Assembly: GCF_009917525.1 (NCBI RefSeq)
Contig: NZ_QZDU01000015.1
Location: 1-40,149, forward strand
Direction of reading: 5' to 3'
Length of the DNA stretch: 40,149 nucleotides
Origin: Acutalibacter sp. 1XD8-36
GTDB taxonomy: Bacteria; Bacillota; Clostridia; Oscillospirales; Acutalibacteraceae
Shown piece by piece: positions 1 through 40,149 of the stretch. The translations under genes and the position numbers were made by a program. Numbering within the stretch: the stretch's first letter is position 1; every line of letters begins with the position of its first letter. The notes beneath the pieces are model-generated. The model was not told the DNA's origin. It worked only from the letters and a program-made list of their open reading frames with translations, and made no database searches.

Positions 1-4
1 ACAT
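1..4 (-). CDS. Start of a minus-strand gene that runs off the window
   Basis: An ATG on the minus strand at 4-2 is preceded by a good ribosome binding site (AAGGAG, complement of 15-20) at normal spacing. Everything after the first codon lies outside the window, so no product can be named. It is probably the next gene of the block that carries system A. Confidence 0.35.
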
Positions 5-91
5 GGTTTACTGTCTCCTTTCTGAATGGGGTGTGATAACTTCATTCTACCAGAGAGCTGCAAACCGTGTCTCTTTTTGTTTTTGCGAAAC

Positions 92-163
92 TTATTTTAC
101 CTTATCCCTTTGATATACTAGTATCTGTGCCGATAGAATGATCGCTGCAGCCATTTCCTGCAT
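92..163 (-). CDS. Possible 23-residue small protein or leader peptide
   Basis: An ATG at 163 follows a strong AAGGAGG site (complement of 174-180). The reading frame is 23 codons and ends at TAA (92-94). The peptide begins MQEMAAAIILS, with a short hydrophobic stretch and a basic tail ending in RDKVK. I do not recognise it. It lies about 90 bp upstream of the minus-strand start at position 4 and could be a small membrane peptide or a translated leader of that gene. The good ribosome binding site is the main support. Confidence 0.35.
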   Translation of the reverse strand: MQEMAAAIILSAQILVYQRDKVK

Positions 164-188
164 TTTCACTCTGCCTCCTTAAAATCGG

Positions 189-220
189 AAAGGGAGACTC
201 GCTTGTGCGTTTCTCCCTTT
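189..220. terminator. Intrinsic terminator hairpin between system A and the next gene
   Basis: AAAGGGAGA (189-197) pairs perfectly with TCTCCCTTT (212-220) around a 14-nt loop. A T-run follows on the + strand (218-222), and a weaker CCGATTTT follows on the minus strand. It sits just after the stop of the HNH gene at 257, so it plausibly ends the system A transcript. Confidence 0.6.
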
Positions 221-256
221 TTCTCTGAAAATCATCTAAATTGATTCCAAATGCAA

Positions 257-1198
257 TTATGATATTAAATGCTTGGCGCTAATTTTGATTTGCTTTAATT
301 TATTGGTGCCAGAGGTCTCTGACAATTTTATTTCATCAGAAACAGGATAGAAATACATCCGCTGTATTTTGGGATAATAAAACAAAATACCAAAATTGCA
401 ATTTAGTTTTTCAAACCAAGTAGTTAGCTTTTCTATGTCTATGTTTTTTCTATATTCTGCTTTTTCTTCTATCGAATTATCTAACACAAGTTCGCAATAA
501 TATGTATTGCCATTGGCCTTCATCTTGATATCCATATTATACTCTTCATATACCAGAATATTTTCAATACCTTTATCATTTAGATATTCTTCTGCTTTTT
601 CAAACATTTCATTTTTAGGTAGCATATCAAGTTCCTGCGGTTTTTTACGTATAAGCTCCACTAATTGAAATACTGACTTTGCAAAATCCCTCAATTCGAT
701 ATTATCTTGAACCTTCAGTAATATTTCATCGATAAGAGAATTAATTACACGCAAATTGTTTTCATGTGCTTCCCTCGCTCTTCTGAAATAAATTTGTGTT
801 CTGGAATTAAGTTTGAAAGTATTGATATAGAAGGTTCCTCTATCGTTTTGAGCGATATATTTATAATTATCCTTTTCTTTTCCTCCTGCAATGGCAGGAG
901 TATTTCCAGAAAAAATATCATCAGTACAAGGGTCGAGTAGACTTGTATCCCAAATATCACTTTTCTCTTTATTACACTTTTTGCAACAATAATATAAATT
1001 ATGATACTTGTGCGAATCTGACAATTTCAAAACCTGTGGCTTAAAATGGTCTATCTCAAAAAAGTTCAGACCAACTATTCCAACTTCTTTTTCTTGCAAT
1101 TTGCAATACGCACATTCATGAGCGAAATCATTTCTTAAATATTCTTTGCATTTAGCGCTTGAGTAGGTTGCCCAACGCTGCTTTCTTATATATTCCAT
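257..1198 (-). CDS. HNH endonuclease (system A)
   Basis: Predicted DNA-cleaving HNH nuclease, 313 residues. A zinc-finger-type HNH core lies near the N-terminus: C29-x2-C32, the I49-D50-H51 histidine motif, N67, then C72-x2-C75. The C-terminal 150 residues, with many aromatic and charged residues, match nothing I recognise and may be a target-recognition or partner-binding part. The start at 1198 is preferred because GAGG lies 8 nt upstream. A longer reading to 1291 would overlap the receiver gene heavily. It is the last gene of the operon, 10 bp after the receiver gene. With the methyltransferase at the head of the same operon it could be the restriction nuclease of a modification-restriction pair. 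That role is inferred, and other HNH roles (nickase, homing) are possible. Confidence 0.78.
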   Translation of the reverse strand: MEYIRKQRWATYSSAKCKEYLRNDFAHECAYCKLQEKEVGIVGLNFFEIDHFKPQVLKLSDSHKYHNLYYCCKKCNKEKSDIWDTSLLDPCTDDIFSGNTPAIAGGKEKDNYKYIAQNDRGTFYINTFKLNSRTQIYFRRAREAHENNLRVINSLIDEILLKVQDNIELRDFAKSVFQLVELIRKKPQELDMLPKNEMFEKAEEYLNDKGIENILVYEEYNMDIKMKANGNTYYCELVLDNSIEEKAEYRKNIDIEKLTTWFEKLNCNFGILFYYPKIQRMYFYPVSDEIKLSETSGTNKLKQIKISAKHLIS

Positions 1199-1208
1199 AA
1201 CGACATCC

Positions 1209-1706
1209 TCAGCCCTTCTTTTGATCCAACTTTGAATTAATTTCCTGTAATAAACGAATAGTTTCGGTATCTTGCTGTTGTTTGATTTCAACGGCCCTAT
1301 ACATCATGTTTTCTTCTCTTAAACCGCAAGCTCTTTTTATCTTTTCCGCGACATCCTTATAGCGAGAATTAATTTCTGATTTTTGCAGCTCATAGTCATA
1401 GTCACCAAACTGGTCTGCAAAGTCATCAAGCTCATAGTTGGTTAAAAGAACAGCATAGATTGTGCTATCGTGTTTTCTTATTTCTCTTAACACATCTATC
1501 CCTTTATATGTGACCTGTTTCTCTAAATGAAAGTCAATAATTAGAAAATCCACATTCCTTTCAAGAATTATATCATAATAACTGTCGACTGTTAATGGAA
1601 GGTTATCCAGGTAATTGAGTTTCAACCCTTCAAGAGCAAAAAGTCGAGTATATACGTCAACATTTGCAACTTCGTCTTCAATAAATAGGCCAATCAATTC
1701 GTCCAT
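1209..1706 (-). CDS. Stand-alone response-regulator receiver protein (system A)
   Basis: CheY-like receiver domain of 165 residues without a DNA-binding output domain. The phosphorylation pocket is complete: acidic pair E10/D11 in FIEDE, phosphoacceptor D58 in LIIDFHL, T89 in LLTNYE and K109 in LQKSE. The roughly 40 C-terminal residues look helical and charged and could bind a partner. The start at 1706 is chosen because AAGGAG lies 9 nt upstream; the ATG three codons earlier lies directly against that site. The gene overlaps the 3' end of the histidine kinase by 29 bp, which suggests translational coupling and a kinase-receiver pair. With no output domain, the phosphorylated receiver may act by protein contact, perhaps on the HNH nuclease or methyltransferase encoded beside it. 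That last step is inference. Confidence 0.85.
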   Translation of the reverse strand: MDELIGLFIEDEVANVDVYTRLFALEGLKLNYLDNLPLTVDSYYDIILERNVDFLIIDFHLEKQVTYKGIDVLREIRKHDSTIYAVLLTNYELDDFADQFGDYDYELQKSEINSRYKDVAEKIKRACGLREENMMYRAVEIKQQQDTETIRLLQEINSKLDQKKG

Positions 1707-4164
1707 CCTGTTCATCTCCTTTTGGTAATGTCACAATAAATTTAGCTCCTAGCAAAGTTTCAGAACGTGTAACAGATATTTCTCCATGATATTTTTCTAC
1801 AATATCCATAACAATATTCAATCCTAATCCAATTCCGTTTTCTTTTGTGGTTTCAAAAGGTCTGAAAATCTCTTTTTCTTTCCCTTCTGGAACACCAGCC
1901 CCTGAATCTTCAAAATATATCATTAAATGAGAAGGGCTTTGAGAAATGGTAACAAAAATTTTGCGGTTTTCTCGTCCTTTAACTTGCTCAAAAGCATTTG
2001 TTATCATGTTGATAACGATGGACTCAAAGTCGATTTGTCTGATTTTATACTCTATTTTATCTTCACATACGAACTGTAAAGTGATATTAAAAGACTTGAC
2101 TATAGTTTGATAAAAGCTGCCAATTTCCTTCAAAACACTGCTGAGATTAATTTCTGCACTAAGAGTTCTCTTTCGTTTACGTAAAAAGTTAACAATTAAA
2201 TTACTGTATGCATATATACGATCAAAGTCTCCGCTAACAATAGATATAACATCTTTAATCTGGTCTATATTACCATTATCCAAATAGAGGTTAACGAGTA
2301 GTAAACTGGTTTGTATTCTGCTAACAATGTCACTTGTTTCATGACCAAAAGACCCAGTTAGCATTCCTAACGATGCCAAGTTTTTGTAAAGGTTCAATTC
2401 ACTTTCTTGAAATTCAATTTTTGATTGGTACGCTTTTTGGGTTTGTGAATAATGTCTATTATAATCATATTGGATCTTTTCAATCCCTTGCTTCTTTTTT
2501 TCGGTATGTTCAATATATGTTTTTAGAAGCGAATCGATTGCTTTAACTGAAACATCTCCGACATTAGAAGATAATTTTCCAATTTGCTTTACAAAATCAT
2601 CTTCCTTATATAAGTCTTTTAAGTTTTCAAATTGAGAGTCAATTTTTCTCTTTTCATCTGCAAGCTTTTGGATTTCTTCTTGTTCAGCCAAGTAGGCCCT
2701 TCTCCTAACTTCGCTGATAAGGTTTGTACATTTAGTTAAAAATGTGACAAGCTGTGCGTAAGCTTCATTTTCTATAATGCCTTCTCTGTTAGTTGCATCA
2801 ATTAATAGAGGATTACTCTCATCTCCAATTTTAACCACACCTATAACCTGATTATTTCCCACAAGGTATCCGTGCGTATCTTTTACCTTTTTTTGGTCCA
2901 GCAAAAGCCAATCATTCCCAATATCTCCATATGGCTTTACTCTAAAATTATCTCGATAGATTTTGATTCCACAATACGTGTCTAAAATTCTTTGAGCAAA
3001 TCTAAAATTATATCCAGACTCGGCATCAGACAAATTTCCACTATCTCTTAGGAAGAAGTATATCTCCACCTTCAAGTTTCCGCATAGCAAAGGGGTTTCA
3101 TAGTTCTCTTCAGCAGTATCGGTTTTTCCTCCTTTATCAATATAAGTTATGCGTGATTTTTGAGCATTATCAAAAATTTCAGCATCAATTTTAGCATATC
3201 TTAAATCAAGGATTTCATTGACCAATACCATATCCTCTACTTTAAACGCAGGAGCTACTAATTCAATTTTGAATGGGTCACTCTCTATAAAATCCGGAGC
3301 TACTAATAAGCGCAATTCTTTCTGAAGCTTGTCAATGTCTCTTTGTCTCCATTCGTCTCTCAAACCTTCCATGATAAAAACCATACCAGTTTGAGGTTCA
3401 GATAAATTATACTTATTATATAGCTCTACGAGCATATTAAATATTTCTGATTCCTTTTGTAAATCTATAGTGTCCAATGAACTTGAAACGTCACCAATCA
3501 GTAATTCAATATTCTCGTATTTCTTTATTATCGGCACTACTTTATCTTCAAGTAGGCGAAGGGCATCGCTGCTATAAAACATAGGGTACTCAAAATTTCT
3601 TGTTCCAAATATTGACTCCACAATGGCTTTATCTTCCTGAAAGATCTTATCTGTAACCATGAAATAGTCAAGCTGATTACAAATAAATTTTGCGGCTGAA
3701 GATTCTTGATGGTCCTTTAGTATACCAATTCTCTGGGTCAATGCTGGGATATTTATTTCCTCATAGCTGTTCCAGTTAATATCTACTCTATATGGCGATT
3801 CAAATTCAGGAAATGAGAAAATTCGGACTTTTTCTGCTAAACGTTCAACAGAAAATCTACCAATGCCTTTTTTGCCTGCTTTTTTTCTGCCGTTAGGGGT
3901 GTAGGGTTCAGTAACTTTATTGTTTGTGCCAATAACCATCCATTTGTTTTCAAATTCTGATTGTGTCATACCTGTACCAGTATCAATTAGGATAATCCTG
4001 CTTTGCGGGGTATTAGGTTTATCTAAAATGACTTTCACACCATAGGCATCTGCATCGTAAGAGTTTTTAATCAGTTCCACCAAAGCTGTTACGAAATCTG
4101 TAACAAGTTCACGCCCTAATTGGCTAATATGGCGGGAATTTGTTTTAAACTGCAGTTTTTTCAC
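1678..4164 (-). CDS. Double-GHKL sensor histidine kinase (system A)
   Basis: 828-residue protein with two separate GHKL ATPase domains. The N-terminal one is of Hsp90/MORC type: N34 in ELIKNSYDADA, D61-x-G63-x-G65 in DTGTGM, and a glycine lid around 95-104 (KAGKKGIGRF). The middle (about 490-595) is charged and predicted coiled coil. A histidine-kinase module follows: H-box with H608 in GSFGHETSD, N724 in MITNAFEQ, DSGAGVP near 753-759 and GIGLGLN near 777-783. No membrane segment is seen, so it should be cytoplasmic. It starts with GTG at 4164, with GAGGTG about 8 nt upstream. It ends inside the receiver gene, its likely phosphorylation partner. Double-GHKL kinases of this shape are known near DNA-modification genes. 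What is sensed is unknown; DNA ends, foreign DNA or methylation state are guesses. Confidence 0.85.
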   Translation of the reverse strand: MKKLQFKTNSRHISQLGRELVTDFVTALVELIKNSYDADAYGVKVILDKPNTPQSRIILIDTGTGMTQSEFENKWMVIGTNNKVTEPYTPNGRKKAGKKGIGRFSVERLAEKVRIFSFPEFESPYRVDINWNSYEEINIPALTQRIGILKDHQESSAAKFICNQLDYFMVTDKIFQEDKAIVESIFGTRNFEYPMFYSSDALRLLEDKVVPIIKKYENIELLIGDVSSSLDTIDLQKESEIFNMLVELYNKYNLSEPQTGMVFIMEGLRDEWRQRDIDKLQKELRLLVAPDFIESDPFKIELVAPAFKVEDMVLVNEILDLRYAKIDAEIFDNAQKSRITYIDKGGKTDTAEENYETPLLCGNLKVEIYFFLRDSGNLSDAESGYNFRFAQRILDTYCGIKIYRDNFRVKPYGDIGNDWLLLDQKKVKDTHGYLVGNNQVIGVVKIGDESNPLLIDATNREGIIENEAYAQLVTFLTKCTNLISEVRRRAYLAEQEEIQKLADEKRKIDSQFENLKDLYKEDDFVKQIGKLSSNVGDVSVKAIDSLLKTYIEHTEKKKQGIEKIQYDYNRHYSQTQKAYQSKIEFQESELNLYKNLASLGMLTGSFGHETSDIVSRIQTSLLLVNLYLDNGNIDQIKDVISIVSGDFDRIYAYSNLIVNFLRKRKRTLSAEINLSSVLKEIGSFYQTIVKSFNITLQFVCEDKIEYKIRQIDFESIVINMITNAFEQVKGRENRKIFVTISQSPSHLMIYFEDSGAGVPEGKEKEIFRPFETTKENGIGLGLNIVMDIVEKYHGEISVTRSETLLGAKFIVTLPKGDEQDGRIDWPIY

Positions 4165-4176
4165 AAAAGCTTCACC

Positions 4177-6084
4177 TCAATAACCTATAATCATATTTGT
4201 TTCATTAGCAGATAAATCATAGGCTTCGCACACAAGCCTATCCAGTTCATCCTGACGTTCTCTTAATTCTAATAAATGCTCTGATACGAATACCGAAATG
4301 TCTTGTACATTATTGTTAGAAAAAGGCAGTAGATTCAATTCGTTGGAAGACACTTGTGTATTACCGCTTATGCTTATAAAAGCATAATTTATTAGTTTCG
4401 AGTTAAGCAGTCCCAAATAGTAATACATTATTTCATCTGTTAAAATTTTTCCTTTTTCAGATTTAGAGCATAAGAAATTTACGTGATTTTCTAAAAAATA
4501 GCTAGCGTAGCTATTCAAAAATTCATCGGATATCAAGCATGCTTTTAAACGTATGTCCTTTTCAAAGTTAGTTGTTCGTTGTACCAATAATCTCTTACCT
4601 GATAAAACATAATTGCATGTTTTGTCAGTCATTTTCGCAAACGACTTCCGTTTACTATTAGCCCAAGAAGTAATGAATCGGAAATCTATAGGCTGAACAT
4701 CTGCACTATAAACAATTGGGATAGCCCCTTCAGGGGAGTCAGTAAGGGATTCCTTATGTTGATTCCATACGAATAAGCCATTAGAGAATTTCACCAATGA
4801 GTCATTTGCAGCAAGCGTTGTGCTATTACTACAGACTTTTTCCAATATGCCATACATTTCAAATTTCTTATTAATGATAAACATATAATTACTATCTTTG
4901 TCCGTCATTAACTTAGAGCGAGGTATTGAATATTCAGATAAAACAGCTTGGTTTGTATTAGTAAATTGTATTTTTGTTTTAGTATTACTCGCAGGCGTGT
5001 TTTGTAAACAGATTATTAGAACCGCTTGTTCCGCTCTGTCAAATATGTTTTGTCTAGAATCAATATGCAATATTGATTTAATTTGCAAACTGTTTATTTC
5101 CTCACGAAGTTTCTTGAAATAGAGTCCGGAACGGATGGATTGAGGTACAATAAAACTCATTGTACCGTTAGGGGATAAATGAGATATTCCCCAATGCATA
5201 AATAAAGAATATATATTGGGCTGTCCGTATATTATGGTTTGATATCCATCTATATCTTTTAATGCTTTGGAGTCTAGTTTGAAATAAGGTGGATTGCCAA
5301 GTATAATTGAAAAAGTGTTTTTCTCTTCATCTGTAATTGTATTTTTCCATTTCATATTATTTAGTGTAGGAACGGCAAGTGAAAACTTGTTTTTATGCGC
5401 GGTATCAGGTGCTATTTCCAATAATATATTTAAAACGCTTAACTTCGTAGCAATAACTGAAAATGGGTTTACATCGTAGGCAAACATATTGTTTTCAACA
5501 AACTCGATCAATTTATCGAATGAAAGAAAAGCGCTCATCTGCTTAATAATTTCTACAACAAAAACACCAGTTCCACATGCAGGATCCACTACTAAATCCT
5601 GGTCAGATAGAACTTTCAATTCATCTCTAACTTCAAATACCATTTTTTGAGCTATTCTTGTAGGAGTATAAAATTGACCTAATTTCTTCTTAACGTCTTT
5701 AGCAATGAATCTGTCATGTTCGTTTATTAATTCACATATTTCTTTCCCGGTAGGTATATTACAATTATTCAATTGCAATATCATGATATCGTCTTTTATT
5801 TTATACCATGAGAACATTCTATTGGTATCAAGAATACGTAAAATGTGCAAATATTCCTTTGAACAGCCCATACCATATGCCAGAAAGTATGTAATAACAT
5901 GAATAAATGCTATTTCAAACGCTATTGTTTTTTCTAAAAGTTGATTATTAGAATCAAGAATAGTGTTTTTGCTGGAATAATTCATTTTCCCGTAGTATGT
6001 TTTTTCAAAAGAGCACGGGAGATTACGTACAACATCTTCTGAAACTGATAAAATAATGTCTTTTATTGACTGCATTAATATCAT
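4177..6084 (-). CDS. N6-adenine DNA methyltransferase (system A)
   Basis: 635-residue class I SAM-dependent DNA methyltransferase of the Eco57I/N6_Mtase type. QFYTP lies at 137-141, the SAM-binding motif I DPACGTG at 167-173, and the catalytic NPPY motif IV at 264-267. The C-terminal half (about 400-600) has the look of a TaqI-like target-recognition domain. No nuclease motif is visible at either end, so this is a methylase without the fused nuclease of type IIG enzymes. It is the first gene of the operon, 12 bp from the kinase gene, behind a strong promoter at 6156-6184. The start at 6084 has AAAGG about 5 nt upstream; an ATG at 6075 is an alternative. It is AT-rich compared with the ABC transporter genes to its right, fitting horizontal transfer. 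Confidence 0.88.
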   Translation of the reverse strand: MILMQSIKDIILSVSEDVVRNLPCSFEKTYYGKMNYSSKNTILDSNNQLLEKTIAFEIAFIHVITYFLAYGMGCSKEYLHILRILDTNRMFSWYKIKDDIMILQLNNCNIPTGKEICELINEHDRFIAKDVKKKLGQFYTPTRIAQKMVFEVRDELKVLSDQDLVVDPACGTGVFVVEIIKQMSAFLSFDKLIEFVENNMFAYDVNPFSVIATKLSVLNILLEIAPDTAHKNKFSLAVPTLNNMKWKNTITDEEKNTFSIILGNPPYFKLDSKALKDIDGYQTIIYGQPNIYSLFMHWGISHLSPNGTMSFIVPQSIRSGLYFKKLREEINSLQIKSILHIDSRQNIFDRAEQAVLIICLQNTPASNTKTKIQFTNTNQAVLSEYSIPRSKLMTDKDSNYMFIINKKFEMYGILEKVCSNSTTLAANDSLVKFSNGLFVWNQHKESLTDSPEGAIPIVYSADVQPIDFRFITSWANSKRKSFAKMTDKTCNYVLSGKRLLVQRTTNFEKDIRLKACLISDEFLNSYASYFLENHVNFLCSKSEKGKILTDEIMYYYLGLLNSKLINYAFISISGNTQVSSNELNLLPFSNNNVQDISVFVSEHLLELRERQDELDRLVCEAYDLSANETNMIIGY

Positions 6085-6155
6085 TTGCCTTTCGCGGGTT
6101 ATCTATATACTGTTGCGGCTTTTCTATAAGACTAACGATTGCGTAGTTTAGTACA

Positions 6156-6184
6156 TTGTAACCCTTTTCCCAAAGAAAGTCAAC
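6156..6184 (-). promoter_or_regulatory. Sigma-A type promoter of system A
   Basis: On the minus strand, TTGACT (6184-6179) and TACAAT (6161-6156) are separated by exactly 17 bp, about 70 bp upstream of the methyltransferase start. The related sequences GTACTAAACT and GCACTAAACT occur just downstream and upstream of it and could be regulatory half-sites. Confidence 0.7.
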
Positions 6185-6255
6185 GGTACCCAGCCAATCA
6201 ACTCCAGTTATTCGGTTGTACAGTTTAGTGCAAAAATAAACTTATCCAAACTGAT

Positions 6256-6309
6256 TCAGACAACGAAAATCCAGATAAGGACCTTAGAAACTGAAATCTT
6301 ATTTGTCAT
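6256..6309 (-). pseudogene. Truncated second permease of the sugar-type ABC transporter
   Basis: The ATG at 6309 overlaps the stop of the first permease (TAATG) and has a strong AAGGAGGAGG site. The reading frame gives only MTNKISVSKVLIWIFVV before a TGA at 6258-6256. The basic N-terminus followed by the start of a hydrophobic segment is what a MalG/UgpE-type permease begins with, and transporters of this class normally need two permeases. The rest of the gene is missing, and the sequence beyond is the AT-rich upstream region of system A. It marks the right edge of the inserted block. Confidence 0.7.
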
Positions 6310-7208
6310 TAGTCCTCCTCCTTTATAATGTTCCTGATATTGCCGGAAGAAAACAGAAGAATTATAATAAACAGGCCGTAGGCGACAGCGGCTCCGTATC
6401 CGAAGTCAAAGCGTTTGAAAGCGGTGTCGTACATATACCAGATAGAGGTAAGGCAGCTTCTGTCAGGGCCGCCGGTAACCCCGCCCACTCGTGAGAAGAG
6501 CAGCTGCGGCTCCGCGAATAGCTGCAAACCGCCAATAATGCTGGTGGTTATCAGAAACATAAAGGTGTCCTTCAGCATGGGGATAGTGATTTTAGTAAAT
6601 TTTTTCCACCACCCTGCGCCGTCTATGCTGGCGGACTCATACAGGTCGTCGGAGATACCGGAGAGGCCCGCCATGAACATGACCATCATATATCCAAAAT
6701 ACTTCCATACCAAAAGCAGGACCACTACCGCCATGGCGGTAAAGGGCTGCCCCAGCCAGTCAATATAGTCTGTGGTGATACCCAGGGACATCAGCAGCTG
6801 GTTGACCGTCCCGATACGGGTATCAAAAAGTATTGCAAACACCAGGCCGATAGCCACCGGCGTGGTAATATTGGGCGTGTAATTGATAAACTGAAACGCC
6901 CCCCGGGTTTTACGAAAATAGTCCTTCAGCAATACAGCCATCAGCAGGCCGCAGCCTAGCTGAAGGGGGATGGCGATGACAATAAGCACTATTGTATTCC
7001 ATAGGCTTTTGTAAAAAAGCGGGTCTGAGGTAAAGAGCCGGATATAATTATCGAAGCCCACAAAAACACTCGGATTTACCCCGTCCCACTTTGTCAGGCT
7101 GATGACGAAGGAATAGATAATCGGGAATAGATTGAACGCGATATAAATGGTGAAAAACGGCAAAAGGAAAAGATAGGGATAGGCTTTATTGATTCTTTTT
7201 GTTTTCAT
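6309..7208 (-). CDS. ABC transporter permease, carbohydrate-uptake (MalF/UgpA) type
   Basis: 299-residue integral membrane permease of the carbohydrate-uptake class 1 family. Hydrophobic segments begin at about residue 10 (YLFLLPFFTIYIAF) and recur through the protein. The cytoplasmic EAA loop that contacts the ATPase is visible as ESASIDGAGWWKKF followed by TIPML near residue 190. An alternating hydrophobic C-terminus completes a six-helix plan. The start at 7208 has GGAGGG upstream. It lies 77 bp after the solute-binding protein, with an attenuator hairpin between them. The partner permease is truncated just downstream and no ATPase gene is in view, so the transporter is probably crippled unless a second permease is encoded elsewhere. 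Confidence 0.88.
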   Translation of the reverse strand: MKTKRINKAYPYLFLLPFFTIYIAFNLFPIIYSFVISLTKWDGVNPSVFVGFDNYIRLFTSDPLFYKSLWNTIVLIVIAIPLQLGCGLLMAVLLKDYFRKTRGAFQFINYTPNITTPVAIGLVFAILFDTRIGTVNQLLMSLGITTDYIDWLGQPFTAMAVVVLLLVWKYFGYMMVMFMAGLSGISDDLYESASIDGAGWWKKFTKITIPMLKDTFMFLITTSIIGGLQLFAEPQLLFSRVGGVTGGPDRSCLTSIWYMYDTAFKRFDFGYGAAVAYGLFIIILLFSSGNIRNIIKEED

Positions 7209-7237
7209 GTTTCACTTAGCCCTCCGAAAAATAATAA

Positions 7238-7274
7238 AAAGGGGAGAACAATCAGCTGATACATCCTCCCCTTT
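7238..7274 (-). terminator. Hairpin attenuator between solute-binding protein and permease
   Basis: On the minus strand AAAGGGGAG (7274-7266) pairs with CTCCCCTTT (7246-7238), followed by a run rich in T (to about 7228). Intergenic hairpins like this commonly raise solute-binding-protein mRNA relative to permease mRNA by partial termination or 3'-end protection. Confidence 0.65.
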
Positions 7275-7285
7275 CCCAGAACAAG

Positions 7286-8650
7286 TTATTCAGCTTCCAA
7301 TTCAGGAACTTTATTTCTTACTTCATCGGTAATATCAGCCAAGATTTGGTCCACTGTGATATCCCCGTTGCTGTCCGCGATAGTATCCTCCGCTATCTTT
7401 ATGGCCTCCTGTACCTCCATGTCGTACTGGTGGACCTTCCTGGGAACGGTGGTGTTGGGGATAATGGTCTGTGCATAGGTCTTCAGCACATCCTGCCCGC
7501 CAAAGAAGTCGTCCACAACGCTGTAGAACTCCTCGTCCTCGTAAACAGGCTTATAGGCGCTCATATAATCCAGGTGGTCCCTGTTGGAAACAGCCCCTTC
7601 AATAGTGTAATAGCACCAGTTGACGTAAGCAAAGCCAGCTTCCTTATCCTCTGCCTTAGCGGGGATAGCCACGACAGTACCGCCGTTCATGTAGCCGCCT
7701 TCCGGAGGAATCATCAGGCCCCAGTTGCCGCTTCCGTTGGGGTCCTTTACCTTATACCTCCATGTAGGGGCCCAGGTGGGGCAACCGAAGAAAATATGGT
7801 TTTCACCGGCGATTGCCGCGTCGCCAGCGGGGGTGTCCCCCTCGATATTATCCACAATACCGGCCTTCTGCATGGTAATGGCCATGTTAAACGCGTCCCC
7901 AAGAGATGCCTTCAGGTTCAGCTTGTTGTCCACAACAAACGGCTCCTGGTTCTGTCCCACCATAATATCGAAAGGCTGGGAGATATGGGTAAACAGCTTT
8001 ACTTCCCCGTTGGATTTTTCAAGAACCTCCTTACCGGCCTCAAGCATGTCGTCCCAGGTCTTTATCATACTTGCCAGCTCTTCCGGGTCGTCAGTTCCCA
8101 GATACTTTTTAGCCAAATCCCTTTTATACGCAAGCCCCGCAACAGGGGTGGAGACTTCAATGCCGGCAAGCTTTCCGCTGGGAGTTTCTGAGAGGGGAAT
8201 CTGGTAGTCCAGCATTTTGCTCCTGTCCAGATTATAGGGAGCCTGAGTCAGGTCCTCCCAGCATTCCAGAGCCATTATCTTTCCTCTGTTGGAGATTTCG
8301 CACCACACAACGTCGGGCAAATCAGAGTCAGAGGCAAGGGCTGTCTGAATCTTCATGGGCATGTCAGCCGACGCCACTGTTGTGAATTCAATTTTGATGT
8401 CGGGATACACCTCGTTGAAATCATCAATAATCTCCTGCTGGTTTTCCTGCGGCTCCCAGGTCCATACTTCCACGGTAGCCTTTAAATCATCGGCAGCTGC
8501 AGATTCTGCCTCGCTCACTTCCTCCGAGGAGCCGGAGCTTTCGATGGTGGAGCTCTCAGGCTTGTCCGCCGGGGGCGAGCATGCCGCAAAAATTCCGACT
8601 ATCATTAATACAGTCAGAAAAAGCGGCAATAAACGGTAGCTTTGTTTCAT
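7286..8650 (-). CDS. Extracellular solute-binding lipoprotein of an ABC transporter
   Basis: 454-residue family 1 solute-binding protein that would capture a ligand outside the cell and deliver it to the permease. It has a lipoprotein signal peptide: basic start MKQSYR, a hydrophobic stretch, then FAAC with lipidated C24, followed by a Ser/Glu-rich linker. The mature part begins with VEVWTWE, typical of sugar-binding proteins of this family. The start at 8650 is chosen over one 11 codons upstream because AAAGGATG lies about 8 nt before it and the signal peptide then has normal length. The ligand cannot be read from sequence. The divergent corrinoid methyl-transfer genes share its promoter element, so a methylated or methoxylated compound is a plausible but unproven ligand. 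Confidence 0.88.
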   Translation of the reverse strand: MKQSYRLLPLFLTVLMIVGIFAACSPPADKPESSTIESSGSSEEVSEAESAAADDLKATVEVWTWEPQENQQEIIDDFNEVYPDIKIEFTTVASADMPMKIQTALASDSDLPDVVWCEISNRGKIMALECWEDLTQAPYNLDRSKMLDYQIPLSETPSGKLAGIEVSTPVAGLAYKRDLAKKYLGTDDPEELASMIKTWDDMLEAGKEVLEKSNGEVKLFTHISQPFDIMVGQNQEPFVVDNKLNLKASLGDAFNMAITMQKAGIVDNIEGDTPAGDAAIAGENHIFFGCPTWAPTWRYKVKDPNGSGNWGLMIPPEGGYMNGGTVVAIPAKAEDKEAGFAYVNWCYYTIEGAVSNRDHLDYMSAYKPVYEDEEFYSVVDDFFGGQDVLKTYAQTIIPNTTVPRKVHQYDMEVQEAIKIAEDTIADSNGDITVDQILADITDEVRNKVPELEAE

Positions 8651-8703
8651 TGGTACATCATCCTTTCTGAAATTGAGATGCAAAACGCATCTTTAGTGGT
8701 CTC

Positions 8704-8742
8704 ATTATATCGCGGGACTATACGGCATATACAGATAACAAA
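8704..8742 (-). promoter_or_regulatory. Promoter and upstream element of the ABC transporter operon
   Basis: On the minus strand TATAAT (8709-8704) lies 22 nt after the 12-bp element TTTGTTATCTGT (8742-8731). There is no good -35 box, which suggests an activator. The same element stands at nearly the same distance from the divergent promoter. Confidence 0.6.
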
Positions 8743-8838
8743 ATATAGATTTTTAACAAAAAGCATGAGTTTCAAGCGACCGTCAAATTTGTGATATAAA
8801 GAGGGATTCTTACCATAGTTTTTATTAAAAACACATAG

Positions 8839-8876
8839 TTTGTTATCTGTTGGGCCCTACAGCTTCATGGTATAAT
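8839..8876 (+). promoter_or_regulatory. Promoter and upstream element of the corrinoid methyl-transfer genes
   Basis: TTTGTTATCTGT (8839-8850) stands 21 nt upstream of TATAAT (8871-8876). The -35 region is poor. The element is an inverted copy of the one at 8731-8742, so a single regulator probably controls both divergent operons. The leader from about 8883 to 9020 includes a GGGC-GCAA-GCCC hairpin and purine-rich sequence. I see no known riboswitch in it. Confidence 0.6.
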
Positions 8877-9020
8877 GCCCATAGAGGAGGGCGCAAGCCC
8901 GAAAAGGACGAAGCGTATCATCGAAGCGGTTAAGAGGACCGGACGCTATCTTATATTGCTTTTCAGATACATTGCTTTGTATTACATTTTTAACCAAGAA
9001 AATTCAAGGAGGCTTTTAAA

Positions 9021-9650
9021 ATGATTCTGCACGAGATTGCTGAGCAGCTGGAGGCCGGGAAATCAAAGGCGGTGAAAACCCTCGTACAGCAGGCAATAGA
9101 TGAAGGCGTACCGCCCCAGGATATTCTGAAAGAGGGCTTGCTTGGCGGTATGGGCTCTATCGGTGAAAAGTTCAAGAGGAACGAGGTATTTGTTCCCGAA
9201 GTGCTGATGGCTGCCCGCGCCATGAACCAGAGCATTGAGATTTTAAAGCCGCTGCTGGCAGAGTCCGGCGTGGAGCCGGTTGGCAGGGCCTGTATCGGCA
9301 CAGTGCAGGGGGACCTGCACGATATCGGTAAAAATCTGGTCAAGATGATGCTGGAGGGCAAGGGCTTTGAAGTAATCGACTTGGGCACCAATGTGGCACC
9401 AGAGACCTTTGTAAACGCCGCCATTGAGAATAGCTGCGATATTATCTGCTGCTCCGCTCTGCTGACCACCACTATGCACGTTATGGAGGACGTGGTAAAG
9501 GCCGTGGACGCCGCCGGTATTCATAACAGGGTAAAAGTCATGATTGGCGGCGCTCCTGTCAACGAAGGCTTCTGCAGGCAGATTGGCGCGGACGCTTATA
9601 CTGCCGACGCCGCCAGTGCGGCGGATATGGCCCTGTCATTTGTACAGTAA
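9021..9650 (+). CDS. Corrinoid-binding methyl-carrier protein (MtaC/MtbC/MtgC type)
   Basis: 209-residue protein that would carry a methyl group on a cobalamin cofactor between a substrate methyltransferase and a second methyltransferase. The N-terminal helical cap domain (about 1-85) is followed by a B12-binding Rossmann domain with the base-off/His-on signature D98-x-H100-x-x-G103 in GDLHDIGKN, then SALLTTTM and GGAPV, which line the cofactor pocket in this family. AGGAGG lies at normal distance before the ATG. It is 17 bp upstream of the UroD/MtaA-family gene, in one operon. The substrate-specific methyltransferase that would normally load the carrier is not in the window, so the substrate stays unknown. 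Confidence 0.9.
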   Translation: MILHEIAEQLEAGKSKAVKTLVQQAIDEGVPPQDILKEGLLGGMGSIGEKFKRNEVFVPEVLMAARAMNQSIEILKPLLAESGVEPVGRACIGTVQGDLHDIGKNLVKMMLEGKGFEVIDLGTNVAPETFVNAAIENSCDIICCSALLTTTMHVMEDVVKAVDAAGIHNRVKVMIGGAPVNEGFCRQIGADAYTADAASAADMALSFVQ

Positions 9651-9667
9651 GGGGAGGAACTTCATCT

Positions 9668-10657
9668 ATGAATATAAGCAGGTTCCTTTGGGACGCCGCA
9701 GCGAACTCTCAGCGCGGGTTGCCTGTCCTCTCATTTCCCGCAGCACAGAAGCTGGGTGTTGACATAGAGCAGCTTGTAAAAACCGCCGGGCTTCAGGCAA
9801 GGGCCATGGAGGTTATCGCAAGGGAGACGGATATCCTGGCGGCGGTCAGCCTGATGGACCTCTCCGTGGAGGCGGAAGCCTTTGGAGCAAAGGTTAATTT
9901 TTCCAAAAATGAGATTCCTGCTATTGTGGGCCAGCTGGTATCTTACGAGGAGGAAGCCAGGGCGCTGCAGATACCCTCTTTAGACGCAGGCCGTGCCAGG
10001 GTCTGTGTAGAGGGCGTCCGCCAGGCAAAGGGGCTGATTGACAAAAAACCCCTGCTTGCCGGTATCATCGGGCCCTTCTCCCTGGCTGGACGCCTTATGG
10101 ATGTTACGGAAAGCATGTACATCTGCTACGACGAGCCGGATACGGTTCATATCGTTCTGGAAAAGGCCACAGAATATCTGATTCAGTACGGAACCGCAAT
10201 GAAGGAGGCAGGGGCTGACGGGATTTTGATGGCAGAGCCCCTTACAGGCATTTTGAACCCGGAAATGGCCGCGGAATTCTCAGTGCCATATGTGAAGCGC
10301 ATTATTGACGCCCTTCAGGACAGGGAATTCGGCATTGTGTATCATAATTGCGGCGGCTCCGTGCCGAGGATGCTGGACGAAATTTTCTCCCAGAACGCTG
10401 TGGCCTATCATTTTGGCAACGCTGTCAGGATGGAGGAGATTTTGGCAGCGGCCCCGGCGGACGTGCTCTGTATGGGAAATGTAGACCCCGCCTCTCAGTT
10501 TGCTCAGGGCACCCCTGAGTCGGTATATGCAGCCACAAGGGAACTCATAGAGAAGTGTGGGAAATACAGGAACTTCATCCCTTCTTCCGGGTGCGATATT
10601 CCCGCTCATTCCAAGTGGGAAAATATCGAGGCTTTCTTTAAAGCCTTAAAGGACTAA
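9668..10657 (+). CDS. MtaA/CmuA-type methyltransferase of the uroporphyrinogen decarboxylase family
   Basis: 329-residue TIM-barrel protein of the UroD superfamily, methyl-transfer branch. The zinc ligands of that branch can be placed: H226 and C228 in VYHNCGG and C309 in PSSGCDIP, the H-x-C...C pattern of MtaA/MtbA enzymes that bind and activate the methyl acceptor. True UroD haem enzymes lack this pattern. The sequence PFSLAGRLMD near 136-145 and GNVDP near 270 also fit the family. It is co-transcribed with the corrinoid carrier, so it most likely takes the methyl group from the carrier to a thiol or tetrahydrofolate-type acceptor, or works in reverse. The acceptor cannot be decided from sequence. 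Confidence 0.88.
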   Translation: MNISRFLWDAAANSQRGLPVLSFPAAQKLGVDIEQLVKTAGLQARAMEVIARETDILAAVSLMDLSVEAEAFGAKVNFSKNEIPAIVGQLVSYEEEARALQIPSLDAGRARVCVEGVRQAKGLIDKKPLLAGIIGPFSLAGRLMDVTESMYICYDEPDTVHIVLEKATEYLIQYGTAMKEAGADGILMAEPLTGILNPEMAAEFSVPYVKRIIDALQDREFGIVYHNCGGSVPRMLDEIFSQNAVAYHFGNAVRMEEILAAAPADVLCMGNVDPASQFAQGTPESVYAATRELIEKCGKYRNFIPSSGCDIPAHSKWENIEAFFKALKD

Positions 10658-10666
10658 TCTTTAACC

Positions 10667-10700
10667 GCGCCTGATGGAGCCTTCATTGGGCGCAGTTTTT
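10667..10700 (+). terminator. Terminator of the corrinoid methyl-transfer operon
   Basis: GCGCCTGATG pairs with CATTGGGCGC (two G-T pairs) and is followed by AGTTTTTATT. It begins ten bases after the stop codon of the methyltransferase gene. Confidence 0.75.
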
Positions 10701-10838
10701 ATTGGAAGTAGCGCGTGAAAAAAGTTCCCCTTATTGTTCTTTGAGCGCAAAATACTGGATTTTTTGCCGGGTATGGTGTAAAATAAACACGTACCTTTTG
10801 ATGTTATGTGGTGAATTGTGATTGGAATGGGGCATTGT

Positions 10839-11273
10839 ATGGAAAAGGATGTGCACGTTTCCGCACAGGAGGAGAGTTTGGCGTCCAAGCTCAGGCGTCA
10901 CCGTCTGCGGGTAGGCTATACCCAGGGGAATGTGGCGGAAGTATTGAATATTACGCGCTCCACCTATACTTATTATGAATCCGGCAGGACCAGCCCGGAC
11001 CCCGCGACGCTGAACCGAATTGCTAAGCTTTTCGGTGTGTCAGTTGAAGAATTTTTCAACGATGAGCCCTCACAGGACGTGTTGTTTGACCCCGAAGGAG
11101 AAAAGCGGCGCGCACCCAAAAAGGTCAAATCCGACCCTGAAAAAATCGCTGAGCTTGCCACAGGTGAGCGGTCTGTAGTTGCCTTCATGCGGGACAGGGG
11201 GATTTCACCCGAACAGGCACTGGAAATTCTTAGAGGGGGTCTTAGCGTGAATAACAAGCAGGACAACTATTGA
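10839..11273 (+). CDS. XRE-family helix-turn-helix regulator
   Basis: Cytoplasmic DNA-binding regulator of about 144 residues. An HTH_3/XRE domain lies near the N-terminus: LRRHRLRVGYTQGNVAEVL, then the recognition helix ITRSTYTYYESGRTSP, then LNRIAKLFGVSVEEFF. The C-terminal half is charged and contains KKVKSDPEKIAELAT and then helical sequence without a known sensor fold. No ribosome binding site is clear, so the start is uncertain; in-frame GTG at 10818 and ATG at 10827 are alternatives. It is a single gene between the corrinoid operon and the tRNA locus. Its target is unknown. It could control the neighbouring element or be an ordinary chromosomal regulator. Confidence 0.85.
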   Translation: MEKDVHVSAQEESLASKLRRHRLRVGYTQGNVAEVLNITRSTYTYYESGRTSPDPATLNRIAKLFGVSVEEFFNDEPSQDVLFDPEGEKRRAPKKVKSDPEKIAELATGERSVVAFMRDRGISPEQALEILRGGLSVNNKQDNY

Positions 11274-11389
11274 CCCTTTCAAAAAGTTCTTCCGTACCCG
11301 ACGAAAATCGACGGATTCCGCACTTTGCATATGGTATGATACAGCGGTATCAGCCCTAAGGTTGTCGTGCGGTTTTCACAATATATTTT

Positions 11390-11428
11390 GCGCTTGTAGC
11401 TCAGTTGGATAGAGTATCAGACTCCGAC
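11390..11428 (+). pseudogene. 5' half of a tRNA-Arg gene, broken at the anticodon
   Basis: The first 39 bases of a tRNA-Arg (acceptor 5' strand GCGCTTG, D arm, anticodon stem up to CTCCGAC) match the intact tRNA at 11582 with one difference (C for T in the anticodon stem). After GACTCCGAC the sequence switches to unrelated DNA. The break is at the point where the other tRNA copies also join element DNA, so this is probably an attachment-site remnant. Confidence 0.8.
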
Positions 11429-11513
11429 GTTTCAGGCCGTTTCAGTTGAGATGAGCCGAAAAGCCCAGTGTTTTCTAGGGGTTTCGAAGTTTGCAGAAAG
11501 AAAAAATTTCGTC

Positions 11514-11555
11514 TTTGACTACTGTTTGACCACTATTTTTACAAAGTTGACTACC
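11514..11555 (+). repeat. Integrase arm-type repeats left of the tRNA
   Basis: TTTGACTACT, GTTTGACCACTA and AGTTGACTACC stand in the same orientation within 42 bp. Almost the same pair (TGACTACTGTTTGACTACTA) stands at 37476-37495, left of the other attachment copy. Closely spaced direct repeats beside an attachment core are typical arm sites for tyrosine recombinases. CCGCGGGTTTCGCGG (11553-11567) forms a small hairpin just after them. Confidence 0.6.
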
Positions 11556-11581
11556 GCGGGTTTCGCGGTTCTCATAAATAT

Positions 11582-11658
11582 GCGCTTGTAGCTCAGTTGG
11601 ATAGAGTATTAGACTCCGACTCTAAGGGCCGCTGGTTCGAATCCAGTCAAGCGCGCCA
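11582..11658 (+). tRNA. tRNA-Arg (anticodon CCG)
   Basis: Complete 77-base tRNA with encoded CCA. The acceptor stem GCGCTTG/CAAGCGC is perfect, followed by discriminator G and CCA. The D arm is AGCTCAGTTGGATAGAGT. The anticodon stem TTAGA/TCTAA encloses loop CTCCGAC, giving anticodon CCG. The T arm GCTGG-TTCGAAT-CCAGT has one G-T pair. It is the integration target of the elements in this locus. Confidence 0.95.
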
Positions 11659-11662
11659 GAGA
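11613..11662 (+). repeat. Attachment site, left copy (tRNA 3' half)
   Basis: 50 bp from the anticodon loop through CCA plus GAGA. The repeat at 37630-37679 is identical except for one base in the T stem (G at 11634, A at 37651). The pair frames the 26-kb mobilizable element. The crossover point is probably in or near ACTCCGACTCTAAGG. Confidence 0.8.
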
Positions 11663-11693
11663 AAAGCCCTTGGTTTTTACCGAGGGCTTTTTT
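11663..11693 (+). terminator. Terminator after tRNA-Arg
   Basis: AAAGCCCT (11663-11670) pairs with AGGGCTTT (11683-11690) and is followed by TTT. It ends transcription five bases after the tRNA CCA. Confidence 0.8.
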
Positions 11694-11732
11694 GAAATTA
11701 TTGTAGTAGTTACGATGAAGGAGGTGCACGAG

Positions 11733-11966
11733 ATGATGTACCCATTTCTCACTTTGGATGACGGAACGGAAATCGTCCACTCGGAAATGTTGCTCGATGC
11801 CCGGGTAAAGGTTTATATGGAGCGTCCGGACGAGACACAGGGGTTCATCCATGCTACCTGTTTTTTGCCGAATTGTGAGTGGGAAGATGTTTCAGGGTTT
11901 TCTGAAACTGAGATAGAACGGCTGCAGGATGTGATATGTTCTGCGGCCCACTTGATTATACCATAG
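11733..11966 (+). CDS. Small protein of unknown function (77 aa)
   Basis: I do not recognise this protein. The start at 11733 has AAGGAGG 8 nt upstream; an ATG three bases later is also possible. The sequence is acidic, with FLTLDDGTEIVHSE near the start, MERPDETQGF in the middle and a C-terminal helix ending in AAHLIIP. It has no signal peptide or membrane segment and contains two cysteines. It is the first cargo gene after the tRNA, 13 bp before the metallo-beta-lactamase-fold gene, so it is probably co-expressed with it. Confidence 0.7.
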   Translation: MMYPFLTLDDGTEIVHSEMLLDARVKVYMERPDETQGFIHATCFLPNCEWEDVSGFSETEIERLQDVICSAAHLIIP

Positions 11967-11979
11967 GAGGAACCTAGCA

Positions 11980-12828
11980 ATGGAATCTAAATTTTTCAAA
12001 GCAAAGAAGATTTACGACAACGTGACCCTGATTGCCGGTCTGGGCGGCGAGCAAAGCTACTTAATCGAGGGCAACGAGAAGGCGTTGCTTATTGACGGGT
12101 TGGCCGGTGTTGGTAGTCTGAAGGCTTTCGTGCGCGAGCTGACCGACCTGCCTGTCACGCTGGTGAATACCCACGGCCATGTTGACCATATCGGCGCGGA
12201 TTTCGAGTACAGCGAGGTTTACATTGACCCGGAAGACATTGCCCTGCTGTACGAGCACTCCGACCGGGAAATGCGCCTGGGCTTTGCCAAGAGCGGCGCC
12301 ATGTTCGGGCCTCTGCCTGTCGAGCCTAGGCTGGATGATGTGACCGTACCCGGCCCCATCAAGACTCTGCCGCTGAAAGATGGCGACATCTTCGACCTGG
12401 GCGGCGTTCAGCTGGAAACCATCTCTGTTCCCGGCCACACCAGAGGTACGGTAGTTTTCCTTGACCGGGCGCGGAGCGTGGTGTATTCCGGCGATGCCTG
12501 CAACCGCAACACTTTACTGTTCACGGAGTTCTCCACTTCTATTGAGGAGTATAAGGAAAGTTTGCTGCACTTCCAGAGTTTCGAGGACGCTTTTGAGCTG
12601 TTGTGGGGCGGCCACGGCGGTCAAGCGGAAAAGAAATCTATCATTGAGGACGCGCTCCAACTCTGCGATCAAATCATGGCCGGGACAGATGACGCGGTCG
12701 AGGCTGTTAGTATTGGCAGGCCCTGCTGGTACGCTAAGGCCAAGAACGAGCGTTTTCAGCGCTTTGACGGCGGCGTGGCGAACATCGCCTATGCCAAAAA
12801 TCGTATCTGGAAAAAGGATTTACAATGA
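11980..12828 (+). CDS. Metallo-beta-lactamase-fold hydrolase
   Basis: 282-residue cytoplasmic metal-dependent hydrolase of the MBL superfamily. The metal site is complete: T-H65-G-H67-V-D69-H70, then the histidine of VPGHTRG, the aspartate of SGDACN and the last histidine in GGHGG. This is the glyoxalase II/hydrolase branch rather than a secreted beta-lactamase, because there is no signal peptide. AGGAGG lies 10 bases before the start. Its stop overlaps the start of the HD gene (ATGA), so the two are translationally coupled. The substrate is unknown. Together with an HD hydrolase and a phosphotransferase it forms a small metabolic or detoxifying cargo set at the element's left end. Confidence 0.88.
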   Translation: MESKFFKAKKIYDNVTLIAGLGGEQSYLIEGNEKALLIDGLAGVGSLKAFVRELTDLPVTLVNTHGHVDHIGADFEYSEVYIDPEDIALLYEHSDREMRLGFAKSGAMFGPLPVEPRLDDVTVPGPIKTLPLKDGDIFDLGGVQLETISVPGHTRGTVVFLDRARSVVYSGDACNRNTLLFTEFSTSIEEYKESLLHFQSFEDAFELLWGGHGGQAEKKSIIEDALQLCDQIMAGTDDAVEAVSIGRPCWYAKAKNERFQRFDGGVANIAYAKNRIWKKDLQ

Positions 12829-13283
12829 AGATCAACCCGCTGATAATCGTCCAGCATTATGGCAGGGATATTCTGGAATCGCCCGGCATGGAGATGAGTA
12901 AAGGGTTTATGCAGCACGGGGACACCAGCGTGTTCGCGCACTCGCTGGCGGTGGCGCTGATTTGCGTACAGATTGCGTATTTTCTGCCGAAGTTCCTATC
13001 GAAACACCTAAACAAGAGAGCGCTGGTGCGCGGTGCGCTCCTACACGATTATTTTCTCTATGATTGGCACACCAAGCATGAGGGGCATAGTCTGCACGGA
13101 TTCTTCCACCCTGGTCGGGCGTTAAAGAATGCGGAGCGTGACTTTTCCCTCTCACCTACGGAGCGCAACATGATTAAAACGCATATGTTTCCGCTGACAC
13201 TACCGCCGCCGAGGTATAAAGAGAGTTGGATTCTGGTGGTGGCGGACAAGGTTTGCGCCATCAAAGAAACTTTTAAGAAATGA
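12825..13283 (+). CDS. HD-domain phosphohydrolase
   Basis: 152-residue HD-superfamily protein, expected to hydrolyse a phosphate ester of a nucleotide or related compound with bound metal. The metal ligands can be placed: H39 in VFAHSLAVAL, H74-D75 in GALLHDYFLYDW, histidines in GHSLHGFFHPG, and the distal aspartate in VVADKVCA. It overlaps the end of the MBL-fold gene by 4 bp and is followed 11 bp later by the unknown-family gene. Its length is typical of small stand-alone HD proteins. The substrate cannot be inferred. Confidence 0.85.
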   Translation: MKINPLIIVQHYGRDILESPGMEMSKGFMQHGDTSVFAHSLAVALICVQIAYFLPKFLSKHLNKRALVRGALLHDYFLYDWHTKHEGHSLHGFFHPGRALKNAERDFSLSPTERNMIKTHMFPLTLPPPRYKESWILVVADKVCAIKETFKK

Positions 13284-13294
13284 GGCAGTTTACT

Positions 13295-13720
13295 GTGAAG
13301 ATAGATAAGTTTTCATACCAGCTAGGCGCGGCTGACTGCTTTTGCGAAATGGTTCGGGCTGGGGTGAAAAAGATTGCACTGTCCCATCCCTGCGATACCA
13401 AGGATGAACGGGACAGCTTTCTGCCGGAGTTTGATAAGCTGTGTGAGAAGTACGGCGTTTGCTACTATGTTGAGGATGGATCTTTTTTGACAGACCTCTT
13501 TCCTCTATCGATGAATCAGGGCAAATTCAATGTGATTTTCTATCAGGATGAAGCGGTACTGAGGGAATACCTTGACTTGAAAGCAGAAAAAGAAAAGGCT
13601 ATTGCCGAGGGCAAATATGCTGATTGCCGGGAGGATATCGCCCGGCGCTACGGCAAGCTGCTTTCGTACACGGATGGGGGAATCCAGCGTCTGCTGGAGG
13701 CAAACTCGGATAAGGCGTAG
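13295..13720 (+). CDS. Unknown-family protein duplicated at both element ends (141 aa)
   Basis: I do not recognise the family. The protein begins KIDKFSYQLGAADCFCEM and contains IALSHPCDTKDERDSF, a region DKLCEKYGVCYYVED and a helical C-terminus. It is soluble, with five cysteines and no membrane segment. The GTG start at 13295 is chosen because GAGG lies 9 nt upstream and because the second copy at 38374 starts at the equivalent codon. Both copies precede a phosphotransferase gene of the same type by only 5 bp, so the two products probably act together. The copies are highly similar in protein and DNA, which marks them as recurrent cargo of this element family. Confidence 0.8.
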   Translation: MKIDKFSYQLGAADCFCEMVRAGVKKIALSHPCDTKDERDSFLPEFDKLCEKYGVCYYVEDGSFLTDLFPLSMNQGKFNVIFYQDEAVLREYLDLKAEKEKAIAEGKYADCREDIARRYGKLLSYTDGGIQRLLEANSDKA

Positions 13721-13725
13721 GGCCA

Positions 13726-14637
13726 ATGCTATTCAACGAACCCATCCATAATTGGAGCGAATGGGGCGCGATATTCCAATCGATAGAAGCGTTTACCCCG
13801 CTGGCGAAGGAAATCTTTTGCCGGGAGGGAATGGCGTTTTCCCGACTTGAAAACCTGACGCCCGGAACCAACGCGGTCTTTCGCGCGGGGGATTATGTGG
13901 TGAAAATATTTGCTCCCCGCGAGTCCGGCATGGAGCCGCAGGTGGACTATATCAATGAATCCGCTGTTTGCGGCGCGCTGACCCGCTGGGGGATTTCCAC
14001 TCCCCGCCTGATTGCCCATGGTAAGATACAAGACACCTACCTTTTCTACTATCTGATCACGGAATACTGCCCCGGCGAGGAAGCTGGGACGTGGCTGGAA
14101 AGCGACAGTCCCAGCCAACTGGAGGACTTCATTCGGCAGCTTAAGGGGGTACTCCAGGCCATGCACCGCTCCGCCGATGGGCTGATACCGCCGGTCGACC
14201 TGCTGGGGCAAGCTTTGGATAATCCCCGCCTGGAACGTTTGCCAGTTAGTTTGCACGATGAAATGGCAAAGCGCGCATCAAAACTGAATGTGACAGACAC
14301 TGTGCTGGTACACGGTGATTTAACCGGTGAAAACATCCTGATTGGAGCGGATAACTCGCCTATCATAATCGACTGCGCAGATGCCTGCTTAGCCCCCTGG
14401 TGGTACGAGCTGGCCCCGCTGGTCTTTGAGCTTTTCCACTGCCGCGGGGATTTGCTGCGGCTGTTCGCGGACACTGATCCGGAGGTGTTCGTAGAACAAG
14501 TCATGGATGCTGTTTGCATCCATGACTTCGGAGCGAATATGCTGTGGGGTACGGCCGTCCGGGAAAGGATTCCATGCTTTTCGCATTTGGCAGAGGTCAG
14601 AGAGTTTCTGATGAGCCGAATGTGCGGTCGCACTTGA
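13726..14637 (+). CDS. Aminoglycoside-phosphotransferase-family (APH/choline kinase-like) protein
   Basis: 303-residue kinase-fold phosphotransferase. The nucleotide lysine is K60 in YVVKIF. The catalytic Brenner motif is V-H196-G-D198-L-T-G-E-N203, and the metal-binding aspartate motif is I-I-D216-C-A-D219. Many members phosphorylate small molecules other than aminoglycosides, so antibiotic resistance is only one possibility. It follows the unknown-family gene by 5 bp and ends 1 bp from the convergent recombinase gene, an arrangement repeated in the decayed copy at 38805-39694. The active-site residues are intact here, so this copy is expected to be functional. Confidence 0.85.
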   Translation: MLFNEPIHNWSEWGAIFQSIEAFTPLAKEIFCREGMAFSRLENLTPGTNAVFRAGDYVVKIFAPRESGMEPQVDYINESAVCGALTRWGISTPRLIAHGKIQDTYLFYYLITEYCPGEEAGTWLESDSPSQLEDFIRQLKGVLQAMHRSADGLIPPVDLLGQALDNPRLERLPVSLHDEMAKRASKLNVTDTVLVHGDLTGENILIGADNSPIIIDCADACLAPWWYELAPLVFELFHCRGDLLRLFADTDPEVFVEQVMDAVCIHDFGANMLWGTAVRERIPCFSHLAEVREFLMSRMCGRT

Positions 14638-14638
14638 G

Positions 14639-15817
14639 TTATATGTCTAGGCTCTCTTGCAAAACTGCGCTTGCCGCCTTCTTCTTATCGTCAAAAGCAT
14701 GGGTGTAAATGTCCAGCGTAGTGGACACCTGGGAGTGGCCCAGCAAACCTGATACGGTAGCCACGTCTGCACCACCAGCAATCATAAGGCTCGCTGCTGT
14801 GTGTCTGAGACTATGGACATTAAGGGTTGACGGTAGTCCATGCTTTTTCAAAATCAGCTTGAACCGCCAAGTAAAGCTGCTGGGGGTCATGGGAAGTTCC
14901 ATTCCATGTCTGCGGAAAATGTAGTCATCGGGAATTAGTTCACGTTCATCATAGGTTTTAGTTTCCTGCTGACAGAATTTGCGGTACTCTTTCAGCAGAC
15001 TTGCCATCTCAGCGGAAAAGTACACATAGCGGTCACCAGCGGTGGTTTTCGGCTCCTTGACGATGATATCCTCGCCAGTAACCTTGACCACGTTTCGGCA
15101 GATGTGGATGGACTTCTCATTGAAATTCACATCGCACCATTTTAAGCCGCAGCACTCGCCCCTGCGCATTCCGGTGGCAATAATCAACTTGAAGTAAGTT
15201 TCATATTTAATACTTTCTTCCTCCAGTGCCGCAATGAGTTTCTGCGTAGTTTCCTCGTCAGCCACGTTCTGCTTTTTCTTCTTTTTGCCAGTGTACTTAT
15301 AAGTGCGCCAAGCCGGATTATGCGACAAAAAGCCGCCCTCCATCGCGTCGGAGAGGATGCCACACAAGCAAGCGTGGACACCCTCAACGGTGCATTCGGA
15401 GAGCGGCTTTCCGGTCACAGAATTCTTTTGCTTACGAAGTTCGGCGTAGAGATTTCGGAAGTGTTCGGGCTTTAGGTCGGTGAGTTTGTAGCCGCCCAGG
15501 TACGGCATGAAACGGTCGATATCCTGCTTGTCCCGGGCCAGCGTAGACTTTGCCAGCTTAGTGGGCGCAATCTCTCTTAGCCACATTTCCGTGTAGGCCG
15601 CGAGAGTAATGGACTTGTCCACTTTCAACGGTTCGTTTTTGCATTGGCGCTCGAAGAGAGCGGCTTCTTCCTCGAGCCATTTTTCCTTGGCTTTAGGTGT
15701 CAAATCTTCGGGAGGATGGACGGTTTTCTGCTGGGGCTTGCGGCGTTTACCATCGAAATCGTAGCCCGTGGAAACTACGATCAGATAGCTGTTGCCCCGT
15801 TTGCGGATGCTCGCCAT
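14639..15817 (-). CDS. int: Tyrosine recombinase / integrase
   Basis: 392-residue site-specific tyrosine recombinase. An N-terminal arm-binding region (residues 1-60, MASIRKRGNSYLIVVSTGYD) is followed by a SAM-like core-binding domain (about 70-170) and the catalytic domain. Catalytic residues seen: R in TGMRRGECC, K in VKEPKTTAG, H-x-x-R in HSLRHTAAS, H in LLGHSQVS and nucleophile Y in LDIYTHAF. A ribosome binding site (GGAAAGAGG) precedes the ATG at 15817. It is the only intact recombinase in the element and is the best candidate to act at the tRNA-Arg repeats. It lies convergent to the phosphotransferase with one base between them. Confidence 0.92.
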   Translation of the reverse strand: MASIRKRGNSYLIVVSTGYDFDGKRRKPQQKTVHPPEDLTPKAKEKWLEEEAALFERQCKNEPLKVDKSITLAAYTEMWLREIAPTKLAKSTLARDKQDIDRFMPYLGGYKLTDLKPEHFRNLYAELRKQKNSVTGKPLSECTVEGVHACLCGILSDAMEGGFLSHNPAWRTYKYTGKKKKKQNVADEETTQKLIAALEEESIKYETYFKLIIATGMRRGECCGLKWCDVNFNEKSIHICRNVVKVTGEDIIVKEPKTTAGDRYVYFSAEMASLLKEYRKFCQQETKTYDERELIPDDYIFRRHGMELPMTPSSFTWRFKLILKKHGLPSTLNVHSLRHTAASLMIAGGADVATVSGLLGHSQVSTTLDIYTHAFDDKKKAASAVLQESLDI

Positions 15818-15966
15818 AGTGTAGACCTCTTTCCTTTGGTGATTTGCCCTGTTGAGGCAACCTCACAATAGCACACGGCCTGCCGGAAGTCCAGTGGCAG
15901 ATCCACTTTCTACTTCTGCAACAAAATGTGTGGGCTATGGCTGTCCATAGGCGAATCACTTTGTCG

Positions 15967-17126
15967 CTAGGCGCTGTGCAGGAGTACGTCTGTCATTACA
16001 GTTGCGGCCTGATTTTTTAACTCCATCTGCGGGTGGCAGTAGGTACGCTCCAGGAAGGAGGTATCAGCGTGGCCAGCCAATTCTGCTACAGTTTGCTTAT
16101 CCACGCCATGGTGGAGCAACGATGAAATCGCATAATGGCGCAGGGTGTGGAGGTGAAAAGAATCCGGGAAACCGTTTTCCTTGAAAATTTTTCGCAGGTG
16201 CTTTGTAAATGTATCCGGATGGATGAAGTTCCCATATTCATCGGCGAATAGATAGGGGCTTACCTCGCGCCCAGCTTTTTGCGCCAAGTTATTCTTATAG
16301 TGACAATAGCCCAGCACCAACGACGTGATTTCATCTTCGATCACATATTGCGGCTGCGGCCATTCTTGGTCGGCCCCTCCTGCACCCCCTGGCCGGGAAT
16401 GTGGCTCCGGGAGCGGCTGACCGTAAGTACGCAGCGAGACTTATCCATCATAATGAAATCGTGCCATTTCAAAGCGCAGAGCTCACCCCGGCGGCACCCG
16501 GTGTAGAGCGCAAGCACATAGAAAATTTTGTACTCCTGCGGCTCGTCCAGGAGCGCATTAAGGAACCGGTTGGCATCTTCCTCGCTGGGAATAAATTGCT
16601 CACGCTTTTCAGTGTCGGGCAAATCAATCATCCGTGCCGGGTTCTTCTGGATGATTTCGTTCCGCTTAGCATCACTGAGCACCGCCGATACCACCGTCAA
16701 ATATTTCTGCACTGTGGCCTCTTGCACAGGCTTGCCGTGATTGCTGCGCTTACGAAGTTCCACTAGCATATTCTCCAGAGCAATGGGCCGCAGTTTGTTT
16801 AGCTTGATGGCTCCGATGAAAGGGTAGGTTACTTTCAACATTCGCTGGTAGCTTGCGATGGTACCCGCCGCGTACTTCACCTGCCTGTCCAGCCAGCGGT
16901 TAGCGTATTCCTCGAAAGCCATCTCTCCATCCTCGCAGAATCCCTGCTTGATAGTTCTCTCCATTTCCTCGGCGGCATGAGAAACGTACTGCCGGACACC
17001 ACGCTTGCCAACGCTGTCCGGCACAGTGATCGTCTTGGCCTTTGAAATTTTCCGTCCGTCAGGGCTATACCCATTGCTGACAGTAATCTTGAATTTGCGC
17101 TCGTTCAACTGCTTGATACTTGCCAC
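15967..17126 (-). pseudogene. Second tyrosine recombinase, frameshifted
   Basis: Two consecutive reading frames together make one integrase. The first (17126-16341) has the arm-binding start MASIKQLNERKFKITVSNGY, the core-binding domain and the catalytic R in YTGCRRGELC, then stops after NGRSRNM. The second (16344-15967) continues with EDEITSLV and supplies H-x-x-R in LHTLRHYAIS, H in LAGHADTS and Y in RTYCHPQ. They meet at AATATGTGATCGAAG around 16341-16346, where one base gained or lost breaks the frame. It differs from the intact recombinase in sequence. It lies 12 bp from the relaxase gene and is probably the original integrase of the mobilization module. Separate translation of two halves from the GTG is possible but unlikely to be active. 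Confidence 0.8.
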
Positions 17127-17138
17127 TGAAATTCCTCC

Positions 17139-18491
17139 TTACATCCGCTGACCATGATTCTGGTCTTGCTCATCCGATTTTTGCCCCAAAGCGCGTTTGC
17201 GCTGGCGCGGCTTTCGTATAGTTGTGCTATCCTTGGGGCGATGGTTCTCGTCAATCATCCCGGCAATATCAGCGGAAAGATATGCGAGATCAGTTCCAAT
17301 ATCACCAGTACCGCTGATGGAATCAGCGCGATCCAGAACAGTATATCCGTGTACTTCTTCATCCGTTCCCGCTCCGAGGAGAGATTCTGCGAAAAGCTTT
17401 CGCTCATTCTCCCAGCCTGTGACGATAAATTCTTCGCTATCTCTGCTGATGACTGCTCCATTACCCGCTGGAACTTCTGCGCTGATGATTGGATTTCCTG
17501 AGAGCAGCTCTCCAGTTCCTGTACTTTCTGGTCTAGGTGCTCCACCAGTTCCTCCCTGGTTGCTAGCTGTGCCGCCGCTGTCCGAACCTCCATCAGCATT
17601 CGAATCTGCGACTGTTGCAGGCCAAGCAACGCCGCCCAATTCTTCTCTGTTACCGTAACGCAAGGCACTACTTCCTGCGCGGTCTGAAGCTGCTGGCGTG
17701 CTTGCTCCTTCAAATCTTCCAATGATTTCCGCTCGAAGTTTGAACTCATTCTCCATCATCTCCTTCAGAAATTTTGAATCATACAGCTTGATGTCCCGGC
17801 ACTTCATGCCGCTGGGTGTGGTGTACGTGATGCTCTTGCGCTCGTCCATCCACTTGACTTTGTACCCTTTCCGCTTGAGCAGCTTGATGAAATGCTCCCG
17901 GGAACGCGCCGCAGCCATCGCGTCCTCTATGGCAATCATCAACCGCAATTTCCAACTCTGGTTCTTATCCATGGAGCGATACTCGCGGGTACTAAGCTGT
18001 TTGCTATGCTTGGGAGGGTCGGGCGGCAGCACCGAGAACCCATGCGCCAGGCAGATTTCGTCCGATAGTTTCCGTAGTTTCTTCAGCGTAGTCGGCCCCT
18101 GACGGAGCATATAGCCGCTCTCAACACACACGGAATTAACCACAAAATGCGAGTGAATGTGCTCCCGATCTACATGGGTTGCCACTATAATCTGGCTGTT
18201 GGGCCAAGCTTTTTCCGCGAACTCCTTCGCCAACTCGTGAGCCTGTTCCCCGGTAATAGGCTCGTCCGGCGAGAAGGATTGGGTGTAGTGGTAGAACCAC
18301 ACTGGGCTGTTTTTGTGATGAACAGTGCGGGTTGCTTTGAATTCCTTCACTGCAAATGAAGGAGAGCAGTGGATACCACTGACGAATTTCTGACCGGAAA
18401 AAGCGTCCGTGGTCTTCTGCTCCTGTGAAACATATTCCGCAACCTTGCTCAGCGCCGTAGCAGATTGCTTTTGATATCGGATAAAATTCAC
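17139..18491 (-). CDS. mobA: Relaxase (MobA/VirD2 family, MOBP-like)
   Basis: 450-residue relaxase that would nick oriT and pilot the DNA strand into a recipient. The metal-binding histidines of the relaxase fold are visible at H106, H111, H113 and H115 in THVDREHIHSHF. The catalytic tyrosine is probably Y19 or Y6 in the first helix. The relaxase domain occupies about residues 1-250. After about 255 the sequence turns low-complexity and Gly/Ser/Ala-rich because another gene is encoded in an overlapping frame there. It lies 5 bp after MobC in one operon. The C-terminal end RKPRQRKRALGQK is very basic. It uses the transfer machinery of another element, since none is encoded here. Confidence 0.88.
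   Translation of the reverse strand: MNFIRYQKQSATALSKVAEYVSQEQKTTDAFSGQKFVSGIHCSPSFAVKEFKATRTVHHKNSPVWFYHYTQSFSPDEPITGEQAHELAKEFAEKAWPNSQIIVATHVDREHIHSHFVVNSVCVESGYMLRQGPTTLKKLRKLSDEICLAHGFSVLPPDPPKHSKQLSTREYRSMDKNQSWKLRLMIAIEDAMAAARSREHFIKLLKRKGYKVKWMDERKSITYTTPSGMKCRDIKLYDSKFLKEMMENEFKLRAEIIGRFEGASTPAASDRAGSSALRYGNREELGGVAWPATVADSNADGGSDSGGTASNQGGTGGAPRPESTGTGELLSGNPIISAEVPAGNGAVISRDSEEFIVTGWENERKLFAESLLGAGTDEEVHGYTVLDRADSISGTGDIGTDLAYLSADIAGMIDENHRPKDSTTIRKPRQRKRALGQKSDEQDQNHGQRM
17255..17749 (-). CDS. MobB-like coiled-coil membrane protein encoded inside mobA
   Basis: 164-residue protein wholly inside the 3' part of the relaxase gene in another frame of the same strand. It has AAGGAG 10 nt before its ATG. 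The protein looks real: a charged start MSSNFERKSLEDLKEQARQQ, a long helical region with many Gln/Glu residues suggesting a coiled coil (about 60-130), then a hydrophobic membrane segment near the C-terminus (TDILFWIALIPSAVLVI). In IncQ plasmids (RSF1010) mobB is likewise nested in mobA and encodes a membrane-linked helper of the relaxosome. The match here is in arrangement and topology; I cannot show sequence homology. The biased composition of the MobA frame over this stretch fits overprinting. Confidence 0.72.
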   Translation of the reverse strand: MSSNFERKSLEDLKEQARQQLQTAQEVVPCVTVTEKNWAALLGLQQSQIRMLMEVRTAAAQLATREELVEHLDQKVQELESCSQEIQSSAQKFQRVMEQSSAEIAKNLSSQAGRMSESFSQNLSSERERMKKYTDILFWIALIPSAVLVILELISHIFPLILPG

Positions 18492-18496
18492 TGTAG

Positions 18497-18817
18497 CTAT
18501 TGGCGTACCTCCTTGTCCGCAAGAGTGAAAAACGCATCGTATAGTCTACTCAAATCTTCGTGTACCTGCTCCAAGTACACCGCATTGATTTGGCCCATGT
18601 TTGCCAGAACGGTCAGTTGGTTGAGGTTATTGCCGATGGCCTTTAACTCCCGCGCCACGGATTTCCCATCCAGAATAACATTGACTCTGCCGCGCATTGC
18701 CACCGCGCGGATATAGTTGCTAGGAGACATCATGGCTTGTTCCGACTTCTCCTGGATGTGCTGAAACTGTTCCTCCGTGAACCGAACCGTAAAGGCCCTG
18801 TCCTTTTTATTATTCAT
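18497..18817 (-). CDS. mobC: MobC relaxosome accessory protein
   Basis: 106-residue small DNA-binding protein of the MobC family, which helps open oriT for the relaxase. A ribbon-helix-helix-like N-terminus (AFTVRFTEEQFQHIQEKSEQ) is followed by MSPSNYIRAVAMRG and the family signature ARELKAIGNNLNQLTVLAN. A strong AGGAGG stands before the ATG at 18817. It is the first gene of the mobilization operon, 5 bp before mobA, and directly downstream of the oriT-like region, which is the usual order. Confidence 0.88.
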   Translation of the reverse strand: MNNKKDRAFTVRFTEEQFQHIQEKSEQAMMSPSNYIRAVAMRGRVNVILDGKSVARELKAIGNNLNQLTVLANMGQINAVYLEQVHEDLSRLYDAFFTLADKEVRQ

Positions 18818-18860
18818 TAAATTCCTCCTATCCTGGGTATGGCTTTTTCCTAGAGTGGGT

Positions 18861-18903
18861 GCGGGCTACTGCCCGCTGAATGTGCCGTCCGACAACGTCG
18901 GAC
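18861..18903. other. Candidate oriT region with inverted repeats
   Basis: Two perfect inverted repeats lie 44-86 bp or more upstream of mobC: GCGGGC-TACT-GCCCGC (18861-18876) and GTCCGAC-AAC-GTCGGAC (18887-18903). Inverted repeats just upstream of a mobC-mobA operon are where oriT is usually found. No nick site can be assigned from sequence alone. Confidence 0.5.
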
Positions 18904-18918
18904 GAGCGCTCTGCTTGC

Positions 18919-18942
18919 CCTCCCCCAAGGGGGAGGTTTTTT
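18919..18942 (+). terminator. Strong hairpin with T-run in the mob/rep intergenic region
   Basis: CCTCCCCC-AA-GGGGGAGG followed by six T on the + strand. It would stop + strand transcription just before the candidate oriT ends; no + strand gene is found upstream, so it may instead insulate the mob operon or belong to oriT. Confidence 0.55.
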
Positions 18943-19116
18943 GTAGGACACCGCCACTTGCACCTGTCCGCGCAAAAGCGGCTCTGTGTGGCCTCACACG
19001 GGCCTGTCTGGGAGGACTGCGGTTCCTTCCCCATCCAGCCCTTAAAACCGCCACACGTGGCCGACACGGGCCGAATATGGGGCTGCTGTCGCTCTGCTTT
19101 GGCCGCACCTGAATCC

Positions 19117-19250
19117 AAGGGTGCAAGAGTGCAAGGGTGCAGAGAAACTCAAAGCTTTTTACCGTCACACACACTATGTAGAGTCTGCTACACACTCCTC
19201 GCACAAGATAGAAGAGTGCAACTAAAAACTTTTGCACCCTTGCACCCTTC
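19117..19250. repeat. Iteron-like GGGTGCAAG repeats next to the RepA-like gene
   Basis: AAGGGTGCAAGAGTGCAAGG (from 19117) contains direct copies of GTGCAAG. AAGAGTGCAA recurs at 19212-19221, and the inverse TTTGCACCCTTGCACCCTTC lies at 19231-19250, overlapping the end of the RepA-like gene. Clustered short repeats beside a replication ATPase gene could be an origin of replication. The rest of 18943-19116 holds GC-rich short inverted sequences (such as CCGC-GCAAAA-GCGG) but no gene I can support. Confidence 0.5.
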
Positions 19251-20214
19251 AACATAAAAGTCTCCAATCCCATCTCTCTCCTTTTTTCACGGAATCAACT
19301 CCGAGATTATCTTTGGCAATTTTCAGTGTCCGCTTGGAGATGTCAGCCTGCTTTGCTATCTGAAACATCTCGCTGGCAGGAACTGAAACCCCTCCGCTTA
19401 GCTTGTCCTTTATCAGTTTTTCGGCTAGGTCAACCTTAGAATCTGTTGGCCCACCGTTCAATAAATCACCAGCGGTAATCTTTTCGTAGCCGTCTACCCA
19501 GTGCGGACTGCCGTCCTCAATGCTGAACGCCACTGACTTTCCCTCCGGAGCAAGAGAGGATTTGTCGTGGACGATGACACGAATGTGCGGGTCCATTTTC
19601 ATTCTGCCTACAAGAAGAACGCTCCGAGCAGCGGCGCGGAAATCCATGGAGCCCAAGCCACGGTAAGCACTGTTAGCACCAACTGCCTTATTAAGATGGC
19701 CAATCAAAACGATGGCACAGCCAGTCTGCTCGGCAACGGTGGTGAGACGCTTGAGCACATCCCGAATCTCGTTGGCGCGATTCATATCCACGTCCCGGCC
19801 CAGGTAGCCTTGGAGCGGGTCGAGGATCACCAGCTTGGCACTGGTCGATAGGACTGCCTGCTCGATGCGGCTGTCGATCAGGCAGAGGGTGCGCTCTGTT
19901 TCGTCAATGCACATGATACGAGTGAGGTCAGCGCCTGCGTTTATGAGCCGGGGTTTGATTGTGTCGCCCAGGCCATCCTCGGCAGTCTGGTAGAGAATGT
20001 TGATGGGGTCGCGCGACTCCATGCCTGGTAGAGCTTGTCCTCGGCTGCAAATAGCGGCAATCCATAGCGCCAAGGTTGTTTTGCCCTCGCCGGGGTTGCC
20101 TTGGATGATGGTGAGTTTACCCTGTGGTATGTAGGGATACCACAGCCAGTGTACCTCCTGAGTTTCCACTTCGGACATACGGATAAGGCGAAGTTCGGTT
20201 TGATTTTGGGTCAT
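19249..20214 (-). CDS. RepA-like AAA/RecA-fold ATPase (replication or helicase)
   Basis: 321-residue P-loop ATPase of the AAA_25/RepA type. The N-terminus IPQGKLTIIQGNPGEGKTTL holds Walker A at 39-46, KLVILDPLQG is Walker B, and IVLIGHLNKAVG is the RecA/DnaB-like sensor segment. The C-terminal 70 residues resemble a winged helix (SVPASEMFQIAKQADISKRT). In RSF1010-type plasmids the RepA member is the replicative helicase, and in mobilizable elements such genes accompany mob genes. The gene lies between the oriT/iteron-like region and a small upstream reading frame with which it shares a transcript. It probably helps extrachromosomal replication after excision. AAGGAG lies before the ATG. Confidence 0.82.
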   Translation of the reverse strand: MTQNQTELRLIRMSEVETQEVHWLWYPYIPQGKLTIIQGNPGEGKTTLALWIAAICSRGQALPGMESRDPINILYQTAEDGLGDTIKPRLINAGADLTRIMCIDETERTLCLIDSRIEQAVLSTSAKLVILDPLQGYLGRDVDMNRANEIRDVLKRLTTVAEQTGCAIVLIGHLNKAVGANSAYRGLGSMDFRAAARSVLLVGRMKMDPHIRVIVHDKSSLAPEGKSVAFSIEDGSPHWVDGYEKITAGDLLNGGPTDSKVDLAEKLIKDKLSGGVSVPASEMFQIAKQADISKRTLKIAKDNLGVDSVKKGERWDWRLLC

Positions 20215-20227
20215 TGAAACACTCCTT

Positions 20228-20290
20228 TCAGTTTGCTGCTCTGTAAAAAGTGGGAGCAGTATTCATATTGTAGAAATCGATTTTGCTCAT
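20228..20290 (-). CDS. 20-residue leader or small protein upstream of the RepA-like gene
   Basis: An ATG at 20290 is preceded by a perfect AAGGAGG (complement of 20300-20306) at normal spacing. The 20-codon frame encodes MSKIDFYNMN-TAPTFYRAAN and ends 13 bp before the RepA-like start, just before that gene's own AAGGAG. It may be a short protein or a leader whose translation controls repA-type expression. I recognise no family. Confidence 0.5.
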   Translation of the reverse strand: MSKIDFYNMNTAPTFYRAAN

Positions 20291-20317
20291 GCCAGCGTAC
20301 CTCCTTCCACATAAAGT

Positions 20318-20354
20318 AAGGACGAAACCGAGTGCCGCACTCGATTTCGTCCTT
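20318..20354. promoter_or_regulatory. 37-bp near-perfect palindrome between divergent genes
   Basis: AAGGACGAAACCGAGTGC and GCACTCGATTTCGTCCTT form 18-bp arms with one mismatch around a single central base. It sits between the RepA leader (minus) and the DUF6076-like gene's promoter (plus). Its size and symmetry suit an operator for a dimeric repressor or a bidirectional transcription barrier. Confidence 0.65.
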
Positions 20355-20358
20355 CTAC

Positions 20359-20387
20359 TTGTATTATTGTACGAAAAGTGGTAAAAT
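20359..20387 (+). promoter_or_regulatory. Promoter of the DUF6076-like/sigma operon
   Basis: TTGTAT (20359-20364) and TAAAAT (20382-20387) are 17 bp apart, about 50 bp upstream of the start at 20440 and directly next to the 37-bp palindrome. Confidence 0.6.
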
Positions 20388-20439
20388 GTGAATATCGCAG
20401 GACAGTGGCTTTTGCCATATGGGACAGGAGGGACACGCT

Positions 20440-21570
20440 ATGCCAATGGGAATCAAACAGCAGAACGATATCATGCGTACGACTATTGATGTTTGGGAGG
20501 ATAAAGTCTTCCTCAACGAGAAGGAGTACCCTGCGGGTCACTTTGCCACGGAAGTTTTAAATCTTCCTCCGGGCTTTGTTGATACTACTGCGAAAAAGGC
20601 TCTTGACCTAATGTCTTTGCTTCCGTACATAACATATCAACCAGACGACGAAAAGCTGGTGGAAATCTTTCCTCAGATAAAACAAATTGTAATAGAGATC
20701 TTTGAGGATTTATCTGTGATCGAACCGTTCTCCCTGTGGAACATCAAGGAAGAGCAGGGTCTTGCCGAGGCTATGTTTTCCGAAGATAGCTTGAATGACT
20801 TGCGTAATAGGCCCATGGCCTGGGACTTTATTAAGATATACTTATCAGCGTTAATCTCTGTTCCTTTTGCCGTTTATCATTTTGCTGAAGCGGTTATAGA
20901 CCTGGAGCGAAACTGCCTGTGCCGCCTTGACAAGCGCACTGAAACCTATTTTGCGATGGGTGTGCATGACACATTTAACCATCCGGAGTTCCAAAAATTT
21001 ATTTCTGAAACTCAAGTACACGAAATAGAACCGTTTACTTATTCTCCCCAAATGACATCGTCCTATTGCTTTGCCCGCGACCCAAAGCATTACGGCGAGA
21101 TGATATTTGTCAACCGACTGTTCTTCGACAGATACATGGACTTCTTTGTTTATGACTTGCTAAACGGTATGCACCACGGCCACGCCCCAAGCAAATGCCA
21201 GAACTGCGGAAGATATTTTCTGACTACTGATGCACGCAAGCCCAAGTATTGCGACGGCATGGCTCCGCAGAACCCACACTATACCTGCCGTCAGTACGGC
21301 GCGATGAATCAGCAGAAAGAAAAGAACGCCAATCACCCCATCTTCCAAGTATACAAAACCCGCACGGGTACGATCCGCAAGCACCATCAGCGTGGGAAAA
21401 TTACGGACGAGGAACGGCAGGAGGCCATGAAGGTCTGCGAGGAGTTGCGGGATAGGGCGCTGTTCGATACTGAGTTTGCCCAAGGAGAGTACCTCCGACT
21501 AATGGAACAGGACGCCATCTATGCCGAGGTGAGTAGACGGCTTGGATATGGTGACATCCATGACAAATGA
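20440..21570 (+). CDS. DUF6076-like zinc-ribbon protein
   Basis: 376-residue protein of unknown function, seen repeatedly in clostridial mobile elements. The N-terminal two thirds are mixed helical without a recognised fold. A C-terminal zinc ribbon follows, with KCQNCGRYF, then PKYCDG and YTCRQYG. A basic stretch KTRTGTIRKHHQRGK lies after the ribbon and may bind nucleic acid. The start at 20440 has AGGAGG 7 nt upstream, and earlier in-frame ATG codons lack a site. Its stop overlaps the start of the sigma-factor gene, so the two are coupled. A distant relative lies at 34963-35994. Regulation of element genes is a guess from the neighbouring sigma factor. Confidence 0.75.
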   Translation: MPMGIKQQNDIMRTTIDVWEDKVFLNEKEYPAGHFATEVLNLPPGFVDTTAKKALDLMSLLPYITYQPDDEKLVEIFPQIKQIVIEIFEDLSVIEPFSLWNIKEEQGLAEAMFSEDSLNDLRNRPMAWDFIKIYLSALISVPFAVYHFAEAVIDLERNCLCRLDKRTETYFAMGVHDTFNHPEFQKFISETQVHEIEPFTYSPQMTSSYCFARDPKHYGEMIFVNRLFFDRYMDFFVYDLLNGMHHGHAPSKCQNCGRYFLTTDARKPKYCDGMAPQNPHYTCRQYGAMNQQKEKNANHPIFQVYKTRTGTIRKHHQRGKITDEERQEAMKVCEELRDRALFDTEFAQGEYLRLMEQDAIYAEVSRRLGYGDIHDK

Positions 21571-22360
21571 AGAGTTGGTCAAGTACGTCCGAGATGGAGA
21601 TGCTGATTCTATCGAAAAACTTTTGAAGAACAATCAGGAGTATCTTTACAAGCTAGCCCGGCGGTTGAGTAATAATCCTGATGTGATTGAGGATCTTGTG
21701 CAGGAGGGCAGCATTGCAATTCTGAATGCTGCTGGCAGTTATGAGCCAGGGCGAGGTACATTGTTCCTGACTTATGCGACTCCAATGGTCAAGAAAGCCA
21801 TGCGCAGTTTCATGGCGCGAATGTCTTTGCCAATGGCGATGCCTACAGCGAGGTACCGTCAACTAAGGCAAGTGAACTTTCTTGTAGCCAAGTTTCAGAT
21901 AGATAAAGAGAGCTCTTCACCCCAAGATTTGCTCTTAATAATCTGCCAGGAAATGAATGTGTCTGAAAAAGTTGCGCGGGGACTGTTGCGAGATTTCAGT
22001 ACAATCTTTCAGGAAGTCATACCAGACGAGCAATGGGAGCAAAGTGTTCCCTGTTTTGAGGTTGACCCAGCTAAAGTGTATGAACAGGAATTGTTGTCTG
22101 AGTGTATCCAGACAGCACTTGATGAAACAACGCCCCGGGAGCGTATACTGATTCAGCAGTATCTTGGGCTAGATGGCACACACGATGATGGCATGACGTT
22201 CCAGGAGTTGGCGGTGCTGCTGAACTATAATGGGCATAGCGCCGCAGAGAAAGCATATAATCGGGCGGTCAAATCATTGAGGCAGGCGCTCTATGCTGGC
22301 GAGTATGGGGAGTATATACGGGCAAAGCAGGCTATCACAGAGGCCAAGCGTGAATTGTAA
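21560..22360 (+). CDS. Sigma-70-family RNA polymerase sigma factor
   Basis: 266-residue sigma-70-like protein. Region 2 is clear: LYKLARRLSNNPDVIEDLVQ with EGSIAILNAAGSYEPGRGTL and TYATPMVKKAMRSFM. A diverged middle (about 90-190) is followed by region 4, with TTPRERILIQQYLGL and a helix-turn-helix in MTFQELAVLLNYNGHSAAEKAYNRA. The start at 21560 overlaps the end of the DUF6076-like gene; an ATG at 21542 is possible. It should direct polymerase to a special promoter set, probably of the element itself. Sigma factors of this kind are frequent in clostridial elements, but its targets cannot be named. Confidence 0.85.
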   Translation: MTNEELVKYVRDGDADSIEKLLKNNQEYLYKLARRLSNNPDVIEDLVQEGSIAILNAAGSYEPGRGTLFLTYATPMVKKAMRSFMARMSLPMAMPTARYRQLRQVNFLVAKFQIDKESSSPQDLLLIICQEMNVSEKVARGLLRDFSTIFQEVIPDEQWEQSVPCFEVDPAKVYEQELLSECIQTALDETTPRERILIQQYLGLDGTHDDGMTFQELAVLLNYNGHSAAEKAYNRAVKSLRQALYAGEYGEYIRAKQAITEAKREL

Positions 22361-22368
22361 CCGTAGCG

Positions 22369-22656
22369 TCAATCATCAATGAACGGTATATCCATATCCT
22401 CCATAACCTCCAACATAAACCGCGCCCCTAAACGAAAGCCCAGCGTAAACGATTCACACTCGATTACGCTGGACAGTTCATCTTGGCTGTCTTTCAATTT
22501 TTGAAACATTTCTCGCTCCTTGTCGGAAAGCATATCGGAGAGCTGCTGCTCGTTATTCGTGACCAGTTTTAGCAGCTTGTCTATCCTGCTGTTAGGAACA
22601 ATGCTTCTATCCGTAGGGTTTATATTGCCGTACCAGAATTCTTCTAGAATTTTCAT
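22369..22656 (-). CDS. DUF6809-like small protein
   Basis: 95-residue acidic helical protein. The start MKILEEFWYGNINPTDRS and the end ESFTLGFRLGARFMLEVMED match the pattern of the DUF6809 family, which is common in clostridial mobile elements and of unknown function. No signal peptide or membrane segment is present. It is convergent with the sigma-factor gene (8 bp apart). The upstream stretch 22657-22872 is AT-rich and holds no gene I can support. Confidence 0.75.
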   Translation of the reverse strand: MKILEEFWYGNINPTDRSIVPNSRIDKLLKLVTNNEQQLSDMLSDKEREMFQKLKDSQDELSSVIECESFTLGFRLGARFMLEVMEDMDIPFIDD

Positions 22657-22872
22657 TTTTCTTTTCCCTGCCTTTCTTCAACGACACAGTACCACAAAAC
22701 TTTGCGGAAGTCCAGAGATTTTTCAAACTCTTTCGATCCAGCTTTTTTCGACACAAAAACGCCATTTTGCGGAAAACCACATTAATTTCAGCAACGGAAT
22801 ATGGTAATATATACCATAGAGATTATGCGAGTGGCTATGGATACAGAAATCTAGTAGAGGCCCCAATGCTAA

Positions 22873-23055
22873 TTAACATTCAAGATGATATTCAAAAACT
22901 CCATGCATTATCTTGGCGGAGAAGATGGTGCATCCGCTGAATTCCTTTGTCTTGCCCCGCAAGTCGATGAGGTCCTGCACTCGGTCGAAAACCTCCGGCT
23001 CGATGATGAATGGGTGGCTGTCCTCGACATAGTACCAGAGCGGAATGGTGTTCAT
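22873..23055 (-). pseudogene. Serine recombinase fragment
   Basis: A 60-codon piece of the middle of a large serine recombinase (resolvase/TndX type). WYYVEDSHPFIIEPEVFDRV followed by LIDLRGKTKEFSG and IFSAKIMHG corresponds to the recombinase domain that ends at the zinc-ribbon cysteines. The ribbon itself and the catalytic N-terminus are missing, and it abuts a polA fragment of opposite direction. It is a relic of another integrative element. Confidence 0.72.
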
Positions 23056-23418
23056 CGACCTGCCGCCCGGCAGACGGATCTCCTACGTCAAGCCCTGCAT
23101 CGGCGTGAACCGCTTTGGATCCGAGAGCGTGACCTACGAGGACATCAACCTGGGGAAGTGACCCGGTTGGAAACCTATGGTCCAAAAGTCACAGAAAATC
23201 TGGTTCAGGCCGTATCCAGATATATTCTGGCATACGCATTGAAGACCTTGCGGCACTGCTTCATCGTGGGCAGCATCCACGACGAGCTTATCATCGAATG
23301 CGGCCCTGGTGTATCCCTGCAGGCGGTCTGCGATCAGATGGGCAGGACACCGCCGCGGATTTCGGGATTGCTCTTACGGGCGGATGGATACGAGTGCCAG
23401 TTTTACAAGAAAGATTAA
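23044..23418 (+). pseudogene. DNA polymerase I (family A) C-terminal fragment
   Basis: Remnant of a phage/ICE-type family A polymerase. One frame reads FIDLPPGRRISYVKPCIG and VNRFGSESVTYEDINLGK, then stops at about 23161. Another continues RLETYGPKVTENLVQAVSR and IVGSIHDELIIECGPG (motif C, H-D-E) up to ADGYECQFYKKD at 23418. The break is a frameshift or small deletion near 23155. The N-terminal domains are absent. It stands between the sigma/DUF6809 module and system B, marking a seam between elements. Confidence 0.75.
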
Positions 23419-23422
23419 AATA

Positions 23423-23448
23423 CGGGCAGCTCTGATTTGGGCTGCCCG
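23423..23448 (-). terminator. Terminator of the system B operon
   Basis: On the minus strand CGGGCAGC (23448-23441) pairs with GCTGCCCG (23430-23423), followed by TATTTTAATC. It lies 9 bp after the stop of the last operon gene. It may also serve the polA remnant on the other strand. Confidence 0.75.
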
Positions 23449-23457
23449 CATTATGGT

Positions 23458-24396
23458 TTATCCTAAAGATTTATACCAAGCGATGAAAAACTCTCGTTGT
23501 CGCTCATACCACTCTTTAGAAATAAGGACTTGCGTTTTTCCAAAGGTATACGGTTTTGCAATAAATCTGACTTCGCCATCGCTGCCTCTGTTGTCGGTTA
23601 TCCCGGGTATATATTTCTTCATAAACGGCTTTTGCGTATGGAAGACTTGCTTGGTCCATTCTGGTGTACACATCTCGTCGATTTCTATGTCAGAAAAAAC
23701 GAAGCCACTTTTCTCGAGATTCCCCAAAGCAGTATAAACAAACTGACCGATTTTAAGATTCCCATCGGGAAGAGGAGGAATAGGAATTGATATGGATGTG
23801 TTCGCGGAGACAGATACTGGCTTTTCCTCAGCATCACCCGGACTCACAATATTAAGCGTTGGAGTGCTTGCTTTCTTTGCTTTACGGTTTTTGGATCGCA
23901 ACTTCTGAGTAGCAAATGCTCGAATCCCTATAAGTTCCATGAGGAAAAGAGCCTCATCAAGATATTGATTGAGCAGAGTCTTTTTGAAAATATCTACTTT
24001 GGGCGGATTACCACTTTTTTTGTTGTCGGAGTCTAAATTCTGAATGACGCTTGCTTTTTCAATCAGGACATATTCCAGATAATCAATATCGGATCTATTG
24101 AGGGTGTCATCTTTTGTGGTCAAGATAATGACGCTTTCCCACCAGTCTTTCCCCGCGATATGCTGAGATATTCTCTTTGCCAAATCGGATGATTGTCCTA
24201 CATACACTTTTTCTGGAGATAAAAGCAAATAGACACCATAACGGTCGCAGGCACCAGTATTAATTAAATCAGATACCGATTCCCTGGGGGCAGAAAAAAG
24301 CTCTCCGGCATTCCAATTAGAATCCTCAATCCGGATAACCCCACTTAGGTTGCCATCATAGAGCAGCATATTTATGATTTTTGCCTGCGCACCCAT
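23458..24396 (-). CDS. GIY-YIG domain protein (system B)
   Basis: 312-residue protein with an N-terminal nuclease-type GIY-YIG domain: YGVYLLLSPEKVYVGQSSDL then AKRISQHIAGKDWW, with a downstream acidic residue in DYLEYVLIEKA as the expected metal ligand. The first tyrosine-containing motif is GVY rather than GIY. A linker rich in Lys/Ser (about 175-215) separates a C-terminal domain of about 100 residues (FVYTALGNLEKSGF, CTPEWTKQVF) that I do not recognise. The start at 24396 has GGAGG upstream. It is the last gene of the operon, 33 bp after vsr. It may be one of the DNA-cutting components; activity is inferred. Confidence 0.78.
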   Translation of the reverse strand: MGAQAKIINMLLYDGNLSGVIRIEDSNWNAGELFSAPRESVSDLINTGACDRYGVYLLLSPEKVYVGQSSDLAKRISQHIAGKDWWESVIILTTKDDTLNRSDIDYLEYVLIEKASVIQNLDSDNKKSGNPPKVDIFKKTLLNQYLDEALFLMELIGIRAFATQKLRSKNRKAKKASTPTLNIVSPGDAEEKPVSVSANTSISIPIPPLPDGNLKIGQFVYTALGNLEKSGFVFSDIEIDEMCTPEWTKQVFHTQKPFMKKYIPGITDNRGSDGEVRFIAKPYTFGKTQVLISKEWYERQREFFIAWYKSLG

Positions 24397-24429
24397 AGTT
24401 TCTATCCTCCAAAAGCGGTATTATTTTTC

Positions 24430-24876
24430 CTATCGGATCATCCCTGCGGCGGTTAGGACGTCCTTAATCATGTTAACACAATCAACAACATTCTTTCGAA
24501 TATCGCTTTCCCATATCCTTATTACCGTCCAGCCCTGCGATTTCAACTCTTCATTGACTTCTCTATCTCGTTCTATATTTCGTAGTATTTTCTTCCGCCA
24601 GAAGTCAGAATAGCCAGCAAGTTCCTCTTCCAATGAACCTAAACCACGGATAGCCCAATTGTGTCCGTGCCAGTAATCTCCATCACAGAATACAACAACA
24701 TGATACTTCGTAAAGACGATATCTGGCTTTCCCGGCAACTTTTTATAATTGACCCGGTAACGTAGGTCCTCTTTCCACAAGGCTTTTCTGAGCATTAGCT
24801 CTGGCTCAGTGTCCTTTGAGGGAATAGCAGACATGATCTTGTGTGTTACCTTGGGGTCTCGTTCTTTGCTGCTCAT
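24430..24876 (-). CDS. vsr: Vsr-like very-short-patch repair endonuclease (system B)
   Basis: 148-residue PD-(D/E)xK-type endonuclease of the Vsr family. Classical Vsr nicks beside T-G mismatches made when 5-methylcytosine deaminates, which fits the C5 methyltransferase in the same operon. Family motifs: IMSAIPSKDTEPELMLRKAL, the catalytic D52 in KLPGKPDIVF, FCDGDYWHGHNW with zinc or metal ligands, and FWRKKILRNIERDREVN. Length is normal for the family. It starts 9 bp after the 193-aa gene. In such operons Vsr may act as a repair enzyme or as a nuclease of the defence system; sequence does not decide. Confidence 0.9.
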   Translation of the reverse strand: MSSKERDPKVTHKIMSAIPSKDTEPELMLRKALWKEDLRYRVNYKKLPGKPDIVFTKYHVVVFCDGDYWHGHNWAIRGLGSLEEELAGYSDFWRKKILRNIERDREVNEELKSQGWTVIRIWESDIRKNVVDCVNMIKDVLTAAGMIR

Positions 24877-24885
24877 AGGATTCCT

Positions 24886-25467
24886 CTATGCGTTACAGAA
24901 AAACGCTTTAACACCAACCGCTCCAACGGCGGTAATGATATGTGTTTTATCCGCTTCCGTTAGGGATTGGCCGGTCAGCGACAGTTTCAAACATATTGAG
25001 GGAGCTTTGCCGTCAATGGTCAAGTTCGGTTCATTCGCAATTATTTCCAGAGACTTGCGAAGGGCGGTTTCCCATTTGAGAACAGTTCCTCCGCTTACAA
25101 CATAAATATGTCCCGACTCAGCCCGCAAGACAAACAGGCCGCCTTGCTTGCCTTTTCCTTTCTGAATGACCGCCGCAGTTTCATTGAAAACATTTTTGAT
25201 TACATTCTCTGGCGTGGACGCGGCAAGAGCTTTCTTGGTGGCCGCTTTGGTATATGCGTTTAAAACGCCGTCTTTGATGTAGGTTCTCACACGTTCCTTG
25301 GGCATATATTCGATGATAACCTTTCCAACCTCTGGGTCATCAACCAGCGTGTCAAGGAAGCGTCCACTCTCAATTCGGCCGCACTCCATATAGCCAAACT
25401 CGTCAGCTTTTTTGTAGACCGCGCGTTTGACTTTAGCCTGGATATTTTTAGGTAAAGCATTAGCCAT
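24886..25467 (-). CDS. Unknown 193-aa protein of system B
   Basis: I do not recognise this protein. It is soluble and mostly basic in the first half (LPKNIQAKVKRAVYKKADEF), with KVIIEYMPKERVRTYIKDGV in the middle, and a second half rich in beta-type sequence (GGLFVLRAESGHIYVVSGG). No catalytic motif is obvious. It begins one base after the helicase gene's stop, with GGAGG upstream, and is followed by vsr after 9 bp, so it is a fixed part of the operon. It may be an adaptor or specificity subunit. No closer statement can be supported. Confidence 0.75.
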   Translation of the reverse strand: MANALPKNIQAKVKRAVYKKADEFGYMECGRIESGRFLDTLVDDPEVGKVIIEYMPKERVRTYIKDGVLNAYTKAATKKALAASTPENVIKNVFNETAAVIQKGKGKQGGLFVLRAESGHIYVVSGGTVLKWETALRKSLEIIANEPNLTIDGKAPSICLKLSLTGQSLTEADKTHIITAVGAVGVKAFFCNA

Positions 25468-25468
25468 C

Positions 25469-27127
25469 TTAAAAGCCCTCCGGGAACTTCAGTTTTACTT
25501 CGTCATCAGAACCACTGAGATCCGCGACGTCCTCCAGCCACATATTAACAAAACTCTCGACTCTCGCGTCAGAGAAGGAGACGAAGCCCTCTTGTAAGTA
25601 CACAACTTCATTCTCCGCGCCTTTTGCTTTTCCCTCGTTGTTCATATCAATCATCTCCGCCATCCGCCTGATATCAGAGACGAAGTCCAACACTATAACT
25701 TTTTCCTTGCCCTCTGAAAGCCGAAGTCCGCGACCCAATTGCTGCACAAATATCCTTCTGGAATGGGTGGCTCTAAGAAAAACCAGAATATTGACATCAG
25801 GAATATCGATTCCCTCGTTCATCACATCAACCGCGCACACAGCTTGATAGTTGCCAGAGGCAAAAGCCAAGAGACGTCTCCGGCGCTCCGCTTTATCAAC
25901 CTTTGAAAGCGCCGCGCAGGGTATTCCCGCAGCGGACAACATTTCCGCGAAACGATTGCTGTGTTCGATAGACGGAGAAAAAATCGCGATACGGGGATTA
26001 GCCACTTCACGCATAGCGTTTTTCAATTCCGATATGACCGCCTCGTCACGTTGCGGAAGGAAAAGGCGCTTATTCAGATCCCGGATTGAAAGGTTCTGCT
26101 GACTCATGCTTTGCATGTTATCCCAGTCCACATTATCGCATAGGATTCTATAATCGACTTTTGACAGGTATCCCATAGCCATTCCATCAACGAGTGACAC
26201 TTTTGCGATGGGGTCTCCAAAAACAGATGTCAAACTCTGACCATCACCGCGCCAAGGCGTAGCTGTCATGCCAACAAGGAATCTTGGGCTTAAGTGCTCC
26301 AAGCACGATCTGAAACCATGCGCGAGAGCGTGATGTGCCTCGTCAACAATGACCACATCAAATTGGTCTGGGTCGATTCCAGGAAGGTACCCATACAGGC
26401 TTTGATACAAGCCAAACGAAATACCCTCGGTGTTTCTCGGCGGAAGCCCGTCAAAGAAAACTGACGTGGGAACTTCCTTCGTGATCTGCGGCCAGAATCC
26501 CTGCTCTAACTGGAGCGCCAAGTCAGTCGCGTGGCAGAGCACGAGAATTTTTCGACATCCACGATCCCACAGATTCCTGGCAATGGTTGCCGCTATAACG
26601 GTTTTGCCAAGACCGGTAGCAACGATATAAAATGCTCGTTTGCCACCTTCGTCATAAGAAGTGATTACTTTCTGAACTATATTATCCTGGTACGGGCGTA
26701 GCTTTCTGAAACCAGAATGATTTGCGGACATCTGTTCTATGATACTTCTCAGGAAGACCCCGTTCCATAATTTGAGCGTATAGCCGTTGGCGGCAAGCTG
26801 CGCTTGACGCTGCCTCGCGGTTCGAGTGAATTCACCGTTTGTGGCGACCGCCGCGATATTTGTATCGTAAAATGAGAGCGCGTTAATTGCCTCATTTACA
26901 GCTTGCGGCCCAATATACCGATCACCGGTGACCGCTTTTGATTGAACCACCCAGGATTTTACCACATCGCCTTCAGCGCGGGTCGCGATAACGTCACCGC
27001 CTTTGTCGCCCGCTCCACCAATCACGTTGATATCCCGCCACCCGAGGTGTTCCATCATACGAGCGATTGCTCGCTCTAAGCCTTTCCAGTTATATCCGTT
27101 TGCGATGTCCTCAGTATAAAAATTCAT
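25469..27127 (-). CDS. Mrr-type nuclease fused to a superfamily 2 helicase (system B)
   Basis: 552-residue fusion. The N-terminus (about 15-110) is an Mrr-like PD-(D/E)xK nuclease: MEHLGWRDINVIGGAGDKGG with D45 in GGDVIATR and Q62-S-K64 in VVQSKA. From about 140 an SF2 DEAD/DEAH helicase follows: Walker A in VATGLGKTVIAA (170-181), V-D-E-A-H-H at 261-266, MTATPW (motif III), a second RecA lobe, and the arginine-finger motif VI QQLGRGLRLS. The family resembles the restriction (R) subunit helicases. It overlaps the upstream GHKL gene by 4 bp. It probably moves along and cuts unmodified DNA; whether the nuclease needs the partner proteins is unknown. Confidence 0.88.
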   Translation of the reverse strand: MNFYTEDIANGYNWKGLERAIARMMEHLGWRDINVIGGAGDKGGDVIATRAEGDVVKSWVVQSKAVTGDRYIGPQAVNEAINALSFYDTNIAAVATNGEFTRTARQRQAQLAANGYTLKLWNGVFLRSIIEQMSANHSGFRKLRPYQDNIVQKVITSYDEGGKRAFYIVATGLGKTVIAATIARNLWDRGCRKILVLCHATDLALQLEQGFWPQITKEVPTSVFFDGLPPRNTEGISFGLYQSLYGYLPGIDPDQFDVVIVDEAHHALAHGFRSCLEHLSPRFLVGMTATPWRGDGQSLTSVFGDPIAKVSLVDGMAMGYLSKVDYRILCDNVDWDNMQSMSQQNLSIRDLNKRLFLPQRDEAVISELKNAMREVANPRIAIFSPSIEHSNRFAEMLSAAGIPCAALSKVDKAERRRRLLAFASGNYQAVCAVDVMNEGIDIPDVNILVFLRATHSRRIFVQQLGRGLRLSEGKEKVIVLDFVSDIRRMAEMIDMNNEGKAKGAENEVVYLQEGFVSFSDARVESFVNMWLEDVADLSGSDDEVKLKFPEGF

Positions 27128-29490
27128 GACTCAAGCTCCCTGACAAGGAAGTCCACACTGAGAGACGCCCTTGTAAGTTCGTTCTTCTGGATACGCTGGC
27201 CAGACCAGGATATCACTCTCAAGGTGTCTTTGATGAATGACAATATTCTATCCTTTGAGTCCTCGCGGGCGCGTTGTGTTGCGTTACTGTCCTGGAGGTT
27301 GATACTTAAGTATGGCGTTGAGAACGCCTTCCCATCAAATACTTCTTCCGGGAAGCGATCCACTAATCGGTACAAGGTCTTGGGCGGTACAAACTCAATC
27401 GCGTCAAAGCCGGCCGCAGTCGCGTTCTGAAACGGCATAAGCAAACCGGGGTTTGCCTGAATAATACTTGCCACCGTCTCCTCAACTTCGCCCGTGGATT
27501 CATGGACGCATTTGACAGCGTCTTCCGCTCTGCCGCGCAACGCTTGTACCAGCTTTTCTCTCAAGAGTTCAAACGCGCTGCTTGCTCGTTCCTGTAGTGC
27601 TTGGCGGTCGATTCTGGCGTCATCCATTGATACCTCTACCAAGGATGAGTAAATAGAAACCACGTCAGGAAGCTGATCGCGTGCCTTGAGCTTTTCCGCC
27701 ATATACAACAGGAGTAGCATCTGTGGGGTAATAGGGTATTGCGTCAGCAGCGGATGTGTGGGGTCATATACAAAATCGCAATCAATCCCATCCGAGTTGA
27801 AATGGCAGGGCTTTCTTACGCCATTCTGTTTTATTTCCCCGCACGTGAGCTCATAAGCCCGGATGTTCAGCGAACCAGACCGGCCAAAAGGATAGTTCCT
27901 TCCAGAAAGATATTGAATCGGAACGGAACGCTGCAGAAGATCATCCATCGAGGAGGTCTCAGGTACCGCAGATGGAGTAGCGGGCGTAGTGGGAGTAGCG
28001 GGCGTTGTGTCACCAGATCCAGTTGCCGACGAGTCTCCAGATGCCGAATCACCACCGAGATACGCTCCAATATCATCTGAAGGCGCATCGCCAGTATTGA
28101 CCGGTGTGGTGCCGGACTTTGTTCCGCTCTTCTGGTCTTCTTCCTGCGCCGCTTTCCACCATTTCGTATCATCAATATAATCGCGGACACCTTTTCTGAA
28201 CTCCGCGGCGTATTTCTTCGCGATATCGTTAGGAGCGAATAGGCATACGGTTCCCTTATCAACACGGCGGTAGGCATTTACCAGCAGACAAAGGGGAGAA
28301 GCGTTTTCTTCCGTAAAACCCATTGCCTTGCGTGATTTTGGAAGGAACGGGCCAACACCGCAAATTGCTTCTCTGGTTTGCTCCCACGAGGCGTCTGACC
28401 TGTCAAAGTCATTTTTCTGATAGGTAGGAAGCAAGTAATCCACATGAAGCTCGCCGACAATGCGGCCACCAATTGATGTACCAAGTTCAACAGGATACTG
28501 CAGCTCCTTCTGCAAAGTCAATGGATTCTCGTACTGGAAGAACGTTTTATCTGAAATCAGTATTTTTCTGCCGTTCCTGATGAAGTCAATGCCGAAGTCA
28601 TTCGGATCGGCGTATCGTTGAATACCAAGCCAACCAGTCAGGCGTTTTTCGCGCTCTACAATGTGAGTCGGGAAAGCCTCACCCTCCTGCATAGCGGTAT
28701 AGTATTCCTCCGCTTCATCATAGCTGAGATAGCAATTGCGGCTCATATCAAAAAGCGCGGAGCCAAGGCTGCGGTCGATGTTTATCCTGGCGGCGATATT
28801 CTGCTTGTTATACCTCACGTACCGAGACTCAGCCCATACGCAGTGATTCCGTGGACGAAGCTGTTTGCTCTTCACAGTTATCGTGATATCCTGGCTGCTA
28901 AGAAGCGGTGTGTACACAAGCTCCAATCTTTGCCTGATTTCAGACTCCTTGCCAGAAAGCTCGCTGAGAATACCGGATTTCAGCTTGGAAATCGTAATAC
29001 GGGTGCCGCACTCATCAGGATCGGTTTTTGATTTGCGGATAATCGGTGCGTCAAATTTCTTCGCGTCGATGAGTTTCTGAAAATCGATTTTTACACCGAC
29101 CCAATCGGCATCACCTTTGCGTGTCGAGAGAACCATTGTCTCCTCGCCTAATCGAGCTGTCGCGATATTGAATCCCATACCAAACAAGCCGAGGTTTCCG
29201 ATTGGATCATTGCTGGTGTAGCCCGCCCGGACAGCGTTCTGGAGCTGGTCTATAGACATACCTGCGGCGTTGTCGATAATCTCAACGGTTCGGGCCGCAG
29301 CACCGACAGAATCAAAAGACCATGTGACTGTAATGCGCCTCTCACGATCTTCCAGACTCATGTCTGAAAGAAACGCATCGATGGAGTTATCAACCAGTTC
29401 AGCGATGCACTGCCAAGTCTGGAAGGGGATTTCGCCCAGCGTCCGCAAAATCTGCGGAGTCGGCGTGATGTCCATAGTGTTGATACTCAT
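27124..29490 (-). CDS. MutL/MORC-like GHKL ATPase (system B)
   Basis: 788-residue protein with an N-terminal Hsp90/MutL/MORC-type ATPase domain: N35 in AELVDNSIDAF, D73-x-A-A-G77 in IIDNAAGMS and a glycine lid at 98-107 (GNLGLFGMGF). An S5-like domain follows. A Thr/Pro/Ala linker (about 480-520, TPATPTTPATPS) separates a C-terminal domain of about 250 residues that I do not recognise. No histidine phosphoacceptor box is present, so this is a conformational clamp-type ATPase, not a histidine kinase. It overlaps the methyltransferase gene upstream (ATGA) and the helicase gene downstream. GHKL ATPases of this kind recur beside Dcm and Vsr genes in bacteria. Confidence 0.85.
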   Translation of the reverse strand: MSINTMDITPTPQILRTLGEIPFQTWQCIAELVDNSIDAFLSDMSLEDRERRITVTWSFDSVGAAARTVEIIDNAAGMSIDQLQNAVRAGYTSNDPIGNLGLFGMGFNIATARLGEETMVLSTRKGDADWVGVKIDFQKLIDAKKFDAPIIRKSKTDPDECGTRITISKLKSGILSELSGKESEIRQRLELVYTPLLSSQDITITVKSKQLRPRNHCVWAESRYVRYNKQNIAARINIDRSLGSALFDMSRNCYLSYDEAEEYYTAMQEGEAFPTHIVEREKRLTGWLGIQRYADPNDFGIDFIRNGRKILISDKTFFQYENPLTLQKELQYPVELGTSIGGRIVGELHVDYLLPTYQKNDFDRSDASWEQTREAICGVGPFLPKSRKAMGFTEENASPLCLLVNAYRRVDKGTVCLFAPNDIAKKYAAEFRKGVRDYIDDTKWWKAAQEEDQKSGTKSGTTPVNTGDAPSDDIGAYLGGDSASGDSSATGSGDTTPATPTTPATPSAVPETSSMDDLLQRSVPIQYLSGRNYPFGRSGSLNIRAYELTCGEIKQNGVRKPCHFNSDGIDCDFVYDPTHPLLTQYPITPQMLLLLYMAEKLKARDQLPDVVSIYSSLVEVSMDDARIDRQALQERASSAFELLREKLVQALRGRAEDAVKCVHESTGEVEETVASIIQANPGLLMPFQNATAAGFDAIEFVPPKTLYRLVDRFPEEVFDGKAFSTPYLSINLQDSNATQRAREDSKDRILSFIKDTLRVISWSGQRIQKNELTRASLSVDFLVRELES

Positions 29491-30473
29491 TTCTCCGTTC
29501 CTCCGATCTTGTCAAGATATTGTTCCACGCTCCGCGCGACAAGGTATGCCATAATCGGTGGAACAGCGTTTCCTATCTGGGAAATGTTCACGGTCTTGGA
29601 GAACTTGAATCCAAAATCATCAGGGAACGTCTGAATTCGAGCGCATTCCCTCACCGTCAATCTTCGATCCAACGAATAGTGAAACTGCACTCTGGATTTT
29701 GGATTCGCGCGAATGGTGTACGCTGGCTTGTCTTTCTGATTACTCTCGTCGCCTTGACCATTCCCTTTTTTCGCTTTGGATGCCGCGAAATAATCTCCTT
29801 GGTTGGGGATAGAATTGTCGGTAACAGTTACGAGGTCGCCAATAGCCCATTCGATACTCCTGTGCTTGCCCTTGAACTGAGGCTCCGGTTCTTCTGGGAA
29901 TCCATATTGCTCATAGACGTCATTTCGGACACACATGATAATGAGCCGTGTGCGGCGTTGTGGAACCCCATAATCTGGGGCGAACATCTTCCATACTTTT
30001 ACGATATAGCCCACCGCCGTGAGGTCTTCTTCGATTGTTTTTAGCACCTTGCCCTTTTCCATACGTTCAAGATTGATTACATTTTCGCCGACAACGATCT
30101 TCGGCTTATGCGTGTTCATGTAGGCGATAAGGGTCTGGTACAATCTTCCGCGCTCAGATTCAAGACCGCCAAGCGGACCACAGGATGAGAACTCCTGACA
30201 AGGGAACCCGCCAATGAGAATATCCGCTTTTGAAACATCCTCCGGCTTGACTGTCGCCAAGTCTTTGACAAAAGCGTGTCCCACTCCAAAATAGTCATTA
30301 TACGTCTCAATGCAGCGAGGCTCATTATCATAAGCCTCAAGTATTTTGAATGGTAGCTCCGGGTAGTCCTCGTCATGGTATTTGAAACCACCGCGGAAGC
30401 CCAAATCCAAACCGCCGCATCCGCAGAAGTAGGACACTACGGAATAAGGCGCTTTTTCTTTGTTCGCAGCCAT
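29487..30473 (-). CDS. dcm: C5-cytosine DNA methyltransferase (system B)
   Basis: 328-residue Dcm-type methyltransferase. Motif I is YFCGCGGLDLGF; motif IV with the catalytic cysteine is GGFPCQEFSS (P91-C92); motif VI is GENVINLERM; motif VIII is VPQRRTRLI; motif IX is RRLTVRECARIQTFP; motif X is GNAVPP. The target-recognition region between VIII and IX is about 70 residues and contains a Lys/Gly/Asn-rich stretch. All catalytic motifs are intact. The start at 30473 has GAAAGGAAAG 8 nt upstream; TTG two codons earlier is possible. It lies 47 bp after the NACHT gene and overlaps the GHKL gene. It would mark the host DNA; the recognised sequence cannot be predicted. Confidence 0.92.
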   Translation of the reverse strand: MAANKEKAPYSVVSYFCGCGGLDLGFRGGFKYHDEDYPELPFKILEAYDNEPRCIETYNDYFGVGHAFVKDLATVKPEDVSKADILIGGFPCQEFSSCGPLGGLESERGRLYQTLIAYMNTHKPKIVVGENVINLERMEKGKVLKTIEEDLTAVGYIVKVWKMFAPDYGVPQRRTRLIIMCVRNDVYEQYGFPEEPEPQFKGKHRSIEWAIGDLVTVTDNSIPNQGDYFAASKAKKGNGQGDESNQKDKPAYTIRANPKSRVQFHYSLDRRLTVRECARIQTFPDDFGFKFSKTVNISQIGNAVPPIMAYLVARSVEQYLDKIGGTEK

Positions 30474-30520
30474 GTCCAATACTTTCCTTTCTTTATTTTC
30501 TATTTCATACCTCTCACTTT

Positions 30521-33160
30521 TCAGCTAAATCGGTCAAAGAAATTATGCCCCTTTGGTTTTTGCTTATCAAGTAAAATATTCAGGCAGTTTCTCGCTGCGG
30601 CATACTCTTTTTTCAACGAGAACGAGTCATCGTCGAGAGCGGCCAGCATGTCTTTGTGCAGGAATCGCTTTTCTCTCAGCTTTCCAACTTCTACTTCATA
30701 CAGCCATCCGACTTCATCAGGCATACCGTACTCTTGCTGATATTCGTATGTTATTTCACCAATCTCCACTAAAGACTGGTTCTCATCGGGTTCCGCGACG
30801 TATGCGTATCTCTCCCGAATGAACTCGTCTTCACGTGGAAGGGAATCAAAATCATACACCTCATCAAAGAAGGTGGTACGGATAAACTCATAGATAAATG
30901 ACGCCGGCGACACATCAGCCTCGTACTCAGTATCTCCACTGGTAAACTCTATCTGAGGATACATGGTTTCCAGAAACGTCCAGTATCCGTCCCCAGCATC
31001 GCATTCTTCAAAGAGCTTTCTCAAATACGGGATAAAGACATACTCATCAATTTTCCCAGGGATCATGTCGTAAAGCATGGAGAAAGTCTTATCGCCGTAA
31101 TTACGAGATCGCAGGTTATCGAAGAAATCGCCGATCCCCTCAAGGGTACGATCTTTCTGTTTTGAGAAAAACAGAGCGCAAAAGTACTCCTGGAAGGATC
31201 GATGAGTGAAATGATATTTACCGCTTTCAAAGTACATGAGGCACAGGTTATCACACAGGTCATCTCTAAAAGCCTTGGCCACTATGTGCCTGTCTGGCCG
31301 TTTCGCGTGTTGGGTCAGGCTGTTGAAATACTCCGTGAACTCATATTCCATGAATTCATATTTTTCATCGTAGTATGTGCGCGCGCAGAATTCTGAAAAC
31401 CACTCCGCGAATTCATCAGCCGTAAGGCCGGTCTCCGACGGGCGCTTTAGCCCCTTCAACGCATCATGGCTTTTTGACAGAGCGTCATAGGCGTCGCGGT
31501 AGAAGAGATGTATCTTCGACGGCACGTCCCTAAACAACTCATAGGTCATGTACATGATCGTCAGGAGCAATGGGTTTTCCGCGAACTGACGGTGGGTAGT
31601 ATAGAGCGTAGACTCCAGTCTTGCTCGGAATTCCTCTTTGATAGAAGAGTCGTCCGCGCTGCACTCCAGCTTGTCAACAAGGGCAAGCGCCTGATCCTTC
31701 GTAAACGGCCTGATTTTGAGTATCGTAAAACGGGAATAGGCCGAGAACGTCCGATGCGGTCTTGAAGAGACAACGTACTGGTTGTTAGGAAACCGATCAA
31801 TAAACTCTTCCAGCCTTTTCTCGAAAGTGTCCGCCTGCTTTGTTCCTACTTCATCCAAGCCGTCCAATAAAAGGAGGCAACGGCCAGCGTCAAGCAGAGA
31901 TGCCAAGTGCTCCGCAGTTATCCCTGGGCTGAAATTGCGTATTTTGGTGACCAAGTATTCCAATAGTGAACCGCTGCTAACATCGTAGTCCTTCAGCATC
32001 AAAAAAATTGGAACTATTCCTGTTTCTGGATAATGCTCGATGGCGTCCAGAAGAAGGTGGCGGATCATCATTGATTTTCCGATACCGCCTGTGCCGATTA
32101 TGATTACGAAGTTGGAGCACGCAGCCAAGTCTTGAGAACTGGCGTCGTGGATGTACTCAACCGTGTAGGTATTTCGGAAACTCCCTGGAACCGGAACATT
32201 CCGAATGATGTCATTACACACATAAATATTCCGTACTGGCGTCTGTTGATACGGGTTGAGCAGAGTGCGAACAGAGCCGTATTTTTGCCCAATCTTCTCC
32301 AAATACAGCCTTATGTCTTCATCATCGGTATCAGGACAATCCTCAGAAACGCCAATGAGCCCTTCTTCGAGGTAGAATATCCCGTCCTTATAAAGAACTA
32401 AGTCCGGCGCGGTATCAGCATGGCGCGTTATAATCGCGGCACCCATACGTTCTTCAGGTGCGTCATCCGCAGGCGCTTTCTCACTTGCGTCTGGTAGCTT
32501 ACTATAAACTCGGAGTGGTGAGATACTACCCCCAATATCGCTTTTGAGCTTCCACTCAGCTTTTTTTGAACTCTGGCTATACCAGCTTTCAAATGTTGCC
32601 CTGCCGGATTCGGCATCCGGGCTGTTGAGAAGGACATAGTGAAGAACGCTAATCAAAAAGGGCTCAAGCACCACATTGGAGACAAAGGGTAGATCATCCG
32701 CGCAGACAATGGTGTCATAATCGATTAGGAATTCCTCATTCTCTTGAATATCCTCGTCTAAGTGGATTGTTTCGATCAGTGCGCGGACGAGCCATTCACA
32801 ACGTTCCAAATTTAGATAGTTGCTAATAAACTCTAACATTCTTATTGGAAGGTCAGGGTTTTTTGTTTTTACCGCAGCGTCAAAAGCGGTAATTGTTGCC
32901 CGCTCCGTGAATGGAACATAAACCCCGGAGTCTGTTCGGCAGGTTTTGTATAAGGTACACGCCTTGCTGAATGTTCTGCCAGCGGTCGAAATATCATCAC
33001 CCGTAACAACTTCAATGAGTCCTGCGTAAACATCAACGGCTGATAAATGATCCGTTCCGCCTTCAAATTTGTTTCTGGCCTTCCTGCGAACTCGTCGCGC
33101 TTCCAAAAGCAAACCGAACAGAATTCCACCGCATAGGTGTGGGATTTTTTCTGCTGGCAT
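30521..33160 (-). CDS. NACHT-domain NTPase (system B, first gene)
   Basis: 879-residue STAND/NACHT protein. The N-terminal 330 residues are not recognised (helical first 130, then mixed) and should carry the effector or sensing function. The NACHT ATPase domain follows: Walker A IIIGTGGIGKS (356-363), an acidic Walker B LLLLDGLDEVG (429-439), and SSRPHRTF with the sensor arginine. The C-terminal 400 residues (NPLLLTIMYMTYEL, HRSFQEYFCALFFS) have the helical winged-helix part and a tail typical of bacterial NACHT defence proteins. GGAGGG lies before the ATG at 33160. It is the first gene, behind its own promoter and a leader of about 180 nt. In bacteria NACHT proteins are known to confer phage defence; its part in this operon is inferred. 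Confidence 0.85.
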   Translation of the reverse strand: MPAEKIPHLCGGILFGLLLEARRVRRKARNKFEGGTDHLSAVDVYAGLIEVVTGDDISTAGRTFSKACTLYKTCRTDSGVYVPFTERATITAFDAAVKTKNPDLPIRMLEFISNYLNLERCEWLVRALIETIHLDEDIQENEEFLIDYDTIVCADDLPFVSNVVLEPFLISVLHYVLLNSPDAESGRATFESWYSQSSKKAEWKLKSDIGGSISPLRVYSKLPDASEKAPADDAPEERMGAAIITRHADTAPDLVLYKDGIFYLEEGLIGVSEDCPDTDDEDIRLYLEKIGQKYGSVRTLLNPYQQTPVRNIYVCNDIIRNVPVPGSFRNTYTVEYIHDASSQDLAACSNFVIIIGTGGIGKSMMIRHLLLDAIEHYPETGIVPIFLMLKDYDVSSGSLLEYLVTKIRNFSPGITAEHLASLLDAGRCLLLLDGLDEVGTKQADTFEKRLEEFIDRFPNNQYVVSSRPHRTFSAYSRFTILKIRPFTKDQALALVDKLECSADDSSIKEEFRARLESTLYTTHRQFAENPLLLTIMYMTYELFRDVPSKIHLFYRDAYDALSKSHDALKGLKRPSETGLTADEFAEWFSEFCARTYYDEKYEFMEYEFTEYFNSLTQHAKRPDRHIVAKAFRDDLCDNLCLMYFESGKYHFTHRSFQEYFCALFFSKQKDRTLEGIGDFFDNLRSRNYGDKTFSMLYDMIPGKIDEYVFIPYLRKLFEECDAGDGYWTFLETMYPQIEFTSGDTEYEADVSPASFIYEFIRTTFFDEVYDFDSLPREDEFIRERYAYVAEPDENQSLVEIGEITYEYQQEYGMPDEVGWLYEVEVGKLREKRFLHKDMLAALDDDSFSLKKEYAAARNCLNILLDKQKPKGHNFFDRFS

Positions 33161-33346
33161 TATCGACCCTCCAAAAATAGTAACTCATAGAAACACAGGG
33201 AAACCACGGAAACAGCACCAGTCGGTTGACAGCAACCATATCTACAATAGGTTTGAAGGTGAAGTTAAAGGACAGGGCTGCGTGTTTCATCAGTGTCAGA
33301 CCCCAGGGAAGGGACGCTTGGGCACTACAAAATTACCTAATATTGC

Positions 33347-33375
33347 ATTATATCACAATCCTCGCTCAATGTCTA
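33347..33375 (-). promoter_or_regulatory. Promoter of the system B operon
   Basis: On the minus strand TAGACA (33375-33370) and TATAAT (33352-33347) are 17 bp apart. Transcription would begin near 33340, leaving an untranslated leader of about 180 nt before the NACHT start. The rest of 33161-33673 contains no gene I can support. Confidence 0.65.
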
Positions 33376-33633
33376 CAGTCAAAGCGTTAAGAACAGCAGC
33401 AAATCAGCCTCTGTCCTCCGTCAGGAGGTAGAGATAGATGCCCCGAGCATGGCCTTAAACCGCTCCGGCCAGACCGCCGGTGAATTCCGGAAGTGTTCAC
33501 CTCCGGCGGCGAGGGTGCAAATAGAATAGACAGCCAACTCAGTGAACAGAGGAGGCACGGAACTGAAACGGAGGACCGGCAACGGCTCTTTGGTTCGGGC
33601 GAATTTGTGCACCCTTTTGGCAGTGGGCATTGA

Positions 33634-33669
33634 CGGCTCTCCGTTTCGCAACGACGAAAAGGAGAGTCG
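33634..33669 (+). promoter_or_regulatory. Hairpin covering the ribosome binding site of the Cys-rich gene
   Basis: CGGCTCTCC (33634-33642) pairs with GGAGAGTCG (33661-33669), nine pairs with one G-U, around an 18-nt loop. The 3' arm contains the ribosome binding site GGAG of the gene starting at 33674, so folding would hide it. Upstream, CCGCCGG...CCGGCGG (about 33474-33509) forms another strong hairpin in the same leader. Confidence 0.55.
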
Positions 33670-33673
33670 AACA

Positions 33674-34417
33674 ATGTCAAAGAATGTAAGAACAAACCCA
33701 GTAACCGGCAAACTCGATTACTATTTCCCGATGGAGGTCAAGGATGACTCCGTGCTGGTGTATGCGCGGGAGTACGGCTATGAGGTCGGATGGGCGCGTC
33801 TCGGTTTCCGCAAGTTCCTGGCGGTCTTTGTGCCCTGCAAGGATCAGGTCACCGATTCCCACAGAAGGACTACCTTCCTCGACACCCCGTCGGATGTCCA
33901 ACGTCAGCGGTATCTTAACCTCATCAAGAACGAGCTTTCTGCCCAGGAAGCAAAAAAGCGGGGTGGCCGCTGCAGCATCCCCGATGGCCGCGGCGGGCTC
34001 AAGAGGTGCCCTTGCCGTATCCCCAACCCGGACTATATTCCCGGCGAAGATAAGCCTAAAACCATCCCCGTCAAGTGCGAAGGCTGCGTGTTCGAGCAGT
34101 TCCGTCAGGAACACACGACCATCACGCTTTCCTGTCTCGATCACGAGGACGAGGCAGGCGAGATGGAGAGCTACGAGGTTCCGTCCCCCAAGAGCTATTA
34201 TGCCGCCGACCGCTATGAAGAACTGAGGGAGCAGTTCCTTTCGTTCGTCAAGGAGCGAAACCACAAGCTGCTGCCGCTGGCAGATCTGCTGACGGACGAG
34301 CTTACCAAGTCTGAAATATCCAGGGAGCTTGGCGACGCCTGGGGAACCGTTACCTCCCGCACGGACAAGCTAAAGGAGCTGCTGACCGAATTCTTGGAAA
34401 ACATCATCCCGCTGTAA
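33674..34417 (+). CDS. Cys-rich helix-turn-helix-like protein of unknown function
   Basis: 247-residue protein that I do not recognise by name. The N-terminal part (NPVTGKLDYYFPMEVKDDSV) is globular. A central cysteine cluster (C in GRCSIPDG, KRCPCRIP, then VKCEGCVFEQF) looks like a zinc site. The C-terminal 60 residues (LADLLTDELTKSEISRELGD then AWGTVTSRTDKLKELL) look like a sigma region 4 or helix-turn-helix unit. The start at 33674 has AAAAGGAGAG upstream; a longer reading from 33542 would cover the leader hairpins and is rejected. It is convergent with the membrane-protein gene. A DNA-binding regulatory role is likely but unproven. Confidence 0.75.
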   Translation: MSKNVRTNPVTGKLDYYFPMEVKDDSVLVYAREYGYEVGWARLGFRKFLAVFVPCKDQVTDSHRRTTFLDTPSDVQRQRYLNLIKNELSAQEAKKRGGRCSIPDGRGGLKRCPCRIPNPDYIPGEDKPKTIPVKCEGCVFEQFRQEHTTITLSCLDHEDEAGEMESYEVPSPKSYYAADRYEELREQFLSFVKERNHKLLPLADLLTDELTKSEISRELGDAWGTVTSRTDKLKELLTEFLENIIPL

Positions 34418-34426
34418 GACACCAAT

Positions 34427-34458
34427 ATGCCCCGGAGCCAACATAGGTTCCGGGGTAT
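34427..34458. terminator. Hairpin between convergent genes
   Basis: ATGCCCCGGAGCC pairs with GGTTCCGGGGTAT (two G-T pairs) around AACATA. No long T-run follows on either strand, but the position between two converging genes suits a shared terminator. Confidence 0.6.
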
Positions 34459-34471
34459 CTCTCTATGTCTG

Positions 34472-34945
34472 TCATGCTGCCGCACGGACTAAGGCGGTGC
34501 TACCAATGCCACCAACAGCCAATCCCACTAAGAACAGCAGTATCTTCCAGGACAGCTTGTGGGAATGATCCAGTTGCTCACGCTGGAATTCCCGGCTACT
34601 GGCACTTTCAAAAGCTGTCGAATCATCCGCTCGACTCATGCGGTCGAGCAATTCATCGCGCCGTTCATCCGGCAGATCCCGCCGCCGCAATTCTCTCTCG
34701 CAAGCCGCCATCACCCTGTCGTTCTGGTTCTGGACCCTTGCCGTAGACGCAATGTCAGCGGAGATGGCGCGTTTGGTATTCGCACGGTCATCCTTCACCG
34801 CCGCAATCACCTCATCTACCAGCTTCCCCGTCCGCTTCGCATCATATGCCGGATAGTACTGGCCCGTTTGTGCATCAGGCATCTGGGACTCCCGTCGCGC
34901 CACAGGTGCCGTTCTTCCGGTTACTACAATATTACTATTTTCCAT
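34472..34945 (-). CDS. Coiled-coil protein with one C-terminal membrane segment
   Basis: 157-residue protein of unknown family. The start at 34945 has GGGAGAAAAG upstream. The first 40 residues are polar; the middle (about 50-125) is charged and helical (KLVDEVIAAVKDDRANTKRA, ERELRRRDLPDERRDELLDR). One membrane segment ends the protein (WKILLFLVGLAVGGIG). This is a tail-anchored layout with the bulk in the cytoplasm. It lies 17 bp after the DUF6076-like gene and is probably co-transcribed with it from the promoter at 36075-36103. No function can be assigned. Confidence 0.7.
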   Translation of the reverse strand: MENSNIVVTGRTAPVARRESQMPDAQTGQYYPAYDAKRTGKLVDEVIAAVKDDRANTKRAISADIASTARVQNQNDRVMAACERELRRRDLPDERRDELLDRMSRADDSTAFESASSREFQREQLDHSHKLSWKILLFLVGLAVGGIGSTALVRAAA

Positions 34946-34962
34946 GTTCTTTTCTCCCTTCG

Positions 34963-35994
34963 TCAGTGCGAATCTAACCATTCGCGGAATTCATTCATTG
35001 TCATGGTGCCGTCAAGCACCGAGTCCCTCTTAATCGGAGCATATATCGTCAGGTCGCTCAGCTTCTTATTAATTTCGTCTGCCCAGTCCGGGTGTCTGCG
35101 CCGAGCGTTGTACAGACGTCCCTTGGCATTCTTGATGAGCTTGTCCAGTTCGCTTGTGCGTACCTTCTCCCGGTAGACAATCTGCGGGTAGTAGTCGTTG
35201 CACGTCCGTCCCGGACACTGAGGGGCGGGGTAATTGCAGTATTTTGCTGAAGACCTTTTTGCAGTGAAAAATCTCCTGCACTCGGGGTTCTGGCAACGCA
35301 TAACCTTGGTGGCCGACTCTGCCATGTGTGAAAACTCAAATACGGCCATGGCGAGGAAGCTACTGATGACAAAGCTGTGCTCAAAGGTGCTACTGGTCGC
35401 ATCATACGAAGTTTGCATGACAATCCCCGGAACAAGGCTGGAATCATGCAGGGCAGCGCAAAGCTCGTCATAGCAGACCTGTTCCTCATCCGTAGCCGTA
35501 CCCGACCAGACGGCGGAAGTAGCTGCGAAGAGATCAATGCCGTTTGTTAGGTCGATGATGTAGTTGTTGTAACAAAGCCGGAGGAACTCACCGACCGTTT
35601 CAAAACCGATGTCATCAAAAAGCCAGTCGAAACTCACAGGCCGCTGTTTTTCCTGCGTAAGGAGTCCAGCGGCTGTTGCACGGTCCAGTGAACGGTATTC
35701 TTCCATGCAGCGGATGATACTGCCTTGGGCAAGCCGCTGAGCCGGGAAAAAATCGTCGTAGAGAAGCGTTTCCAAGATATACCTCTCGGCTTCCTCGATT
35801 TCATCCTGCGTCAAAGCGTTATCCCACATAGGACACATTCCAATGCTGTTACGAACAATCCGGCTGATGTTGTACAGCGTCTCCCCCTGGAAAATCCGGC
35901 AAAGGAGATTGCCTACTGGGTAACTGATATCCGGGTGTCCCAGCACGGTATTGACTCCACCCTCATATGTGAGCGTAAGACCGTTAACACGCAT
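34963..35994 (-). CDS. Second DUF6076-like zinc-ribbon protein
   Basis: 343-residue protein with the same plan as the one at 20440-21570: a helical N-terminal two thirds without known motifs and a C-terminal zinc ribbon (MRCQNPECRRFF, AKYCNYP, QCPGRTCNDYY), followed by a basic helical tail (DKLIKNAKGRLYNARRRHPD). Overall sequence similarity outside the ribbon is weak. The start at 35994 is chosen because AAAGGAG lies 8 nt upstream; an ATG at 36057 lacks a site. It is transcribed with the downstream membrane protein gene from a strong promoter. Having two such genes in one element suggests fusion of two ancestral elements. Confidence 0.75.
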   Translation of the reverse strand: MRVNGLTLTYEGGVNTVLGHPDISYPVGNLLCRIFQGETLYNISRIVRNSIGMCPMWDNALTQDEIEEAERYILETLLYDDFFPAQRLAQGSIIRCMEEYRSLDRATAAGLLTQEKQRPVSFDWLFDDIGFETVGEFLRLCYNNYIIDLTNGIDLFAATSAVWSGTATDEEQVCYDELCAALHDSSLVPGIVMQTSYDATSSTFEHSFVISSFLAMAVFEFSHMAESATKVMRCQNPECRRFFTAKRSSAKYCNYPAPQCPGRTCNDYYPQIVYREKVRTSELDKLIKNAKGRLYNARRRHPDWADEINKKLSDLTIYAPIKRDSVLDGTMTMNEFREWLDSH

Positions 35995-36074
35995 AGCTGT
36001 CGCTCCTTTCCTCCGGCTTGGCTCAGTGGCCGACTGTGCCGCCCCGGAGTATTTCATCGCTAACGACAGTCTGT

Positions 36075-36103
36075 ATTATAGCAAATTTCCCTTGTAAAAT
36101 CAA
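36075..36103 (-). promoter_or_regulatory. Strong promoter of the second DUF6076-like operon
   Basis: On the minus strand TTGATT (36103-36098) and TATAAT (36080-36075) with exactly 17 bp between, about 80 bp before the start codon at 35994. Confidence 0.75.
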
Positions 36104-36427
36104 GCGTTCTGTTACACAATAAGAAGTCATAGTAGAATCGTTATTTAATATTGGTAATACAGAAAAACGCTAATGCAACCGGAGACATATCATGTTTCCT
36201 TAGTCAATGCTGCTCCAAGGCTTTCTGTGTCATCTCACCTGATAACGATAAAAACCTTATAACGACAGTCCGTTAAAAGGTGAATACCCCATGTCAGACG
36301 CAGGCGACATTCGGAGCAGTAATGGGCGACTTTTTGGTGAAAACCGGCGGCGTGAAAAGGCCGCCCGCCCGGAAAGCCCTTGATTTCAGGCGCTTTTCCG
36401 GCTGAACTTCCTGCTTTGTGTTGTATC
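36104..36427. other. Gap without a supportable gene
   Basis: This 324-bp stretch holds no convincing gene. A minus-strand frame (36438-36235) with a few cysteines has no ribosome binding site and no recognisable fold. It is probably a decayed seam between modules. Confidence 0.5.
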
Positions 36428-36520
36428 AAAATCACCAAGAAACTAGATTTTGTGATTGTGGATCCGCCGTATCACGATGAAATTGAAAACAGCGAAAATG
36501 AAACCTTTACTTGCTTTTGG
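36428..36520 (+). pseudogene. Remnant of a DNA methylase (DPPY motif)
   Basis: The frame reads KKLDFVIVDPPYHDEIENSE and then ETFTCFW. A hydrophobic strand ending in DPPY followed by a Y/H-D-E pattern and an aromatic helix is the motif IV region of an adenine-specific DNA methylase. No motif I precedes it, and no further methylase sequence follows before the nucleotidyltransferase gene. It is a short relic; chance similarity cannot be excluded. Confidence 0.4.
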
Positions 36521-36697
36521 TCACAAGTTCTTTTTTCTAACCATAAAATTGTCAATGCGGAAACAATAATGAATGGAGATTCGATTTTCATTCGTCAAAT
36601 CCGGCGTAAGTCAAGCGGCAGTTTTTGGGTGGCGCTACCAATATTTATTTCAAAGGGAAAGCAAATTATTTACCCTATCCAAGAAGAAGGAGTACTC

Positions 36698-37060
36698 ATG
36701 CGTCAATCAAAAGCAATAAAAATTTTGAGTGAGGATTATAAGCTCTGCCATAGTGTGTTTTCAAGCGGGTTAAGGGAGGCCTATCTCTACGGCTCATATG
36801 CCTGCGGGGATTTCGATAACGAATCTGATGTTGATATTCTTCTGACGGTAGATTTACGGCCCGCAGATATCTCACACTATCGGAGTCAAATTGCGACTAT
36901 TTCTAGCGACTTAAGCTTGTCACATGATGTCACCGTTTCAATCATTGTAAAGTCGTTTTTTCACTTTCATCGATATTCCGGTGTGTTGCCATTTTACAAG
37001 AATGTGTTGACCGAAGAAATCCACTATCCTGCTCGAATCGACATCTTTGAGGACAGTTGA
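36698..37060 (+). CDS. MNT-type nucleotidyltransferase, first copy
   Basis: 120-residue minimal nucleotidyltransferase. The active-site signature is LYGSYACGDFDNESDVDILL, with G32-S33 and the metal-binding pair D44/D46. A third acidic residue is expected in the HDVTVSII strand. The start at 36698 has AGAAGGAG upstream, and the methylase remnant lies in the same frame before it. Such proteins usually serve as antitoxins that modify a HEPN toxin encoded next to them, but no HEPN gene adjoins this copy. It ends just before the promoter of the next nucleotidyltransferase gene. Confidence 0.78.
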   Translation: MRQSKAIKILSEDYKLCHSVFSSGLREAYLYGSYACGDFDNESDVDILLTVDLRPADISHYRSQIATISSDLSLSHDVTVSIIVKSFFHFHRYSGVLPFYKNVLTEEIHYPARIDIFEDS

Positions 37061-37085
37061 TTATTTGACCAGCTTATGGTATACT
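37057..37085 (+). promoter_or_regulatory. Promoter of the second nucleotidyltransferase gene
   Basis: TTGATT (37057-37062) and TATACT (37080-37085) with 17 bp between, 48 bp upstream of the start at 37133. Confidence 0.65.
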
Positions 37086-37132
37086 ATATTTTAATTAAGT
37101 TTACCACGCTATTAAAACGGAGGAGAGAACCG

Positions 37133-37447
37133 ATGTCAGACAGAATTTTAACCGGTGAAGAGATACGTTTAGCGATTCTTCCTTTGCTCAAAAAGTATCG
37201 GGCCGAGAAAGCCATCCTGTTTGGCTCATACGCCAGGAACGAGGCCGATGGTAAGTCGGACATAGATCTTCTCATCATCGGCGGCGAGCATTTTGCTCCC
37301 ACAGATGTCTTTTGCATTGCTGACGAACTATACCGCAGTCTTGCCAAAAATGTGGATGTATATGAGCTGAGTGAAATCAATGCCGGTTCGAACCTCTACA
37401 ATACAATTTTACAGAGGGAGTGCAGATTGCATGAAGTATATAGATGA
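37133..37447 (+). CDS. MNT-type nucleotidyltransferase (MntA-like antitoxin), second copy
   Basis: 104-residue minimal nucleotidyltransferase with signature LFGSYARNEADGKSDIDLLI (G31-S32, D43/D45) and a third acidic residue in NVDVYELSE. GGAGGAGAG lies 5-6 nt before the ATG at 37133. In complete HEPN-MNT systems the MNT protein AMPylates and so silences its HEPN RNase partner. Here the next reading frame overlaps this gene, as a partner gene would, but it is cut short after 15 codons at the element boundary, so this is an antitoxin-like gene without its toxin. Confidence 0.8.
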   Translation: MSDRILTGEEIRLAILPLLKKYRAEKAILFGSYARNEADGKSDIDLLIIGGEHFAPTDVFCIADELYRSLAKNVDVYELSEINAGSNLYNTILQRECRLHEVYR

Positions 37448-37478
37448 TCAGTGCCTCTTTGACCTTCAGGCCCTCTGA
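37431..37478 (+). pseudogene. Cut-off start of a partner gene (possible HEPN)
   Basis: The ATG at 37431 overlaps the 3' end of the nucleotidyltransferase gene in another frame and reads MKYIDDQCLFDLQAL before a TGA at 37476-37478. That stop lies in the first integrase arm repeat. In HEPN-MNT pairs the toxin gene usually overlaps or closely follows, so this is probably its first codons, removed when the element end formed. The fragment is too short to prove the family. Confidence 0.4.
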
Positions 37479-37499
37479 CTACTGTTTGACTACTACTTT
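37476..37499 (+). repeat. Integrase arm-type repeats at the right end of the element
   Basis: TGACTACTGTTTGACTACTA, a pair of direct repeats nearly identical to 11514-11535, 130 bp left of the attachment core. The stretch up to 37629 contains AGGGCT-CCCA-AGCCCT (37536-37551) as a small hairpin and no gene. Confidence 0.6.
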
Positions 37500-37629
37500 C
37501 AGAAAACTCAAAAATTGCAAAAAATCGAGGCCTTTCTAGGGCTCCCAAGCCCTCGGAAATGCCTTGCTATTTTGTGCTATGCCACCAAAAAGCTCGGTAT
37601 CATGGGCTTTTCTCATTAACGGCCTGATA

Positions 37630-37679
37630 ACTCCGACTCTAAGGGCCGCTAGTTCGAATCCAGTCAAGCGCGCCAGAGA
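37630..37679 (+). repeat. Attachment site, right copy (tRNA-Arg 3' half only)
   Basis: The 50-bp copy of 11613-11662 lacks any tRNA 5' half, so it is not a working tRNA. The single difference (A at 37651) would break a pair of the T stem. It is both the right end of the 26-kb element and the left end of the next, decayed element. Confidence 0.8.
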
Positions 37680-37714
37680 GCGGAAAAGTTCAGTGTGGAC
37701 TTTTCCGCTTTTTT
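37680..37714 (+). terminator. Terminator after the right tRNA fragment
   Basis: GCGGAAAAGT (37680-37689) pairs with ACTTTTCCGC (37699-37708), followed by six T. It takes the same place as the terminator behind the intact tRNA but differs in sequence. Confidence 0.8.
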
Positions 37715-37739
37715 CAAATTATCCCCCAGGAGGTACGCA

Positions 37740-38384
37740 ATGAAGAATGTAATTATTGTTGGGCCGTCCAGGGCCGGAAAGACTACCTTGGCAAAGCGGC
37801 TGAGTGAAGAATTCCATTATTTTGTTATCAGCCTTGATAAGCTGATCGCCACATTTCAAGCGGCCTATCCCCAGCTTGACATTCGGCTAAACTGGAACCG
37901 GGATAAGACAACTGAAAATATTGCGCCGTTTATCGGTCACTTCCTTGGCCTGTTTTCAACTGAAGAGGGGATTGCGGGAGAGCTCAATCTTCGTGCACAC
38001 AATGTAAAAGATAACTGCTTTGTGCTGGAGGGAGGCTATTTTGAGTTTGAGAAGATAGCGTCCATTCTGAATGAATACGGAGTGGAAGAGCTAAAAGACA
38101 GGTTTATACTGATTGGGTTAGTGCAGGGCCAAAAAACGGTTGACGAGTATGTACACGACTTCAAAAAGTATGACACAGCAGATGATTGGACATACAATTT
38201 TAGCGAGGATGAATTGAGAGAATACGTCACACACGATGCCATTCCGTTCAATCAAGAGATGACCGATTCTCTCGAAAAGTTCGGTTTTACGATTTATGAT
38301 ACGTCAACGGAACGAGAGCGTGTATTTGATAGAATTATCGAAGATGTAATTAGACAGAATGGGGGCTGTTTTCATGATGATTGA
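37740..38384 (+). CDS. P-loop kinase-like ATPase
   Basis: 214-residue small-molecule kinase-like protein. Walker A is GPSRAGKTT at 8-16, in the usual place after a first beta strand (MKNVIIV). DKLIATF near residue 32 and VLEGGYFEFEK near 99 match the substrate and lid regions of adenylate/shikimate kinase-like folds; FILIGLVQG is a later strand. The start at 37740 has AGGAGG 6 nt upstream. It is the first cargo gene of the second element and overlaps the unknown-family gene by 11 bp. Its place corresponds to that of the MBL/HD hydrolase genes in the 26-kb element. The substrate is unknown. Confidence 0.82.
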   Translation: MKNVIIVGPSRAGKTTLAKRLSEEFHYFVISLDKLIATFQAAYPQLDIRLNWNRDKTTENIAPFIGHFLGLFSTEEGIAGELNLRAHNVKDNCFVLEGGYFEFEKIASILNEYGVEELKDRFILIGLVQGQKTVDEYVHDFKKYDTADDWTYNFSEDELREYVTHDAIPFNQEMTDSLEKFGFTIYDTSTERERVFDRIIEDVIRQNGGCFHDD

Positions 38385-38799
38385 TAAATTTTCTTACCAA
38401 CTTGGCGCGGCGGACTGCTTCTGCGAGATGGTTCGTGCCGGGGTAAAGAGGATTGCTCTGTCCCACCCCTGCGACACCAAGGAGGAGCGTGATAGTTTTC
38501 TATCGGAGTTTGATAAGCTGTGCGAGAAGTACGGCGTTTGCTACTATGTTGAGAACGAATCGTTTCTGACTGACCTCTTTCCTCTGTCGTTAAATCAGGG
38601 CAAATTTAATGTGATTTTTTACCAAGACGAAACGGTACTGCAGGAATATCTTGGCTTGAAAGCAGAAAAAGGAAAGGCCGTTGCTGCTGGCAAGTACGCC
38701 AACTGCCGCGAGGAAATTGCCTGGCGGTACGGCAAACTGCTTTCGTATACAGATGAGGGGATTCAGCGGCTGCTGGACGCAAACGCGGACAAGGAGTAG
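38374..38799 (+). CDS. Unknown-family protein, second copy (141 aa)
   Basis: The intact second copy of the protein at 13295-13720, differing at scattered positions only (for example KRIALSHPCDTKEERDSFLS). All cysteines are kept, which points to selection on the protein despite decay of the phosphotransferase gene behind it. The start at 38374 (MMIDKFSYQ) overlaps the kinase gene and aligns with the GTG start of the first copy; an ATG at 38359 is an alternative. No domain is recognised. It may serve the kinase gene in front as well as the phosphotransferase behind. Confidence 0.78.
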   Translation: MMIDKFSYQLGAADCFCEMVRAGVKRIALSHPCDTKEERDSFLSEFDKLCEKYGVCYYVENESFLTDLFPLSLNQGKFNVIFYQDETVLQEYLGLKAEKGKAVAAGKYANCREEIAWRYGKLLSYTDEGIQRLLDANADKE

Positions 38800-38804
38800 G
38801 TACA

Positions 38805-39694
38805 ATGCTATTCAGTGAACCTATCCATAATTGGAGCGAATGGGGCACATATTTCAATTGATAGAGGCGTTCACCCCACTGGCAAAGGAGATCTTTCGCC
38901 AGGAGGAGCTGGCATTTTCTGGACTGGAGAATCTAACGCCCGGAACTAACGCGGTCTTTCGCGCGGGAGATTATGTGATAAAAATATTCGTCCCATGAGA
39001 ATCTGGCCTTGACCCACATCCGGACTATTCCAATGAGTCCGTCGTTTGCGGTGCTCTGACCCGCTGGGGGATTTTCGCTCCCCGGCTGATTGCTCATGGG
39101 GCAATACAAGATACCTACCTTTTCTACTACCTCATCACGGAATACTGCCCTGGCAAGGAGGCTGGGACATAGCTGGAAAATGCCAGTTCCGCTCAACTGG
39201 AGAGCTTTATTCGGCAGCTCAAGGTGGTGCTCAAGACCCTGCACCACCCCGCCGAGGGACTGATACCGCCGGTCGACCTGCTGGGCCGGGCCTTAGATAA
39301 TCCTCGGTTGGAGCGCCTGCCGGTAAGCTTGCGCGACGAGATGGCAGAGCGTGCTGCAAAGCTGGATTTGACGGACACTGTGCTGGTTCACGGCGATTTG
39401 ACCGGTGAAAATATTCTGATTGGAGCAGATAACCATCTCATCATCATCGACTGTGCCGACTCGTGCCTGGCCCCGCTGGTCTTCGAGCTTTTCCACTGTC
39501 GTGGAGATTTGCTGCGCCTGTTTGCAGACACCGATTCAGCGGTGTTCGTAGAACAAGTCATGGATGCTGTATGCATCCATGACTTCGGAGCAAATATGCT
39601 GTGGGATACAGCTGTCCGGGAGGGAATCTTATACTTTTCGCATTTAGCGGAAATTATGGACTTTCTGCTGGGTAAAATGTGCGGCCGCACCTGA
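38805..39694 (+). pseudogene. Broken aminoglycoside-phosphotransferase-family gene
   Basis: Second copy of the gene at 13726-14637. It begins normally (MLFSEPIHNWSEWG) with AAGGAG upstream. Compared with the intact copy it has a one-base deletion near 38848 that leads to an early stop, then in-frame stops in the counterpart of KIFAPRE (CCATGAGAA near 38997) and of AGTWLE (ACATAGCTG near 39170), and a loss of codons near the WWYELAP segment. The catalytic region VHGDLTGENILIGAD is still readable at about 39386-39430. A shorter product from 39224 is conceivable but would lack the nucleotide-binding lobe. Confidence 0.85.
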
Positions 39695-39695
39695 G

Positions 39696-39945
39696 TTATA
39701 TATCAAGACGCTCTTGCAAAACTGCGCTTGCAAAGCTCCACAAACATATTCTCCGGCACTCCAAAACCGCATGTTTCTGTATTTTTTCATTCTCTCATGC
39801 TCCAACGAGTAACTAAGCCGCTTACTGTGCTTGGGCGGGTCGGGATGCAACATTGAAGACCCGTGAGCCACGCAGGTTTCGTCTGATAGTTTCCGTAGTT
39901 TATTCAGCACAGTCGGGCCAAGTTTTTTTCGTAAACTGCGGGGAG
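39696..39945 (-). pseudogene. Fused remnants of relaxase, MobB-like and recombinase genes
   Basis: Read on the minus strand, the stretch begins with relaxase sequence (LNKLRKLSDETCVAHG, PPDPPKHSKRL analogues, about 39930-39815), jumps to a piece like the MobB-like protein (EHERMKKY) and ends with the last codons of the recombinase (ASAVLQERLDI, stop at 39698-39696). In the 26-kb element these parts lie up to 3 kb apart, so deletions removed the second recombinase and most of mobA. The remaining 39946-40094 shows no gene I can support. Confidence 0.75.
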
Positions 39946-40094
39946 TAGTTGATTCCGCCAGTCAACTGCCGCCCATCTGCCTATACGGTTTTGCACTTCT
40001 GCAAAACATACTTCACTCCCTATCCAGCGCCTTTGCCGGCGGTAGTGTCAAGAATTTTTCGCAAATAAGATTGCAGGCTCTGGCTTGAATAAAG

Positions 40095-40149
40095 TCAGCC
40101 AGCGATGGAGGCGTCCTCCAGAGAGGCCTCCAGGTGCTTCATGTTCATG
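40095..40149 (-). CDS. C-terminal end of a gene entering from the right edge
   Basis: A minus-strand frame enters at the window edge and reads MNMKHLEASLEDASIAG before a TGA at 40097-40095. Too little is visible for a family call. The sequence after its stop (TTCTTGACACTACC on the minus strand) resembles the outer ends of some IS elements, so a transposase is possible but not shown. Confidence 0.25.
   Translation of the reverse strand, partial: MNMKHLEASLEDASIAG

Follow-up and report, generated by a model that had tools for sequence, protein, structure and literature searches.

A putative m5C restriction-modification operon of the MORC/paraMORC kind with accessory NACHT and GIY-YIG genes in Acutalibacter sp. 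1XD8-36

Introduction

In MZA defense operons, a MutL-like ATPase adjoins a helicase. The neighborhoods of MORC-type ATPases were predicted to encode restriction-modification (R-M) systems by Iyer, Abhiman, and Aravind in 2008 (PMC2292703). In these operons, a GHKL ATPase stands beside an SF2 helicase, a cytosine methylase, and Vsr, and the helicases are often Rad25-like and fused to a restriction-endonuclease-fold domain (PMC2292703). The main text of that article does not contain the words Mrr and GIY-YIG; the comparison was made by its text and figure 2 legend, and the exact layout may be drawn in the figure. Our literature search found no experimental account of a multi-gene MORC-type R-M operon. 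The paraMORC3-type Shedu protein VcSduA also combines a GHKL ATPase with a nuclease domain and is a tested anti-phage defense. However, it is a single protein with its own DUF4263 nuclease, and no methylase, helicase, or Vsr partner is described in the consulted text of PMC12137116.

The bacterial NACHT proteins (bNACHTs) of clade 14 consist of NACHT and a short C-terminal SNaCT domain, with no Pfam effector domain found. They defend against phage, and the consulted text of PMC12169576 names no R-M partner. The initial annotation of the present locus likewise states that bacterial NACHT proteins can block phage. Here, we report how an operon of Acutalibacter sp. 1XD8-36 compares with these systems.

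Results

Organization of the Seven-Gene Operon

The window, which is the whole stretch of DNA analyzed, is contig NZ_QZDU01000015.1 with a length of 40,149 nucleotides. Between positions 23458 and 33375, the ORF list and translations contained seven intact ORFs, all on the minus strand, as had been annotated initially. These genes and the features around them are as follows:

33347..33375, minus strand: promoter-like site TAGACA-17-TATAAT with an extended -10, 11 of 12 matches
30521..33160, minus strand: NACHT STAND ATPase of 879 aa (Pfam); accessory, 6 of 20 informative loci
29487..30479, minus strand: C5-cytosine DNA methyltransferase Dcm (Pfam, TIGR00675); core
27124..29490, minus strand: GHKL ATPase of the MORC/paraMORC type, C-terminal domain helical and possibly HEPN-like; core
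25469..27127, minus strand: Mrr-family nuclease fused to an SF2 helicase (ResIII/RadD/XPB-like); core
24886..25467, minus strand: 193-aa protein of unknown family; core
24430..24876, minus strand: Vsr mismatch endonuclease; frequent companion, 15 of 18 loci
23458..24396, minus strand: GIY-YIG protein (PADLOC candidate family PDC-S14); accessory, 2 of 18 loci
23423..23448, no strand assigned (the scan lists the plus strand only): terminator-like 10-bp hairpin separating the end of the operon from the polymerase fragment
23033..23415, plus strand: degraded C-terminal piece of a phage DNA polymerase of family A, convergent to the operon

From NACHT to GIY-YIG, the junctions were a 41-bp gap, two 4-bp overlaps, a 1-bp gap, a 9-bp gap, and a 33-bp gap, so the three tight junctions described before were confirmed. 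The start codon of dcm was TTG, with an in-frame ATG two codons downstream. The site TAGACA-17-TATAAT was the top-scoring promoter-like site of the region, and the hairpin lies at the opposite end. The scan of the region found 18 promoter-like sites compared with 13.1 in shuffles, and 11 terminators compared with 10.6. Because these counts are close to the shuffles, the single promoter and single terminator claimed initially are only plausible, although both sites were seen. The same gene order recurred in relatives whose GHKL proteins are as little as 45% identical (L029), which indicates that the gene cluster is not a chance arrangement.

Several other features were observed in the window. 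A second R-M-like cluster with low GC (about 33%) occupied 257-6084 on the minus strand. It encoded an Eco57I-type N6 methylase (4177-6084) and a GHKL protein bearing two HATPase domains (1678-4164), along with an HNH protein and one of 168 aa, and it resembled the HEF_HK / Response_reg_2 R-M loci as given in the consulted text of PMC8011034. A tyrosine integrase, a second integrase-like ORF, a MobA/VirD2-type relaxase, and an AAA_25 ATPase were encoded at 14639-20214 on the minus strand, probably as a mobilizable element between tRNA-Arg (11582-11658) and the operon. DUF6076 genes stood on either side of the operon (20419-21570, plus strand; 34963-36057, minus strand), and they are possible element ends or repeated cargo.

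Domains and Motifs of the Encoded Proteins

The catalytic motifs claimed initially for the methylase, GHKL, helicase-Mrr, Vsr, GIY-YIG, and NACHT proteins were all read in the translations, and Pfam agreed. Dcm matched DNA_methylase (1.5e-58, Pfam) and TIGR00675 dcm (195.6 bits, cut-off 100.65) and contained PCQ and ENV. The Mrr-helicase matched ResIII (3.4e-28) and Mrr_cat (1e-14) in Pfam; it carried ATGLGKT, DEAHH, and QQLGRGLR and, toward the N terminus, a D and QSK of the Mrr type. Vsr (Pfam Vsr, 1.2e-26) showed PD and WHGH, of which the PD motif and one histidine were conserved in the alignment; the positions of the zinc-binding cysteines of E. coli Vsr were not conserved. The GIY-YIG protein (Pfam GIY-YIG, 1.8e-5) contained the residues GVY, VYVG, R, H, and E.

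The GHKL protein matched HATPase_c_3 (9.8e-11, Pfam), with the N-box ELVDN, DNAAGM, and GLFGMGFN, and it scored 13.3 bits against Morc6_S5, the S5 domain after GHKL, which is under the cut-off of 26.2. The ExxxH motif of paraMORC2 was absent, as no E and H four positions apart occurred in at least 9 of 12 alignment rows. As has been proposed for paraMORC-Ymh proteins, the GHKL protein could be a suicide arm whose HEPN-like C-terminal domain is released upon failed restriction, a reading that we consider unlikely. No HEPN RNase motif R-x4-6-H was conserved in 11 aligned close relatives, and distant relatives had single scattered cases.

The 193-aa protein had no Pfam match. It carried the signature VR(T/V)YIKDxxLxxY, a helical N half, and a C half that was weakly PD-(D/E)XK-like but lacked the catalytic residues of that fold. 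A search of PDB sequences with the GHKL C terminus, the 193-aa family, and NACHT gave no convincing relatives. PADLOC-DB 2.0.0 returned 0 families at E<=0.01 for the core GHKL ATPase and for the 193-aa protein. The initial view was that no named system has exactly this set; the core kind had been predicted in PMC2292703. Identity of the operon with MZA, DISARM, or BREX was rejected from the profile scores.

In the operon, the GHKL ATPase adjoins the nuclease-bearing SF2 helicase, and a methylase and Vsr lie in the neighborhood, which is the arrangement of MORC/paraMORC operons. The core, namely Dcm, GHKL, Mrr-helicase, and the 193-aa protein, is best read from its sequence as an ATP-dependent m5C R-M system of the MORC/paraMORC plus SF2 helicase, Dcm, and Vsr kind, and not as a seven-part machine.

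Conservation of the Core and Variability of the Add-Ons

A GHKL search of genome contigs gave 13 loci, and more close relatives came from further genome searches and viral contigs. The comparison set was 21 loci including the window, after the repeats L021, L022, and L050 (equal to L008, L011, and L006) were dropped; the operons of L003 and L004 were near-identical. The loci were retrieved via the GHKL gene, and its own presence is therefore no result. The order Dcm-GHKL-helicase-193 aa was kept in 18 of the 21 loci. The exceptions were L012 and L030, whose contigs are cut inside GHKL, and L014, without a Dcm match in the available sequence. Vsr followed 3' of the core in 15/18 loci, with no match in L008, L029, and L053; the match in L026 was short (a 96-aa ORF covering half the profile), and Vsr of L014 lay on the opposite strand.

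The add-ons behaved differently. NACHT stood upstream in 6/20 informative loci (window, L005, L009, L012, L013, and L028), L027 having too little sequence to be counted, and a GHKL tree of 19 loci, from which L014 and L027 were excluded, showed 4 changes in its presence. GIY-YIG followed the core in 2/18 loci, the window and L005; the sequence of L004 stops 0.5 kb past Vsr. The initial claim that the operon acts as a unit suits the core, but not the full set of seven.

These counts bear on the reading of the operon as one integrated seven-gene system, in which unmethylated DNA is detected by the GHKL clamp and helicase and cut by Vsr, GIY-YIG, and Mrr, with NACHT as an obligate signaling part. 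The single strand, the short gaps and overlaps, and the one strong promoter-like site fit such a system, as does L005, which repeats all seven genes in the same order at 56-88% identity with one extra small gene between NACHT and Dcm. However, the closest core relative, L002 (GHKL 92% identical), lacks both NACHT and GIY-YIG, which are variable in the set as a whole and also adjoin other systems. An integrated seven-gene system is therefore very improbable. Of the seven-part methylation-guided defense proposed initially, the core remains as a probable m5C R-M system, with NACHT and GIY-YIG as variable add-ons.

A gene of 64-78 aa lay between NACHT and Dcm in all five other NACHT loci and was absent from the window; by eye, the four sequences that were read look like excisionase/MerR-type regulators, the L028 gene being counted by its length. 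Different genes flanked the core elsewhere. L006 had a full Mrr gene in place upstream of the core. In L052, typed Lamassu LmuB/LmuC (9238-12839) stood upstream of the core where NACHT stands elsewhere, and Lamassu-like genes of L026 (5800-10002), a 595-aa AAA_23 gene and a 165-aa gene, showed the same layout. An ApeA-like HEPN gene lay downstream in L013 (23.9 bits, just below the cut-off of 24.4).

The operon kind was rare. In the family, 7 of 398 genomes had any match, among them 3 strong matches with the window's own counted; there were 3/391 genomes in the class at E<=1e-30 and 5/398 in the phylum at E<=1e-20, these genome draws overlapping and some matches being distant. Wider relatives occurred on plasmids. 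Ruegeria L046 and Rhodococcus L048 carried annotated Dcm, 'ATP-binding protein', DEAD/DEAH helicase, a small hypothetical protein, and Vsr, and Deinococcus L049 carried the same annotated genes without an annotated Vsr. No plasmid homologs of the SNaCT14 domain or the 193-aa protein came up in tblastn searches; diverged relatives of the latter were detected in the plasmid loci by position and profile. Downstream of the core relative of L049, on plasmid pDrdI, CBASS-like genes with E2, JAB, and SAVED annotations were observed (14238-17296).

The Mrr-helicase and the GIY-YIG protein are candidates for an endonuclease that acts at the Dcm site. Since GIY-YIG was present in 2/18 loci, it is unlikely to be the usual restriction partner of Dcm. 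An Eco29kI-like GIY-YIG lay between Dcm and GHKL in Ruegeria L046 (30.7 bits, cut-off 30.8), so some distant members may use GIY-YIG. A 67% identical relative of the window protein was found beside DISARM and Vsr in L061, where drmA, drmB, and drmC were followed by Vsr and this relative (1732-8921).

The NACHT-SNaCT14 Protein and Its Partners

The NACHT protein matched SNaCT14 (PF22720, 1.5e-52, 179.1 bits, cut-off 27) and NACHT (2.6e-12, 47.3 bits, cut-off 26.7). It comprised an N-terminal domain (residues 1-270), NACHT (about 350-500) with Walker A GTGGIGKS and Walker B LLLLDGLDE, and SNaCT14 (697-878); as in the clade-14 bNACHTs, Pfam showed no effector domain. The window NACHT sequence alone found no relatives in viral contigs, while an alignment of the SNaCT14 domain found 28 loci. 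Among 26 informative SNaCT14 loci, which were fetched via NACHT alone and of which 21 came from the viral collection, 22 adjoined a DNA-modification system. The partners were m5C, type I, type III, BREX, and another methylase. The neighbors were typed by seed proteins rather than full profile libraries, with some R-M genes missed, and 4/26 loci had NACHT without recognized R-M.

These four loci would suit a reading in which NACHT and R-M are independent defenses at a common prophage cargo site. According to the consulted text of PMC12169576, plasmid-expressed clade-14 bNACHTs are active, which also points in this direction and indicates that a partner is not always needed. However, 20 of the 22 positive loci had their first R-M gene in the direction of NACHT, 12-1274 bases past its stop, and 0/7 annotated plasmid NACHTs of other kinds adjoined an annotated methyltransferase.

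The partner type also tracked the NACHT tree, against what independent defenses would give. On a quick NACHT+SNaCT14 tree with some long branches (34 rows, 22 labeled, six GHKL loci included), it changed 4 times, the minimum for five types, compared with 9-16 changes (mean 13.1) in 1000 label shuffles. The rows without a label were L107, the near-duplicates L086 and L096, 4 loci lacking R-M, and 5 whose downstream sequence is missing; with the near-duplicates kept, the number was also 4. Co-inheritance of linked genes alone would give the same result.

The NACHT-SNaCT half of the window protein grouped with those of L009 and L012, the placement to be expected of a GHKL locus. Residues 1-270, however, resembled NACHTs beside other systems (L103, 44%; L065, 37%; L088, L095, and L097-L099) and were unlike the N-terminal type seen in the other five GHKL loci. 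The N-terminal domain therefore appears, from these alignments, to have been exchanged. A link between SNaCT14 and R-M was not found in a literature search of titles and abstract openings that covered few subscription papers, and none of five terms looked for occurs in PMC8195603.

The Prophage Site

A prophage replication module, consisting of a family-A DNA polymerase, an Enc34-type ssDNA-binding protein, and a DUF2800 nuclease, had genes near 20/26 SNaCT14 loci, a finding that is favored by the viral-collection origin of most of these loci. Among the GHKL loci, it was present at L009, L013, L026, L028, and L030. The polymerase fragment of the window was 64-68% identical in two pieces and matched the PHROG DNA polymerase (7.8e-24); in L009, a 654-aa polymerase gene occupied the same convergent position.

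The best 80 of at least 581 prophage loci were retrieved by the ssDNA-binding protein. Among the 40 whose cargo side spanned at least 7 kb, R-M matches were found in 7/7 with SNaCT14 and 16/33 without (p 0.014); 6 of these 7 were contigs already among the 26. With at least 9 kb, the counts were 6/6 and 14/27 (p 0.06). A smaller first seed set, which lacked BREX (BrxA) and L107 methylase seeds, gave 4/8 and 13/72 (p 0.058), or 4/8 and 12/45 for loci of at least 12 kb (p 0.22). The larger set added a flank filter and six seeds, all from NACHT-bearing loci, which biases it towards a NACHT-R-M link, while counting weak matches (26-60 bits) in NACHT-less prophages biases it against the link.

The matches in 16/33 NACHT-less loci make the site an R-M hotspot regardless of NACHT. 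R-M presence beside NACHT is therefore weak evidence alone, and the surplus over NACHT-less prophages was modest. The hotspot and the shared replication module favor the independent-defense reading, and weighed with the gene direction and tree results, we give it a fair share of the probability, somewhat below an even chance.

Across L109-L188, one flank of the replication module in this prophage family held R-M, BREX, and NACHT genes as well as unidentified ones. Defense hotspots in prophages have been described for P2/P4-like, Vibrionales, and Bacillales phages (PMC9122126), and the consulted text of that article does not name the polymerase/SSB/DUF2800 hotspot. It is a place to seek more defense genes.

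Discussion

The operon is probably an m5C R-M core with Vsr repair and portable NACHT and GIY-YIG modules, NACHT acting as a second layer. From the sequences, we infer the following scheme. Dcm would mark host DNA as self, and the Mrr-helicase, with help from the GHKL clamp and 193-aa subunit, would move along and cut unmarked DNA. Vsr most likely repairs T:G mismatches arising from deaminated 5-methylcytosine, although it could be a working nuclease instead. NACHT and GIY-YIG would be accessory modules common to different restriction systems, and NACHT most likely provides a cell-level response in infection, perhaps upon blocked or failed restriction.

A back-up role of NACHT to restriction is plausible. 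Its nearest analogs are PARIS, in which abortive defense is triggered by an anti-restriction protein (PMC9122126), and the PrrC-like back-up proposed to be held in check by R-M, as described with RloC in the consulted text of PMC3710099. No sequence relation between PARIS, PrrC, or RloC and the window NACHT is claimed.

In plants and animals, NLRs keep guard over particular proteins. More tentatively, and with considerable doubt, the SNaCT14 NACHTs may form a portable guard class, in which the NACHT-SNaCT half fits an R-M or BREX partner and senses its inhibition, and the swappable N-terminal domain responds. The association of SNaCT14 with R-M is the newer observation, the core kind having already been predicted in 2008.

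In the core, a MORC relative is linked to DNA methylation within a small gene set suited to probing the role of the GHKL clamp. The SNaCT14 pattern leads to the directly testable hypothesis that restriction systems are watched by some NLR-like proteins of bacteria. If this is true, one receptor family would guard systems of the m5C, type I, type III, and BREX kinds against anti-restriction by phages.
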